Below are positions 1-64,000 of a stretch of 64,000 nucleotides of DNA, piece after piece (position 1 is the first letter of the stretch; each line of letters begins with the position of its first letter). The notes beneath the pieces were generated by a model. The model ran no database searches. It was not told the origin of the DNA and saw nothing but the letters and a program-made list of their open reading frames with translations. A program made the translations under genes and the position numbers. The stretch comes from Halopseudomonas pelagia (GTDB taxonomy: Bacteria; Pseudomonadota; Gammaproteobacteria; Pseudomonadales; Pseudomonadaceae): contig NZ_CP033116.1 of NCBI RefSeq assembly GCF_009497895.1, positions 372,001 through 436,000 on the forward strand, written 5' to 3'.

Positions 1-1242
1 CCCACTTTTTTCAGCGCCGGCCAGGTCACGCATCTGCTCGCCAGTGCTGATGTCGACACCGTGATCGGCGATTTGCCTGGCGGAGTCGACCCTGCGCAAT
101 TGGGCTTCAGGCGCACGAGCCTGGGCTGGCAGCGGCCGACATCATCAATGCCGTCGACAGCCGCAGCGATACCTGAGGGCACCTGCAAAATCACCTTTAC
201 CTCGGGCACTACCGGCCATCCAAAGGGCGTCTGTCTGGGCGCAAACGCATTGATGGCGGTCGCGCTGAGTCTGCAGGCAGCCTGCGCCGAAGTGACCCCC
301 GAGCGTCACCTGGTGCTACTACCGCTTGGGGTGCTGTTGGACAACATCGGCGTCTACGCCGCGCTGTTGGCCGGCGCCAGCATTCAGCTACCCGAACATA
401 GCGGCGTGCGTAACAACACCCTGGATATTCAACGCCTGTCACAGGTGCTGCAGCAGGCTCAGCCGCATAGCCTGGTACTGGTGCCGCAACTGCTGCATGG
501 CCTGTTACGGGCGGCCGAAGCCGGAATACAGCTACCGACCAGCTTGCGCTTTATCGCCGTCGGCGGCGGGCGCATTGCACCTGCATTGCTCGACCAGGCA
601 GCACGATTGCACTGGCCGGTTTACGAGGGCTATGGCCTGTCGGAGTGCGCTTCGGTGGTGTGCCTGAATCGTCCGGCGCAACACCGCCCTGGTAGCGTGG
701 GCAAGGCACTGCCGCACGTGAGTATCAGCATCGCAGCTGACGGCGAGGTGCTGGTGCATGGCAGCGGCCCACTGGGATACCTGGGCAGCGTTGACCCGGT
801 GCCTTCACCCTGGCCCACCGGCGACATTGGCCGTCTTGACGATGGATATCTGACGATTCTTGGGCGCAAGAAAAACCAGTTCATCACTGCGTTTGGCCGC
901 AACGTCAATCCGGAATGGGTGGAGGCGGAGCTGACCAGTGATCCGGCCATTGCCCAGGCTTTCGTCCACGGCGAGGCCCTGCCCAGCAATCTGGCGCTCC
1001 TGGTGGTGGCGGACCCGGCCCACGTCAGCCACGCGCAGATCAAAGCTGTTATCGCCCGTGCCAATACTGACTTACCCGCTTATGCGCGAGTGCACCACTG
1101 GCTGGTGATCTCTCAACCCTTTACCGCTGCCAACGGCCTGCTGACCAGCAATGGACGGCTGCGCCGGGAAGCGATTTTCCAGCAATACCAGCAGGCTCTG
1201 CTGGATCTGTTACCCGAGGAATCAACGCATGAAATTTTTTGA
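1..1242 (+). CDS. AMP-forming acyl ligase/synthetase, 5'-truncated by the window edge
   Basis: The reading frame is open from base 1 to the stop at 1242 (413 codons seen), so the true start lies upstream. It belongs to the ANL superfamily (acyl-CoA synthetase/adenylating enzymes). The P-loop-like motif TSGTTGHPKG is near residue 67, the YEGYGLSE motif is near residue 207, and the motif TGDIGRLDDGYLTILGRKKN marks the hinge to the C-terminal domain. The family activates a carboxylate as acyl-AMP and usually transfers it to CoA or a carrier protein. The substrate is not readable from the sequence; fatty acids are the commonest choice for this subtype. The stop codon overlaps the next gene by 14 nt, and four further genes follow with overlaps or short gaps, so it probably belongs to one operon with the diiron protein and the SDR. 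Confidence 0.85.
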   Translation, partial: PTFFSAGQVTHLLASADVDTVIGDLPGGVDPAQLGFRRTSLGWQRPTSSMPSTAAAIPEGTCKITFTSGTTGHPKGVCLGANALMAVALSLQAACAEVTPERHLVLLPLGVLLDNIGVYAALLAGASIQLPEHSGVRNNTLDIQRLSQVLQQAQPHSLVLVPQLLHGLLRAAEAGIQLPTSLRFIAVGGGRIAPALLDQAARLHWPVYEGYGLSECASVVCLNRPAQHRPGSVGKALPHVSISIAADGEVLVHGSGPLGYLGSVDPVPSPWPTGDIGRLDDGYLTILGRKKNQFITAFGRNVNPEWVEAELTSDPAIAQAFVHGEALPSNLALLVVADPAHVSHAQIKAVIARANTDLPAYARVHHWLVISQPFTAANGLLTSNGRLRREAIFQQYQQALLDLLPEESTHEIF

Positions 1243-1906
1243 CCGCTTGCACAAGAGCACTGAAACCGAACGCCAATACCTGTTTGCCTCGCCGCTGATC
1301 CAGGCGGCATTGGCAGGCCAGGTCCAACGTCACAGTTATATCGCCTTTCTGACCCAGGCATTTCACCACGTCAGCCACACCGTGCCGCTGCTGATGGCGT
1401 GCGGGGCAAGGTTGAGCGCCAGGCAGGAGTGGATTCGCAATGCGATGGCCGAATATATCGAAGAGGAACTTGGCCATCAGGAATGGATCCTCAACGATCT
1501 GCGCGCCTGCGGCGCAGACGCCGAGGCGGTACGCAACGGGGAGCCGGCACTGGCCACGGAGCTGATGGTCAGCACCATGTATGACCGCATCAACCGTCTC
1601 AACCCGGTCTCCATGCTGGGCATGGTATTCGTGCTTGAAGGCACCAGTATCGCACTCGCCAGCCAGGCTGCGGGCAGCCTGCAAAAAGGCCTGGGGCTGC
1701 CGGACAAGGCGTTCAGCTATCTGACCTCGCATGGCGCGCTGGATCAGGAGCACATGAAGTTTTTCGAGCAACTGGTCAACCGCCTGGAGGATCCGGCAGA
1801 TCAGCAGGCGATCATTCACACAGCACGGGTTATCTACCGGTTGTACGCCGACATGTTCCGCAGCCTGCCTGGCTCCATGGAGGTGCCCCATGCGCTTGCA
1901 GGATAG
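1229..1906 (+). CDS. Heme-oxygenase-like diiron oxidase (TenA/iron-containing redox enzyme family)
   Basis: 225 aa from the ATG at 1229, which has a GAGGA ribosome site at 1214-1218; a longer in-frame start at 1151 lies inside the ligase gene and is less likely. The protein is all-helical. Its polar residues match the metal-ligand pattern of heme-oxygenase-like diiron oxidases: E80-x2-H83, E137 in FVLEGT, H168-x3-D172-x2-H175, plus a His-rich helix at H46/H47/H50. Characterised relatives include UndA (fatty acid decarboxylation to terminal alkenes) and CADD (pAB synthesis). The H83/E137/H168/D172/H175 spacing resembles CADD as I remember it. Its place between an acyl ligase and an SDR suggests oxidative modification of an acyl or amino-acid derived substrate. 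It is not a canonical heme oxygenase or thiaminase on this evidence. Confidence 0.75.
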   Translation: MKFFDRLHKSTETERQYLFASPLIQAALAGQVQRHSYIAFLTQAFHHVSHTVPLLMACGARLSARQEWIRNAMAEYIEEELGHQEWILNDLRACGADAEAVRNGEPALATELMVSTMYDRINRLNPVSMLGMVFVLEGTSIALASQAAGSLQKGLGLPDKAFSYLTSHGALDQEHMKFFEQLVNRLEDPADQQAIIHTARVIYRLYADMFRSLPGSMEVPHALAG

Positions 1907-2750
1907 TGTTGTGGTACTGACCGGCGCGACCGGCGGCATGGGCTACGCCATGGTCGCGGCACTCTGCCAGGCCGGAGCTCGCGTGCTGTTGGTAGGCCGT
2001 CAGGCAAACGCCTTGCGCGCTATGGAGGCGGATTTCGGCTCCCGAGTGAGCAGTGTGCAAGCTGATCTTCGGCTGCCAGAAGACCGAGCCAGAGTGGTCG
2101 CCGCAGCGCGACAACTACCCGGTTTCAACCTGCTGGTGAACGCTGCGGGGGTCAACCACTTCGGCTTGTTCGAGTCCATGGATGATGCGGCGATCGCCGA
2201 GCTGATCGGCATCAACCTGACCGCCAACCTGCAGCTTACCCGCGCTCTTTTGCCTCTGCTCAAAGCTGCGCCGCAAGCCTGTGTGGTGAATATCGGCTCG
2301 ACCTTCGGCTCGATCGGCTACGCCGGATTCAGCACCTACTGCGCGAGCAAATTCGCCCTGCGCGGCTTTTCCCAGGCGCTGCGTCGCGAACTGGCAGATA
2401 CCCGCGTGGGCGTGCTTTACCTGGCACCTCGTGCGACCAATACGGAAATGAACAGCACCCAGGTAAACGCCATGAATCGCTTCCTGGGGGTAGCCACGGA
2501 CAGCCCGGAGCTAGTCGCAGCCCAGCTGATCCGGGCATTGCAGCGAGACTTGCGCGAAGTGCACCTCGGCTGGCCCGAACGCCTGTTTGTTCGTCTGAAT
2601 GGGCTGCTGCCCTCCCTGATGGACAAAGCTCTTCATCGCCAGCTCCCGACCATCCAGCATTACGCAAAATTTGCGGCAGCCGGTGCTGTGGCAGGCAGTT
2701 CTGCGGCAGAAAGCCAAAAACCCACTTCCCTATTGGAGCAACGCCCGTGA
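1890..2750 (+). CDS. Short-chain dehydrogenase/reductase (SDR)
   Basis: 286 aa. Classical SDR with the cofactor motif TGATGGMG near residue 12, the structural NAAG motif in LVNAAGVNHFG near residue 87, and the catalytic Ser and YCASK motif around residues 135-155. The length and the extra C-terminal 40 residues suggest a membrane-associated or lipid-active SDR, though no clear transmembrane segment is seen. The start overlaps the diiron gene by 17 nt, which argues for translational coupling. It likely reduces or oxidises the product of the ligase/diiron pair. Substrate unknown. Confidence 0.85.
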   Translation: MRLQDSVVVLTGATGGMGYAMVAALCQAGARVLLVGRQANALRAMEADFGSRVSSVQADLRLPEDRARVVAAARQLPGFNLLVNAAGVNHFGLFESMDDAAIAELIGINLTANLQLTRALLPLLKAAPQACVVNIGSTFGSIGYAGFSTYCASKFALRGFSQALRRELADTRVGVLYLAPRATNTEMNSTQVNAMNRFLGVATDSPELVAAQLIRALQRDLREVHLGWPERLFVRLNGLLPSLMDKALHRQLPTIQHYAKFAAAGAVAGSSAAESQKPTSLLEQRP

Positions 2751-3367
2751 ACAAGATCAAACAGCTGGCCCTGACCGCCGCGTTATGGGGACTGAGTATT
2801 GCCGCCCAAGCAGCAGACGTCAGTGAACTGCAGCAGCTTTGGGCGCAGATTCAGTATGAGTTGCCAGCCAACCAACAGTCCCAGGCCTTTTCCGTGCTGG
2901 CCGATCAGGCGCGCCAGCTGACCGAGGCCAATCCCGACAGCGCCGCTGCGCATATCTGGCAAGGCATTATTCTGAGCAGTTGGGCTGGCGCCGAAGGCGG
3001 CCTCGGTGCGCTGGGCAAGGTGAAGGAGGCCAGGGCCGAACTGGAGCAGGCGTTGACGCTGGAGCCCGAAGCACTGCAAGGTTCAGCCTATACCAGCCTG
3101 GGCGCGCTCTATTATCAAGTGCCTGGCTGGCCGATCGGTTTCGGCGACGATGAGAAGGCCGCCGAGCTATTGCAGAAGGCCCTGACCCTGAACCCCGACG
3201 GCATAGACAGCAACTATTTCTGGGCGGATTACCTGATCAACCAAAAGCGCTATGCTGAAGCCAGAACGGCACTGCTGAAAGCACAGGCAGCCTCACCCAG
3301 ACCCGGCCGCGAACTGGCCGACAAGGGCCGGCAGCAAGAGATCCGCGAGCTGCTGAAAACCCTTTGA
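2747..3367 (+). CDS. Secreted TPR-repeat protein
   Basis: 206 aa starting at a GTG that overlaps the preceding TGA (GTGA), with a TTGGAGCA ribosome site about 10 nt before it. An N-terminal Sec signal peptide ends near AAQAA (residues 1-23). The rest contains degenerate tetratricopeptide helices, best seen at residues 90-125 and 140-190 (NYFWADYLINQKRYAEARTA). It is probably a periplasmic scaffold. It shares an operon with lipid/redox enzymes and a sensor pair. No enzymatic motif is visible. Confidence 0.75.
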   Translation: MNKIKQLALTAALWGLSIAAQAADVSELQQLWAQIQYELPANQQSQAFSVLADQARQLTEANPDSAAAHIWQGIILSSWAGAEGGLGALGKVKEARAELEQALTLEPEALQGSAYTSLGALYYQVPGWPIGFGDDEKAAELLQKALTLNPDGIDSNYFWADYLINQKRYAEARTALLKAQAASPRPGRELADKGRQQEIRELLKTL

Positions 3368-3376
3368 GTACACTAC

Positions 3377-4039
3377 ATGCGACTGCTGTTGGTAGAAGAC
3401 GACAAATCCCTCGGCGAGGGCATTCTGACCGCGCTGAAAACCGAGGGTTACACGCTCGACTGGTTGCAGGATGGCGCCAGCGCACTACATGCCCTGAGCA
3501 GCGAACCCTTTGACCTGGCCATTCTCGATCTGGGCCTGCCGCGCATGGACGGCCTGCAGGTGCTCAAGGCTTTGCGTGATCGACACCACAGCGTGCCGGT
3601 CTTGATCCTTACCGCACGCGACGGTGTTCGCGACCGCATCGCCGGGCTGGACGCCGGCGCAGACGACTACCTGACCAAGCCCTTCGACAGCGCCGAACTC
3701 AAGGCGCGCCTGCGTGCGCTGCTCAGGCGCAGCAATGGCCGGGCTGAACCTTTGATCAGCCTGCGCGGGGTTATCCTCGATCCGCAAAGTCAGCAGGTCA
3801 CTCTGGAGGGCAAGGCCGTCGGCCTGTCGCGCAAGGAGTTTGTTCTGCTGCACGAGCTGATCGCCCAGCCCGACCGGGTACTGACCCGTGATCGCCTGGA
3901 ACAGGTTCTGTATGGCTGGAACGAGGAGGTCGACAGCAATACCCTGGAAGTCCACATCCATCACCTGCGGCGCAAGCTCTTTCCCGAGCTGATCAGGACG
4001 TTGCGCGGCGTCGGCTACATGATCGAGCGCCAGGCATGA
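3377..4039 (+). CDS. OmpR-family response regulator (QseB/PmrA-like)
   Basis: 220 aa. A receiver domain occupies residues 1-115, with acidic residues E8/D9/D10, phosphoacceptor D51 (LAILDLGLPRMDG) and the conserved Lys in TKPFD. The C-terminal winged helix (residues 125-218) ends in the OmpR motif TLEVHIHHLRRKL and the RGVGYM turn. It lies 9 nt after the TPR gene and overlaps the kinase by ATGA. It probably controls transcription of this cluster in response to an envelope or lipid signal detected by the next gene. Confidence 0.92.
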   Translation: MRLLLVEDDKSLGEGILTALKTEGYTLDWLQDGASALHALSSEPFDLAILDLGLPRMDGLQVLKALRDRHHSVPVLILTARDGVRDRIAGLDAGADDYLTKPFDSAELKARLRALLRRSNGRAEPLISLRGVILDPQSQQVTLEGKAVGLSRKEFVLLHELIAQPDRVLTRDRLEQVLYGWNEEVDSNTLEVHIHHLRRKLFPELIRTLRGVGYMIERQA

Positions 4040-5403
4040 GTTCAATCCGCAAGCGCATTCTGCTGCGCGTCCTCGGGCTGCTGCTGATTGGTTCATTGAT
4101 CCTCAGTGCGGTCAGCTACCGCGACGCCGCTCACGAAATACAAGAGCTGTTCGACGCCCAACTGGGTCAAAGCGCGCGGGTATTGCAGGGTTTGCTGCGC
4201 CTGCCGCAAGCCCAGATCGATCATCAACAGCTGGCCCAGGCACTGATCGAGTCTGCGGGCGAGCAGCCTACGTTGGGCCATCGCTATGAAAGCAAACTGG
4301 CCTATCAGGTTCGTGATGCTGACGGTCAGATCATCGCGCGCTCGTTCAATGTGCCGGTCATCGGCGAGGACAACTGGCAGCCGGGCTTCAGCGATCTGGG
4401 GCAGGGTGAGCAACGCTGGCGGCGCTACGTATTGCTCGATCCGGAGCAGCAGTTGGCCATCTGGGTCGGCGAGCGGGCGGATGTGCGCGGCGAACTGGTC
4501 GGAAAGATAGTGCGCTCCACCCTGATTCCCGATCTGGTGGGCATTCCGTTGATGCTGTTGCTGGTCTGGCTGGCCATCGGCTCGGGCCTCAAACCGCTGG
4601 AACGCATGGCGCGGCAGATCCGCCAACGTGATCCCGACAGCCTGCAACCCCTGCTGATCAGTAATATACCCGTGGAACTGGAGCCCATGCAGGCGGCGCT
4701 GAATCGCATGCTCGATCAGCTAGGGCAGTTGCTGGCCCGCGAACAGCGCTTTATCGCCGATGCGGCCCACGAGCTGCGTACACCGCTGGCGATCCTGCAG
4801 ATCCATGCCGACAACGCCAGGGCGGCAACGGATCCGGCAGAGCGAGAGACAGCACTGAGCCACCTGCATGCCGGCGTTCAACGGGCGACGCGGCTGGTCA
4901 GCCAGATGCTGACACTGGCACGACTGGGCGACGAGCAACAGCGCGAGCGTCAGCCCGTGCACCTGCAACAGACCTGCCGAAGTGAACTGGCGCAGCTGCT
5001 GCCGCTAGCACTGAAGAAGCATCAGGAGCTGCTATTCGATACCGACCCGACGCTACCCGAAACACTGGATATGGAGCCCGGCAGCCTGGGCATGCTACTG
5101 CAGAATCTACTCGGCAATGCCATTCAGCACTGCCCGAACGGCGGTACCATTCAACTTCGTTTGCAGCGTGAACAGGCGCCTGTGGAGTTCCTGTTACTCA
5201 GCATCGAAGACAGCGGCAAGGGCGTGCCGGTAGCCGAGCGCGGGCGGTTGCTGGAGCGGTTCTATACTCGCAGTGATCATCCCGGCGCCGGGCTGGGCCT
5301 GTCCATCGTGCAGCGGGTAGTGGAACGTCACCAGGGCCAGATCGAACTGGACGAGAGCACATTGGGCGGCTTGCGCGTCACTATCCGCTTGCCAATTGAT
5401 TGA
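4036..5403 (+). CDS. Sensor histidine kinase (QseC/PmrB-like)
   Basis: 455 aa inner-membrane kinase. Transmembrane segments lie near residues 9-27 and 165-187 and flank a periplasmic domain of about 135 residues. HAMP is next, then the HisKA domain with the H-box FIADAAHELRTP (H245), then an HATPase_c domain with N box (NLLGNAIQHC) and G2 box (GAGLGLSIV). The start overlaps the regulator gene by ATGA. The pair forms a standard two-component system. The ligand is unknown, and the periplasmic domain shows no motif that identifies it. Confidence 0.92.
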   Translation: MSSIRKRILLRVLGLLLIGSLILSAVSYRDAAHEIQELFDAQLGQSARVLQGLLRLPQAQIDHQQLAQALIESAGEQPTLGHRYESKLAYQVRDADGQIIARSFNVPVIGEDNWQPGFSDLGQGEQRWRRYVLLDPEQQLAIWVGERADVRGELVGKIVRSTLIPDLVGIPLMLLLVWLAIGSGLKPLERMARQIRQRDPDSLQPLLISNIPVELEPMQAALNRMLDQLGQLLAREQRFIADAAHELRTPLAILQIHADNARAATDPAERETALSHLHAGVQRATRLVSQMLTLARLGDEQQRERQPVHLQQTCRSELAQLLPLALKKHQELLFDTDPTLPETLDMEPGSLGMLLQNLLGNAIQHCPNGGTIQLRLQREQAPVEFLLLSIEDSGKGVPVAERGRLLERFYTRSDHPGAGLGLSIVQRVVERHQGQIELDESTLGGLRVTIRLPID

Positions 5404-5488
5404 GAATTATCACCCCCCTGCAACATACTGGAGCCCGCGCTCTGCTTGCTTGATACTGTCTCGAAATGACTAGCAAAGGATTCCGAAC

Positions 5489-6262
5489 ATGAATGAACAA
5501 CGCTTTGACCTGACCGGCAAAACCGCCTTGATTACCGGTGCTTCCAGCGGCCTGGGTGAACATTTTGCCCGCGTGCTCGCCGCGGCTGGCGCAAGCGTGG
5601 TAGTGGCAGCACGCCGGGCTGACCGTCTGGCAAGGCTGGTTCAGGATCTGCAGGATCAAGGCTATCAGGCGCTGGCCGTGACCATGGATGTGACCGACGC
5701 CGAGAGCATCGACGCCGGTTTCACCGCCGCTGAAACCCAGTTCGGCAGCGTGGACATCCTGATCAACAATGCCGGTATCGGCGAGGGCGTGCCCTTTCTC
5801 AAGATGACCGAGGGCAACTGGCGCAGCATGCTCGATACCAACCTGGACGGCGCCTGGCGCGTAGCGCATCGCGCCGCTGTGGCCATGGCCAAATCCGGGC
5901 AGGGTGGCAGCATCGTCAATATCGCCTCCATTCTCGGCTTGCGAGTTGGCCAGGGTCTGAGCCATTACGCCGTGGCCAAAGCTGGCGTGGTGCAGTTGAC
6001 CAAGGCGATGGCCATTGAGCTGGCGCGGGACAAGATCCGCGTCAATGCGATTGCTCCCGGCTACTTCCGCACCGAGATGAACAACGACTATTTCGAATCG
6101 GAGAAGGGCCAGCAGTACATCAAGGAAAAGGTACCGATGCGGCGTCTCGGCCAGTTGGAAGAGTTGAGCGGGCCTTTGCTACTGCTGGCCAGTGAGGCCG
6201 GTTCCTTCATGACCGGCACCATCATCAATGTAGATGGCGGGCACCTGAGTAACAGTCTGTAG
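5489..6262 (+). CDS. SDR family oxidoreductase
   Basis: 257 aa classical SDR resembling FabG-type reductases. It has TGASSGLG at residues 17-24, NNAG near residue 92, catalytic S and YAVAK around residues 143-163, and a C-terminal MTGTIINVDGG motif. An AGGA ribosome site precedes the ATG. The gene stands alone on the + strand, 85 nt after the kinase and 87 nt before the large sensor kinase. It need not belong to either group. Substrate unknown. Confidence 0.88.
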   Translation: MNEQRFDLTGKTALITGASSGLGEHFARVLAAAGASVVVAARRADRLARLVQDLQDQGYQALAVTMDVTDAESIDAGFTAAETQFGSVDILINNAGIGEGVPFLKMTEGNWRSMLDTNLDGAWRVAHRAAVAMAKSGQGGSIVNIASILGLRVGQGLSHYAVAKAGVVQLTKAMAIELARDKIRVNAIAPGYFRTEMNNDYFESEKGQQYIKEKVPMRRLGQLEELSGPLLLLASEAGSFMTGTIINVDGGHLSNSL

Positions 6263-6349
6263 CGATCGTCTATAGCCGCGTACTCCATGGCATGACACTA
6301 TGACGAACTGCTGTTGTGCGTGGGCCACCCCTGCCCGCTGGAAAAGCCC

Positions 6350-9300
6350 ATGCGTGCGAAGCTCATCCCCAATAAAGACATTCTGCTACACCTGGCCGGA
6401 GCGCTGCTGTTGGGCGCCTTCTTCCTGTTCCTGGGCTGGTCGGACCTTTTCAAACGTCAGACGCTCTGGGAGCATCAACTCTCCAGCCAATCCAATCTGC
6501 AGCGTCTAGCAGTAGAACAATCCCAGCAATCACTAAAACGTCAGGCGCTGATAGCCGCTCAGAGTTTGTCCGAAGATATTGAAACCCTGGCTTTAATAAG
6601 GCGAATTAGCGCTCTGGCGAGCGCCGACGGACTCGCTGGCGCCGAGGTTGCAACCTTGCGAGGCCAGTTGGCCAGAAAGTTGTCTGGCCCATGGTCGGTA
6701 CTCCAATCCGCTGGCGCGGTTGAATTGCATATTCATTTAAGTCCTGGTGCCATCAGTCTCTTGCGCATGCACGAACCCAGTACCTGGGGCGATAAGCTGA
6801 CCGATACACGTCCGTTGGTAGATCGCGCTCAGCGCGAAGGTATCCTTGTCAGCGGAATGGAAGCCGGCAGGCACGGTACCGGAATGCGCGGCATCGTGCC
6901 GATTCACGCTACCAACCTGTCCAGTAGCCCCGTAATAGCGACGCTGGAGGTTGGCTTTGGCATGCTGCCGGAGTTGCGCCAACTGGACATCGATCTGCAG
7001 TCAGGCTTGGCCCTGCTACTTAACAAGCGCAACTTGGCCGACGTGGTGTGGGACGAGCGAACAGCCGAACTTACTTTGATCGGTGATGGCGACTGGTGGC
7101 TGGAACGTTTCTCTCGACCAGAAATATCCACTTGGCTGCGCGATGGTTCACTGAACAAGATGGCAGAGAACTGGCAGCCCTCAACGCTGGTAATAGACCG
7201 GCGACGCTATCTGGTCAGCCATATTCCTGTGTTGAATGAACAGCGGGACGCGGATGACGCTGACCAGGCAATGGCGATGATTCTGGTCTGGCGCGATATC
7301 ACCCCTCTTTGGCAGGATTATCAAAGTGAGCGTCGTCAGGCGATGTTGACCTGGCTAGCCGCCTTTCTGGCGGCGCTGTCTTTGGTGGGTGGCTTGATGT
7401 TGGCGTCCAGGGAAAACGTTCGGCGGCAGGAAAAGCTCCAGCAGGCGCGCCTCAGGGAGACTATGCGCAAACGCGAACAGGACCGCGCACTCTTGAGCAT
7501 TATTGCCCATGCTCAATCTGCCTACATCAATGACAGTAACCTCAGCGACAGCTTCGATCAGCTACTTGAGCAAATTCTGGCGCTGACGGGAAGCCAGTTC
7601 GGCTTTGTCGGCCAAGTGCTGCTGGATGATCAACGCCGTCCGTACATGCAGACCTATGCCATCAGCAACATAGCCTGGGATGCCGACAGCGAGGCTTTCT
7701 ATCAAAAGCGGCTGGAAAAGGGGATGATCTTCAGCCAGCTGGACAGCTTGATTGGTCAGGTACTCCAGCACGCTATCCCCTACATCAGCAATGACCCGGT
7801 GAATGATCCACATCGTGGTGGCTTGCCGCCAGGGCACCCGGCGTTGTACGCGTATCTAGGCTTGCCGATATTGTTTGGGGAAGAGTTGGTCGGCATGATT
7901 GGCCTAGCCAATCGCCCTGAAGGCTACTCTCAACAGGATGTGGATTTCCTGCTACCGCTACTCAGTACTCTTGGACAGATGGTGCATGCGCTGCGCAAGG
8001 ACAGCGACGAACGCATCATCAGTCTTCGTTTGGACAGGAAGCGCTTGGCCCTCAGAGCCTTGAACGAAATTGCCGCGCTGCCCAGTCAGGACACAGCCAA
8101 CCTGCTCACGCAAGCTCTCGAGCTGGGATGCCAGTATTTGCAAATGGATTTTGGCACCGTGAGCCGCGTCGAAAACGCTCTCTACACGGTCATCGCCCAG
8201 CACAGTACCGAAGTACATTTTCGAGATGGCCAGGAGTTCGAGTTGGCGTCCACCTACTGTGCGCTAACACTGCAACAGGACGAAGTGTTGGCGATTGAGT
8301 TCATGGGGCAATCGCAATATAAGCAGCACCCCTGTTACGAAAGGTTCAAGCATGAGTGTTATCTGGGCATTGCCCTGACCGCGAATAATGAGCCCTACGG
8401 CACTTTAAACTTCTCCACCCTTCAACCTCGTGCAACGCCCTTTGACGAGACAGAGCTTGAGTTCGTTCGCCTGATGGGCCGCTGGGTTAGCGGCACTCTT
8501 GGTCGCTGGAGCATGAAGCAGGAGCACAGCGAGCTGATTGACCGACTTAGCAAACTGGCCCAGCACCTGCCCGGAATGGTTTACCAATATCAGCAGTCAT
8601 CGGATGGGCGCTCCTGGTTTCCCTATTGCAGCGAGGGTCTTCAAGATCTTTACGGCGTCAGCCCGGCACAGGCGGGAACAGACGCAAGCGACGTAATCAA
8701 CGCTATTCATCCCGAGGACCGCGATTCGGTGATGCGTAGTCTTGAAGTCTCCGCCGCTCGGCTAACTATTTGGCGCGAAGAGTTTCGAACCATACATCCT
8801 GACAAAGGGGAGCTATGGCTGTTAGGGAATGCCACGCCCCAGCGGCTGTTAAGCGGTGATCTGATCTGGCATGGCTTTACCACCGACATAACCGCACGCA
8901 AGCATATGGAACTTGCCCTGGGACACGAGCGCATGAGGCTGGCAAGCATAATTGTCGGCACTAATGTGGGCACCTGGGAATGGAATATCCAGACCGGAGA
9001 AGTGCTGCTTAACGAGCGCTGGGCCAACATTGTCGGCTACCGGCTAGAAGAATTGTCACCAGTCAATGAAGTCTGGCGAAACCTGTTTCACCCCGACGAC
9101 CTGGCCGTTTCCTCACAGATACTTGCCCGGCACATGGCCGGCAAACAGGAATTTTACGACAGCATCTCGCGGATGTTGCACAAAGACGGCCATTGGGTAT
9201 GGGTCAAAAGTAGCGGACGTTTGATCAGCCGCGATGAGCAGGGCAATCCGTTGTGGGTCAGTGGCACACATGTCGATATAACCCGGGAAATGCAGCGGGA

Positions 9301-10807
9301 TGCGGAAGTATCCGAGGCGCGCGCATTTCTCAGGGCAGTCATCGACGCATCTACTGAGGTATCAGTTATTGCCATCGGTCTTGATGGCGTTATTACGCTT
9401 TTCAACAGCGGTGCAGAAAAACTATTGGGTTACAGCGCTGATGAAATGATCGGCAAACACTCCCCAAACCTCTTCCACCTGAATACCGAATTGCAACGCC
9501 GCGCCGAGCAGCTGTCCGAAGAGCTGGGGCACCCTGTCAGCTACGAGGACGCGTTATTTGCAAATGTGCGGCAAGGGCTGCCCGAGACGCAGCACTGGAC
9601 CTACGTAAGCAAGAATGGCGGCCGACGGCTGGTGAACCTGACGATCACCAGCATTGTTGATCAGCAATGCAATTTGACTGGTTTCCTCAGCGTAGCGACC
9701 GATATCACCGACCTGATCGAGACAACCCAAGCCCTGCAAAAAAGCGAGTCTCGCTTTCGCTATATGGTCAGTAATTTACCCGGCGCGGTATACCATTGCC
9801 GCAATGATCGAAACTGGACCATGACTTATCTTAGTGAGGAGGTCAGCCGCATAACTGGCTATCCAGCCAGCGATTTCGTGGATAGCAACACAAGAACCTA
9901 TGCCAGCATAGTGCATCCTGAAGACCTTCATCTGACTTACAAAGCTGCAGAGCAGATAAGCAAGCACGAGGTATTTGAACTAACCTACAGGGTGATCCAC
10001 GCTGACGGCCGGGAAGTCAGGGTAAAGGAAAAAGGCCGAGGCGAATTTGATAGTGTCGGCAAACTGCTGTGGCTCAGCGGCTTTATCTGGGATGCGACCG
10101 AACAGCACCGGATCGATCAGCTGAAAAGCCAGTTTGTCTCTACCGTCAGTCACGAGCTGCGTACGCCGGTTACTGCCATTTCCGGCGCCCTAGGGTTGAT
10201 TAATGGCGGGGCCATGGGGCCATTACCTACCCACATGGCAGGCCTGATCGGAGTGGCTCACAATAATAGTCTGCGCCTTAACAGTCTTATCAATGATCTA
10301 TTGGATATGGACAAGCTGACTGCCGGCAAAATGTCACTCAGGATGGTCGAACAGCAGCTCACCCCTATTGTTCTGCAAACCTTGCACGACAATGCGAGCT
10401 ACGCCGAGCAATATCAAGTCCGTCTATTGGTTGGGACACTGGATGCCGTATACGTCGACATAGATGCTCAGCGGCTCGGCCAGGTGCTGACCAATTTTCT
10501 TTCCAATGCGGCGAAATTTTCTTCCCCTGGCTCGCAGGTAATTGTCGATGCCTTGCTGGACGGCAATCAGGTAAAAATCAGCGTTACCGACACTGGGATA
10601 GGTATTCCACAGGCCTTTCATCACAACATGTTCGAAAAATTCTCCCAGGTGGACGCAAGCAACACACGCCATAACAACGGGACAGGTCTTGGTCTGGCAA
10701 TCAGCAAGGAACTGACCGAGCGCATGGGCGGGGAAGTGGGCTTCATCTCGGACCCAGGGAAGGGTTCAACTTTCTGGTGCCTATTCCCAGCAACGACAGG
10801 TATCTAG
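6350..10807 (+). CDS. Large membrane GAF/PAS sensor histidine kinase without receiver
   Basis: 1485 aa from ATG 6350 with GGAAAA upstream; a TTG at 6314 would add 12 residues. A transmembrane segment lies near residues 10-30, a periplasmic sensor at 35-325, and a second transmembrane segment at 330-352. Two GAF-like domains (about 400-560 and 570-720) and four PAS/PAC units (about 735-850, 860-985, 990-1115, 1125-1250) follow. HisKA has H1268 in VSHELRTP. The HATPase_c domain (NFLSNAAKF, DTGIGIP, GTGLGLAI) occupies about 1370-1483. There is no receiver or Hpt of its own. The next two genes supply a free receiver and an Hpt-REC-REC-GGDEF protein, so the three genes look like an ordered phosphorelay. 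Inputs are unknown. Confidence 0.88.
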   Translation: MRAKLIPNKDILLHLAGALLLGAFFLFLGWSDLFKRQTLWEHQLSSQSNLQRLAVEQSQQSLKRQALIAAQSLSEDIETLALIRRISALASADGLAGAEVATLRGQLARKLSGPWSVLQSAGAVELHIHLSPGAISLLRMHEPSTWGDKLTDTRPLVDRAQREGILVSGMEAGRHGTGMRGIVPIHATNLSSSPVIATLEVGFGMLPELRQLDIDLQSGLALLLNKRNLADVVWDERTAELTLIGDGDWWLERFSRPEISTWLRDGSLNKMAENWQPSTLVIDRRRYLVSHIPVLNEQRDADDADQAMAMILVWRDITPLWQDYQSERRQAMLTWLAAFLAALSLVGGLMLASRENVRRQEKLQQARLRETMRKREQDRALLSIIAHAQSAYINDSNLSDSFDQLLEQILALTGSQFGFVGQVLLDDQRRPYMQTYAISNIAWDADSEAFYQKRLEKGMIFSQLDSLIGQVLQHAIPYISNDPVNDPHRGGLPPGHPALYAYLGLPILFGEELVGMIGLANRPEGYSQQDVDFLLPLLSTLGQMVHALRKDSDERIISLRLDRKRLALRALNEIAALPSQDTANLLTQALELGCQYLQMDFGTVSRVENALYTVIAQHSTEVHFRDGQEFELASTYCALTLQQDEVLAIEFMGQSQYKQHPCYERFKHECYLGIALTANNEPYGTLNFSTLQPRATPFDETELEFVRLMGRWVSGTLGRWSMKQEHSELIDRLSKLAQHLPGMVYQYQQSSDGRSWFPYCSEGLQDLYGVSPAQAGTDASDVINAIHPEDRDSVMRSLEVSAARLTIWREEFRTIHPDKGELWLLGNATPQRLLSGDLIWHGFTTDITARKHMELALGHERMRLASIIVGTNVGTWEWNIQTGEVLLNERWANIVGYRLEELSPVNEVWRNLFHPDDLAVSSQILARHMAGKQEFYDSISRMLHKDGHWVWVKSSGRLISRDEQGNPLWVSGTHVDITREMQRDAEVSEARAFLRAVIDASTEVSVIAIGLDGVITLFNSGAEKLLGYSADEMIGKHSPNLFHLNTELQRRAEQLSEELGHPVSYEDALFANVRQGLPETQHWTYVSKNGGRRLVNLTITSIVDQQCNLTGFLSVATDITDLIETTQALQKSESRFRYMVSNLPGAVYHCRNDRNWTMTYLSEEVSRITGYPASDFVDSNTRTYASIVHPEDLHLTYKAAEQISKHEVFELTYRVIHADGREVRVKEKGRGEFDSVGKLLWLSGFIWDATEQHRIDQLKSQFVSTVSHELRTPVTAISGALGLINGGAMGPLPTHMAGLIGVAHNNSLRLNSLINDLLDMDKLTAGKMSLRMVEQQLTPIVLQTLHDNASYAEQYQVRLLVGTLDAVYVDIDAQRLGQVLTNFLSNAAKFSSPGSQVIVDALLDGNQVKISVTDTGIGIPQAFHHNMFEKFSQVDASNTRHNNGTGLGLAISKELTERMGGEVGFISDPGKGSTFWCLFPATTGI

Positions 10808-10874
10808 GCACTGAACCGGCGCGCCTCGCCCGCATGGACAAAAGCAAGTACTCTGCAATGAAAGTCAACATCCG

Positions 10875-11300
10875 ATGAAGACCCCGAATCTCAGCAGCAT
10901 GGATAATGGAAAAATGATAGAGCTGGAAAAAATCATGCATATCGAGGACGACCTGTCGATTCAGGAAGTTGCTCGAGTGGCGCTGGAAATCGTTGGCGGT
11001 TTTACCATGATCAGCTGCAGCTCCGGTTCCGAGGGGCTGGAGCAGGTCGAACGTTTTGCCCCCCAACTGATCCTGCTGGATGTCATGATGCCCGGCATGG
11101 ATGGTCCAGAGACTCTTGCACAATTACGCCGTCTGCCGACGGTGAAGGACACGCCCGTGGTGTTTATGACCGCTAAAGTGCAAGAACAGGAAATCCAGGA
11201 ATATTACCGGCTCGGAGCTGCCGGGGTGATTATCAAGCCGTTTGATCCGATGACCCTGTCTAGCCAGATCAAAGCCATATGGTTACAAGCCCGTGCCTAA
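10875..11300 (+). CDS. Single-domain CheY-like response regulator
   Basis: 141 aa, receiver domain only. Acidic pair in MHIEDD, phosphoacceptor Asp in LILLDVMMPGMDG, Thr in VFMTAK and Lys in IIKPFDP. The start is uncertain: ATGs at 10875, 10899 and 10914 are all in frame, and the last gives the usual spacing to the acidic pair. It has no output domain, so it probably shuttles phosphoryl groups from the upstream kinase to the Hpt domain of the downstream cyclase. It overlaps that gene by 8 nt. Confidence 0.88.
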   Translation: MKTPNLSSMDNGKMIELEKIMHIEDDLSIQEVARVALEIVGGFTMISCSSGSEGLEQVERFAPQLILLDVMMPGMDGPETLAQLRRLPTVKDTPVVFMTAKVQEQEIQEYYRLGAAGVIIKPFDPMTLSSQIKAIWLQARA

Positions 11301-12936
11301 AGCCGCCAAGCTCAAGGTACAGCTCTCGGAGCTGACAAAGGTATTCCGCAGTCACCTTGAGGTCGAACTGCAAGATATGCAGCTCGCGGCTGACCAATTG
11401 CCCATTGATGCCGACACCGTGCCTGAAGACGTCATCAGCCTGCGTAACGGTCTGCATAAACTTGCAGGTTCAGCGGGTACCTTTGGCTTTACCGATCTGG
11501 GCCTGCAAGCGCGCAAGCTGGAACAAGTGGCGAAGAACTGCATAAGCCAGAACTATCTTGATCCTGCCTCACGGCAGCGTCTGGTGAGAGGTATTCATGC
11601 CCTGCCGCACTGGTTGTTCGATATTGATGACGAACAACCTAGTGAGCGCATCGTATCGCCATTGACTGAGCCCCTATCCAGATCCAAGCTGATTGCCATT
11701 CTTGAAACAGATAAAATGCTGCTCGCGGCAACCAGCCAGACGTTGAACAGTTTCGGCTATCAAACCCAAGGGTTTACTACTTTCAAAACCTTGCGTGAAG
11801 CACTAAAGCAAACATTACCGGATGCGCTGGTCGTGGCGGTGGGGCAGAAAGGCATCGACCGCGCGGGTCTGGATTATTTGGCGGGCCTGCAATCTCAGCT
11901 GGAAAGCCCCTTGCCTTTGATCGTTATCTCAGAAGATGACAATTTCGCCGATCAGATCCAAGCGGTACGGGCTGGAGCCCAGGGATTCTTTACTCGCCCA
12001 GTCGATTTGCCCGCGCTGGAGAACCGCCTGGAGGGTTGCTTCAACAGCTTGCAGAACGAACCCTTTCGGGTTCTTATTGTTGACGATGACCTGGATCTGG
12101 CAAGACGCTTTGAAGCCGTGCTGAGCAGTGCCGGGATGTTGGCAGAGGTGGTAATTGAGCCCACTCAGTTACTGCAGCAGTTGGCGCACTTCACCCCAGA
12201 AGTGGTGTTGATGGACGTCAACATGCCAGAGTACTCCGGGCCGGAGCTTGCCCAGGTAATTCGTCTTAATGACGACTGGTTGCGCGTGCCGATTCTGTAC
12301 ATTTCCGCCGAAACTGACGCCACGCGCCAGATGCAAGCGCTAATGAAAGCCGGCGACGATTTTATCACCAAACCCATCAGTGATAACGCGCTGCTTACTA
12401 CTGTATATTCTCGCGCCCAAAGGGCACGGCGTGTCAGTCATGCCTTGGCCCGTGATAGCCTTACCGGTCTGCTAAAACACGCCGACATAAAGGAACAGGT
12501 GGCTATCGAAATGGAACGGGCTGCACGTATGCGTCGCCCGGCCAGTGTGGCTATGATCGACATAGATCACTTCAAAAGCGTAAACGACCAGCACGGCCAC
12601 GCCGTTGGCGACAACGTAATCCGGGCGCTAGCCAATCTGTTACGCCAGCGCTTGCGCAAGATCGACCGCCTAGGACGCTATGGCGGTGAAGAGTTTCTTG
12701 CGGTCCTTCCTGATTGCGATGCAGCGGATGCCAAAGCTATTCTTGACGAGATCCGCTCTGCGTTCCACGACTTGTATTTCACTGGCGCAGCAGGCTCCTC
12801 ATTCCAGTGCAGTTTCAGTGCCGGCATCAGCGCATGTAATCAACAAAGTGCGTGGCAGATCGTCGAGCCTCTGGAAAAAGCTGATGCCCATCTTTACAAG
12901 GCCAAGAAGGATGGCCGAAATCGGGTCGTTGCGTAG
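11293..12936 (+). CDS. Hpt-REC-REC-GGDEF diguanylate cyclase
   Basis: 547 aa from a GTG start overlapping the receiver gene by 8 nt. Domain order: Hpt (about 5-105, H55 in LHKLAGSAG); a receiver-like domain (about 130-250) lacking the phosphoacceptor Asp (VVAVG replaces it); a complete receiver (about 255-375, D308 in VLMDVNMPE); and GGDEF (about 385-547). The active site is GGEEF at 464-468, so cyclase activity is expected. R455-K-I-D458 lies five residues before it, matching the RxxD c-di-GMP inhibitory site. Having Hpt and receiver in one chain allows a relay to end in c-di-GMP synthesis. It is convergent with the next gene, 5 nt apart. Confidence 0.9.
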   Translation: MPKAAKLKVQLSELTKVFRSHLEVELQDMQLAADQLPIDADTVPEDVISLRNGLHKLAGSAGTFGFTDLGLQARKLEQVAKNCISQNYLDPASRQRLVRGIHALPHWLFDIDDEQPSERIVSPLTEPLSRSKLIAILETDKMLLAATSQTLNSFGYQTQGFTTFKTLREALKQTLPDALVVAVGQKGIDRAGLDYLAGLQSQLESPLPLIVISEDDNFADQIQAVRAGAQGFFTRPVDLPALENRLEGCFNSLQNEPFRVLIVDDDLDLARRFEAVLSSAGMLAEVVIEPTQLLQQLAHFTPEVVLMDVNMPEYSGPELAQVIRLNDDWLRVPILYISAETDATRQMQALMKAGDDFITKPISDNALLTTVYSRAQRARRVSHALARDSLTGLLKHADIKEQVAIEMERAARMRRPASVAMIDIDHFKSVNDQHGHAVGDNVIRALANLLRQRLRKIDRLGRYGGEEFLAVLPDCDAADAKAILDEIRSAFHDLYFTGAAGSSFQCSFSAGISACNQQSAWQIVEPLEKADAHLYKAKKDGRNRVVA

Positions 12937-12941
12937 AACAG

Positions 12942-14300
12942 TCAGGCGTTTTTTGCCTGCATCCGCCGGTACAGCGTGGATGGCGCTACCTCGAGAAGCG
13001 CTGCAGCCTGGGCAACATTGCCTTGGCAGTGAGCGAGGGCGCGCGCTATGGCATCCCGCTCAACCTGCCACAAAGGCAGAATGCCCGCAGCCTGTTCGTC
13101 GACCGGAGCCTGATCGGAAAGCGCAACTGAACGGCTTTTTGGTAGAACAATATGGGCCGCTTCAAGCCAGTCCCCGTTGTGCATGACCACAGCGTGGCGA
13201 AGGGTATTTTCCAACTCCCGGACATTGCCTGGCCATGAATAGGCCTGCAACAGTTGTCGCGCGGATTCTGAAAGCCCCTTGAAGCGTTTTCCTTCTACAG
13301 TCGAAAATTGCAATAGCAATGCCGTAGCGATTTCCACAATGTCACCTCCCCGCTCGCGTAACGGGGGAATCAACAGGGGCACAACGTGCAGCCGATAGAA
13401 GAGATCCTCACGGAACAACCCCTTTTCCACTCGTTTACGGATATCCAGGTTGGTTGCGCAGACGATCCGACAATTGAGATGCTTGCTGATCGAAGTGCCT
13501 ACTGGAGTGATTTCTCCAGTTTGTAAAAACCGCAGGAGCTTACTCTGCACCTCAAGGCTTAGCTCGGTTACTTCGTCAAGAAACAAGGTGCCGCCATGTG
13601 CTTGTTCAGTAAGCCCGGTCCGGCTGGCAACAGCACCCGTAAACGCTCCTTTGATATGACCAAATAACTGCGACTCAACGAGTTCGCTGGGGATGGCAGC
13701 ACAATTCAAGGCAACCAGAGGTTTATTTCTGCGTGGCCCGTATTGATGGATCGCCGAGGCACAGAGTTCCTTTCCGGTGCCGCTCTCGCCACTGATAAAC
13801 ACCGGCGCATCGGAGTGAGCGATAAGACGAAGTGTATGATAGAGAGACTGCATTTGAATCGATGAGCCGATAAAACCCGGTGGTGGTGGGGCATTGACTG
13901 TCGCCGCCAGGTTACTAGCGATACTTTCCAACTTGCGCGCCCGCAGCGCGTTCCTCACACTCACTCTCAGCCGGTCGGCATCCACCGGCTTCACCAGAAA
14001 ATCCTGCGCACCTTCCTCCATGGCTTGCACTGCTAGCCGTTGAGAGTTGTCTGCAGTGATAACAATGACCTCACACTGCAAGCCGCGCTGCCGAATGGAG
14101 CGCAAGATATCCAGCCCAGCCATGTCAGGCAGATGCAGATCCAGCAACACAACACTGGGAGTATTGTTCTCCAGCCAGTCGAGTGCTTGGGCACCGTCTT
14201 CCACTAGCGTCATGGGTACACCCAGGACAGAGAGCCAAATCTCGTAGAGCATGGAGGTGGACTGGGAATCTTCTACCAATAACAGTCCTGCCGAATTCAT
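12942..14300 (-). CDS. Sigma-54-dependent response regulator, LuxO-like (NtrC family)
   Basis: 452 aa from the ATG at 14300 with AAGGGA upstream; a longer frame to 14357 lacks a good ribosome site. A receiver (1-120, D54 in VVLLDLHLPDMAG) is followed by an AAA+ domain with Walker A GESGTGKE, the sigma-54 contact loop GAFTGA, and Walker B GGTLFLDE. A Fis-type helix-turn-helix is at the C-terminus (NVAQAAALLEVAPSTLYRRM). The receiver resembles Vibrio LuxO in length and in phrases such as DMAGLDIL and GAQDFLVKPVDADRLRV. A divergent REC-Hpt gene lies beside it, recalling luxO-luxU. The strong sigma-54 promoter at 15222 is the obvious candidate target. Confidence 0.92.
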   Translation of the reverse strand: MNSAGLLLVEDSQSTSMLYEIWLSVLGVPMTLVEDGAQALDWLENNTPSVVLLDLHLPDMAGLDILRSIRQRGLQCEVIVITADNSQRLAVQAMEEGAQDFLVKPVDADRLRVSVRNALRARKLESIASNLAATVNAPPPPGFIGSSIQMQSLYHTLRLIAHSDAPVFISGESGTGKELCASAIHQYGPRRNKPLVALNCAAIPSELVESQLFGHIKGAFTGAVASRTGLTEQAHGGTLFLDEVTELSLEVQSKLLRFLQTGEITPVGTSISKHLNCRIVCATNLDIRKRVEKGLFREDLFYRLHVVPLLIPPLRERGGDIVEIATALLLQFSTVEGKRFKGLSESARQLLQAYSWPGNVRELENTLRHAVVMHNGDWLEAAHIVLPKSRSVALSDQAPVDEQAAGILPLWQVERDAIARALAHCQGNVAQAAALLEVAPSTLYRRMQAKNA

Positions 14301-14412
14301 TTTATTTCCCTTTTCGCAATACAAGCGAGGCTGGTGCGGGATTGGCATGGCGGCCATACTGAGTTGGCAATACCCCCCAATTTACGTCCACTACGGCTTC
14401 GGAGCCAAAGAA

Positions 14413-15093
14413 ATGGCCTTACACGTGCGATCTTCATCCCCACATGTGCTGGTGGTGGATGACGACGCCTCCAACCTGATTATCGCCCAATCGCTCCTGC
14501 AACATCAGGGATGCACTGTCGTTGGCTGCGATGACTTCGCTGGCGCTATACGAGCGTTGCAGGCTAACTCCTTCAACCTGGCCTTGATCGACATAAACAT
14601 GCCCGAAGGTAGCGGCTCGGCTCTAAGCGTGGAACTGCAACATATTGATCCGGAGCTAGCGTGCATCGCATTTACCGCTGACACCGACTACCAGCAACAA
14701 CTCGACTTTCTGCATGGCGGTTTCCGCGGATTGCTGGTCAAGCCGATAAGTCCTGACAGCCTAACTCGGTTGCTGAACGAGCAGGGCATGACTCCTGGGA
14801 ACGGGCCGGTACTCAGCAAGCTGGCAGCGCTTCCGAACGACGCGCGCGAGCGCTATATCACGCTCATGATTAGAGATGTGTCACGCTCTCTCGAGAGCCT
14901 GCGCAACGACCCGAAACCAGAGGCGCGTCAGCGTGCGTTGCATTCCCTCGTGGGAGTGCTAGGCACCGCGGGCGCCCGCGGCTACGACCAGGCAGTTGAA
15001 GCCGAACGTCTGGAGCGCGATCAACTGCTCACATCACAACAATTGAATAGCCTGCTGTTACAGATAGACAGGTTACTGAGCGAACTTGATTAA
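14413..15093 (+). CDS. REC-Hpt phosphotransfer protein (LuxU-like relay)
   Basis: 226 aa from ATG 14413, with GGAG at 14401-14404; the frame is open upstream to 14251 but that part overlaps the divergent regulator. The receiver (10-125) has D16-D18 and phosphoacceptor D60 (LALIDINMPEGSG). The C-terminal helical domain (about 140-226) carries H177 in ALHSLVGVLGTAG, an Hpt-like motif with the usual Lys replaced by Val. It probably passes phosphate between the hybrid kinase at 18686 and the LuxO-like regulator encoded divergently. No output domain. Confidence 0.82.
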   Translation: MALHVRSSSPHVLVVDDDASNLIIAQSLLQHQGCTVVGCDDFAGAIRALQANSFNLALIDINMPEGSGSALSVELQHIDPELACIAFTADTDYQQQLDFLHGGFRGLLVKPISPDSLTRLLNEQGMTPGNGPVLSKLAALPNDARERYITLMIRDVSRSLESLRNDPKPEARQRALHSLVGVLGTAGARGYDQAVEAERLERDQLLTSQQLNSLLLQIDRLLSELD

Positions 15094-15110
15094 CTCCCAA
15101 TTGATCCAAT

Positions 15111-15155
15111 TTGCAGTATGCAATTGCGAAATGCAACGATAATCGCATAATGCAA
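15111..15155. promoter_or_regulatory. Three TTGC-N5-GCAA palindromes, candidate enhancer (UAS) array
   Basis: Copies: TTGCAGTATGCAA (15111-15123), TTGCGAAATGCAA (15124-15136) and TCGCATAATGCAA (15143-15155). The first two abut and the third follows after 6 nt. The centre lies about 90 bp upstream of the -24 element of the sigma-54 promoter, a usual distance for enhancer sites. The dimeric Fis-type helix-turn-helix of the neighbouring LuxO-like regulator is the likely reader (inference). Confidence 0.7.
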
Positions 15156-15221
15156 TTATATTCATGAGAAATTTCTTCCAATTCCACCGGCGACCTCTTT
15201 AGCTCGCCGCTTCAGACTTTA

Positions 15222-15237
15222 TGGCCCGGCTCTTGCT
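15222..15237 (+). promoter_or_regulatory. Sigma-54 (RpoN) promoter
   Basis: TGGCCCGGCTCTTGCT matches the consensus TGGCACG-N4-TTGCW at all fixed positions except one (C for A at position 5), with correct GG/GC spacing. It would start transcription near 15249 and drive the operon beginning at 15412. Confidence 0.82.
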
Positions 15238-15411
15238 CTGTTTCAGTAATGATCATGGAAACAGGCCCCTTTATGCTTTATCAGGTTTCAACCAGCGGAA
15301 CCCGCTTGGCTTTTCATCGAGCTTCGCCCCCGGGCAATCCTCTTTTTGTCTTGAAGGGCGGAGCGCACAGTCAAGAAATACTCGAACAGTTTCCGCAGAA
15401 TCGCCAGCATC

Positions 15412-17508
15412 ATGGATGATGCAGGACGACAAGTCATACTGGTGGTCGAGGATGATCCCATCCTCCGTCGCTTGCTGGCCCATGGGCTGGAAAGCGAAGG
15501 CTATCTAGTTCAGCTCGCCGCCAATGGCCTGGAAGCTCTGCATCAGGCCGAGCAAGTCGCGCCAGCGCTGGTGCTGATGGATGTAGGCATGCCTATCATG
15601 GACGGCTTCACCGCTTGCCGTGAACTGCGCCTACGGCATACGGAGCTGCCTGTGCTGATGCTGACCGGCTACGACGATGTCGACTCAATCAACACGGCTT
15701 TTGAAACCGGCGCCACCGACTTCATCACCAAACCCATCAACCTCCCTTTGCTGACCCAACGCGTGCGTTATGCATTGCGGGACGCCGAACGCGACCACGC
15801 GTTGCGTCGAGCCTATCAGGATCAGACTACTGCCTGTCGCCTGGCCAACATGGGCTTCTGGCAACTGGGCATTGCCAGCGGAAGGATGAAATGGTCGGCC
15901 GATGCACACAAACTCATATCGCAGGACAGAGTGCTACCCAGCCAGGTGACCGAACTGATGCAAATGGTCGACCCTGAACAGGCGGCACATCTGACCACAT
16001 TGTTCAGGGCAGCCATATCCAACCAGGTACCGGTAGATGTCGATGTTGTGCTCAGGTCCTCAGGCCGCGCCCGTGTACTTCGGCTGATTACCGATGCTCA
16101 GCAAGAGGATGGCCAACTGCGCGGCGCATTTCAGGACGTGACTGAACAAAGGGCCATCCAGCAGCAAGTACAATATCTAGCAGAACATGATCAGCTGACC
16201 AGCTTACCCAACAGACGACTTTTTCAGCGCCTGCTGACACTGCAGCGCAACCAACAAAATCCGGACCAGAGACTGGTAGTTGCTGTGCTTGATATCTGCA
16301 AGTTGCATCGGATAAACGATTCACTGGGCAGCAAAAGCGGCGATCAACTGCTGATGATGGTTGCCCAGCGACTCCGCAGTTGCTTGCCTAAAAATGCAAT
16401 CCTAGCGCGACTGGAAGCAGACAGTTTCGCCCTTGCGCTGCCCCTGTCACACGCTTCCTCAACCGGAATTAGCGCACAACTGGATCGGTTATTAGTACCA
16501 CTCACGCAATCCTGGCAACTTAACGCCAGGCAGATATTTCTCAATTTCACACTTGGCTTTACCTCTGACAATAACAATGATGCCCCACAGGAAAGCCTGT
16601 TACAGAGAGCGTTTGGCGCCCAGCGACAGGCCCGGCCGAACAAGGGCATTAGTTTGTGCTGCCATGAGCAACTCCCGCCCGGCGCCGAAGACGATCAGTT
16701 AATGCTGGAAACAGAACTCCGCCAAGCACTGGTCAATCAGGAATTTTCCCTGCTGTATCAGCCTCAGCAGTCTCTGGAAAATGGTCAGATCGAGGGCGTT
16801 GAAGCGCTGGTTCGCTGGCAACACCCACGTCGTGGCCTGCTGCCGCCAGCAGCCTTCATTACGGCAATGGAGGATATGGGACTGATCGATGAGCTGGGAG
16901 AATGGGTCCTTGCCGAGTCCTGCAGACAGGTTGCTCTGTGGCAATCCCGGGGTTTGAGGATCAGAACGGCAGTCAATCTGGCGTCCAGCCAATTCGAGTC
17001 TTCTGATCTGCCCGTCCTGGTCCAGCGGCTATGCCATGAGACCCGCTGCCCACCCGACATGATCGAGTTGGAAATCACCGAAAGCATGGCGATGGTCAAC
17101 CCACAGAAGACGATTGAACAACTGTCCGAGTTGAAACGTCTGGGTGTACGCATTGCCATTGATGACTTCGGCGTGGGCCATTCTTCTCTGGAGTATCTGC
17201 TGCACTTCCCGCATGACGTTCTGAAAGTGGATCGTACCTTTATCAAAAACATCACCACCAGCAAAGGGAGTCGAGCCATAGTGCGATCGCTGACTGCCTA
17301 CTGTTCGGCGATGGGCATTACCTGTCTGGCCGAGGGTGTCGAAGAACAGCGCCAGCTTGACTACCTGGACGCGCTGGCAGTGGACGTCATACAGGGTTTT
17401 TTACTTTCCCGGCCGATTACGGCCGATGAAGTGGAAACCATGGTCTTCCAGCTGGCCACCGACAATGCACAGAAACAGGATGTTTCCGCAGAGAGGACCA
17501 GCGCATGA
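15412..17508 (+). CDS. Response regulator with degenerate GGDEF and intact EAL (c-di-GMP phosphodiesterase)
   Basis: 698 aa. Receiver at 1-125 with D57 (VLMDVGMPIMDG), a PAS-like segment at about 135-245, a GGDEF-like domain at about 255-420, and EAL at about 425-685. The cyclase motif is degenerate: E335-A-D-S-F where GGDEF is expected, so synthesis is unlikely. The EAL domain keeps E464-A-L (VEALVRW), the EITES Glu, IDDFGVGHSS, KVDRTF and the AEGVEE glutamate, so hydrolysis of c-di-GMP is expected. It overlaps the FIST gene by ATGA. The domain order and neighbours parallel Legionella Lpg0277, reported to act under NosP/NahK control. Confidence 0.9.
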   Translation: MDDAGRQVILVVEDDPILRRLLAHGLESEGYLVQLAANGLEALHQAEQVAPALVLMDVGMPIMDGFTACRELRLRHTELPVLMLTGYDDVDSINTAFETGATDFITKPINLPLLTQRVRYALRDAERDHALRRAYQDQTTACRLANMGFWQLGIASGRMKWSADAHKLISQDRVLPSQVTELMQMVDPEQAAHLTTLFRAAISNQVPVDVDVVLRSSGRARVLRLITDAQQEDGQLRGAFQDVTEQRAIQQQVQYLAEHDQLTSLPNRRLFQRLLTLQRNQQNPDQRLVVAVLDICKLHRINDSLGSKSGDQLLMMVAQRLRSCLPKNAILARLEADSFALALPLSHASSTGISAQLDRLLVPLTQSWQLNARQIFLNFTLGFTSDNNNDAPQESLLQRAFGAQRQARPNKGISLCCHEQLPPGAEDDQLMLETELRQALVNQEFSLLYQPQQSLENGQIEGVEALVRWQHPRRGLLPPAAFITAMEDMGLIDELGEWVLAESCRQVALWQSRGLRIRTAVNLASSQFESSDLPVLVQRLCHETRCPPDMIELEITESMAMVNPQKTIEQLSELKRLGVRIAIDDFGVGHSSLEYLLHFPHDVLKVDRTFIKNITTSKGSRAIVRSLTAYCSAMGITCLAEGVEEQRQLDYLDALAVDVIQGFLLSRPITADEVETMVFQLATDNAQKQDVSAERTSA

Positions 17509-18686
17509 TAATTCGTTTTGACGCTGGCGGGTCTGTCAGTTGGCTTCAGAGCCAGCTGGACGAATATCAGTGCGACCCGAGCATTCAGGCCGTCATGCTG
17601 TTTGCCACCTCACAGAACGGCTGGCCGGAGGGCTGGCTGGACAGTCTCCTGCAGCGCCAGCGCAAGCCGGTATTCGGCGGACTGTTTCCTATGTTAATCG
17701 CCCAGGGCGACAGCCATGAACGTGGGACCCTGTGCATTGGCCTGACTCATCGTCCAGACCTGCTGGTGCTGCCCGAGTTGAGCAATCCCGCACAGAGTCT
17801 CGAACAGATGGTTGCGGAAATGCCTGCGGCGTGCCACTCATTAACTCGTGCCAACGCAACTCTCATGGTTCTGGTCGACGGCTTGACTACCGGCATCTCG
17901 CGTCTAGTCGAAGCGCTCTTCAACCAATGCGGCTTACAAATGAATATTCTTGGCGGCGGCGCTGGGGCGCAGAATATGCAGCCAGCCGCCTGCATCATTA
18001 CGCCCCAAGGTGTTCTTCGCGACGCCGCGCTGGTCGCCCGTCTGGCACTGGGCAGCGGTGTGGGTGTGGCCCACGGCTGGGCGCCAATGTCCGCCAGCTA
18101 CACAGTCACGGAATCCGAACAGAACATCATTCGCAGCCTGGACTGGCAACCCGCTTTATCGGTCTACCATCATGAGCTGGCGCTGCACAGCAATGTGGCT
18201 CTGAGCGAACCCTCACTGCCCCACCAAGCCAACGCACACCCACTGGGTATCAGCCGCATGGACAGCGAAGTCGTGGTCCGGGATGTTATCGCGGCAGATG
18301 TCGACGGTGGGCTGATCTGCCTCGGTGAGATACCCGCCGGCGAATTTATACATGTATTGCATGCCAGTGCAGCTGACTTGCTGACCGCGGCTCGACTGGC
18401 ACGCGATGTTGCGATCAATGAGCTTGAGGAACTGGAACAGCTCGAGTGTCACCGTTCCAACATTGCCTTGGTGTTCGATTCGCTATCCAGAGCCCAGTTT
18501 CTCGGTGCTGACATGGAGCTGGAAATCGCATTGCTGAGCAACAATCAGCAGCTTGACGTGTTTGGCGTGCTGACCCTCGGCGAGATCGCCAACAGCGGAA
18601 AAGGCTATCTGGAGTTTTACAACAAAAGTTGTGTGCTTGCTTGCTTCGCCAAGCCTCCTCTCAGTATCCGCCTGGAACAACTCTAA
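17505..18686 (+). CDS. FIST-domain sensor, NosP-like
   Basis: 393 aa cytosolic protein with FIST_N (about 20-215; [22 protein letters not shown]) and FIST_C (about 220-365; [38 protein letters not shown]). FIST proteins of this size next to hybrid kinases include NosP, a heme protein that binds nitric oxide and regulates kinase autophosphorylation (P. aeruginosa PA1975, Legionella Lpg0279, Vibrio VpsV). The heme ligand cannot be fixed from sequence alone. It overlaps both neighbours (4 nt and 1 nt), so it is translationally coupled to the EAL protein and the kinase. Confidence 0.82.
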
Positions 18687-21136
18687 TGCACAGGGCCGAC
18701 AACACCGAGATCCTGTACCAGATTGCGCTTTCTATCGGCAACAGCCTCGAACTGCAGAGCATGCTCAAGGAGTGCTGCACGACCCTGCTGCGCGCACTGA
18801 ACGGCTCTGCCTTGTGCGTCATGCAGCAACAGCCTGACCACGCCGAATGGACGCCTATCCTGCATATGCCCAGAACCGCAGCACTTGATGGCACCTTCGA
18901 GGACTCCACTTTTGCGGATATTGCCACAGGACACCAGACCTCCTATTGCCTGATCAGCTCTAAAGCAGAATGTCATTGCTTCAGCCTTCCAGGGTTCGGG
19001 GTGTTGATGTTGCAAAAAAGAACGGCCCAGCTACGTCCGGAGCTGGTGATCTCGTTGCAGCAACTTATGGCTAAACTCGCACTCGCAATCCATGCGTGTC
19101 TGTATGAAGCCGAGCTGAAAAAGCAAGTGCTCAGTGCCCAGTCTGCCAACACCGCCAAGAGCCAGTTTCTCGCCAATATGAGCCACGAGATTCGCACGCC
19201 CATGAACGGGGTGATTGGTATGCTCGACCTGGCGCTCGATTCGGACCTGCCTCAACAGCAACACGAGCAGCTGCAACTGGCGCGCCTCTCTGCCAGTCAC
19301 CTGCTTGAGATCATTAACGACGTGCTGGATCTATCCAAGATCGAAGCCGGCAAGATCGAAGTTCAGCCGGAGAAAACCGTGTTGCTGCAGTTGGTCGGGC
19401 ATGTCATGAAGTCCTTGGCACCCAAAGCCTGGGAGAAGCAGCTCGACTTCAAATATGCGCTGGAGCCAGGACTGCCCTGCGAAATCATGGTCGACGCTCC
19501 CCGTCTGCGCCAGGTATTGCTTAATCTGCTGGGAAACGCACTCAAATTCACGCAACACGGGACAGTCTGCCTGCATGTTGGCTGGCAAACCGGCGGCGAC
19601 AATACTGGCCGGCTGCGTTTCCAGATCCAGGACACAGGTCCTGGAATCGCAGCAGACAATCTCAGCCATATATTTGACGCCTTCACCCAGATAGACAACG
19701 CTAGCACTCGGCAGTTTGAAGGTTCAGGTCTGGGTTTGGCTATCGTACGGCGGCTGACGGTAGTCCTCGGCGGAGAAATCAGCGTCACCAGCACACGGGG
19801 TGAAGGGGCCAGCTTCTACTTCGATATTCCAGTGCTGGCGGTCCCACCGGACCCCACCCACCTCCCGGCGGCTCGCCGCGCGCTGCTGATCGCAGATGAC
19901 CCCATAACCCGAAGCAGCTTGGCCGTCATGTTGCGGACCTTGCACATCAATCTAATCGAAGCATGCAGCGGCTCGGAAGGCCTGTTTCTGCTGCGCGAGG
20001 CCAAACTCGCAGACGCAGCTTTTGAGTTTCTGCTTATAGAAGAACACATGCCCGACACAAGTGGCAGCCAGACTATCCGCAGTGTGTTGGGCGAGCAATT
20101 GCTCGAGGCTGATCGCATCACTCTGATCCTTCCCTGCAATCTGCCGGAAACCTCTCGTTCTGCCAAACGCCAGGAACTCATACGCTGCCTGGTCAAACCA
20201 GTGGTTATCGATGAGTTGCAACGTGTAGTAGGACAGCGACAGGGACAGGGACAAGGACAAGGACAGCCCCCGACGACCAACGCCCCAGCCAAAGGTCTTC
20301 CCATACTCCGGGTGCTGATTGTCGAAGACAACCTGATCAACCGCAAGCTAACCGAGTCACTGTTAAGAAAGGCCGCCATGCATTGTCGATGTGCAGAAAA
20401 CGGTGAGCAGGCGATGACCATGCTGGAGCGCGAATCGTTCGATCTGATACTGATGGACATGATGATGCCGGTCATGGACGGCATGCAGACCATCGCTGCC
20501 ATTCGGCAGCGCGCGCAGCAACAAGGTTTGATGCCGGTGCCTATCATCGCTTTGACTGCAAACGCGATGAAAGGGGATCGCGAACGATATCTGGCAGAGG
20601 ACATTCAGGGTTACGTCTCCAAGCCGGTGGATGGGCCTCTGCTAATCGATACTATCCGCCAGCTGGCAACCGTCCGAATACCCCACCCAAGCCCCGCTGA
20701 ATACTCGTTGGAAAACCTGTTGCTTGAAGCTACCCAGATTCTGCCCGCTCACGGCATTAGCGCAAGCTGGGCGGTAGCCAATCGGCTGGATCTGCCGCGT
20801 ATCCTCAGCCGACTGGGTGGCGACAAAGCACTGTTGGAGATCATTACCGGCTTGTTTCTGGAGGATGCTCCCGGTTACCTCCAGACTCTGGAAGAGGGCA
20901 TTCGTCAGCAGGATCACGACGTGGTCGCAAGGCTGGCGCATACGCTCAAGGGACTGGCTGGCACGTTCGCCGCCGATGACGTTGCGGATACCGCCCGGCA
21001 ATTGCAGGACCAGGCCCGACAGAACCAGAGCGCGGCCTGCCAGCAGGCTACCTACGCTCGCTTGCGACAGCAGATTGTAGAGCTGATCAGTGCCCTCAAT
21101 CAGATTCCACATAGCTCCGGGAGGGTCAGCGTATGA
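18686..21136 (+). CDS. Hybrid histidine kinase (GAF-HisKA-HATPase-REC-REC-Hpt), NahK/VpsS-like
   Basis: 816 aa from an ATG sharing one base with the FIST stop (TAATG). No transmembrane segment. GAF-like N-terminus (5-145); HisKA with H167 ([11 protein letters not shown]); HATPase_c (about 275-395). A first receiver (about 400-515) has E452 in place of the phosphoacceptor Asp (LLIEEHMPD). A Gln-Gly linker follows, then a second receiver with D591 ([13 protein letters not shown]) and a C-terminal Hpt with H752 ([10 protein letters not shown]). It probably receives the FIST signal and sends phosphate through D591 and H752 to the REC-GGDEF-EAL protein and to the REC-Hpt/LuxO-like branch. That routing is inference. 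Confidence 0.9.
20231..20266 (+). repeat. Hexanucleotide GGACAR tandem repeat inside the hybrid kinase gene
   Basis: Six tandem 6-bp units (one variant, CGACAG) encode alternating Gln and Gly in the linker between the two receivers. The unit length keeps the frame, so slippage would change linker length rather than truncate the kinase. Confidence 0.85.
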
Positions 21137-21228
21137 CCTGGGTACGCTCAATTATCGCAGTGCTGGATGGCTGAAGCATTCGCTGGCGCTAAACCGAATA
21201 CCACTCCCTGACACTAAAGGAATTCAAT

Positions 21229-22530
21229 ATGCTGCTGCATAAATGGGGTAAACGTCTGGAACAGGAAGTCAATGGATTACAGGGGACCGTTCACGATCTC
21301 AAAAACGACCTGAATGCCGTTCGTCTAAACATGGGCTGGATCGAATTCTCGGTCCGGGGCGAGGTTCTGACCGCCAATGACCTGTTTCTCGGTATTGTTG
21401 GCTACCAACTGGAAGACATTCGTGGAAAACACCATCGAACCTTTTGCGACCCAGCCTATGCGAAATCGACAGCCTATCGCCAATTCTGGAACGAGCTGGC
21501 TGCCGGTATAAGCCAGACAGGTACGTTCAAGCGGCTGAAACGCTCCGGCGAGGCTGTATGGCTGGAGGCCTCGTACTTCCCGGTACGTAACGAGCATGGG
21601 GAAGTAACCAAGATCATCAAGATTTCCGCCGACGTGACCGAGAACCAGCAGGCACTGATGGACCGCAACGCGATGTTCCATGCCCTGGACAAATCACTGG
21701 CAGTGATCGAGTTTTCGCCCCAGGGCGATATCTTGCATGCCAATGACAACTTCCTGCGGACGACTGGTTACAAGCTGGCGGACATCAAGGGAAAACACCA
21801 TGAGATATTCTGCGAGCGTCAGTTCTACCGTGAAAACCCCGGGTTCTGGTCCGATCTCGCCGCCGGCAGATTTCACTCGGGGCGATTTGAGCGCAAGGAT
21901 GCTCAGGGCAATGTGATCTGGCTGGAGGCAACCTACAATCCGATTGTGAATACTGAAGGCAAAGTCTACAAGGTGATCAAATTTGCGTCGAACATCACCC
22001 AGCGAGTGATGGACGCGCAAAATGCCGCCGAAGTTGCTGCAACAACCTCCGAGGAAACATCACAGATCACCTCTCAGGCACGGCACGCGCTCGAAGACGC
22101 AGTGCGAATCTCCGGTCAGATTACCGATCAGGTCAAAGAAGCCAGTGACATCAGCCAACAGTTGAGTGCTCAGTCGAACAGCATTGCGGCCATCGTTACC
22201 ACCATTCGTGCGATTGCCGATCAAACCAACCTTCTGGCGTTGAACGCGGCAATTGAAGCGGCTCGCGCCGGAGATACCGGTCGAGGCTTTGCGGTCGTGG
22301 CCGATGAGGTACGCAAGCTTGCGGCCCGAACCGGCGAAGCGACCATGGAAATCGGCAGCGTGGTACAGGCCAATGCCGGACTGATCGCCAAGATCCACGT
22401 GCAGATGGAGCTCATCAGCGAAAGCTCAGGCCAGAGCCAGGACGGCATTGCTCTAGTCAGCTCGGGCATTGCTGAAGTCGAACAGGGCGTGGCGCATCTA
22501 GCGGAAATGACCAGTCGCCTGTCAGCCTGA
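21229..22530 (+). CDS. Soluble PAS-PAS-methyl-accepting chemotaxis protein, BdlA-like
   Basis: 433 aa without transmembrane segments. A short coiled coil at 5-30 is followed by two very similar PAS domains (about 32-145 and 150-270; each has a GYxLxDIxGKHH motif). The C-terminal signalling domain has the conserved MCP hairpin ([17 protein letters not shown], then [14 protein letters not shown]). Size and layout match P. aeruginosa BdlA, which triggers biofilm dispersion. It follows the hybrid kinase by 92 nt on the same strand. An aerotaxis-type receptor is the alternative reading. Confidence 0.85.
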
Positions 22531-22536
22531 ACCGGC

Positions 22537-22559
22537 GCGGCCGAGCAGCAATCGGTCGC
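22537..22559 (+). terminator. Possible weak terminator hairpin
   Basis: Arms GCGGCCGA and TCGGTCGC pair 7 of 8 (one G-U) around a 7-nt loop, 6 nt after the BdlA-like stop. There is no U tract, so intrinsic termination is doubtful. Confidence 0.3.
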
Positions 22560-22566
22560 ATTGAAA

Positions 22567-22585
22567 GATGATCTTTCTCATTTAC
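22567..22585 (-). promoter_or_regulatory. Fur box upstream of the siderophore exporter
   Basis: Read on the minus strand, GTAAATGAGAAAGATCATC matches 13 of 19 positions of GATAATGATAATCATTATC. It ends 53 nt before the exporter start at 22639, so iron repression of the exporter is expected. Confidence 0.6.
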
Positions 22586-22638
22586 TTTCAATCTGATTGT
22601 TTTAAGCTGCGCCCATTCTGCTGACCGGATCAATCCTG

Positions 22639-24291
22639 ATGAAATTGCTGTCTCTGTTATTCCGCGATAACCGCCTGCCGCTACTTGGCATCATGTTGCT
22701 GAGCATCGGCAGCGCCCTGCTCAGCGTTGCGGTGATCGCCTATGTAAACAACCGCCTGATCGCCGGCACTGACGACCTTGGCCAGGCGCTGCTGGGCTTT
22801 GCCGGGCTACTCTGCGCGCTGCTGCTGTGCGCCACGGGCGCGCAAATTGGTTTGCATCGTCTGAGCCACGGCTTTGTTTACCGGATGCGTCGCTCGCTGG
22901 TCAAACGCGTGCTAGATACCGACATAGAGCGTATCGAGCAGATCGGTGGCGCGCGCATTCTTGCCAGCCTGTCGACCGATATCCGCAATATCACCGTGGC
23001 CTTTGTCGGCCTGCCGGAAATGCTCTACGGCATGGCGCTGACGCTGGCGGCTTTTGTCTACCTGGCCTGGTTGTCCGGCCCACTGTTTATCACCACTTTG
23101 CTTTGGCTGGGCCTGACCTTTGTCGTCGGCTGGCTGCTGGTCAGCCGCGTGCATCGGCATATCCAGCGCATGCGCGAAGCTGAAGATCGCCTGTATGGCA
23201 ACTATCAGGACGTGATTGAAGGGCGCAAGGAACTGGCGCTAAACCGTCACCGCGCCAACCGTCTGTACCAGGAAGAGTTCGACGACAACGCACGCCTGTA
23301 CCGTGACGAGATCATCCGCGCCGATACCTTCTATGGGCTGTCCGGCAACTGGGCGAATATCATGGTGCTGGGGCTGATCGGCCTGGTGTTCTTTCTCGCC
23401 GGCGGCCTGGGCTGGGCTGAACCTGCGGTCGCCGCCACCTACGCGCTGACCATGCTGTTTCTGCGCACGCCGATGGTCGCTGCGGTTAATACCTTGCCGC
23501 ATCTGATCACGGCTCAAGTATCGCTGAACAAGCTGGAAACCTTGGCGCTGACGCCGCATACCGAGGCCTTCCACGAAGTCGCGCCATTGAAATCGGATTG
23601 GCAGGAGCTGCGGCTGCAATCGCTGGTTTATCGCTATCCGGCAGAAGAGGGCGAAGGCTTTGATGTTGGCCCGCTGGATCTGACCGTGCGCCGTGGCGAA
23701 GTGATTTTCGTGATTGGCGGCAACGGCAGTGGCAAGTCAACCATGGCGCGACTACTCACCGGCTTGTACCGCCCGCACAGTGGCCAGATCAGCCTGGACG
23801 ACCGGCCCGTGGCCGAACAGGAGCTGAGCGCTTACCGGCAGATGTTCGCCAGCGTATTCAGTGACTTTCATCTATTCAGCCGCTTGCTGGGCAAGGACGG
23901 CAACGAAGTGCCCGATGCCGAAGTGGACAGCTGGTTGAGCAAGCTGCATCTGCAGCACAAGGTCGGCATCGTCGATGGCCGCTTGAGCGATATTCAGTTA
24001 TCCCAGGGCCAGCGCAAACGCCTGGCGCTGCTGCTGGGTCTGCTCGAGCAACGCGACATTCTGCTGCTGGACGAATGGGCCGCCGATCAGGATCCGCTGT
24101 TCCGCCGGCTGTTCTATCGCGAGCTGCTGCCGCAGTTCAAGGCGGCGGGCAAAACCGTGATCGCGATTACCCATGACGACCACTATTTCGACCAGGCCGA
24201 CCGCGTCTTGAAGATGGACAATGGCCGCCTGCTGGAACTGGTTGGCGAGCAACGCGCGAGCGCCAGCGCCGATGCGCTCTTGAATATATGA
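22639..24291 (+). CDS. Cyclic-peptide/siderophore export ABC transporter (PvdE/YojI type)
   Basis: 550 aa fused permease-ATPase. An N-terminal six-helix membrane domain (1-320) is followed by a nucleotide-binding domain (330-545) with Walker A GGNGSGKST, signature LSQGQRKRLALL, Walker B DILLLDEWAADQDP and the H-loop ITHDDHYF. The family exports peptidic siderophore precursors (PvdE) or cyclic peptides. The preceding Fur box and the following FhuF-type reductase point to iron. No peptide synthetase is in the window, so the cargo is unknown. Confidence 0.87.
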   Translation: MKLLSLLFRDNRLPLLGIMLLSIGSALLSVAVIAYVNNRLIAGTDDLGQALLGFAGLLCALLLCATGAQIGLHRLSHGFVYRMRRSLVKRVLDTDIERIEQIGGARILASLSTDIRNITVAFVGLPEMLYGMALTLAAFVYLAWLSGPLFITTLLWLGLTFVVGWLLVSRVHRHIQRMREAEDRLYGNYQDVIEGRKELALNRHRANRLYQEEFDDNARLYRDEIIRADTFYGLSGNWANIMVLGLIGLVFFLAGGLGWAEPAVAATYALTMLFLRTPMVAAVNTLPHLITAQVSLNKLETLALTPHTEAFHEVAPLKSDWQELRLQSLVYRYPAEEGEGFDVGPLDLTVRRGEVIFVIGGNGSGKSTMARLLTGLYRPHSGQISLDDRPVAEQELSAYRQMFASVFSDFHLFSRLLGKDGNEVPDAEVDSWLSKLHLQHKVGIVDGRLSDIQLSQGQRKRLALLLGLLEQRDILLLDEWAADQDPLFRRLFYRELLPQFKAAGKTVIAITHDDHYFDQADRVLKMDNGRLLELVGEQRASASADALLNI

Positions 24292-24306
24292 ATGATAATG
24301 GTTTAG
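24282..24306 (+). promoter_or_regulatory. Fur-box-like hexamer array upstream of the FhuF-type gene
   Basis: Overlapping GATAAT-like hexamers (GAATAT, ATGAAT, GATAAT, GGTTTA) span the exporter stop codon. The core AATGATAAT matches the Fur consensus exactly, and the best 19-mer scores 11 of 19. It lies 80-100 nt before the reductase start. Confidence 0.5.
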
Positions 24307-24387
24307 ATTGACGCCCTTCGCAGGCGCCTGCCACATTCTCGGGCGCCGCTTCCCTTAGCCGGCTACCAAGGCCGGCGTGGAGACGCC

Positions 24388-25149
24388 ATGCAACCCGCCC
24401 TGACAGCGCTATTTCCAGACCCTCTCGTAGCGCTGGGTGAAACTCTGGTGTTCAGCGACGATCCGCGACCCTCGCTGTCGATGCAGGAGTACCTGGCGCC
24501 AGCGCATGTGGAAGCCTGTCTGATGCGCTTTGCACCGCAATACAGGGACGGGGACCGTCGTGCGCTGGTCTCGATCTGGATCAAATACCATTTCCTGCGA
24601 CTGATCCCACCAGTAATCATTGCCAGCCTGAATGCCAACTGGAAACTGCCGGTGCGGGCCCAGGATCTGCGCATTATCATGGGCGAAGATGGCCTGCCCG
24701 CCGCGTTCCAGTTGCCTGATGCAGGTCACGCCTGGCCGAACGAGCCCAGAAACGCCTTTGAGCGCTTCGCCGATCTGCTCGATGGGCATCTGGATCCGTT
24801 GATTCGCACCCTGAGCAGTCAGGTGAAACTCTCACCCAAGGTGCTCTGGAGCAGCGCCGGGCACTATCTGGAGTGGATCCTCGGGGAATTGGGTAAGTAC
24901 CCGGTACGCCAGAGCTTGATGGATCAGGCTGGGGAGTTGATCACCCAGCGTTGCCGCCCGGATAGCTTCCGCAACCCTCTGCATGACAGCATCCGTTATG
25001 TGCCGCGCGAGGGCGAGCCCGACTTACAGCGTGAACGACTGAATTGCTGCATCCGCTACAAACTGCCGGGCAAAAAGCTTTGCAGCACCTGTCCGCATAC
25101 CTGCAAACCGCCCCCTGGCTACGATCCGCAGCAATTCAAACAGGCGTGA
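24388..25149 (+). CDS. Siderophore-iron reductase, FhuF-like 2Fe-2S protein
   Basis: 253 aa. The C-terminal C220-C221-x10-C232-x2-C235 pattern (NCC to CSTC) is the FhuF 2Fe-2S signature. The family reduces ferric siderophores in the cytosol to release iron. The N-terminal 200 residues form the helical FhuF-like region and lack a signal peptide. Its position 96 nt after a siderophore-type exporter and a Fur-like box supports the role. It is convergent with the nitronate monooxygenase (3-nt gap). Confidence 0.85.
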   Translation: MQPALTALFPDPLVALGETLVFSDDPRPSLSMQEYLAPAHVEACLMRFAPQYRDGDRRALVSIWIKYHFLRLIPPVIIASLNANWKLPVRAQDLRIIMGEDGLPAAFQLPDAGHAWPNEPRNAFERFADLLDGHLDPLIRTLSSQVKLSPKVLWSSAGHYLEWILGELGKYPVRQSLMDQAGELITQRCRPDSFRNPLHDSIRYVPREGEPDLQRERLNCCIRYKLPGKKLCSTCPHTCKPPPGYDPQQFKQA

Positions 25150-25152
25150 GCG

Positions 25153-26190
25153 CTAGTCCGCACCCATCAACAGGCGGGTCAGTTCGGTGGCGGATATCGG
25201 TTTACAGCCGCGTACATTCTGCCCGGCCCAGAGCGGTGAGAAATCGCCACTGCCGCGCTTTTCCGCTGCGCCGCGCAAGGGTGTGATCGCCGTACCGGCC
25301 ATGGGGAAAGCCGGCGCCAGTTGGCTGATCGGCCCCAGCTCGCGGATCACCCGATTGACGATGCCGCGTGCCGGGCGCCCGGAAAACACATTGGTCAGCG
25401 CCGTGTGCAGCGCTGCTTCACTTTGCAACGCCAGGCGATGTACGGCACTGGTGTTGGCTTCGGGGCACAACAGGTAAGCCGTACCCACCTGCACCGCTAC
25501 CGCGCCCAATACCATGGCGGCGCGCGCCCCGGCAGCATCGGCTATCCCGCCCGCGGCGATGACCGGCAACCTGACAGCCTCGACGATCTGCGGTAGCAAG
25601 GCGAAGGTGCTGACCTGGGTGGTGACGTCTTCGGTCAGAAACATCCCGCGATGCCCGCCCGCTTCCAGGCCTTGCGCAATCACCGCGTCCGCACCATGGG
25701 CTTCCAGCCAGAGTGCTTCCTCCACCGTCGTCGCCGACGAGAGTATCGTGGTACCCCAGCTTTTCAGCTCATCCAGCAGCTCGGGCTGCGGCAGGCCAAA
25801 ATGAAAGCTGACCACCGGCGGCTTGCACTCGCGCAAAAGCTCAAGTGCCTGGGCATCAAAAGGCCTGCGCCCGGCACCGCTGGGGATGCTATCGATATCC
25901 AGGTCCAGTTCCTGATAATAGGGCGCCAGCGCCTGGCGCCAGGCCGCTTCGCGCTGGTCATCCGCTGTCGGCGGGGTATGGCAGAAAAAATTCACATTCC
26001 ATGGCCCAGCGGCCTGCTCGCGCATGATCTTGAGTTCCGCGGCCAGTGCCTCGGGGCTGAGCATGGCGGCGGGGGTCGAGCCCAACCCGCCGGCACGGCA
26101 GACCGCCAGCGCCAGCTTGCTGTCCTGAACCCCGGCCATGGGTGCCTGGATGATGGGGAGCTGGCTGCCCAGCAATGGGTGTGCGCTCAT
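25153..26190 (-). CDS. Nitronate monooxygenase (2-nitropropane dioxygenase family)
   Basis: 345 aa FMN-dependent TIM barrel. Seen: PIIQAPMAG at the N-terminus, GSTPAAMLSPE, VIAQGLEAGGHRG with the putative catalytic His, PVIAAGGIADA for phosphate binding, and VQVGTAYLLCPEA. The family oxidises toxic alkyl nitronates such as propionate-3-nitronate. The LysR gene lies upstream on the same strand, 35 nt away, and may be cotranscribed. Confidence 0.88.
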   Translation of the reverse strand: MSAHPLLGSQLPIIQAPMAGVQDSKLALAVCRAGGLGSTPAAMLSPEALAAELKIMREQAAGPWNVNFFCHTPPTADDQREAAWRQALAPYYQELDLDIDSIPSGAGRRPFDAQALELLRECKPPVVSFHFGLPQPELLDELKSWGTTILSSATTVEEALWLEAHGADAVIAQGLEAGGHRGMFLTEDVTTQVSTFALLPQIVEAVRLPVIAAGGIADAAGARAAMVLGAVAVQVGTAYLLCPEANTSAVHRLALQSEAALHTALTNVFSGRPARGIVNRVIRELGPISQLAPAFPMAGTAITPLRGAAEKRGSGDFSPLWAGQNVRGCKPISATELTRLLMGAD

Positions 26191-26225
26191 GGGTTTCTCC
26201 TGATGAAAGCAGATAGAAGGTTAGC

Positions 26226-27125
26226 CTAACGGTTTGCCTCAGCGCTCATCCAGTCCTGAACGTGATCAAGGAAACAGGTGATGCGCGCGGCCAGGGCCGT
26301 ATTGCGGTAATACACCGCGTGGATTGGCTGCTGATGGCCATTGTCATACTCGGCAAGCACCTCCACCAAACGGCCCTGTCTACGATCTGCCAGTGTCATG
26401 AAATCCGACAGGCAGGCAATGCCTTGGCCATCCAGCGCCAGTTGCCGCAGGGTTTCGCCGTTGGACGCCTTGATCGCTGGCTCAATCGCGAAGCGATCGC
26501 CCAGCGCATGGCGTAGCGGCCAGTGGTTTAGACTCTCCGGCTGGGTAAATCCGAGCAATTTGTGCGTGGCAAGCTCCTCAACCTGCTGCGGAATACCGTG
26601 CGCCTCAAGGTACTCTGGGCTGGCGAGGATCCTTAATCGACTATGACCGAGTGAGCGGGCATGCAGTGTCGAGTCACGCAGTGTGCCGACGCGAATAGCC
26701 ACATCGGTACGCTGCTCCAGCAGGTCGATATACAGTTCGTCGCTGTCCAGCTCCAGATCAATTTCCGGATAGCGCGCGCGAAAGCTCTCGAGCAACGGCA
26801 CGATGATGTGCAGCATCACTGGCGTGGAAGCATTGACGCGCAAACGCCCAGCCGGACGCTGACGACGCAGGGCGATCTGCTCCTCTGCGGCTTCCACCGC
26901 ATGCAGAATCTGCCGGGCGTCAGCAAGAAAGGCCACGCCTTCTTCGGTCAGCTCCAATCGCCGGGTGGTACGCCGCAGCAGCGTGGTGCCGAGCTTGCCT
27001 TCCAGCCGGCTCAGCGCCCGGCTGATCCCGGAGGCGGATTGGTCCACCTGTTCCGCCGCAGCGCTGATCGAGCCGCTGTCTACCACCCGGACAAAGGCCT
27101 GCAACTCATCAAGTGTCGTTTTCAT
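26226..27125 (-). CDS. LysR-family transcriptional regulator
   Basis: 299 aa. N-terminal winged helix-turn-helix (1-62: SGSISAAAEQVDQSASGISRAL) and a C-terminal periplasmic-binding-like effector domain (about 90-295). The gene is divergent from an MFS transporter, and a perfect palindrome at 27131-27147 sits just before its start. It probably controls the transporter and itself; the nitronate monooxygenase downstream may belong to the same regulon. Effector unknown. Confidence 0.9.
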   Translation of the reverse strand: MKTTLDELQAFVRVVDSGSISAAAEQVDQSASGISRALSRLEGKLGTTLLRRTTRRLELTEEGVAFLADARQILHAVEAAEEQIALRRQRPAGRLRVNASTPVMLHIIVPLLESFRARYPEIDLELDSDELYIDLLEQRTDVAIRVGTLRDSTLHARSLGHSRLRILASPEYLEAHGIPQQVEELATHKLLGFTQPESLNHWPLRHALGDRFAIEPAIKASNGETLRQLALDGQGIACLSDFMTLADRRQGRLVEVLAEYDNGHQQPIHAVYYRNTALAARITCFLDHVQDWMSAEANR

Positions 27126-27130
27126 TCATG

Positions 27131-27147
27131 CATTTTAGTCAAAAATG
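27131..27147. promoter_or_regulatory. LysR-type operator palindrome
   Basis: CATTTT-AGTCA-AAAATG has perfect 6-bp arms and contains a T-N11-A core. It lies in the 99-nt divergent gap, 5 nt before the LysR start. Confidence 0.6.
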
Positions 27148-27224
27148 AAATGCTCGCTACCCTCTTATTCAGCAAAGATGCACCGGGCACACTGCGCACC
27201 TGATTCACTCACCGAGAAAATGCC

Positions 27225-28421
27225 ATGCCCATTGCACTTCTGGCGCTGACCCTCAGCGCCTTCGCCATAGGAACCACCGAGTTCGTCATCGTTGGTCTGA
27301 TCCCGACCATTGCCCTGGACCTGGGCGTGAGTGTGCCCTCGGCCGGCCTGCTGGTCAGCCTGTATGCGCTCGGTGTCGCCATAGGCGCGCCCCTGCTGAC
27401 CGCGCTGACCGGTCGGGTACCGCGTAAGCTGTTGCTGCTATCGCTGATGGTAATTTTCACCCTGGGTAATCTGCTCGCCTGGCAGGCGCCCGGTTACGAG
27501 TCGCTGATTCTCGCGCGATTGGTCACCGGCCTGGCCCATGGCGTGTTCTTTTCCATTGGTTCAACCATCGCTACCAGCCTGGTACCCCGCGAAAAGGCTG
27601 CCAGCGCGATTGCCATCATGTTCACCGGTCTGACCGTGGCCTTGGTCACCGGCGTGCCGCTGGGCACCTTTATCGGTCAGCAGTTTGGCTGGCGCGAAAC
27701 CTTTCTCGCTGTATCCGCGTTGGGCGTGATCGCCTTTATCGGCAGCCTGCTGTTTGTTCCCAAAGGCATCCAGCACAATGCTCCCGCATCGCTGTTGCAA
27801 CAACTCAGCGTGCTGCGCCAACCGCGCCTGCTGCTGGTCTACGCGATGACCGCAGTCGGCTACGGTGGCTCCTTTATCGCCTTTACCTATCTGGCGCCTA
27901 TCCTCCAGGAAATAAGTGGTTTCACTGCGGGAACTGTCAGCCTGGTGCTGTTGGTCTATGGTGTGTCGGTGGCCTTCGGCAATATTCTTGGCGGCCGGTT
28001 GGCTGACCGTTTGGGGCCGATCAAAGCACTGGTGATGATTTTCCTCGGTCTGGCGGCGGTGCTGCTGGCGCTGACCTTTACCGCCAGTACGCCCTGGTTG
28101 GCACTGCTGACCGTGCTGCTCTGGGGAGCAGTCGCCTTTGGCAACGTACCGGGCTTGCAGGTGTATGTTGTGCAGCAGGCCGAACATTATGCGCCGCAGG
28201 CGGTGGACGTGGCATCCGGGCTGAATATCGCCGCGTTCAATCTGGGGATCGCCGGGGGCGCCTGGTTCGGCGGCCTGATCGTTGCTGGACCCGGACTGAT
28301 TCATACCACCTGGATCGGCGCACTGGTGGTGCTCAGCGCCGTCGGCCTGACGCTCTGGAGCGGTCGGCTGGATCGTGACGACACAGAATTCCCAAGCGCC
28401 ACTGCGGTGGCGGATAACTGA
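27225..28421 (+). CDS. MFS transporter, DHA1 family (YdhP/AraJ-like)
   Basis: 398 aa with 12 predicted transmembrane helices. The N-terminus has [18 protein letters not shown], and the loop between helices 2 and 3 has a degenerate MFS motif A (LTGRVPRK). Related proteins export arabinose-like sugars, purines or drugs; no specific substrate can be named. It is divergent from the LysR regulator. Its end lies 31 nt before the aldo/keto reductase start, so the two may be cotranscribed. Confidence 0.88.
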
Positions 28422-28452
28422 TCAGCATATGAATACCAAGGGAGATAACCTC

Positions 28453-29253
28453 ATGACGATTCCACCACTAGGGTTTGGTACTTTTCGCCTCAAGGGACAG
28501 GAGGTAATTGATGCGGTCACTACTGCCCTGGAGCTGGGTTACCGGCATATCGATACCGCGCAGATTTATGACAATGAAAAGGAAGTCGGCGAAGCCATCG
28601 CCGCCAGCGGTATCCCCCGCGATGAGCTGTTTATCACTACCAAAATCTGGATTACCAACCTCAAGCCGGAGAAGCTGATTCCCAGCTTGCAGGAAAGCCT
28701 GCAAAAACTGGGTTTGAAGCAGGTCGATCTGACCTTGATTCACTGGCCGTCGCCGGAAGACAAGGTGCCGATGGAGGAGTATCTGCCGATGCTGCTGGAG
28801 GCGCGCGAACAGGGCCTGACCCGCGCCATTGGCGTCTCCAACTTCACCATTGAGCATCTGACCCAGGCGATTGATCTGGTTGGCGCCGAGAACATCGCCA
28901 CCAACCAGGTCGAGATCCACCCCTTCCTGCATAACCGCAAGCTGGCCGAATTCGCCCGCGAGCAAGGTATTCAGCTAACGGCCTATATGCCGCTGGCAGT
29001 GGGCAAGGTAATGCAGGATCCAGTGCTGCAGGCGATTGCCACCGCGCACCAGGTGACCCCAGCGCAAGTGGCCCTGGCCTGGTTACTGCAATCTGGCTAC
29101 GTGGTGATTCCATCCTCGACCAAGCGCGCCAATCAACAGGCCAACCTGGACGCAGCGAAGATTCAGCTCAGCCAGGAAGATGTGGCCGCCATCGCCGCGC
29201 TGGAGCGCGGCGAGCGGATTGCCAATCCGGATTTCGCCCCGGCATGGGACTAA
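28453..29253 (+). CDS. dkgB: Aldo/keto reductase, DkgB-like (2,5-diketo-gluconate/methylglyoxal reductase)
   Basis: 266 aa from ATG 28453, preceded by GGGAG; an upstream in-frame start at 28375 lies inside the MFS gene. AKR barrel with catalytic Asp and Tyr in [11 protein letters not shown], a Lys in the TTKIW region, His in LIHWPSP, and the NADPH-binding C-terminus [12 protein letters not shown]. Length equals E. coli DkgB (267 aa). It reduces small aldehydes and ketones with NADPH. Confidence 0.82.
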
Positions 29254-29280
29254 TCCATGCATAAGCAGCAGCGCTAGCAT

Positions 29281-29296
29281 TGCCTCTCCGGAGGCA
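29281..29296. other. Short GC hairpin between dkgB and the LysE-type gene
   Basis: TGCCTC-TCCG-GAGGCA forms a perfect 6-bp stem with a tetraloop, 28 nt after the dkgB stop. No U tract follows, so it is at most a weak terminator. Confidence 0.35.
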
Positions 29297-29337
29297 CGTC
29301 TGCGACACTAGTATGTGTCCCCCCGTGAGAAACTATA

Positions 29338-30033
29338 ATGCTTGTGCTGCTTACCTCCGCCTTCATACTTGGTCTGATATTCAATGCCGCTCCCGGCGCG
29401 GTCTTCGCCGAAACAGTACGCCAGGGCGTGCGGGGCGGCTTCCGCCCGGCCCTTGACGTCCAGCTTGGATCCCTAGTGGGCGATGCTGTCTGGGCAGTAC
29501 TGGGGCTTCTGGGTATCGGGCTATTGTTGCAAATCGATTGGCTACGGTGGCCCATCGGCATCGCCGGTATTGTGTATCTGCTATGGCTGGCGCAGGACTC
29601 GTGGAAGAGCGCCAGCGCAGAATTTCATATCGAAGCACAGGGGAACGCGTCTAGGCGCTCGGCACTGCGTTCTGGCATGCTTTTGTCGCTGACCAATCCG
29701 CAGAATATCGCCTACTGGGCCGCCATGGGCAGTGCTCTGGGCGCGGTCGGAGTGACGGAACCAACTGCAACCGACTACGGCCTGTTCTTCACCGGATTTA
29801 TGCTGTCGTCGTTTATCTGGTGCTTCGTCTGCGCCGCCATCGTCGACCGAGTATTTCGAAAAGCGGGCATGCAATGGGCACGCGCCACCTACCGACTGTG
29901 TGCCATTGCCTTTCTGGTACTCGCACTAGGGTCAATCCGAGACCTACTTGCACCAGTATCTGACCCGACGAAAGCACCACCGGCCCTAAGTCAGCCCGCC
30001 AACGGCTGTGCTCAACACACAGGCGGGGGCTGA
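29338..30033 (+). CDS. LysE/RhtB-family amino acid exporter
   Basis: 231 aa with about six hydrophobic helices. The N-terminal NAAPGAVFAETVRQG corresponds to the family motif GPGPD/N..., and SLTNPQNIAYW is a second typical signature. The family exports amino acids or similar small compounds. The last 25 residues are hydrophilic and unusual for the family. It is convergent with the EamA transporter, 20 nt apart. Confidence 0.82.
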   Translation: MLVLLTSAFILGLIFNAAPGAVFAETVRQGVRGGFRPALDVQLGSLVGDAVWAVLGLLGIGLLLQIDWLRWPIGIAGIVYLLWLAQDSWKSASAEFHIEAQGNASRRSALRSGMLLSLTNPQNIAYWAAMGSALGAVGVTEPTATDYGLFFTGFMLSSFIWCFVCAAIVDRVFRKAGMQWARATYRLCAIAFLVLALGSIRDLLAPVSDPTKAPPALSQPANGCAQHTGGG

Positions 30034-30053
30034 AGGATCAAATATCGATCCCT

Positions 30054-30935
30054 CTATTTCCGGCTTTCGCGCATCGGCACGCCCGTATTGCGAAACACCA
30101 ACGCCAGGCCACTCAGAATCGCCAGCATGCCGAGCAAACTCAGCGGCGCCATGCGATTACCCAGAAATAAATAATCCAGCCCTGCGGTCACACCCGGCAC
30201 CAGATAGAACAGACTGGTGACATTGACCAGATTGCCCGCGCGAATCAGCCGGTAGAGCAACAGCGTCGCCAGCACCGAAATCACTACGCCCATATAGATC
30301 AGCGGCACGATAAAGCCCACCGTCAGTTCATACTCGAATGGCTGAAAGGGTAGAAACAGCAGGCACATCAACAGGCCGATCAGATATTGCAGCGGCAGCA
30401 CATCCATCGGTGCCTGCTGCAGGCCTTTCTGGAATATCGAGCCGAGCGTGATACACGCCAGCGCGGCCAGAGTCAGGCTGATGCCCAACAGCGAAAAGCG
30501 CGCGGCCAGCAGGCTTTCCAGCACCACCAGCGTTAACCCGCCCAGCGCCAGCAGCAACCCGGCAATGCGCATCCAGGACACTCGGCGCTCTACCAGCAAC
30601 AGCGTCAGAATCGGTTGCACGCCCAACACCGTCGCGAGCACGCCCGGGGTAATGCCCTGATCCAGCGACAGCAAGTAGAAGATCGTGTAGCCACCCGTCA
30701 GCAGAATCCCGACCATGACGACCCGCCGCCGCGAACCCAAGGCGGGCAACCAGCGTCGCCGGTAACTGGCCAACAAACCCAGTACCACGCAGGCCATAAC
30801 GAAACGCAGAAATAGAAAAGCAAAGGCGGAGGCGTGCTGCAGCCCCCAGGAGGAGAAGATCGCACCACTGCTCCACAGCAGCACGAAGAGTGCGGTAGGG
30901 CCGAGAGCGACCCAGGTCGATTTGTTCAATAGCAT
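30054..30935 (-). CDS. EamA-family (DMT) transporter
   Basis: 293 aa from ATG 30935, which has AGGTG a few bases upstream; a GTG at 30944 is the alternative. Ten hydrophobic helices form two EamA repeats (about 10-140 and 150-285). The family exports metabolites or amino acids; substrate unknown. The 400-nt region upstream contains strong inverted repeats that could form its mRNA leader. Confidence 0.85.
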   Translation of the reverse strand: MLLNKSTWVALGPTALFVLLWSSGAIFSSWGLQHASAFAFLFLRFVMACVVLGLLASYRRRWLPALGSRRRVVMVGILLTGGYTIFYLLSLDQGITPGVLATVLGVQPILTLLLVERRVSWMRIAGLLLALGGLTLVVLESLLAARFSLLGISLTLAALACITLGSIFQKGLQQAPMDVLPLQYLIGLLMCLLFLPFQPFEYELTVGFIVPLIYMGVVISVLATLLLYRLIRAGNLVNVTSLFYLVPGVTAGLDYLFLGNRMAPLSLLGMLAILSGLALVFRNTGVPMRESRK

Positions 30936-31336
30936 ACTTATCACCTGTCAAAACACTGCGCTTCCCATGCCGACAGTCGCCTATTCACCGGCAACTATCT
31001 GGCCAGCAGGTCAGCCAGCCTTCAGGGGAAATGCAAAAAAGAGGGAGTGTGTTTTCAGATCACGCGCCGTGGCGGCGAAAGATCTGCAGCACCGATCAAC
31101 GGCGGTGGCGCTGCGACAGGAGGTGCCGCCATGTTGCAGGCGACGTTAGGGCTTTGCACCGGCGCCGATGTCAGTCCGCGAACGGCTGCGCCCGAAAGGG
31201 CGATGACAGAGGCGACTGAGTACGGTGCAAAGCTCATGATTCATGTTCCAGAGATAAAGAGGGAGCATCCCGAGGGATGAGCTAACCCTAGCAGCGGATG
31301 GCAGAAGCGGCAAGCGCAAGGGCCTGCCGCTACAGG
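30936..31336. other. 401-nt gap without a supported gene, rich in inverted repeats
   Basis: It lies between two minus-strand genes, the EamA transporter and the alcohol dehydrogenase. A 60-codon minus-strand frame (31055-31237) has no recognisable homology and a Pro/Ala-rich tail. The notable content is three stem-loop units at 31056-31086, 31151-31233 and 31266-31279. Confidence 0.6.
31056..31279 (-). ncRNA. Candidate structured RNA or mRNA leader
   Basis: Unit 1: CAGATC/GATCTG (31056-61/31081-86) enclosing CGCCG/CGGCG. Unit 2: a perfect 10-bp stem GCTTTGCACC/GGTGCAAAGC (31151-60/31224-33) enclosing TCAGTC/GACTGA (31171-76/31214-19) and CGCCC/GGGCG (31189-93/31198-202). Unit 3: CATCC-CGAG-GGATG (31266-31279). 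The strand is not decided by symmetry; the EamA gene downstream on the minus strand makes that orientation more likely. It matches no riboswitch class that I recognise. Confidence 0.3.
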
Positions 31337-32347
31337 TTAAAAGCCTTCGAGTACCAGCTTGCCCCGGGCCTTGTGGCTTTCCAGCAGGCGATGGGCCTTG
31401 AGCAGATTGGCCGCGTTGATAGTGCCAAAGTGCTCACCCAGGGTGGTTTTCAAGGTGCCCTTGTCGACCAGCTCAGCAACCCGGTTCAATAGTCGGCTCT
31501 GTTCAATCATGTCCGGAGTCTGATGCAGGCTGCGGGCAAACATGAACTCCCAGTGCAGCGACAGACACTTGGGTTTGAGCTTGAGAACGTCCAGGCTGTC
31601 AAAATCATCGATCAGGCCCAGCTTGCCTTGCGGCGCCAGACATTCAATGTATTGCTCATAATGCTCGGCGGTGTGGGTCAGCGAGGCAACCAGTTCAACC
31701 TGCTCTATGCCTATAGCCTGCAACTGCGCCAGCATCGGCTGATTGTGGTCAATCACATGCTGCGCGCCCAGGTCGCTGATCCACTGCACGCTTTCTGGCC
31801 GCGAGGCCGTCGCCACCACTGTCAGTTCGGTTAACTGACGCGCCAGCTGCACCAGGATTGAACCCACGCCACCGGCGCCGCCGATCACCAGCAGAGTCTG
31901 GCCGGCGCCGCCGCCTTCGGTGACGCCGAGGCGATCAAACAGCAGCTCCCAGGCGGTGATGGCGGTCAGTGGCAGAGCAGCAGCCTGTGCATCACTCAGG
32001 CTGGCGGGCGCATGGCCGACAATGCGCTCGTCGACCAGATGGTATTCGGCATTACAGCCGGGCCAGTTAATCGCACCAGCGTAGTAGACCCGGTCACCTG
32101 CCTTGAACGCGCTGACCTCGGCGCCTGTAGCCTCAACGGTACCGACCGCATCCCAACCGAGCACGTCATAGGCGCCAGTCAGAGGTGCGCGGTTGCGGCG
32201 GATCTTGGCGTCTACCGGATTAACCGAAACGGCAGCGACCTTGACCAGCAGATCACGCGGACCGGGTTCGGGGCGGGGCAATTCGATGTCTTGCAGCGCG
32301 TCGGCACGATCAAGATCACCGGCTTGTTGATATCCAACAGCTTTCAT
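31337..32347 (-). CDS. Zinc-type alcohol dehydrogenase-like / quinone oxidoreductase (MDR)
   Basis: 336 aa medium-chain dehydrogenase/reductase. GroES-like N-terminus (VNPVDAKIRRN, DVLGWDAVGTVEATG) and Rossmann domain with VIGGAGGVGSILVQLAR. The cysteine ligands of the structural zinc are missing, as in the zinc-independent quinone-oxidoreductase branch. It probably reduces quinones or enones with NADPH. It stands alone, 85 nt from the fhuB stop. Confidence 0.87.
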   Translation of the reverse strand: MKAVGYQQAGDLDRADALQDIELPRPEPGPRDLLVKVAAVSVNPVDAKIRRNRAPLTGAYDVLGWDAVGTVEATGAEVSAFKAGDRVYYAGAINWPGCNAEYHLVDERIVGHAPASLSDAQAAALPLTAITAWELLFDRLGVTEGGGAGQTLLVIGGAGGVGSILVQLARQLTELTVVATASRPESVQWISDLGAQHVIDHNQPMLAQLQAIGIEQVELVASLTHTAEHYEQYIECLAPQGKLGLIDDFDSLDVLKLKPKCLSLHWEFMFARSLHQTPDMIEQSRLLNRVAELVDKGTLKTTLGEHFGTINAANLLKAHRLLESHKARGKLVLEGF

Positions 32348-32432
32348 ATTCTGGCTCCCAGGCGGATTGATATGCCACCCATTGTGAACCCATGAACGGG
32401 GCCAGGGAAGTCGACGTAAGTGGCAGCCTGTT

Positions 32433-34412
32433 TCAGCGCGGGCGCCGGCTCAGGCCCCAGATCAGATAAGCGCCGCCGATCAACGCCGCCAGCAGGCCCG
32501 CCGGCAACTGAGTTGGGAACAGCAGATTGCGCCCCAGCCAGTCAGCAGCGACCATGACGCCGGCACCGAGCAGGCCGGCTGCGAGTAGCTGCGTACGCGC
32601 CTGATTGAAGCCGAGCAGCCGCGCCAGGTGAGGCGCCATCAGCCCGATAAAGCTTAGCGGGCCAACCAGCAGCGTGGCCGCCGCGGTCAGCAGCGCCGCC
32701 AGCAGCATGATGCTCAGGCGTGCCCGTGCCAGCGGCACGCCCAGGCTGCGCGGCGTGTCTTCACCCAGCGGCAGCAAGGTCAGCCAGCGGCCGAGCGGCA
32801 GGCATAACAGTAGCAACACAGCAGCAATAACCAACGCCATGATGCTGGTCGGCAGCTGCACATGGTAGGTCGAACCGGCCAGCCATCCGAGCAGGCTCTG
32901 CCCGCGCGGATCGTTCATCGACAGCACCAGCATCTGCACCGCATCGAACAGTGAGCTGATGGCAATACCCACCAGCAGCAATCGTTCAGGCGAGAAACTC
33001 TGGCGTCGGGCAAAGCCCATGATGATCAGCAAGGTGACCAGCGCACCCAGGCAGCCGAGCACCAGCCGCGCCACCAGCGGCGCGCCCGGCCAGAGAAAGA
33101 CCATGGCCATCAGCGCCATGGCTGCGCCAGCGCTGATGCCCATGATTTCCGGGCTGGCCAGAGGGTTGCCGGTCAGGCGTTGCAGCAGTGTGCCGGCCAG
33201 CGCCAGCATCAGGCCTGCCCCCGCGGCCGCCAGTACGCGAGGTGTGCGCCATTGCACCACCTGCGGATCCAGAATCCACTGCCAGCCCTCGGCGCCACGG
33301 CCAAACCACAGCGCCAGCGCGATCAGCGCCAGCAACAGGCCGCCGATCCACAGCAGCTTGAGCGGGCGGGCCGGGGTCGACAGCACCATCGCCGAGTTCA
33401 GCTGCGGGCGACCGCCGCCCATGCGCATGCGCGGCAGCAGCCACAACAGCAGTGGCGCGCCAAGCAGCGCGGTAACAGCGCCGGTGGGCAGCATGTCATC
33501 CAGTTGGCCGCTGAGTTGCTGGATGCCCAGGTCCGCCAGCCACAGCAGCGCGGCGCCCAGCAAAGGCGTCCAGATCAAGCGCTGGCGCAGGGTTCTGGCG
33601 CCCATCAGCCGGCAAATAGCCGGGGCCGCCAGGCCGATAAAGCCGATCAGACCGACGACGCTGACCACACAAGCGGTGAGGAAAACTGCCAGCGCCAGCC
33701 CACCCAGGCGTACTCGGTCCAGCGACACACCCAGACTACGCGCGCCGGTTTCTTCCAGCTCCAACAGGCTTAAAGGGCGTATCAACCAGGCCACCAGCAC
33801 AGCGACCAACAGCAAGCGCGGGAGCAGAAACAGCACGCTGTCCCAACTGTTCTGACTCAGCGAACCGGCGCTCCAGATAAACAGCGAGGTCAGCCCCTGG
33901 GGTTGCAGCATCATCAGCATCACATTCAGCGCGCCGAGATACAGGCTGAGCACCATGCCGGCCAGGATCAGGCTCAATGGCGACATACCCCGGCGCCGGG
34001 CCAAAGCGTAGACCAGCAGCATGCTCAGCCCACCGCCGACCAGCGCCACCCACTCTCTGATCACCAGCAAACCGGGCGCATACAAGGTGGCCAGCGCCAA
34101 TGCCAACTGTGCGCCGTTGGCCACGCCCAGCGTGGTTGGCGAGGCCAACGGGTTGCGCAACACCTGCTGCATCAGCAAGCCGGCAAGGCCCAAGGCCGCG
34201 CCGCAGAGCAGGGCGACGAACAGCCGAGGCAACCAGCTGTAGTGCATCAGCAACTGATCCAGATTGTCCCGGTCCGGCGTCCAGAGCGCCTGCCACCACT
34301 GCGCTGGCGCTAGCTCCTGGCGCAGATCCAGCAAAGCCAACAGCAAGCCCAGCGCCAGCAATGCCAACACTCCTTTGCCGACTGAAAAGCGTCCCGCCAC
34401 GGCTTCACTCAT
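32433..34412 (-). CDS. fhuB: Fe3+-hydroxamate ABC transporter permease (fused FhuB type)
   Basis: 659 aa from ATG 34412, the start that overlaps the fhuD stop by 8 nt; upstream codons of the open frame lie inside fhuD. Two FecCD-type permease halves are fused (about 1-330 and 335-659). Each has the signature G(N/R)PLASP and a GL(I/M)(G/A)(F/P) cytoplasmic coupling segment (LIGFIGLAAPAICRL and LSFIGLMAPHLARL). The length matches E. coli FhuB (660 aa). It forms the inner-membrane channel for ferric siderophores with FhuC and FhuD. Confidence 0.92.
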   Translation of the reverse strand: MSEAVAGRFSVGKGVLALLALGLLLALLDLRQELAPAQWWQALWTPDRDNLDQLLMHYSWLPRLFVALLCGAALGLAGLLMQQVLRNPLASPTTLGVANGAQLALALATLYAPGLLVIREWVALVGGGLSMLLVYALARRRGMSPLSLILAGMVLSLYLGALNVMLMMLQPQGLTSLFIWSAGSLSQNSWDSVLFLLPRLLLVAVLVAWLIRPLSLLELEETGARSLGVSLDRVRLGGLALAVFLTACVVSVVGLIGFIGLAAPAICRLMGARTLRQRLIWTPLLGAALLWLADLGIQQLSGQLDDMLPTGAVTALLGAPLLLWLLPRMRMGGGRPQLNSAMVLSTPARPLKLLWIGGLLLALIALALWFGRGAEGWQWILDPQVVQWRTPRVLAAAGAGLMLALAGTLLQRLTGNPLASPEIMGISAGAAMALMAMVFLWPGAPLVARLVLGCLGALVTLLIIMGFARRQSFSPERLLLVGIAISSLFDAVQMLVLSMNDPRGQSLLGWLAGSTYHVQLPTSIMALVIAAVLLLLCLPLGRWLTLLPLGEDTPRSLGVPLARARLSIMLLAALLTAAATLLVGPLSFIGLMAPHLARLLGFNQARTQLLAAGLLGAGVMVAADWLGRNLLFPTQLPAGLLAALIGGAYLIWGLSRRPR

Positions 34413-35283
34413 CCAGCAGCGCCTCTTCCAGCAAGCGGGCAAAACGTTGGGCTGACAGCAAGCCGCCGTACTGCCAAGTCGGCGCAAACGCATGAACCCG
34501 GCCGGCGCGCACGAAGGGCATCGCCTGCCAGAGTACGGAACGCTGCAGCGCGCGATCTGCATCCAGCGGCATGGGCAGTAATTTGATCAGGGTCGCGTCA
34601 GGCTGGGTGGCCAGCTGTTCTATGCCAACCTGGGCATAGCCCCAATAGTTGTCCGTTCCGGCCCAGGCGTTGGTCAGCCCAAGGCGCTTGAGAACCGCGG
34701 AAAACAGGCTGCTGCCGCCAGAAACACGTACATGCCGATCATCAATAAAGCTGACCAACAACAGCGGTGGTTGCGGCTGGCTTTTCAGGCGTTTACGTAG
34801 TGCAGCCTGCTGGCTGTCCAGTTGCATAATCAGCGCCTCGGCCTCGGCCTGGTGACCGGTCAGCGCGGCCAGTTCGCGAGTGACTTGTACCGCGTTGTCA
34901 TAAGGATCGGATTCGGGGCGATAGATCGACAGGCTTTTTACCGGAGCGATGTGCTCCAGCTTGGCGCGCAGGCCTTCGAACTGCGGGGTGATCAGAATCA
35001 GCGCCGGGTTCAGCTGCGCGAGCAGTTCCAGGTTTGGTTCGGTGCGCAGGCCTAGATCATGCACCGCGTCCGGCATCACGGGTTCGCTGACCCAGCGCCG
35101 GTAGTTGTCCAGATCCGCCACAGCCAGGGGCGTGACACCAATGCCCAACAGGGTTTCGGCCAGCCCCCAGTCGATCACCGCAATGCGCTCGGCGGCGGGC
35201 GCTCCGGAGGCGGGCGCCGCCATCATTCCTGTGCCCGATAGCGCCAGGCAGAGAGCCAGCAGCAAGCTGCGCAGGGGGGTCAT
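34405..35283 (-). CDS. fhuD: Periplasmic ferric-siderophore binding protein (FhuD-like)
   Basis: 292 aa with an N-terminal Sec signal peptide (about 1-28). The cluster A family fold begins with IAVIDWGLAETLLGIGVTPL and continues with LNPALILITPQFEG and RHVRVSGGSSLFSAVLKRLG. No lipobox Cys, so it should be soluble in the periplasm. It delivers hydroxamate-type siderophores to FhuB. It follows fhuC by 24 nt and overlaps fhuB by 8 nt. Confidence 0.9.
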   Translation of the reverse strand: MTPLRSLLLALCLALSGTGMMAAPASGAPAAERIAVIDWGLAETLLGIGVTPLAVADLDNYRRWVSEPVMPDAVHDLGLRTEPNLELLAQLNPALILITPQFEGLRAKLEHIAPVKSLSIYRPESDPYDNAVQVTRELAALTGHQAEAEALIMQLDSQQAALRKRLKSQPQPPLLLVSFIDDRHVRVSGGSSLFSAVLKRLGLTNAWAGTDNYWGYAQVGIEQLATQPDATLIKLLPMPLDADRALQRSVLWQAMPFVRAGRVHAFAPTWQYGGLLSAQRFARLLEEALLDE

Positions 35284-35307
35284 TTCAGCATATCCATACC
35301 GGCGGCT

Positions 35308-36078
35308 TCAGGCCTGGACCACCGCAAAGGGTACGGGTTGATGGGGATGCGCCATGACCGTCATGGGCACACCATAGATACTCTCCAGGTGCAGATCGGT
35401 CATCAGCTCGGTCGGACTGCCTTGCATCAGCAAGCGGCCGGAATGCAGGGCAATCAGATGATCGCAGTAACGCGCGGCCATATTGATATCGTGCAGTACA
35501 ACGATGACGCCCAACCCCAACTCCTCGCTCAGATCACGCACCAGCGCCAGAACTTCTACCTGGTGGGCGATATCCAGTGCCGAGGTCGGTTCGTCGAGCA
35601 AAAGATAGCGGGTTTCCTGGGCCAGCAGCATGGCCAACCAGACTCGCTGACGCTCGCCACCGGACAGACTGTCGACCATCCGCTCGGCAAATCCGCCAAC
35701 GTCGGTCAGGTGCATCGCCCGTTCAACCTGCTGGCGATCGGTCTTGCCGAAGCGTCCAAGCAGCCCGTGCCAGGGGTAACGCCCGAAGCCGACCAGTTCG
35801 CGCACGCTGAGGTTTTCCGCGGCAGGCAACTGCTGCGGCAGGTAAGCCACCTGACGGGCAAAATCACGGTCGGCCCAGGCGGCCATGGGCCGGCCATCGA
35901 GCATCAAGTGTCCAGCGCTGGGCGCCTGTTGGCGGGCCAGCAATTTGATCAGAGTCGATTTTCCCGAGCCATTGTGTCCGATCAGCCCGGTCATGCAGCC
36001 TTCATCCAGAGTCAGATCAAGCGGCTGGAGCAGGGTGCGTTGGGGCACAGAGAAGGTCACGCCTTCCAGTTGAAACAT
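35308..36078 (-). CDS. fhuC: Ferric-siderophore ABC transporter ATPase (FhuC-like)
   Basis: 256 aa nucleotide-binding protein. Walker A GHNGSGKST, Q-loop YLPQQ, signature LSGGERQRVWLAM, Walker B YLLLDEPTSALD and H-loop VLHDINMAARYCDHL. First gene of the fhuCDB operon; a Fur box lies 53 nt upstream. No TonB-dependent receptor gene is next to it. Confidence 0.93.
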   Translation of the reverse strand: MFQLEGVTFSVPQRTLLQPLDLTLDEGCMTGLIGHNGSGKSTLIKLLARQQAPSAGHLMLDGRPMAAWADRDFARQVAYLPQQLPAAENLSVRELVGFGRYPWHGLLGRFGKTDRQQVERAMHLTDVGGFAERMVDSLSGGERQRVWLAMLLAQETRYLLLDEPTSALDIAHQVEVLALVRDLSEELGLGVIVVLHDINMAARYCDHLIALHSGRLLMQGSPTELMTDLHLESIYGVPMTVMAHPHQPVPFAVVQA

Positions 36079-36130
36079 GCAGGCTCCGGACAGCAGGAGA
36101 GGGAGTGGAATTGCTGCCTCGGAATGTAAA

Positions 36131-36149
36131 CTAAATCACAAGCATTATC
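36131..36149 (-). promoter_or_regulatory. Fur box of the fhuCDB operon
   Basis: On the minus strand GATAATGCTTGTGATTTAG matches 12 of 19 positions of the Fur consensus, including an intact GATAATG half. It ends 53 nt before the fhuC start codon. Confidence 0.65.
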
Positions 36150-36200
36150 AATCCGACAGCCCGGCTACGGCGGCTCTGCCCTGCGTCATGAGGTCACAGA

Positions 36201-38159
36201 CTACTGCCAGATCTCGGCATGTTCGGCGATCTGATCCAGCGCTTCAGGGTTGGCAAGTGCTTCCCGATTGGTGATCGGCTCGCGGCGCAGCAACTTGGCG
36301 ACGGCCAATTCGACCTTCTTGCCGCTACGGGTATAGGGCACCTGCTCAATCTGTACGATCCGCGCTGGTACATGCCGCGGGCTGGCATGCTCACGAATAC
36401 GCTGGCGGATGCGCTGGCGCAGCGCGTCGTCGAGCTGTTGCTGCGGATTCATCACTACCAGCAGCAGCACCCGCACATCCCCTTCCCAATCCTGACCGAC
36501 TACCAGGCTGTCGGCGATTTCTTCCAGAGTTTCTACCTGGCGGTAGATCTCCGCCGTGCCGATGCGCACGCCGCCTGGGTTCAAGGTTGCATCGCTGCGG
36601 CCATGGATGATGCAGCCGCCTTCGGCGTCGAACTCGATATAGTCGCCATGCGCCCACACCCCCGGAAACCGCTCGAAGTAAGCAGCGCGGTAGCGGCTGC
36701 CATCTTCATCGTTCCAGAACCCCAGCGGCATGCAGGGTGCCGGCTGCAGGCAGACCAGCTCCCCCCGCTCGCCGATAACCACCGCGCCATTTTCATCGAA
36801 GGCCTGCACGTCCATGCCGAGCATGCGGCACTGGATCACCCCACGACGCACCGGCAACAGAGGTGCAGCGCCGACAAAACAGGAGACGATGTCGGTGCCG
36901 CCGGAAATTGAGGCCAGCAACAGATCGGCCTTGACCGCCTGATAGACCCAGTCGTAATCCTCCGGCAACAGCGGAGAGCCGGTGGAGAGCAGCACGCGCA
37001 TTGGCTTTAGATCGAACTGCTGACCAGGCTGCAGATGGGCGTTCCGGCAACCGCCGAGAAACTTGGCGCTGGTACCGAAATGCGTGACGCGGTAATCCTC
37101 GGCCAATTGCCAGAGTGCGTTCAGATCAGGATGGCCGGGATTGCCATCGAACAGCACCAGTTCGGCACCGGTAACCAGCCCCGAGGCCAGCCAGTTCCAC
37201 ATCATCCAGCCACAGGTGGTGAAGTAGAACAGCACATCGTCCGGCCCCAGATCGCCGTGCAGCATCAGCTCCTTGCTGTGTTGGAGTAATGTGCCGCCGG
37301 CGCCATGCACGATGCACTTGGGCACTCCGGTGGTGCCTGAGGAGTAAAGGATATACAGCGGATGATCGAAGGGCAGCGCGGCGAATTGCAGTTCGGCGGC
37401 GGCGTGTTGTTGCTGTACCGCAGACCAGTCGACCACCCCTTCCGGAAGCGCCAGATCCGGCACATTGGCGATCATCAGCAACTGCTCGACCGAAGGCAAC
37501 TGGGAGCGCAACTCCAACGCCTGTTGCCGACGGTCGAATACCTTGCCGCCATAGCCATAAGCGTTCACGCAGATCAGCACCCGTGGCTCGATCTGGCTGA
37601 AGCGATCAAGAATGCCACTGGTGCCAAAATCCGGCGAGGCCGAGGACCAGACCGCACCGAGACTGGCGCAGGCCAACATACCGACGATCGCCTCGGGAAT
37701 ATTCGCCACCACGGCCGCCACGCGATCGCCGGGTAATACGCCGCTGTCGTTCAACCAGGCCGCCAGCGCCGCCACCTGATTCAAAAGGTCGGCGCGGCTC
37801 AGGGTAAAATCGGGCCGCGTCTCCGAGCGCGCATGCAAGGCTGGCGCTTGGGCGTCACCTTGCAACGCGTGACGCAACAGATTCTCGGCGAAGTTCAAGC
37901 GCACTTCGGGAAACCAGCGCGCGCCGGGCAGGGCATGACTTTCCAGCACCTTGCCCGCAGGCGTAGCAGCGATCACGCCGGTATAGTCCCAGATGCTCTG
38001 CCAAAACGCCTCGATGTCCGCTATCGACCACGCATGCAGCGCCTGATAATCCGTTCCGGGCGAGGCGCCTTGCGCCTGCAGCCAATAGCGGTAGCGCGCC
38101 ATGCGGCTATGGGACAGCGCATGCTGATCAGGGCGGTGCATTACGACAGGCAGGCTCAT
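36201..38159 (-). CDS. Acetoacetate-CoA ligase (acetoacetyl-CoA synthetase)
   Basis: 652 aa from ATG 38159 with CCGGAGA upstream; the frame extends to 38216 without a good ribosome site. ANL enzyme with an ACAS-type N-terminus, the adenylation motif YSSGTTGVPKCIVHG, GWMMWNWLASGL, and the C-terminal catalytic Lys in RSGKKVELAVAKLL. It activates acetoacetate for ketone-body or leucine catabolism and polyhydroxyalkanoate turnover. No thiolase or dehydrogenase partner is adjacent. Confidence 0.9.
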   Translation of the reverse strand: MSLPVVMHRPDQHALSHSRMARYRYWLQAQGASPGTDYQALHAWSIADIEAFWQSIWDYTGVIAATPAGKVLESHALPGARWFPEVRLNFAENLLRHALQGDAQAPALHARSETRPDFTLSRADLLNQVAALAAWLNDSGVLPGDRVAAVVANIPEAIVGMLACASLGAVWSSASPDFGTSGILDRFSQIEPRVLICVNAYGYGGKVFDRRQQALELRSQLPSVEQLLMIANVPDLALPEGVVDWSAVQQQHAAAELQFAALPFDHPLYILYSSGTTGVPKCIVHGAGGTLLQHSKELMLHGDLGPDDVLFYFTTCGWMMWNWLASGLVTGAELVLFDGNPGHPDLNALWQLAEDYRVTHFGTSAKFLGGCRNAHLQPGQQFDLKPMRVLLSTGSPLLPEDYDWVYQAVKADLLLASISGGTDIVSCFVGAAPLLPVRRGVIQCRMLGMDVQAFDENGAVVIGERGELVCLQPAPCMPLGFWNDEDGSRYRAAYFERFPGVWAHGDYIEFDAEGGCIIHGRSDATLNPGGVRIGTAEIYRQVETLEEIADSLVVGQDWEGDVRVLLLVVMNPQQQLDDALRQRIRQRIREHASPRHVPARIVQIEQVPYTRSGKKVELAVAKLLRREPITNREALANPEALDQIAEHAEIWQ

Positions 38160-38273
38160 GCGGATTCTCCGGCAACATTCTTTGGGCTTAATCCTAGCAT
38201 GAGCTTGATGCACCACTGAGGACAGCGCCGCTGCAATTCAGTACATTGCTCTGAACGTCCCGCGATTGAATGA

Positions 38274-39233
<960 letters not shown>

Positions 39234-39256
39234 CTGCAGGATGAGTCAGTGCAGGT

Positions 39257-40153
39257 TTAGTCAGCCTCGGCCTGAAGGTTAACCCGCAACCAATCCGCCA
39301 GGCGCGCTGATTGGGTTTGCGACGCGCGGGCGCTGGTCCAGAGTGTCAGACAGTTGGAGGTGCCGACAAAGCCCCAGGGCGCCAATAAGCGCCCAGCAGC
39401 GATGTCGTCAGCGACCAGTTGCTGCGGCGCGATCGCCACGCCCAGGCCGGCTAGCGCTGCTTCCAGCAGATAATACAGGTGCTCGAAGCCCTGACCCTGA
39501 TGCAGCTCGGCCGGATCGAGTCCGCTGGCTCTGGCCCAATCTGGCCAGGCTTGCTCGCGCGAGTGCGTATGCAGCAATGCTTCGGTGAAGAGTTTGTCTG
39601 CAGGCTGATCCAACAGCGCCGCCGCGCCCGCATAGCGCGGGCTGAACACCGGGCCAATACGCTCTTTGGCCAGCTCGTACACCTGCATATCCGCTGGCCA
39701 GGGTGGCTCGGCGAAGAGCAGCGTGGCACTGACGCCAGGCTTGCGCGGATCCATCTCGCCTTCGCTGGCAGACAGATGCAAATTCAAACCCGGCAGTTCG
39801 CTATTCAACCGGTCCAGCCGGGGAATAAACCAACGCGCCAGCAGACTGCCCGGGCAGGCCAGCAGAAAGGGTGCGTGCGCTTGCGCCTGACGAATATCAG
39901 CACAAGCGCTGCGCAGCCCATCGAAAGCATCGCGGCTGGCATCACGCAGCCTTCTGCCTGCCGGCGTCAGTTGCACGCCGCGACCAACTTTTTCAAACAG
40001 GCTGACGCCAAGCTCTTCTTCCAATGTGCGAATCTGGCGGCTGACCGCACCGTGCGTTACATTCAACTGTTCCGCAGCCTGGCTCACGCTTTCCAGTTGC
40101 GCTGCAACCTCGAAGGCCCTTAAGGCATTGAGTGAGGGAAGATCACGACTCAT
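39257..40153 (-). CDS. trpI: LysR-type activator of trpBA
   Basis: 298 aa. Winged helix-turn-helix at 1-65 ([26 protein letters not shown]) and an effector domain at 95-295. Divergent from trpBA with a TrpI-like operator between them, as in fluorescent pseudomonads, where TrpI with indole-3-glycerol phosphate activates trpBA. The GcvA-like subgroup sequence (ALRAFEVAA) is typical. Confidence 0.92.
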
Positions 40154-40160
40154 ATCTATA

Positions 40161-40177
40161 TGTCACTTTTTCTCACA
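40161..40177. promoter_or_regulatory. TrpI operator
   Basis: TGTCAC-TTTTT-CTCACA corresponds to the TrpI site consensus TGTGAG-N5-CTCACA with two mismatches in one arm. It lies 8 nt before trpI and 77 nt before trpB. Confidence 0.65.
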
Positions 40178-40253
40178 GGTTCGTGCCATCTTATCGGTTT
40201 TTTTTCTCGCTTGCCTACCCTAGTCTGAGCGCAATTCAAAAGAGGTAGCGATT

Positions 40254-41465
40254 ATGCAGACCAACACCAATTTCAGTCGCGGTGCAGACGCCCAAGGCCA
40301 GTTCGGCTCCTTCGGTGGGCGTTTTGTCGCCGAGTCCCTGATGCCGCTGATTCTCGATCTTGAGCAGGCCTTCAACACCGCCCTGAGCGAGCCGAACTTT
40401 CTCGCCGAGCTCGACCGCTTTCAGGCCGAGTTCGTCGGCCGGCCCAGCCCGCTGTATTTTGCCGAGCGCCTGACCGAGCTGTATGGCGGCGCCAAGATCT
40501 ACTTCAAGCGCGAAGAGCTGAACCACACCGGCGCGCACAAGATCAACAACTGCATCGGTCAGGTGCTGCTGGCCAAGCGCATGGGCAAAACCCGGATCAT
40601 CGCCGAAACGGGCGCCGGCATGCACGGCGTGGCGACCGCCACCGTGGCGGCGCGCTTCGGCTTGCCCTGTGTGGTCTATATGGGCGCCACCGATATCGAA
40701 CGCCAGCGCGATAATGTTTCACGCATGCGCCTGATGGGCGCCGAGATCGTGCCCGTCACCTCCGGCACCGGCACCCTGAAGGACGCGATGAACGAGGCAT
40801 TACGCGACTGGGTCACCAATGTCGACAACACCTTTTACATGATCGGCACGGTTGCCGGTCCGCATCCCTATCCCACCATGGTCCGCGAGTTCCAGGCGGT
40901 AATAGGCCGGGAAACGCGAGTGCAGATGCAAGCCCGCGAAGGGCGCCTGCCCGATAGCCTGGTGGCCTGCATTGGCGGCGGCTCGAATGCGATGGGGCTG
41001 TTTCACGCGTTTCTGGATGACCCCAGCGTGCAGCTGATTGGCGTGGAAGCCGCCGGTGAAGGCCTGGACAGCGGCAAGCATGCTGCCAGCCTCAAAGGCG
41101 GCGTGGCCGGTGTGTTGCACGGCAACCGCACCTACCTGCTGCAGGACAACGACGGCCAGATCACCGACGCGCATTCGGTCTCCGCCGGCCTGGATTACCC
41201 GGGTATCGGCCCGGAACACGCCTGGTTGCACGAACAGGGCCGGGTCGATTATGCCGCGGTGACCGACACCGAGGCGCTGGATGCTTTCCATGTCTGCTGT
41301 CGCCAGGAGGGTATTATTCCGGCACTGGAAACCGCCCACGCGCTGGCAGAAGTCGCCAAGCGCGCGCCGCTGTTGCCCAAGGATCATCTGATGGTTGTCT
41401 GCCTGTCCGGTCGCGGTGACAAGGACATGCCGACCGTATTGCGTCTGATGGAGGAAAAAGCATGA
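40254..41465 (+). CDS. trpB: Tryptophan synthase beta subunit
   Basis: 403 aa. PLP Lys in [13 protein letters not shown], the catalytic Glu in AETGAGMHG, the glycine-rich phosphate loop GGGSNAMG, and the C-terminal [10 protein letters not shown]. It condenses indole with serine. An AGAGGT ribosome site precedes the ATG, and the stop overlaps trpA by ATGA. Confidence 0.97.
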
Positions 41466-42277
41466 CCTCACGTTTAGCCGGACGCTTTGCCGAACTCAAA
41501 GCCGCCAACCGTTCCGCGCTGGTGACCTATATCTGTGCGGGTGACCCTGGCTATGACGCCAGTCTGTCACTGCTCAAGCAATTGCCGGCGGCAGGCGCGG
41601 ACGTCATCGAGCTGGGCATGCCCTTCAGCGATCCGATGGCCGATGGCCCGACCATTCAGGCCGCTGCCGTGCGAGCGTTGAATGCGGGGCAAACGCAACT
41701 GAAAACTCTGGAAATGGTTCGCCAGTTTCGCCTTGAGGATCAGAGCACCCCGCTGGTGCTGATGGGCTATTACAACCCGATCTACCGCTATGGTCCCGAA
41801 GCCTTTATGCGTGATGCCCGGGAAGCGGGTGTGGATGGTCTGTTGATTGTCGATCTGCCTGCCGAGCACGACAGCGAACTGGGCCCCCTGGCACGCGAAG
41901 CGGGGCTGGACATGATTCGTATGGCCACGCCGACTACCGACGCCAAACGGCTACCAGCAGTACTGGATCGCGCCAGCGGTTTTCTCTACTACGTGTCGCT
42001 CAATGGCGTGACCGGGGTAGGGCAGGCGGACAACGCCACGGTGCGCGATGCGATTGGCGCGATTCAGCAGCAGACTGATCTGCCGGTCTGTGTCGGCTTT
42101 GGCGTTCGCACGCCGGAGCAGGCAGCGCGCTTTGCGCTGGACGCCGAAGGTGTTGTGGTGGGGTCGGCGCTGGTCGAGCAGATCGCCAATGCCGATTCGC
42201 CGGAGCAGGGGGTCAAGGATGTGCTGAGTCTGGTATCGGTTCTGTCGCAAGCGGTGCAGCAGGCACGCAGTCAGTAA
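41462..42277 (+). CDS. trpA: Tryptophan synthase alpha subunit
   Basis: 271 aa TIM barrel. Catalytic Glu and Asp in [19 protein letters not shown], phosphate-binding [10 protein letters not shown] and [11 protein letters not shown]. It cleaves indole-3-glycerol phosphate and channels indole to TrpB. Overlaps trpB by 4 nt. Confidence 0.97.
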
Positions 42278-42376
42278 CTCACCGGGAAGGCCGAGTTCCA
42301 TCTGAATCATCTGCGCTGCACGCTATATCGCTTGGTCCGAAGGGAACTCGACTCTTCCAGAGCTAGGCATTTGCTT

Positions 42377-42441
42377 GGTGGGAGCGCCGGCCTCGGCGCG
42401 AAGGCGGAGTCCGTTTTCGCCGCGGGGCCGCGGCTCCTACC
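42377..42441. repeat. REP-like palindromic element
   Basis: The outer arms GGTGGGAGC and GGCTCCTACC (about 9 pairing bases) enclose GC-rich inner repeats (CGCCGGCCTCGGCG, TTCGCCGCGGGGCCGCGG). GTGGGAGC...GCTCCTAC is a familiar core of Pseudomonas REP/BIME sequences. It sits alone in the 214-nt gap between the convergent trpA and aroE genes and may help end transcription. Confidence 0.65.
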
Positions 42442-42491
42442 GTTAATGGTGTTAACAATGCCTTGGTTCAGCGCCTACCGCCATAGCCTAG

Positions 42492-44245
<1,754 letters not shown>

Positions 44246-44803
44246 TCAGGACGGGCGGATGATCTGGTCGGTCTGCAAGTCCCTGATGATACTGGGATTG
44301 CGCTGCCCACCCAATGCGCCAGGCACAATTGCATCCAGATTCTGATGAAAATACTGCTCCACGCGCAAACGCGAACGCGCCGCCGGCCGACCTGAAGGGT
44401 TAGCCGAAGTCGACACCAGTGGCCCACAGACTGCACACAACTGTCGGATCAATGGATGCGAGCTGACGCGCAACGCGACCGTCTCATGCTGCCCGGTGAT
44501 CCACGGCGGCAAGCGATCCTGATGGGGTACCAGCCAGGTGTTGGCGCCGGGCCAGGACAGCCGCAGTTTGGCCAACTGACCATCCGGCAAATCCCACAAC
44601 AGGAAATCAAACTGTTCAATCTCGCCGGCGACTAAAATAAGGCCCTTTTCCACCGGGCGTTGCTTCAGTTCCAGAAGCCGCTCGACCGCATCAGCCTTCC
44701 AGGGATGGCAACCCAGCCCCCAAACCGCCTCAGTCGGATAGGCAATCACGCCGCCTGCATGAAGAATGCGTTCTACCTGTCTGATACGCCAGTTTGCCAA
44801 CAT
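44246..44803 (-). CDS. tsaC: L-threonylcarbamoyladenylate synthase
   Basis: 185 aa YrdC-domain protein covering essentially the whole chain. Seen: [14 protein letters not shown], the KQRP.KG segment ([12 protein letters not shown]), and the substrate-pocket motif [11 protein letters not shown]. It makes threonylcarbamoyl-AMP for the t6A37 modification of tRNAs reading ANN codons. The gene order dprA-tsaC-hemF-aroE is usual in gammaproteobacteria. Confidence 0.93.
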
Positions 44804-44878
44804 GCTGTCCTCGATAAGCCATCAATGCTGTGACAGTATCCGAGCCACGCCGCAGGCTCAAGCGCTTAGGCGTGGCGA

Positions 44879-45991
44879 TCAGCGGCGGGAAAACCCATGC
44901 GGGGTTTGCTGAACGTGGCCGGCCAGTTCCAGATCCAGCAGCTCGTACATCACCTGCTCCACCGCCAGACCACTGTGCTGGCTGAGCCAGTCAATACTCG
45001 CTGGCTGATGGTCCAGGCAGCGCCATAATGGGCTATCAGGCGCCTGTGTGACATCGTCATAACCTTCGGCCGCAGCCAGTGCGGCTTTCAGCGGCAGCTT
45101 CAATACGTCCAGCACATCCTGCACTGTCTCGACCAGATGCGCGCCCTGGCGCAACAGCTGATGGCAGCCCTTGGCCTGGGAGTTGTGGATTGAGCCGGGC
45201 ATGGCAAAGACTTCGCGATTTTGCTCCAGCGCCAGGCGCGCGGTAATCAGCGAGCCGCTGTTAAGGCTGGCCTCGACCACCAGCGTGCCCAAGCTCAGAC
45301 CGCTGATAATCCGGTTTCTTTGTGGAAACTGGCCCGGCTGCGCTGATGCATCCGGCGGCAATTCCGATACCAGCAAGCCGCCCTTTTCAACAATCTGCGC
45401 GGCCAGCGCTTTATGTCGCCTGGGGTAACAGTTGTCCAGCCCCGTGCCCCATACCGCGATTGTCTGACCCTCCGCATCCAGCGCGCCCTGATGGCAGGCG
45501 CCGTCGATGCCCAAGGCCATGCCACTGGTCACCAGCAAGCCACTGGCGGTAAAGCTGCGGGCAAAGGCGCGCGCGGTCGCGGCGCCGTGCGGGCCAGGGT
45601 GGCGGGTGCCGACCATCGCCAGTTGCGGATCATGCAGCAAGCCGGGATCACCGCGCAGATACAGCAGGGGTGGGGGGTCAGCAATCTCTCTGAGCAAGGA
45701 GGGATAGTCCGGCGAGTCCAGACACAGCACGCTGCATCCGGATTGCTCCAACCAGGTCTGCACCCGCTCGAAACGCGCCAACAGCGCGGCATCACCGCGC
45801 TGCCAGGCTTGTACGGATTCGATAGCGCGCGGTTTGAGTCCGAGTGATTGCAGACGCAACAGATCGGCGTCGAGCACATCGGCGAGGCAAGGGAAGTGCG
45901 GTAAAAGGCGGGTGACGGCGCGTGCGCCAAACCCATCAAGCAGAGACAGAACCACAAAGGCCTGTCGGCTATCGGACAGGGGGTAGTGCAT
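44879..45991 (-). CDS. dprA: DNA-processing protein DprA
   Basis: 370 aa. SAM-like N-terminal helices (1-70), a Rossmann-like core (about 80-285) with VGTRHPGPHG, SGMALGIDGACHQGAL, QRNRIISGLS and SLITARLALEQNREVFAMPG, and a C-terminal winged helix (about 310-368). It loads RecA on incoming single-stranded DNA during transformation. The gene is conserved in pseudomonads whether or not competence has been shown. Confidence 0.94.
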   Translation of the reverse strand: MHYPLSDSRQAFVVLSLLDGFGARAVTRLLPHFPCLADVLDADLLRLQSLGLKPRAIESVQAWQRGDAALLARFERVQTWLEQSGCSVLCLDSPDYPSLLREIADPPPLLYLRGDPGLLHDPQLAMVGTRHPGPHGAATARAFARSFTASGLLVTSGMALGIDGACHQGALDAEGQTIAVWGTGLDNCYPRRHKALAAQIVEKGGLLVSELPPDASAQPGQFPQRNRIISGLSLGTLVVEASLNSGSLITARLALEQNREVFAMPGSIHNSQAKGCHQLLRQGAHLVETVQDVLDVLKLPLKAALAAAEGYDDVTQAPDSPLWRCLDHQPASIDWLSQHSGLAVEQVMYELLDLELAGHVQQTPHGFSRR

Positions 45992-46061
45992 GGATCATCC
46001 TTGATCAGAACGCGGCACCGCCCGTTTCAGGCGGTGCCTCAAGACTTTGAAAATCCCAGAC

Positions 46062-47087
46062 TCAGGGATTGCGTACCTTGTCCATGATCGCCATCTGACG
46101 GCTGGCTTCCAACACGATGCCATAGCTCATCTTGTCATAGGCGCGGAACACCATCATCAAACCGGCGTGCTCATCGGGCAGGCTGACCTGATCATTCTGC
46201 ACGCGGTCACGTACCACTTCACCGGTCTTGAAGATCGACAGCACGCTGCCTTCCTTGAGACCGTCCCGAGCGCCCTTGTTGATCAGTACCACATCGTACT
46301 GGCCAATCTGAGTGACTCCATTGGGTACGTCCAGAATCAGGCCATCAATCTCGCCGGCCGGCTCACTGGGGAAGAAGGTGGACGCCAGCGGGCGCTCCTC
46401 GGTAGGCAGCAGACGATCGTTAACGCGGATCTCCTGATTGCTACGCGAGATATCCAGAGTCGCGATATCACGTTCAATGGCCGCTACTTCGCCATGGCCC
46501 AGCTCCTGGGCGTGAATACCGAGAAACTCACCTGTCTGTGGATCGGTATAGGCCTTCTCACGGCGGTAGATGCCATAGCCCGGAATCGACGGATCGATGT
46601 CGCCACGTGCATAGACGCGACTGCCCGCACCTGCCACCACACTCTCCGCCTGACCGCCGATAATGTAAGGCGCGGCTTCCAGTACAGCGGGGTCATCAAT
46701 AATACGGCCGGCCCTGAGAAAGGCGTTGATCGCTTCCAACGGAATGGTCGGAATCGCTTCGGCAATTGGCTGCGAGCGTACGGTAGGAGCCAGTTTGATA
46801 TTGCCGCCCTGACCGCGATTGACCATCAACCGCGGCTGGCCATCGATATACACCAGCGAGATCATATCGCCGGGATAAATCAGATGAGGGTTATTGATCT
46901 GCGGGTTCGCATGCCATATTTCTGGCCATTTCCATGGCAGGTTAAGGAAGCGCCCGGCGATATCCCAAAGTGTATCCCCCTTCACAACCTGGTACCGTTC
47001 CGGATGACCATCCCTAAAAACGGGCTCCTGTGCCTGCGCCCAAAAACTGATTGAGAGCAGCAGAAGGCCGAGTAATGTTTTCCTCAT
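46062..47087 (-). CDS. LysM peptidoglycan-binding protein
   Basis: 341 aa. A Sec signal peptide (1-19, ending FWAQAQ) is followed by one LysM domain at about 30-85 (YQVVKGDTLWDIAGRFL, INNPHLIYPGDMISL) and a 250-residue C-terminal region without a known motif. The position next to dprA and divergent from def matches P. aeruginosa PA0020. Probably periplasmic and cell-wall bound. A long frame on the opposite strand is a G+C artefact. Confidence 0.9.
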   Translation of the reverse strand: MRKTLLGLLLLSISFWAQAQEPVFRDGHPERYQVVKGDTLWDIAGRFLNLPWKWPEIWHANPQINNPHLIYPGDMISLVYIDGQPRLMVNRGQGGNIKLAPTVRSQPIAEAIPTIPLEAINAFLRAGRIIDDPAVLEAAPYIIGGQAESVVAGAGSRVYARGDIDPSIPGYGIYRREKAYTDPQTGEFLGIHAQELGHGEVAAIERDIATLDISRSNQEIRVNDRLLPTEERPLASTFFPSEPAGEIDGLILDVPNGVTQIGQYDVVLINKGARDGLKEGSVLSIFKTGEVVRDRVQNDQVSLPDEHAGLMMVFRAYDKMSYGIVLEASRQMAIMDKVRNP

Positions 47088-47226
47088 GACATGAATCCCT
47101 TTATTATAGAGGCCAGCAACCAGGTTTGACGGAGGCTTTAATACGTCAAATCCGTTCTATTTCCAAGCTGCTCATCATCTTAGCAGCACAAATTAGATTT
47201 ATTCCACAATTGCGTCACAAACAGAC

Positions 47227-47739
47227 ATGGCCATATTAAACATTTTAGAATTTCCTGACCCACGCCTGCGGACCATTGCTAAACCAGTGGTGGCGGTGGA
47301 TGCGCGCATCCGTCAGTTGGTCGACGATATGTTCGAAACCATGTACGACGCTCCGGGTATTGGCCTGGCAGCGACCCAGGTGAATGTGCACGAACGGGTG
47401 GTGGTAATCGACATTTCCGAGGACAACAACGACCCGCGGGTGTTTATTAACCCCGAACTAGAGCCTTTGACCGAGGACCTGGAGGGAATGCAGGAGGGTT
47501 GCCTGTCAGTCCCCGGCTTTTATGAAACCGTTACCCGTCCCGAACGCGTGCGGGTCAAGGCGTTGAACCGCGAGGGTGAGGCCTTTGACGAGGTCTGCGA
47601 GGGTTTGCTGGCAGTGTGTATTCAACACGAATGCGATCACCTGAACGGCAAGCTGTTCGTCGATTACCTTTCTAACCTGAAACGTGACCGGATTCGCAAA
47701 AAACTGGAAAAGTTGCACAAGCAACAGGCCAGCGCCTGA
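47227..47739 (+). CDS. def: Peptide deformylase
   Basis: 170 aa. All three family motifs: [17 protein letters not shown] with the metal Cys, and QHECDHLNG with two metal His and the catalytic Glu. It removes the formyl group from nascent proteins. The 139-nt AT-rich gap to the divergent LysM gene should hold both promoters. A terminator lies between def and fmt. Confidence 0.97.
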
Positions 47740-47755
47740 CGCCCAACCGCATTGC

Positions 47756-47783
47756 AAGGCTTGCTTCGGCAAGCCTTTTTATT
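47756..47783 (+). terminator. Intrinsic terminator or attenuator between def and fmt
   Basis: A perfect 9-bp stem AAGGCTTGC/GCAAGCCTT with a TTCG tetraloop is followed by a run of T residues. It ends 20 nt before the fmt start, so it can reduce readthrough from def into fmt. Confidence 0.85.
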
Positions 47784-47802
47784 TAGCCGTATCAGGAACA
47801 GC

Positions 47803-48756
47803 ATGGACTCCTCTTCTCTACGTATTGTTTTCGCTGGCACCCCGGAATTTGCCGCTGCCCACCTGCAGGCGCTGATAAACGCCAAGTTGCAGGTCGTTGG
47901 CGTATACAGCCAGCCGGACCGCCCCGCCGGCCGTGGGCAGAAGGTGGCCATGAGCGCGGTCAAGCAACTGGCGCTGCAGCATGGGCTGCCGGTGTTCCAG
48001 CCTGCCAGCCTGCGTAATGAAGAAGCACAGGCAGAACTGGCCGCGCTGAAACCCGACCTGTTCGTCGTGGTCGCCTACGGTTTGATCCTGCCGCAAGCGG
48101 TGCTGGATATTCCTCGCCTGGGCTGCATCAATAGCCATGCCTCGCTGTTGCCACGCTGGCGCGGCGCCGCGCCGATTCAGCGGGCGATTGAGGCTGGCGA
48201 CAGCGAAAGCGGCGTCACCGTCATGCGTATGGAAGCCGGGCTGGATACCGGCCCTATGCTGCTCAAGGTTCGCACCCCCATCGCCGACATTGACACCGGC
48301 GGCAGTCTGCACGACCGGCTCGCACAGCTGGGTCCCGAGGCGGTCATTCAAGCTATCGCTGGACTGGCGGCAGGCACGCTGGAAGGCGAGGTTCAGGACG
48401 ATGGGTTGGCGACCTACGCGCACAAGCTTAACAAGGCCGAAGCGGCTATCGATTGGCAACGTCCCGCGTTGGAGCTGAGCCGACTGATACGGGCGTTCAA
48501 TCCTTGGCCACTGGCCCACGCTGGCTGGCAGGGAAAAGCGCTGAAAGTGCACGCCGCCGAGCCGGAAACCGACAACGGCCAACCCGGTGAAATTCTCGAC
48601 TGCAGCAAAGCCGGGCTACTGGTCGGTTGCGGCACCGGAAGCTTGCGCCTGACCCGGCTGCAGTTACCCGGCGGCAAGCCGCTGAACTTCAGCGATATCT
48701 ATAATGCCCGGCGCGACCAGTTTGCCCCAGGGCAGCGGCTGGACAACGGCCTGTGA
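47803..48756 (+). CDS. fmt: Methionyl-tRNA formyltransferase
   Basis: 317 aa from ATG 47803 with AGGAA upstream; an open frame to 47752 runs through the terminator and is not the start. Signatures: [14 protein letters not shown], the formyl-donor site [18 protein letters not shown] with catalytic Asn/His, and a C-terminal tRNA-binding domain (about 205-317). It overlaps rsmB by GTGA. Confidence 0.97.
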
Positions 48757-50105
48757 GCCCGCGCCTGGCTGCTGCCAATGCGTTAGCGACCGTGATGGCC
48801 GGCAAGGCATCTTTGGGTACCAGCCTGCCCGCGCAAATGCAGCATGTCTCCGAGCGCGATCAGGCGCTGACCCAGGAACTGGCGTTTGGTACCGCACGCT
48901 GGTTTCAACGCTTGGACGGCCTGGCTAACGCGCTGCTGGAAAAACCCCTGAAAGCCGCCGACCGGGATCTGCACGCACTGCTGCTGGTGGGCCTTTATCA
49001 ACTGCTGTTTACTCGCATTCCAGCCCACGCCGCGATTGATGAAACGGTAAATGCCGCCAAAGCGCTGAAAAAGCCATGGGCCAAGGGTTTGCTCAACGCC
49101 GTGTTGCGTCGCGCGCAGCGCGAAAGCGAGGCGCTACTGGATGGGCTGGAACGCGACCCAACTATTCGCCTGGCGCATCCCCGCTGGCTGCAGAAGCAGC
49201 TCAAGGCAGACTGGCCGCAGCATTGGGAAGCAATCTGTGCCGCCAACAACCAGCACCCGCCGATGACCCTGCGCGTGAATGCGTTGCAAGGTACGCGCGA
49301 GGATTATCTGACCAGCCTGCTTGAATCCGGCTTCGCTGCTACTGCCAGCGAGTTCAGCCCGGTGGGTGTCAGCCTTGAGCAATCCTGCGACGTCTATCGT
49401 TTGCCTGCATTCGATAAGGGCGGGGTCAGCGTTCAGGATGAAGCAGCGCAGTTGGCTACGCCTCTGCTTGAACTGCAATCCGGGCAACGTGTGCTGGATG
49501 CCTGCTGCGCCCCGGGTGGCAAGACCTGCCACATACTTGAACTGCAACCAGCACTGCAGGAGCTGGTTGCGCTGGACCTGGAGCCGCGACGGCTGCAACG
49601 GGTACGCGAAAACCTGCAGCGTCTGGGCTTGAGCGCGACATTGAAGGCAGCAGACGGTCGCGACCTCGACGCCTGGTGGGATGGCCAGCCGTTCCAGCGC
49701 ATCCTGCTCGATGCCCCTTGTTCCGCCACCGGCGTTATTCGCCGGCATCCGGACATCAAGCTGACTCGCCAGGCCGAAGATATTGCTGCACTGGCGACCC
49801 TGCAGGGCGAGCTGCTCGACCGCCTCTGGCAGACGCTCGAGGTCGGCGGCATTCTGGTGTACGCCACCTGTTCGGTATTGCCCGAGGAAAACACTGAGGT
49901 GATTGATGACTTTCTTCAGCGCCAGCCCGGCGCAAGGGAGCTGTCTATCGTCGCCGACTACGGCCTGCCGCAGCCGCATGGTCGGCAGTTGTTGCCGCAA
50001 GAGAATGGCCATGATGGCTTCTATCTGGCAAAACTGATGAAAGTTAGCGCCAGCCACACGGCACGGAGCTACACTCCTGAGGATAAGGGGACAGCCGTTA
50101 CATGA
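48753..50105 (+). CDS. rsmB: 16S rRNA m5C967 methyltransferase
   Basis: 450 aa from GTG 48753. An N-terminal NusB-like RNA-binding domain (1-140) is followed by the SAM-dependent methyltransferase fold, with SAM motif [16 protein letters not shown], motif [17 protein letters not shown] and motif [16 protein letters not shown] carrying the two catalytic cysteines. It overlaps both fmt and trkA by 4 nt. Confidence 0.95.
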
Positions 50106-51475
50106 AAATTATTATTCTCGGTGCCGGTCAGGTAGGTGGCAGCCTGGCCGCCGAGCTGGCCAGCGAAGCCAATGACATTACCGTGATAGACACCGACGGC
50201 CCGCGCCTGCGCGAATTGAGCGACCGCCTGGACATTCGTACCGTGGTCGGCAAAGGCTCTTTTCCGACCGTTCTGCGCCAGGCCGGTGCCGATGACGCGG
50301 ATATGCTGATCGCCGTTACCAGCAGCGACGAAACCAATATGATCGCCTGTCAGGTGGCGTACACGCTGTTCCGTACGCCCACCAAGATTGCGCGTATTCG
50401 CGAATCGGCGTACCTGACCCGGGGTGGGCTGTTCCATAACGAAGCCGTGCCGATCGACGTACTTATCAGCCCGGAACAGGCGGTGACCACCTACGTCAAA
50501 CGCCTGATCGAAAACCCAGGTGCCTTGCAGGTGCTGGATTTCGCCGAAGGCAAGGTGCAACTGGTTGCGGTACGCGCCTATTACGGCGGCCCGCTGGTCG
50601 GTCAGGAGCTGCGCTTTCTGCGCCAGCATATGCCCGGCGTCGACACCCGGGTAGCGGCCATCTTTCGCAAGAACCGGCCGATCATCCCCAAGGGCGACAC
50701 CATTATCGAGGCCGACGATGAAGTCTTCTTCATTGCCGCTACCCACGATATCCGCGCGGTAATGAGCGAGTTGCGGCGCCTGGAGAAGAACTACAAACGT
50801 ATTCTTATCGCTGGCGGCGGCAACATCGGCGAACGTCTGGCGGAAGCCATCGAGAGCCGTTACAACGTGCGCATTATCGAGAAGAACAAGGCGCGTGCTG
50901 ACTATCTGTCGCAGAACCTGGACAAGACCATCGTGCTGCACGGCAGTGCCTCGGACAAGGAACTGCTGATCGAAGAGAACATTGAGGATGTGGACATCTT
51001 CTGCGCGCTGACCAACGACGATGAAGCCAACATCATGTCCTCGATGCTGGCCAAGCGGCTGGGTGCACGCAAGGTCATGGCGCTGATCAATAACCCGGCG
51101 TACGTGGATCTGGTGCAGGGCGGCGAGATCGATATCGCCATCTCCCCGTCGCAGGCGACCATCGGCACCTTGCTCACGCACGTACGCCGCGGCGACATCG
51201 TCAACGTCTATTCGCTTCGCCGCGGGGCAGCGGAAGCGATCGAGGCGGTCGCCCATGGCGACTCGCGCTCGTCCAAGGTGGTAGGCCGCAAGATCGGTGA
51301 GATCGATTTGCCCCCGGGTACTACCATTGGCGCGATCGTTCGCAACGAAGAGGTATTGATTGCCCATGACTCCACCTTGGTCGAGTCCGAAGATCACGTG
51401 ATTCTGTTCGTTATCGACAAGAAGCATATTCGCGATGTAGAACGCCTGTTCCAGGTCGGGCTGACGTTCTTCTGA
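50102..51475 (+). CDS. trkA: Trk potassium uptake regulatory/NAD-binding subunit
   Basis: 457 aa with two tandem RCK units. Each has a Rossmann nucleotide-binding motif ([16 protein letters not shown] at 3-18; [16 protein letters not shown] near 236-251) and a TrkA_C domain (about 140-220 and 370-455). It gates the TrkH channel according to nucleotide state. ATGA overlap with rsmB, 39 nt before trkH. Confidence 0.96.
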
Positions 51476-51514
51476 TGATCATTTCTTCCTGATGTACGGC
51501 AGGTAAGGACGCGC

Positions 51515-52963
51515 ATGCAGTTCACACAGATCCAGCGCATTCTCGGCATTCTGCTGATGCTGTTTTCCACCAGCATGCTGCCCGCTGTGGCGGTCGGATT
51601 CTTTTACGGCGAGCAGGCCCGCGAAGCATTTATTGTCGCCTTCCTGATCACCATGGTTGCTGGATTGGTGATCTGGCTCCCGGCGCGCCATCAGCGCAAT
51701 GAACTACGCACGCGCGACGGTTACCTGATTGTGGTGCTGTTCTGGCTGGTACTGGGGCTGTTCGGGGCGGTGCCCTTGTATCTGCTGGATATGCCCGACC
51801 TGAGTATCGCCGACTCGGTTTTCGAGTCTTTCTCCGGGCTGACCACCACCGGGGCGACGGTGATTACCGGCCTGGATACACTGCCCCGCACCTTGCTCTA
51901 TTATCGCCAGCAACTGCAGTGGTTCGGTGGTATGGGGATCATCGTACTGGCGGTGGCGATCCTGCCGATGCTGGGTGTTGGGGGCATGCAGCTGTACCGG
52001 GCGGAAATGCCCGGGCCGCTGAAGGAAAACAAGCTGACCCCGCGTATTGCCGAGACCGCAAAGGTACTCTGGTACATCTATGCCGGCCTGACGTTAGTCT
52101 GCGCCCTGGCCTACTGGGCCGCCGGCATGAGCTTGTTCGATGCGGTCGGCCACAGCTTTTCGACGGTGGCGATTGGCGGCTTTTCCACCCATGATGCGAG
52201 CATCGGTCATTATGACAGTTCGTTGATCGAACTGATCTGCATCCTGTTCATGCTGATTTCCGGCATCAACTTCGCCCTGCACTTTCTCGCCTGGCGCTTC
52301 CGCTCGGTAAAGAGCTATTGGCAGGATCCGGAGTGTCGCGCCTATATCCTGATCATCGCCGCGCTGTTCATTGTCTGCGCGGTCATCCTGATCCATTTCC
52401 AGTATTACGATGTGTGGACATCTATCCGTTACGCGGCTTTTCAGACTGTCTCGATTGCGACCACCACCGGCTTTGGCGTCACTGACTTTTCGGCCTGGCC
52501 GACGGTTCTGCCGTTCCTGCTGCTGTACGCGAGCTTTATTGGCGCCTGCGCCGGTTCAACCGGCGGCGGCATGAAGGTTATCCGCGTGCTGCTGCTGTAC
52601 AAACAGGGCTCGCGGGAAACCAAGAAACTGCTGCACCCGCATGGCGTGTTCCCGGTAAAACTGGGTAACAAGGCGGTGCCGGACCGGGTAGTGGAGGCGG
52701 TGTGGGGGTTCTGCGCGGTATACGTATTTGCCTTTGCCGTGCTGTTTCTGATTCTGCTCGGCACCGGGCTGGACTTTGTCACGGCCTTTTCAGCATTGAC
52801 CGCCTGTATCAACAACCTGGGCCCGGGTCTGGGCGAGGTTTCCACGCACTACGGGGAGCTTTCATCGACAGTGAAGTGGATACTCAGCTTCGCCATGCTG
52901 CTCGGACGTCTGGAAGTCTTCACCCTGCTGGTACTCTTCACCCCGATGTTCTGGAGACGTTGA
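51515..52963 (+). CDS. trkH: Trk potassium uptake channel subunit
   Basis: 482 aa integral membrane protein. Four pore loops are visible: SGLTTTGATVITG, FSTVAIGGFSTHD, ATTTGFGVTDF and TACINNLGPGLG. Together they form the K+ selectivity filter of the TrkH/KtrB family. Preceded directly by trkA, its cytosolic partner. Confidence 0.96.
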   Translation: MQFTQIQRILGILLMLFSTSMLPAVAVGFFYGEQAREAFIVAFLITMVAGLVIWLPARHQRNELRTRDGYLIVVLFWLVLGLFGAVPLYLLDMPDLSIADSVFESFSGLTTTGATVITGLDTLPRTLLYYRQQLQWFGGMGIIVLAVAILPMLGVGGMQLYRAEMPGPLKENKLTPRIAETAKVLWYIYAGLTLVCALAYWAAGMSLFDAVGHSFSTVAIGGFSTHDASIGHYDSSLIELICILFMLISGINFALHFLAWRFRSVKSYWQDPECRAYILIIAALFIVCAVILIHFQYYDVWTSIRYAAFQTVSIATTTGFGVTDFSAWPTVLPFLLLYASFIGACAGSTGGGMKVIRVLLLYKQGSRETKKLLHPHGVFPVKLGNKAVPDRVVEAVWGFCAVYVFAFAVLFLILLGTGLDFVTAFSALTACINNLGPGLGEVSTHYGELSSTVKWILSFAMLLGRLEVFTLLVLFTPMFWRR

Positions 52964-52965
52964 GA

Positions 52966-53250
52966 TTAGTCTTCAGCGTCCTCTTCAGCATCGATAAACG
53001 CCAAACCAATGCCTTCGCCCGGAATCGCCCGCTGTACCATCATTGCCAGCACCGGGGCTTCGATTGGCATGTCCTGAACCTGCCCGCGAACTTCGGTACC
53101 CGGTTGCAGGCAGGTCAGGTCGGCGTTCTCAACGAATACACCACCATCGGACAAATCGCGGGTGAAGCCATACAGGTCACCGACATCAGGATGGCTGATC
53201 TTGATCCGGCAGCGCATTGGCGTGCGCGGATGCTGGCGTTGATTGGGCAT
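52966..53250 (-). CDS. Single-domain PilZ protein (c-di-GMP receptor)
   Basis: 94 aa. The two PilZ binding motifs are intact: the RxxxR element in R5-QHP-R9 and DLSDGG near residue 32, which corresponds to (D/N)xSxxG. c-di-GMP binding is therefore expected. The protein has no other domain and would act as an adaptor. It lies 2 nt from the convergent trkH stop, 39 nt after the acyltransferase start on the same strand. Confidence 0.9.
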   Translation of the reverse strand: MPNQRQHPRTPMRCRIKISHPDVGDLYGFTRDLSDGGVFVENADLTCLQPGTEVRGQVQDMPIEAPVLAMMVQRAIPGEGIGLAFIDAEEDAED

Positions 53251-53289
53251 GGTCTATCCCCCGACAATCCGGTTGTTGTTATTGATGGC

Positions 53290-54177
53290 TCAGTACCATT
53301 TCTTCTCGCCCGGCGGGCGTTTCTTGAAGCGCTTCATGCTCCACATATACTGACTCGGCCAGCGCCGCACATAACTTTCAATGGTCTTGCTCATGCTCGC
53401 TACAGCGGCGTCGGCATCGTCACTGTAAAGCGCTTCGGGCGCCGCTTCCACTACGACTTTGAAGCCAGCGTTATCCGGCAGCCGCAGGCAGTGCAGATAG
53501 ATTGCCTGGGCGTCGTTACCCTTGAGCAGATTGGGCACAAACTTGCTGGTCAGTGCCTGCACCGCAAAAAAGGGCACGAACACGCCGCTCTTGAGCGCCG
53601 GCTCTGGATCGGCGGGAATGCCCACAGCGCCACCCTTACGCACTTCGCGCATGACGCTGATGATGCCTTCGCGCGTCGAGGGCGCCACCTTGTTGCCGAG
53701 TTGCACACGCTGCTTTTTCAGCAGATCATCAACCGCTTTCTGCTTTGGCGGGCGATAGAAAATAACCGGCGAGCACTGCGAACAATACCAGTGATTCAAC
53801 ACTTCCCAGTTACCCAGATGGCTGGTGATGCCGACGATGCCCCTGCCGTTGGCCAGTGCTGCCTGCAACACTTCCAGACCCTCAACTTCCTTGATCAGGC
53901 CCACTGTCTTCTGCGGCTTCCACATCCAGGCGCAGGCACTCTCTGCAAAGCTGCGGCCGGTGTCGAGCAAGGTTCTGCCAACCAAGTCTTCCAGTTCAGC
54001 CGCACTCAGCTCCGGCATGCAGTGGCGAAGATTAGTCCTTACCACCTCGCGGGAACGAGTGGGTAACTTCCACATCAGCCAGCCCGCTGCCGCACCAAAG
54101 CGCTGGGCGAGGGCAAACGGCAAGCTGGAAAACAGCCGGAGAAATCCGACAATGATGGCGCCTTTAAGCCGCTCCAC
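53290..54177 (-). CDS. htrB: Lipid A biosynthesis acyltransferase (LpxL/HtrB family)
   Basis: 295 aa. An N-terminal membrane anchor is followed by the acyltransferase H-x4-E motif in TSHLGNWEVLNHW and the second motif FYRPPKQKAVDDLL. VGIPADPEPALKSGVFVPFFA corresponds to the acceptor-binding block. The family adds a secondary acyl chain to lipid A at the inner membrane. Synteny next to tag and a PilZ gene matches the P. aeruginosa HtrB1 locus (PA0011); the acyl specificity is not readable. Confidence 0.85.
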   Translation of the reverse strand: MERLKGAIIVGFLRLFSSLPFALAQRFGAAAGWLMWKLPTRSREVVRTNLRHCMPELSAAELEDLVGRTLLDTGRSFAESACAWMWKPQKTVGLIKEVEGLEVLQAALANGRGIVGITSHLGNWEVLNHWYCSQCSPVIFYRPPKQKAVDDLLKKQRVQLGNKVAPSTREGIISVMREVRKGGAVGIPADPEPALKSGVFVPFFAVQALTSKFVPNLLKGNDAQAIYLHCLRLPDNAGFKVVVEAAPEALYSDDADAAVASMSKTIESYVRRWPSQYMWSMKRFKKRPPGEKKWY

Positions 54178-54263
54178 AAGCTACTCCCGTCGTTTGATAA
54201 ACGGCCATTGTAATGATCCTATAGCCAGGCGGCGAGAAGGCCGGCGAAAACACCGTCTCATTA

Positions 54264-54848
54264 CTAGGCGCCGCAAAGGGCAGGGTAACGAAAACAGTCG
54301 GTGGTGTGATCCATAACCATGCCGGTGGCTTGCATGAAGGCATAACAGATGGTCGGGCCGACAAAGGTGAAACCGGCTTTCTTCAGCGCCTTGCTCATGG
54401 CTTCCGCTTCAGCCGTTTTAACTGGCACCTGACTGATACTGGTGAAGTGATTGATCAGCGGCTCGCCGCCGACAAACTGCCACATCCATTCGCCAGGATC
54501 GGTCTGCTCGCTCAGCCGCAGCCAGGCCTGGGCATTTTGCCGTGCGCCTTTGACCTTGAGACGGTTGCGAATGATGCCGGTATCTTCAAGCAGATCGAGC
54601 AGGTCGTTATCGGTCTGGTTGGCCATGAACTGCGGATCAAAGCCGCGGTAAACCTCGCGGTAACGATCGCGCTTTTTCAGAATGGTGATCCACGACAGCC
54701 CCGCTTGAAAACCATCCAGCAGCAGCTTTTCAAACAAGCGCTGGGCATCGCGCTCCGGCACGCCCCACTCGCTATCGTGGTAAGCCTGGTAGATCGGATC
54801 GGTGGAACACCATTGGCAGCGCTGCGGTACAACCTCGGAACTGGACAT
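54264..54848 (-). CDS. tag: DNA-3-methyladenine glycosylase I
   Basis: 194 aa from ATG 54848 with CAGGAGG upstream (a TTG one codon earlier is not needed). Zinc snap residues: Cys near the N-terminus (RCQWC), His in YHDSEWG, and the C-terminal HTTDCF. GFQAGLSWITILKKR and FVGPTICYAFMQATGMV are typical. It excises 3-methyladenine from alkylated DNA. Confidence 0.95.
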   Translation of the reverse strand: MSSSEVVPQRCQWCSTDPIYQAYHDSEWGVPERDAQRLFEKLLLDGFQAGLSWITILKKRDRYREVYRGFDPQFMANQTDNDLLDLLEDTGIIRNRLKVKGARQNAQAWLRLSEQTDPGEWMWQFVGGEPLINHFTSISQVPVKTAEAEAMSKALKKAGFTFVGPTICYAFMQATGMVMDHTTDCFRYPALCGA

Positions 54849-54887
54849 CAACCCTCCTGATACTGAACCGGGTGGTTCTCCACCCGC

Positions 54888-55724
54888 TCAGACTTTTTCA
54901 ATTCGATCCGGCTGAATGCGAATATGGCCGAGTTTCATGAGTCCGCCAATGGCCTTTTTGAAGTTGCCCTTGCTCACGCCGAACTCCTTGGCGATCAATT
55001 CCGGCGGGCTTTTATCGCTGATCATCAGTACGCCGTCATGCTCCTCAAGCCGCTGCATGATCTGCTGCTGCAATGCGTCGCCAGCGTCACTACCCACCGG
55101 TTGCAGGCTCAGGCTGATCTTGCCGTCAGGACGAATTTCCTTGATGTAGCCGACTTCCTGCATGCCGTTGCGCAGGAACTTGAAAGCTTCATTCTTGTGC
55201 ACCAGGCCCCAGTGCTGGCCATTGATGATCGCCTTGAAACCCAGATCGGTTACTCCGGCAATCAGCAGACTGACCTGCTCACCGACCTTGTAGCGCGGCG
55301 GCGTCTTGTCCAGATGCCGATCCAGATGCGCGGTAGCGGTAATGCGGCGGGTGTGCTTATCCAGATACAGGTAGACCACGCAATAATTGCCGACCTCAAG
55401 CGGGCGCTTTTCTTCGGAATGCGGCAACAGCACATCTTTCGGCAGCCCCCAGTCCAGAAACAATCCGACCCGGTTGATCTCTGCCACCTTGAGGCTGGCA
55501 AACTCGCCGACCTGCGCCTTGGGCGTCTCGGTGGTGGCAATCAGCTTGTCTTCGCTATCGAGGTAGATAAAGACGTTCAGCCAGTCCTCTACCTCAGTTG
55601 GGGTATCTTTCGGGATATAGCGATTGGGTAGCAGTATCTCACCATCGGGCCCGCCGTCGAGGTAGAGGCCAAAGCCGGTATGCTTGACGATTTGCAGGGT
55701 GTTGAAGCGCCCGATAGCAGCCAT
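54888..55724 (-). CDS. cvfB: CvfB-family S1 RNA-binding protein
   Basis: 278 aa. Tandem S1-like OB folds (about 1-65, 66-135, 145-210) are followed by a C-terminal winged helix (about 215-275, IAKEFGVSKGNFKKAIGGLMKLG). It matches the YitL/CvfB family, which affects expression of virulence or stress genes in Gram-positives. The role in pseudomonads is poorly defined. It sits 39 nt from tag on the same strand. Confidence 0.85.
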   Translation of the reverse strand: MAAIGRFNTLQIVKHTGFGLYLDGGPDGEILLPNRYIPKDTPTEVEDWLNVFIYLDSEDKLIATTETPKAQVGEFASLKVAEINRVGLFLDWGLPKDVLLPHSEEKRPLEVGNYCVVYLYLDKHTRRITATAHLDRHLDKTPPRYKVGEQVSLLIAGVTDLGFKAIINGQHWGLVHKNEAFKFLRNGMQEVGYIKEIRPDGKISLSLQPVGSDAGDALQQQIMQRLEEHDGVLMISDKSPPELIAKEFGVSKGNFKKAIGGLMKLGHIRIQPDRIEKV

Positions 55725-55913
55725 AGAGGTATTCCCGAATTAAAGGTCAGCACATTGTAGCAGCGAAGCCGCAGTGGACGGAGTAACCACTGAGAGAGCA
55801 CCGAGCAGGGAACTAGACGCTTGTTTCGAGTTCTATCTGAACTTGCACACTCGATCAGCGCCGATTCATACCCGTATGGCCGACGCAACAGCGCATTTCA
55901 AGCAGGAGCCCGA

Positions 55914-56999
55914 ATGCTGCCACCATCCGCATATGCCGAGATCCGCCCATCATGCCTGGGGTTACTGGCTGGCGCCGCACTGTTGCTAGGCGGCTGTTCC
56001 AATGGCGAAGAACCCGCCCCCGCGCCACCGCGCATCGCCATAGTCGAGAAGCTGCAAGCGGCTGACGCCGAGCCCCAGGCGCTGCATTTTGCCGGAGTGG
56101 TGGAAAGCGTGACCAGCACCCAGCTTTCCTTCCAGGTACCGGGCCAGATTGAGCGCATATTGGTGGATGAAGGCACGCAGGTCACCCGTGGTCAGCCTCT
56201 GGCAACACTGGACGATACCGACTATCAGCTGCAGCTGCGCGATGCCAAGGCCCAAGAGCGCCAGCTGGCGGCTGACCTGGCGCGCAAACGCAATCTACTT
56301 GCCGAAGGTATTCTTTCCCGCGCCGCCATCGAGCCATTGGAGGCAGGCCTGACGTCGGCCGAAGTGGCCCGTGATACTGCGCGCCGCAATATTACCCACA
56401 GCACCCTGAAGGCCCCCTTTGACGGTGTGGTCGCCCAGCGCATGGCCGAGCCGGATATGGTGGTCGACAGCGGTACGCCGATTCTGTTGGTACAGGACAA
56501 CCGGCATATCGAGGTCGGTGTCGACCTCTCCGAACGGGCAGCCCTGAGTGTACCTCTGGGACCCGATTTACACGCTGAAGGCCATCTGGTGATTGGCGAG
56601 CTGAGCCTGCCCTTGCGCTACAAGGAGCACAGCACTCAGCCCCGCGAAGGCTCGCGAACCTACCGGCTTATCCTCCAGGGTGAGCCGCCGGAGAACTTCA
56701 ATCTGCTGCCGGGAATGGCCATGCGCGTCAGCCTGCAATTACCGGCCTCGCAGGAACAGCGTCAGCAGGAACGCTTTCTGATACCCCTGTCCGCGCTACA
56801 GACCGCCGAGAATGATCAGCATTACATTTGGCTGGCGGTAGAGGGCGAAGCGCGGCGCCAGGATCTGGTGCTGGAATCAATCGAAGACGGACGGGCGCTG
56901 ATCAGCGGCGCACAGTTACGCGCTGGCAGCGAAGTCATTGTTGCAGGCGGCAACAAGGTCAGCGAAGGCCTGCCGATCCAGACACAGCGCCGGGACTGA
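55914..56999 (+). CDS. RND efflux periplasmic adaptor lipoprotein
   Basis: 361 aa from ATG 55914 with CAGGAG upstream; the open frame from 55821 has no signal sequence at its start. A lipoprotein signal ends in LLLGGC (C near residue 27). Membrane-fusion-protein domains follow: barrel-sandwich half (SFQVPGQIERILVDEGTQVTRGQ), an alpha-hairpin (about 90-150), the second half-lipoyl (STLKAPFDGVVAQR), and the beta-barrel and membrane-proximal regions. It links the pump to the outer-membrane factor. First gene of a three-gene operon; no regulator gene is adjacent. Confidence 0.92.
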   Translation: MLPPSAYAEIRPSCLGLLAGAALLLGGCSNGEEPAPAPPRIAIVEKLQAADAEPQALHFAGVVESVTSTQLSFQVPGQIERILVDEGTQVTRGQPLATLDDTDYQLQLRDAKAQERQLAADLARKRNLLAEGILSRAAIEPLEAGLTSAEVARDTARRNITHSTLKAPFDGVVAQRMAEPDMVVDSGTPILLVQDNRHIEVGVDLSERAALSVPLGPDLHAEGHLVIGELSLPLRYKEHSTQPREGSRTYRLILQGEPPENFNLLPGMAMRVSLQLPASQEQRQQERFLIPLSALQTAENDQHYIWLAVEGEARRQDLVLESIEDGRALISGAQLRAGSEVIVAGGNKVSEGLPIQTQRRD

Positions 57000-57002
57000 G
57001 CC

Positions 57003-60000
57003 ATGGATTTTGCTCGTTACGCCATCAGCAAGCCGGTCAATACCTGGGTCCTGGTTCTTATCTGCCTGATTGGCGGCATCATTGCCTTCTTCGAAATTGG
57101 CCGCCTGGAAGATCCCGAATTCACTATCAAGGAAGCCATAGTCAACGCCCAGTATCCCGGGGCGACGGCGCTGGATGTAGAACAGGAAGTTACTGAACCG
57201 CTGGAAAGCGCCATTCAGCAGATGTCGCAGATCAAGGAAATTCGCTCACGCTCGATGCCCGGCGCGGCAGAAATTCGCGTGGTGATTCAGGACAGTTACA
57301 AGGGCGAGGCGCTGGCCCAGGTCTGGAACGAGCTGCGCAACAAGGTCGCTGATGCACAGGGCGAACTGCCGCCGGATATCGATCCGCCGATGGTCAATGA
57401 TGATTTCGGCGATGTCTTTGGCATCTTCTATGCGTTGACCGGCGATGGTCTGAGCCTGCACGAACTGCACGAGCTGAGCAAGGAGCTGCGCCGCGAACTG
57501 CTCACTGCCGAGGGCGTCGCCAAGGTCGAGATCAGCGGCGTACATGAGGAACGCGTGCTGGTGGAAGTGGATCAGGCGCGTCTGGCCGCGCTACGCCTGT
57601 CGCCGGAAGAAATCATCGCGGCCCTTGGCGATGCCGACGCGGTGGTCGATGCCGGTGGACTGCGCAGCGGTGAACTGTTTCTGCGCATCCGTCCATCCGG
57701 CAGTTTTGACTCGCTGGAAGCGTTGCGCGCGTTACCGGTGGGCCAGGGCACACAGAATATTCTGCTTGGCGACATCGCCGAGATTCGCCGCGACTACGCT
57801 GAGCGGCCAGTGCAGATCATCCGCCACAACGGTCAGCCAGCGCTGACCCTGGGAGTAAGTGGCGTATCCGGCAGCAACATCGTCGAGGTCGGGCAAGCCG
57901 TGGAGGCACGGCTGGAGAGCGTGCAGCACCGTATCCCCCTGGGCGCCGAGCTGCACCCACTGTACGAGCAACATACGGTGGTCGACGATTCGGTCAACAG
58001 CTTTGCACTCAACGTATTTCTCTCGGTAGCGATCGTCGTGGCCGTCCTCTGTATTGCCATGGGCTTGCGCGCTGGCGCCATCATCGGCGCGGTGCTGTTT
58101 CTCACCGTCCTTGGCACCTTGCTGCTGATGTGGTTGTGGGGCATTGAGCTGGAGCGCATTTCCCTGGGCGCGCTGATCATCGCCATGGGTATGCTGGTGG
58201 ATAATGCCGTGGTGGTCTGTGACGGCATGCTGATCCAGCAGCGCCGCGGTCTGAAACTGCTGGCTGCCGCGCAAAAGACCCTGCAGCAAACCCAGTGGCC
58301 GCTACTGGGAGCGACCATCATCGGCATTCTGGCCTTCGCCGGGATTGGTCTGTCACAGGACGTGACCGGTGAATTCCTGTTTTCGATGTTCTTCGTGATT
58401 GCCGTATCGCTGTTGCTGAGCTGGCTGCTGGCGCTGCTGGTGGTACCGCTGTTCGGCCATTATCTGCTGCGGGACAAACAGGAGACCGATGGGAATGCCG
58501 AGAGCAGCAGCGACGCCGATCCCGGCTCGGCCGACCAATCCTTGTACCGCGGCGGCGCCTACGATTACTTTCGCGGCACGGCCACACGATTACTGCTGCG
58601 CCCCTGGTTGACGGTCATGGTACTGGCGCTATTAACCGCCGCCAGCGTATTCGGCTTTTCCCGTGTACAGCAAAGCTTCTTCCCCGCCTCCAGTACGCCG
58701 CTGTTCTACGTCAATCTGTTCCTGCAGCAGGGCACGGATATCCGTACCACCAGCGATCGCGCAGAAGAGGTCGAGGACTACCTTGCGGCGCTGGATGGTG
58801 TGACCGACGTATCCACCTACGTCGGCGCTGGCGCCTCGCGCTTTATGCTGACCTACATGCCCGAGCAGCCCAACTCATCGTTGATGCATTTTCTTGTGCG
58901 CACCGAGGACCCGGAGCTGATCGACGGCCTGGTCCGTGAGATCAACCAGGAACTGCCGCGCCGCTACCCGGCAGCCGACAGCAGCGCTGCACGCTTTCTA
59001 TTTGGCCCGAATGCCGAAGCCAAGCTGGAGGCCCGTATCAGCGGCCCGGATCTGGACGTGCTGCGTGAGCTCTCCGCCGAGGGCCAGCGCCGCCTTCAGG
59101 ATGAGGGCGAGGTGTTCAATATTCGCGATGACTGGCGCCAGCCGGTGCTGAGCCTGCGCCCCATTCTGGCACTGGAGCGCCTGGCTGATGCCGGGCTGAC
59201 CCAACAGAGCGTGGCTCGCTCATTGGCCGCCGCCAGCGAAGGAACCCAGGTTAGCGTCTTCCGTGAACGAGATGAGCTGATCCCGATTCTGCTGCGCGCC
59301 GACGAGCATGATCGGGTTGACGCCGATAATCTGTTGCAACGGCTGATATGGAGCCCGGCCATTAGCGAATACGTGCCGCTTGCTCAGGTCGCTGATGGCG
59401 TTGAATACGTCAGCGAAAATACCATGATTCGCCGTTACGATCGCGAGCGCACCATCGCCATTCGTGCGGAACCGGCCGACGGTGAAAATACCAATGAAGC
59501 GCACCAACGTATCCGCCCACTGATCGAGTCCATGGAGCTGCCGCACAACTACAGCATGGAGTGGGGCGGCGACTACGAACAATCCTCGGATGCACAGCAG
59601 GCGCTGGCCAGCACCCTTGCGGCGCCCTACCTGGCAATGATGCTGGTCACTGTGCTGTTGTTCGCGCGGGTCAGGCAGCCGCTGATTATCTGGGCGGTAG
59701 TGCCGATGGCAGTCTGCGGGGTAACTTTCGCGTTGCTGATCACCGGCAAACCATTCGACTTTATGGCCCTGCTAGGATTGCTTAGCCTGACCGGTATGCT
59801 GATCAAGAATGCGGTAGTGCTGGTGGACGAGATTGACCGGCAGATCGAGGACGAGGTGCCGCGCATGACCGCAATCATCGAGGCGTCCACTTCGCGACTC
59901 CGTCCTGTGGTCATGGCAGCCGGAACCACAGTGGCCGGCATGGTGCCGCTGCTGTTCGATCCGTTCTTCGCCAATATGGCGGTAACCATCATGGGCGGGC

Positions 60001-60086
60001 TGGCTTTTGCGACGCTGTTGACTCTGCTCGCCGTTCCCTGCCTGTATGCCTTGTTCATGCGGGTAAAACAGCAGGAGGTCGCATGA
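57003..60086 (+). CDS. RND efflux pump inner-membrane transporter
   Basis: 1027 aa with 12 transmembrane helices and two large periplasmic loops (about 35-330 and 555-865). Proton-relay acidic residues sit in helix 4 (GMLVDNAVVVCDG). Conserved RND phrases are YPGATALDVEQEVTEPLE and SLTGMLIKNAVVLVDEID. It resembles the HAE-1/TriC/VexF branch, so drug or detergent export is likely but the substrate is unknown. It is 3 nt after the adaptor and overlaps the outer-membrane gene by 4 nt. Confidence 0.93.
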   Translation: MDFARYAISKPVNTWVLVLICLIGGIIAFFEIGRLEDPEFTIKEAIVNAQYPGATALDVEQEVTEPLESAIQQMSQIKEIRSRSMPGAAEIRVVIQDSYKGEALAQVWNELRNKVADAQGELPPDIDPPMVNDDFGDVFGIFYALTGDGLSLHELHELSKELRRELLTAEGVAKVEISGVHEERVLVEVDQARLAALRLSPEEIIAALGDADAVVDAGGLRSGELFLRIRPSGSFDSLEALRALPVGQGTQNILLGDIAEIRRDYAERPVQIIRHNGQPALTLGVSGVSGSNIVEVGQAVEARLESVQHRIPLGAELHPLYEQHTVVDDSVNSFALNVFLSVAIVVAVLCIAMGLRAGAIIGAVLFLTVLGTLLLMWLWGIELERISLGALIIAMGMLVDNAVVVCDGMLIQQRRGLKLLAAAQKTLQQTQWPLLGATIIGILAFAGIGLSQDVTGEFLFSMFFVIAVSLLLSWLLALLVVPLFGHYLLRDKQETDGNAESSSDADPGSADQSLYRGGAYDYFRGTATRLLLRPWLTVMVLALLTAASVFGFSRVQQSFFPASSTPLFYVNLFLQQGTDIRTTSDRAEEVEDYLAALDGVTDVSTYVGAGASRFMLTYMPEQPNSSLMHFLVRTEDPELIDGLVREINQELPRRYPAADSSAARFLFGPNAEAKLEARISGPDLDVLRELSAEGQRRLQDEGEVFNIRDDWRQPVLSLRPILALERLADAGLTQQSVARSLAAASEGTQVSVFRERDELIPILLRADEHDRVDADNLLQRLIWSPAISEYVPLAQVADGVEYVSENTMIRRYDRERTIAIRAEPADGENTNEAHQRIRPLIESMELPHNYSMEWGGDYEQSSDAQQALASTLAAPYLAMMLVTVLLFARVRQPLIIWAVVPMAVCGVTFALLITGKPFDFMALLGLLSLTGMLIKNAVVLVDEIDRQIEDEVPRMTAIIEASTSRLRPVVMAAGTTVAGMVPLLFDPFFANMAVTIMGGLAFATLLTLLAVPCLYALFMRVKQQEVA

Positions 60087-61579
60087 TCATGCGCCGCCGC
60101 TTTTACCTTCCAGCTCTGCTCACGCTAGCATTGAGCGCCTGCTCCAGCGTGCCAGAGCACGCCGAACCAGAGATACCGGATACCTGGCTTCACACCGCCG
60201 ACAGCCAGGCAGTCGACGCCGAAACCCTGGCCAACTGGTGGCAGCAGTTTGAAGATCCGGCGCTGACGCGGCTGGTCAGCAAGGCCATGCAGCAGAGCTA
60301 TGACACGCGCCTGGCGATGCTGCGGGTCAACAGCGCGCGGGCCCAACTGCGCCAATCCCGCGCGGGACTCTTTCCAGCCCTGGACCTGCCAGGCAGCGCC
60401 AGTCGCCAGTGGATCGAAAATGATCAGGATGTCGAGCCGGACAGCCCGCTGGCCGAATTCGGCCTGGATGACGATATTCGCTTCGACAGCTGGGAACTGG
60501 CGCTGCAGGCCAGTTGGGAACTCGACCTGTTTGGCGCCACCCGAGCCCGGACCCAGAGCGCTGGACAGATGGTTCGCTCGGCCCAGGCCGAAGCCATTGC
60601 TGCCCGTCTGGCAGTAGCCTCCAATACGGCTCAAGGGTATATCCAACTGCGCGCACTGCAGAACCAGTTCGCCCTGCTGGAAGAAGGTATCGAGATCGCC
60701 AGCGAGCTTGAACGGGTTGCCGGGCTGCTGTTTGAGGCTGGCGAGGTGACCCGCCTGGATGTCGAGGCGGCAGCTGCGGAAAAGGCGTCACTGCAGGCCG
60801 ATCTGGCTGAGCTGGAGATCAACCTGGACGAAGCCCTTCTCGGGCTGGACACCCTGCTCGCCGAACCGCCAGGCACCACAGCCGGGGAGATTCCCGCGCA
60901 GGCCCGGGTTCCGTTGGCTGAAAGACCCATCCCCGCTGGCCAGCCGCTGGATCTTTTGCGCCGGCGACCGGATCTGATCGCCGCGGCCGCCCAGTTGGAA
61001 GGTTCGCGTTTGCAATCACTGGCGGCGCGGCGCGACCTGTTCCCGACGCTCGCCGTACAAGCCGCAGTAGGCCGTTCGGGCATGAGCATCAACGGCGACT
61101 ATGGCTCGGCCTCGAACTTCTCACGCATTGGTGCCACCTTTGGCTTGCCGATCCTGGATTTCGGCCGGCGCGGCTCGGCTATCGATCTGGCTGACCTGGA
61201 AGGCGAGAGCAGTTATATCGGCTTCCAGCAGGCCCTGGCGGAAGCACTTATCGATGTAGAGCGCGGCCTGGCGACCAGTGCCGGGCAGCAGCGCCGGCAT
61301 GCCGCCCTGCAGCGCAGCCTTGCGCATTACCAGCGTACCTTTGATCTGGCCAGCACCAGTTACCGGCTGGGTGAAGCCAATCTGGATGAAGTGCTGGATG
61401 CCCAGCGCGGCCTGCTGCAGGCCCGTCAGAGCTACCTGCAGGGCCGCACCGCGTTAGCCACTGCGCAAGTAGCGCTGTTCGTGGCACTGGGTGGTGGCTG
61501 GCAGGCTGAAGTAGCGGGAGAAGAACAGGGAAGCAAGTCTGCGGCCGTCGACTCCGAGATGGAGAGCATCCAGCGCTAA
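60083..61579 (+). CDS. Outer-membrane efflux channel lipoprotein (NodT/OprM family)
   Basis: 498 aa. A lipobox LSAC is near residue 20. Two OEP repeats (about 60-260 and 275-480) contain the usual [20 protein letters not shown] and [17 protein letters not shown] phrases. It forms the trimeric exit duct for the preceding RND pump. Last gene of the operon; the C-terminal 25 residues are acidic and variable. Confidence 0.93.
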
Positions 61580-61652
61580 CCTGGAGTATCGATCCGCGCA
61601 AATTGCCCTGCCAAATCCACGCCATTCCTGTATGTCCGGGGCCGTCTGCTTG

Positions 61653-61658
61653 TATACT
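61653..61658 (+). promoter_or_regulatory. Possible -10 element of glyQS
   Basis: TATACT lies 36 nt before the glyQ GTG. A good -35 hexamer is not evident at the proper distance, so the assignment is tentative. Confidence 0.3.
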
Positions 61659-61694
61659 GCGGCCTTTATTTTAAAGCCTAACCGGACAAATCAC

Positions 61695-62642
61695 GTGACT
61701 CAGACCAATCCAGCCACGCAAAGCTTCCAAGGCCTGATCCTTGCCCTGCAGAGTTACTGGGCAGAGAAGGGCTGTGTGATCCTCCAGCCCTATGATATGG
61801 AGATGGGCGCCGGCACCTTTCACACCGCCACCTTCCTGCGCGCCATCGGCCCGGAAACCTGGCACGCCGCCTACGTGCAGCCCAGCCGCCGCCCGGGTGA
61901 CGGCCGCTACGGCGAGAACCCCAATCGCCTGCAGCATTATTATCAGTTCCAGGTGGTCTTGAAGCCCAACCCCGGCGACATGCAGGAGCTGTATCTGGAT
62001 TCGCTGAATCACATTGGCGTGGATACCAAGGTGCATGATGTGCGCTTTGTCGAGGATAACTGGGAATCGCCCACGCTGGGCGCCTGGGGTCTGGGTTGGG
62101 AAGTCTGGTTGAACGGCATGGAAGTGACCCAGTTCACCTATTTCCAGCAGGTCGGCGGGGTTGAATGCTATCCGGTGACTGGCGAGATTACCTACGGCCT
62201 CGAGCGGCTGGCGATGTACTTGCAGGGTGTCGATTCGGTTTACGATCTGGTCTATTCCGACGGCCCGTTCGGCAAGGTTACCTACGGCGATGTGTTTCAT
62301 CAGAACGAGGTCGAACAATCGACCTACAACTTCGAACACGCCAATGTCGAGAAGCAGCTGGAACTGTTCGATTTCTATGAGAGCGAGGCCAACCGGCTGA
62401 TGGCCGCCGAACTGCCGCTGCCAGCCTATGAAATGGTGATCAAGGCCTCACATGCCTTCAACCTGCTGGACGCGCGCCGGGCCATTTCGGTAACCGCCCG
62501 CCAGCAATACATCCTGCGCGTGCGTACGCTGTCCCGTGCTATCGCCCAGAGCTATCTCCAAGCCCGAGCCAAACTTGGCTTCCCCATGGCCACGCCCGAA
62601 CTGCGTGACGAAGTACTGGCCAAACTCAAGGAGGCCGAATAA
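61695..62642 (+). CDS. glyQ: Glycyl-tRNA synthetase alpha subunit
   Basis: 315 aa from GTG 61695, the start that matches the Pseudomonas protein N-terminus (xTQTxPA...FQGLILALQ). Upstream codons in the same frame lie in the promoter region. Class II aminoacyl-tRNA synthetase catalytic subunit: [53 protein letters not shown]. Works as alpha2beta2 with GlyS. Stop and glyS start share one base (TAATG). Confidence 0.96.
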
Positions 62643-64000
62643 TGCAGGCTCAGGATTTTCTGGTAGAGCTGGGCACCGAAGAGCTGCCCCCCAAATCGCT
62701 GAAAACGCTGGCAGAAGCCTTTCTCGCCGGGGTAGAAAAAGGCTTGAACGAAGCCGGGCTGGAATTTCAGAGCGCGCGCTATTACGCCGCGCCTCGGCGT
62801 CTGGCCGTTCTGGTCGACCAACTGGCCGTGCAGCAGCCGGATCGCACGCAACAGATGGACGGCCCACCACTGCAGGCCGCCTTCGATAGCGAAGGCAAGC
62901 CGACCAAGGCGGCCGAAGGCTTTGCCAAGAAATGCGGTGTGTCGGTAGCTGACCTGGATCAGAGTGGCCCCAAGCTGCGTTATGTACAAAGCATTCCCGG
63001 CCAACCCGCCGCCGACCTGCTGCCGGACATTGTCGACCGCGCTCTGGCAGCGCTGCCGATTCCCAAACGCATGCGCTGGGCAGCCAGCAAGACCGAATTC
63101 GTGCGTCCGACCCAGTGGCTGGTGATGCTGCAGGGCGATTCAATCATTCCGGCGGAGATTCTCTCCCAGCACGCTGCGCGCAGCTCACGCGGGCACCGCT
63201 TCCATCACCCGGAAGAGATTCGCATCAGTATTCCCGCGAGCTACGCCGATGACCTGCGCAAGGGCCACGTGATTGCCGATTTCGCCGAACGCCGCGAGCT
63301 GATTCGTCAGCGCGTAGAAGAGCTGGCCGCCGAGCAGCAGGGCACGGCGATCATGCCCGACGACCTGCTGGATGAAGTCACAGCGCTGGTCGAGTGGCCG
63401 GTACCTTTGGTCTGCAGCTTCGAAGAACGCTTCCTCGAGGTGCCGCAGGAAGCCTTGATCTCGACCATGCAGGACAACCAGAAGTACTTCTGCCTGCTGG
63501 ACGCCAATGGCAAACTGCTGCCGCGCTTTATCACCGTGGCTAACATCGAATCCAAGGACCCGGCGCAGATCATTTCCGGTAATGAGAAGGTCGTCCGCCC
63601 GCGCCTGACCGACGCCGAGTTCTTCTTCCTGCAGGACAAGAAAACCCCGCTGGAGAACCGCAACCAGCGCCTGGCCAATGTGGTGTTTCAAGCCCAGCTG
63701 GGCACGGTGTTCGACAAGGCCCAACGCATTTCCAGCCTGGCCGCCTTTATCGCCGGGCAGATCGGCGGGGCGCCCGACAAGGCCGCGCGCGCCGGTCTGC
63801 TGAGCAAGTGTGACCTGGCCACCGAGATGGTCGGCGAGTTTCCCGAACTGCAGGGCATTGCCGGTTATTACTACGCCCAGCACGATGGCGAAGCTGAAGA
63901 TGTCGCACTGGCACTGAACGAGCAATATATGCCGCGCGGTGCCGGTGCGGAACTTCCTAGCACCCTGACCGGCGCCGCGGTGGCGCTGGCGGACAAGCTT
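62642..64000 (+). CDS. glyS: Glycyl-tRNA synthetase beta subunit, 3'-truncated by the window edge
   Basis: 453 codons seen and the frame is open at base 64000; the full protein is usually about 685 aa. N-terminus [16 protein letters not shown], then [24 protein letters not shown] and [14 protein letters not shown], all typical of GlyS. It is coupled to glyQ by TAATG. Confidence 0.96.

Follow-up and report, generated by a model that had tools for sequence, protein, structure and literature searches.

What does the LuxO-like regulator encoded at this Halopseudomonas pelagia locus control, and is it tied to the FIST protein and kinase encoded beside it? The initial annotation of the 64,000-nucleotide stretch of DNA analysed here (the window) described a gene for a LuxO-like sigma-54 regulator, a divergent gene for a REC-Hpt protein and an overlapping EAL-FIST-kinase operon, and Pfam searches with inspection of open reading frames across 12942-21136 confirmed all five genes, their order and their domains (Table 1). 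The EAL and FIST genes overlap by 4 nt, and the FIST and kinase genes by at least 1 nt (kinase start at 18686 or at TTG 18629). What is new relative to that description is a set of LuxO-type boxes and a sigma-54 promoter ahead of the EAL-FIST-kinase operon.

Table 1. Features of the locus, in window coordinates
Feature	Position	Strand	Evidence
1497-aa GAF/PAS kinase, next-door gene	6314-10807		Homologue in G020
LuxO-like sigma-54 activator, REC-AAA+-HTH_8	12942..14300	-	Pfam; NCBIfam NF041946; residue comparison
REC-Hpt protein, LuxU-like candidate	14413..15093	+	REC by Pfam; Hpt inferred
Three tandem LuxO-type boxes, TTGCANNNTGCAA	15111..15155	.	Pattern search; spacing kept in G020
Sigma-54 -24/-12 promoter, TGGCCCGGCTCTTGCT	15222..15237	+	One mismatch to TGGCACGNNNNTTGCW; 16-mer identical in G020
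REC-GGDEF (degenerate)-EAL protein, probable c-di-GMP phosphodiesterase	15412..17508	+	Pfam; motif inspection
FIST-FIST_C protein, non-NosP clade	17505..18686	+	Pfam; NCBIfam; alignment; AlphaFold2
Hybrid kinase, HisKA-HATPase-pseudoREC-REC-Hpt	18686..21136 (TTG 18629 also possible)	+	Pfam; motifs
PAS-PAS-MCP chemoreceptor, probable last operon gene	21229..22530	+	Pfam; G020 comparison

The LuxO-like protein has the REC-AAA+-HTH_8 architecture by Pfam, and the LuxO model NF041946 is its top NCBIfam match among the 25 of 113 models listed, with a score (516.4 bits) below the curated cut-off of 800 bits. When aligned by eye with the critical DNA-contact residues of V. cholerae LuxO (list from PMC11407668), the protein is identical at 7 of 11 and conservative at the other 4; the LuxO of a second genome, G015, has 10 of the 11 in a like alignment. 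A search for Vibrio genomes with a true LuxO, meant to place VpsV in the FIST tree, gave 0 of 369 and 0 of 24 genomes over the LuxO cut-off.

The LuxO site is given as TTGCAWWWTGCAA in the available text of PMC10162802 and PMC10328515. Boxes of this type lie upstream of the sigma-54 promoter in the interval between the REC-Hpt and EAL genes: box 1 (15111-15123) is exact, and boxes 2 (15124-15136) and 3 (15143-15155) carry one mismatch each; one of the three has both half-sites exact, with one spacer base that is not A/T. The triple spans 45 bp. Triples within 60 bp appeared in none of 150 simulated 64-kb windows, and approximately 2e-4 would be expected genome-wide. Exact boxes number four in the whole genome, and the half-site plus sigma-54 pattern matches it 65 times; a box with at most one mismatch paired with a promoter with at most two occurs only at this locus. 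Among the LuxO-type targets found genome-wide, the EAL-FIST-kinase operon is thus the strongest; the genome also encodes RpoN. Because the boxes and a near-consensus sigma-54 promoter precede it, the LuxO-like protein probably drives this operon itself. Sigma-54 transcription had been proposed as a second output of the locus, with the boxes and promoter overlooked; the target of that output is probably the operon and the chemoreceptor gene downstream.

Box-promoter pairs also occur elsewhere: of 15 other gammaproteobacterial stretches that encode a LuxO-like protein, 8 have one, versus 1 among 74 FIST stretches where no clear LuxO-like gene lies (the 74 include weak LuxO-like matches, L070, L075, L077 and L138, that were not counted as LuxO; HTH_8 was not found in L138). 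Looser pairs in the H. pelagia genome, in which the box has two mismatches (L185, L048, L222, L224 and L234), were set aside as weak. Between the promoter and the EAL gene lies a weak terminator-like stem (15294-15306), and the scan gave a single sigma-70-like site, which shares bases with boxes 2 and 3; sigma-70-like sites (1 versus a shuffle mean of 4.4) and terminator-like sites (5 versus 8.7) are both below chance.

For the divergently encoded protein, Pfam detects the REC domain and does not detect the Hpt half. A conserved histidine, His177, and an H-x-L-V-G motif are shared by all three homologues, and comparison with real Hpt domains gives a borderline profile match (probability 35%, E 4e-4) in which the histidines align. 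The homologue in a sister species, G020, is a free 112-aa Hpt-like protein that corresponds to the Hpt half, without REC, and this supports a LuxU-like role for the window protein. Its structure model, with four longer C-terminal helices, is of low confidence (pLDDT 54.7) and too uncertain to use.

The hybrid kinase carries an Hpt domain of its own (Pfam). Its degenerate first receiver, with motifs lined up by eye, has Glu where the second has Asp, and the protein lacks a clear membrane segment (maximum 19-residue hydropathy 1.52, versus 2.33 in the 1497-aa kinase). The EAL protein has a degenerate GGDEF site, reading RLEADSF at residue 333, and contains EALVRW, EITES, IDDFG, LKVD, AEGVE and QGF, the usual catalytic EAL motifs. 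The REC-GGDEF-EAL protein is a probable c-di-GMP phosphodiesterase.

The FIST protein, with FIST-FIST_C domains and an adjoining histidine kinase gene (Pfam), belongs to a clade in which a kinase-like gene lies directly 3' of FIST at 64 of 80 loci. For these searches, a contig scan that used one FIST sequence as query confirmed none of 131 stretches, and an alignment query was used instead; the alignment has 57 hand-picked rows (the window, G015 and 55 of the 80 loci), with 25 loci left out as near-copies, partials and others. The AlphaFold2 model is confident, and sequence searches found no relative of solved structure. The data do not support the earlier NosP label for this protein: it scores 20.7 bits against the NosP model NF041558, whose curated cut-off is 450, no member of the 57 does better than E 6e-10, and a genuine NosP (584 bits) is encoded elsewhere in the genome beside a NahK/ErcS'-type kinase (1452 bits, slightly below the cut-off of 1500). 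These results make it improbable that an NO sensor of the NosP type serves two distinct outputs here, one being c-di-GMP hydrolysis and the other an unrelated sigma-54 regulon of, for example, Qrr-like small RNAs. Such a sensor would fit FIST residue H190, which 56 of the 57 clade members share and which aligns with a His of true NosP, and the haem and NO binding reported for FIST proteins in the available parts of PMC8846402 and PMC12570481. An unrelated regulon is further disfavored by the operon being the top LuxO-type target found and by an Rfam search limited to 12900-21300, which gave no Qrr match. The only Rfam matches were two CRISPR repeats, in the EAL and LuxO genes, below gathering scores and regarded as chance.

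Comparison with relatives shows which parts of the locus travel together. G015 has all five genes again, their order unchanged and their proteins 27-57% identical to those of the window, with two extra genes between REC-Hpt and EAL, so the link of LuxO and Hpt to FIST, kinase and EAL is not chance, and the co-location of the two units noted initially holds beyond this genome. G020 keeps LuxO (70%), a triple of boxes spaced 13/19 bp as in the window, and an identical 16-base promoter; EAL, FIST and kinase are absent from the locus, with no FIST match in an assembly that is 79% complete. The G020 promoter directly faces the gene for the PAS-PAS-MCP chemoreceptor, which in the window follows the kinase. 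Since the site scan found no terminator-like site in the window's kinase-chemoreceptor gap, we count the chemoreceptor as probably the last gene of the EAL-FIST-kinase operon.

The G020 arrangement is exactly what would be expected if the boxes and promoter, while real, belonged to the chemoreceptor gene, and EAL-FIST-kinase had been inserted behind an old LuxO-controlled promoter. We consider this very unlikely, as in the LuxO tree G015 splits off before the window and G020 (support 98/97 and 100/100) yet has EAL-FIST-kinase beside LuxO, so that a single loss, in G020, explains the pattern more simply than two gains would; moreover, no chemoreceptor homologue was found in the 20 kb read from G015. 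The tree covers 13 of 15 gammaproteobacterial loci; L160 and L164 were left out, the gene being masked by longer antisense frames in the ORF table.

Taken with the probable operon control by LuxO, these features suggest a self-contained phosphorelay in which the LuxO-like protein activates its own sensor, kinase and phosphodiesterase operon, a reading that we hold to be evenly poised between right and wrong. The FIST protein would set the activity of the adjoining kinase, whose phosphate would pass from His167 to Asp591 in the second receiver, and on to His752 of its own Hpt or to the separate LuxU-like REC-Hpt protein. Two receivers would then be served, those of the EAL phosphodiesterase (Asp57) and of the LuxO-like activator; the latter, once phosphorylated, would bind the boxes at 15111-15155 and activate the promoter at 15222, transcribing EAL, FIST, kinase and probably the chemoreceptor. 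The circuit may thus feed back on itself: once triggered, it would raise the levels of the very sensor, kinase and phosphodiesterase that compose it, and c-di-GMP would fall, with a possible biofilm or motility output. Several points speak against this reading. The kinase's own Hpt makes the part played by the REC-Hpt protein less certain, the weak terminator-like stem stands between promoter and EAL gene, and in G020 LuxO, Hpt and promoter are kept with no FIST match. At the thresholds used, G015 has no box-promoter pair before its EAL operon, and of six FIST-plus-LuxO loci besides the window only one (L084) has such a pair, ahead of STAS-SpoIIE-LuxO genes. An exact box in G015, with a weaker promoter, precedes a PAS-kinase/HD-GYP pair.

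A cascade in place of a loop is possible, with the balance somewhat against it: LuxO and REC-Hpt would sit upstream, taking their input from other kinases such as the 1497-aa GAF/PAS kinase, and would only transcribe the EAL-FIST-kinase-chemoreceptor operon, while the FIST-linked kinase acts on EAL alone. G020, which keeps LuxO, Hpt and promoter and has the 1497-aa kinase's homologue (51%) in the corresponding position, suggests that LuxO needs no FIST-linked kinase there; in Nitrincola, EAL, FIST and kinase genes are neighbours with no LuxO in the flank retrieved, and the FIST-linked kinase has its own Hpt to draw on. Against the cascade, LuxO-like, FIST and kinase genes adjoin without an EAL gene in four Tolumonas MAGs and one other Aeromonadaceae MAG, which suggests that FIST-kinases do signal to LuxO-like proteins, and VpsS exchanges phosphate with LuxU in V. 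cholerae according to the available text of PMC6769237.

A bolder reading, which we hold to be somewhat less likely than not, makes the locus a LuxO/LuxU-type relay outside Vibrio and a positive-feedback switch. It would run from a FIST-controlled kinase through LuxO back to that sensor, its kinase and the phosphodiesterase, with a BdlA-like chemoreceptor as a further target, and its promoter would be an exchangeable socket whose phosphodiesterase-sensor-kinase cargo was lost in the sister species. The locus offers a one-locus test system for FIST signalling, for roles of LuxO-type activators outside Vibrio quorum sensing and for a possible coupling of transcription to c-di-GMP hydrolysis in one relay, and the conserved boxes and promoter leave the main claim open to a simple test.

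In V. cholerae, the FIST-kinase pair and LuxU-LuxO are found at separate loci; the window has LuxO-like, Hpt, FIST, kinase and phosphodiesterase genes at one. As in the window, the V. cholerae NosP(VpsV)-VpsS-LuxU-LuxO system, in the available text of PMC6769237 and PMC4398556, pairs the gene for a FIST protein with that for a cytosolic hybrid kinase; the kinase there trades phosphate with an Hpt protein that acts ahead of the LuxO sigma-54 activator. There the pair feeds LuxU-LuxO (PMC6769237), and with the Aeromonadaceae loci this weakens the initial view of the combination as peculiar, leaving its co-location in the window intact. The window differs from V. cholerae in a kinase with a built-in Hpt domain and an Hpt protein that includes REC, and the probable target is the operon itself in place of qrr genes. 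Legionella NosP-NahK-NarR (PMC11237717, PMC8846402) and B. pseudomallei NosR-NosP-NosK (PMC12570481) similarly have a single operon for FIST, its kinase and a REC protein that bears c-di-GMP domains; the portions available of these papers describe no LuxO or Hpt partner, and the window FIST differs in failing the NosP model. At V. fischeri qrr1, SypG/LuxO activating sites of the form TTGCAWWWTGCAA likewise lie upstream of a sigma-54 promoter, as the accessible part of PMC10162802 reports, whereas the window target is a signalling operon. Finally, P. aeruginosa BdlA/McpS, as described in the available text of PMC8694187 and PMC9769550, resemble the downstream chemoreceptor in domain order, with two PAS domains before the MCP domain; the window protein differs in standing behind a LuxO-type promoter.

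Five genes, from which the initial annotation had assembled a phosphorelay with two outputs, are present as described there in the window (G000:C1:372001-436000 of a 4.55-Mb, single-contig genome); to these we add a set of regulatory sites that it had left unmentioned. Upstream of the EAL gene stand three tandem LuxO-type palindromes (boxes), TTGCANNNTGCAA, with 0, 1 and 1 mismatches, 66–98 bp before a sigma-54 (-24/-12) site, TGGCCCGGCTCTTGCT. Control of the EAL-FIST-kinase operon, probably extending to the chemoreceptor gene, by the LuxO-like/Hpt pair is thus a well-supported prediction from sequence, and a loop through LuxO phosphorylation is plausible.

Coordinates of the features discussed (window positions unless a locus is named)
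Feature	Position	Strand	Remark
GAF/PAS kinase (1497 aa), REC protein, Hpt-REC-REC-GGDEF protein	6314-12936	+	upstream of the five genes, convergent with LuxO-like gene
LuxO-like gene	12942-14300	-
REC-Hpt gene	14413-15093	+
Boxes 1, 2 and 3	15111, 15124, 15143
Sigma-70-like site	15124-15151		overlaps boxes 2 and 3
Sigma-54 site	15222
Boxes with promoter	15111-15237
Putative 56-codon open frame	15249-15419		predicted sigma-54 start to EAL start; end overlaps EAL start codon
Weak terminator-like stem	15294-15306		between promoter and EAL gene
REC-GGDEF-EAL gene	15412-17508	+
FIST gene	17505-18686	+
Hybrid kinase gene	18686-21136	+
PAS-PAS-MCP gene (433 aa)	21229-22530		directly downstream of the five genes; domain search
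True NosP and NahK/ErcS'-type kinase	L156 8488-12259 (G000:C1:2686487-2690258)		elsewhere in the window's genome
Exact box, relative G015	L034 13412-13539		before PAS-kinase/REC-HD-GYP pair
Boxes and sigma-54 site, then STAS, HATPase_c_2-REC-SpoIIE and LuxO-like genes, then FIST and kinase	L084 3678-12440		Aeromonadaceae MAG
Box and sigma-54 site	L165 2957-3047; L166 10939-11029		upstream of LuxO-like genes, same strand; other Gammaproteobacteria

With 3.9 boxes and 1.3 promoter-like sites expected by chance per window, either kind alone is common; the box triple appeared in 0 of 150 simulated windows, with 2e-4 expected genome-wide. When one mismatch is allowed, the genome carries 128 boxes per strand versus 52 for a backward control; four boxes are exact. 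The pattern TGCAA-N60..90-GGC-N7-TTGC gave 65 genome hits, covered by 30 checked loci and by 33 stretches holding the remaining 35 hits; among them, our locus alone pairs a box of no more than one mismatch with a promoter of no more than two, and looser pairs exist in the genome. An RpoN gene is present. The terminator-like stem counts against an operon promoter, as does the single sigma-70-like site found; both kinds of site are scarcer at the locus than in shuffles.

The box sequence, TTGCAWWWTGCAA, is that of the activating site published for LuxO (PMC10162802); sites from ChIP-seq of V. cholerae LuxO are listed in PMC10328515. As controls we read up to 20 kb around the LuxO-like gene (E ≤1e-140) of 15 other genomes, drawn from a 369-genome class sample in most rows of which only four candidates per genome were scored. 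Box-promoter pairs occurred in 8 of these 15 stretches (11 pairs in 246 kb). Of 74 FIST stretches in which no LuxO-like gene is clear, 1 had such pairs (2 in 1203 kb), though the two sets differ in phylum and base composition; pairs built with the backward box were absent from every set. The distance from a pair to the LuxO-like gene may reach some kilobases. Eleven residues on which V. cholerae LuxO depends are listed in PMC11407668; in the recognition region of the window's protein, GNVAQAAALLEVAPSTLYRRM, 7 of them are identical and 4 conservatively replaced (aligned by eye). Boxes with sigma-54 sites before the LuxO-like genes of L165 and L166 suggest autoregulation there.

LuxO-like matches at E ≤1e-100 occur in 3 of 37 genus genomes (our own; the sister species G020, 70%; G015, 58%), and FIST matches in 2 of 58 relatives searched (our own and G015). 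The G020 draft, 79% complete, matches seven neighbour genes at 51–95%; EAL, FIST and kinase genes are missing from it between the Hpt and chemoreceptor genes. Its three boxes, with one mismatch each, have diverged from the window's and retain the 13- and 19-bp spacing, and its promoter 16-mer, identical to ours, faces the chemoreceptor gene. The REC-Hpt counterpart is 112 aa long, close to Vibrio LuxU in length, and shares the LHSLVGVLGTA stretch with the window's protein; nothing of the receiver remains between it and LuxO. Because the window and G020 are sisters in the LuxO tree (98/97), with G015 next (100/100), loss of the EAL-FIST-kinase cassette in G020 would be the simplest history.

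All five genes recur in G015, in the order LuxO-like, divergent REC-Hpt, isochorismatase-like, PAS-kinase-REC, EAL, FIST, kinase, HDOD, the third and fourth being additional. Its identities to the window are 57% (LuxO), 51% (EAL), 45% (kinase), 39% (FIST) and 27% (REC-Hpt). The only named relative with the whole locus is MAG Pseudomonas sp. CSBr16_108, whose contig L067 corresponds to contig C289 of G015, with identical REC-Hpt and PAS-kinase proteins. No box-promoter pair precedes the G015 EAL operon at the thresholds used, which counts against a fixed link between LuxO and that operon. The exact G015 box, on the other side of LuxO and with a promoter-like site (3 mismatches) 60 bp beyond, again sets a LuxO-type box before predicted c-di-GMP genes.

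Across the genome collection, 122 stretches matched our pattern and 111 encode FIST relatives; among the best 80 of these 111, FIST is directly followed by a kinase-like gene in 64, an EAL-like gene in 7 and neither in 9. A LuxO-like gene (46–57% identity) lies in the fetched flank of six: L067 (the G015 contig), L084 and four Tolumonas MAGs (L094, L099, L102, L103). LuxO, FIST and kinase are consecutive on one strand in all four Tolumonas loci; FIST follows LuxO by ~2 kb in L084. Of these six, only L084 carries a pair, before its STAS-SpoIIE-LuxO genes, a set that we take to resemble the syp regulators of V. fischeri. An EAL gene (36–51% identity) directly precedes FIST in 7 of the 80 (L065, L066, L067, L070, L072, L076, L096), mainly in Nitrincola; in L075 the upstream EAL gene is in two frames.

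The label NosP is not supported for the window's FIST protein, which scores 20.7 bits versus a model cut-off of 450. Its clade was represented by 57 members, 55 from the 80 loci plus those of the window and G015; 30 show some match to the model, at best with E 6e-10. The genome's other FIST protein scores 584 bits and adjoins a NahK/ErcS'-type kinase (1452 bits, slightly below the 1500 cut-off, with its NahK/ErcS subfamily domain above its own). A candidate ligand residue is H190: 56 of 57 clade members have it, as does each of the 12 sequences in an initial alignment, the true NosP among them; the NosP literature consulted names no haem ligand. The predicted FIST fold is confident (pLDDT 92), and sequence searches found no solved relative.

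By motif location, the 816-aa hybrid kinase has His167, Asp591 in its second receiver and Hpt His752, with Glu452 at the expected Asp position of the first receiver; the EAL protein has receiver Asp57, a broken GGDEF site and the usual EAL motifs. The kinase has no clear membrane segment (top 19-residue hydropathy 1.52 versus 2.33 in the 1497-aa kinase).

Among known systems, VpsS of V. cholerae is a kinase that provides input to LuxU-LuxO and is inhibited by NosP (PMC6769237), and FIST-kinase-regulator operons occur in Legionella (PMC11237717) and B. pseudomallei (PMC12570481). The accessible portions of PMC6769237, PMC4398556 and PMC8738867 describe no locus of the present kind, and a search of mostly non-subscription literature matched nothing on LuxO together with Halopseudomonas.

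The PAS-PAS-MCP protein shares its domain order with P. aeruginosa BdlA and McpS (PMC8694187). In the set upstream of the five genes, the Hpt-REC-REC-GGDEF protein has a GGEEF motif and is a probable c-di-GMP synthase. G020 retains a homologue of the 1497-aa kinase (51% identity), with no REC or GGDEF protein match between it and LuxO. G+C is ~53–57% across the signalling block (6000-22000) and 60–64% in both flanks, as if the block had a separate history.
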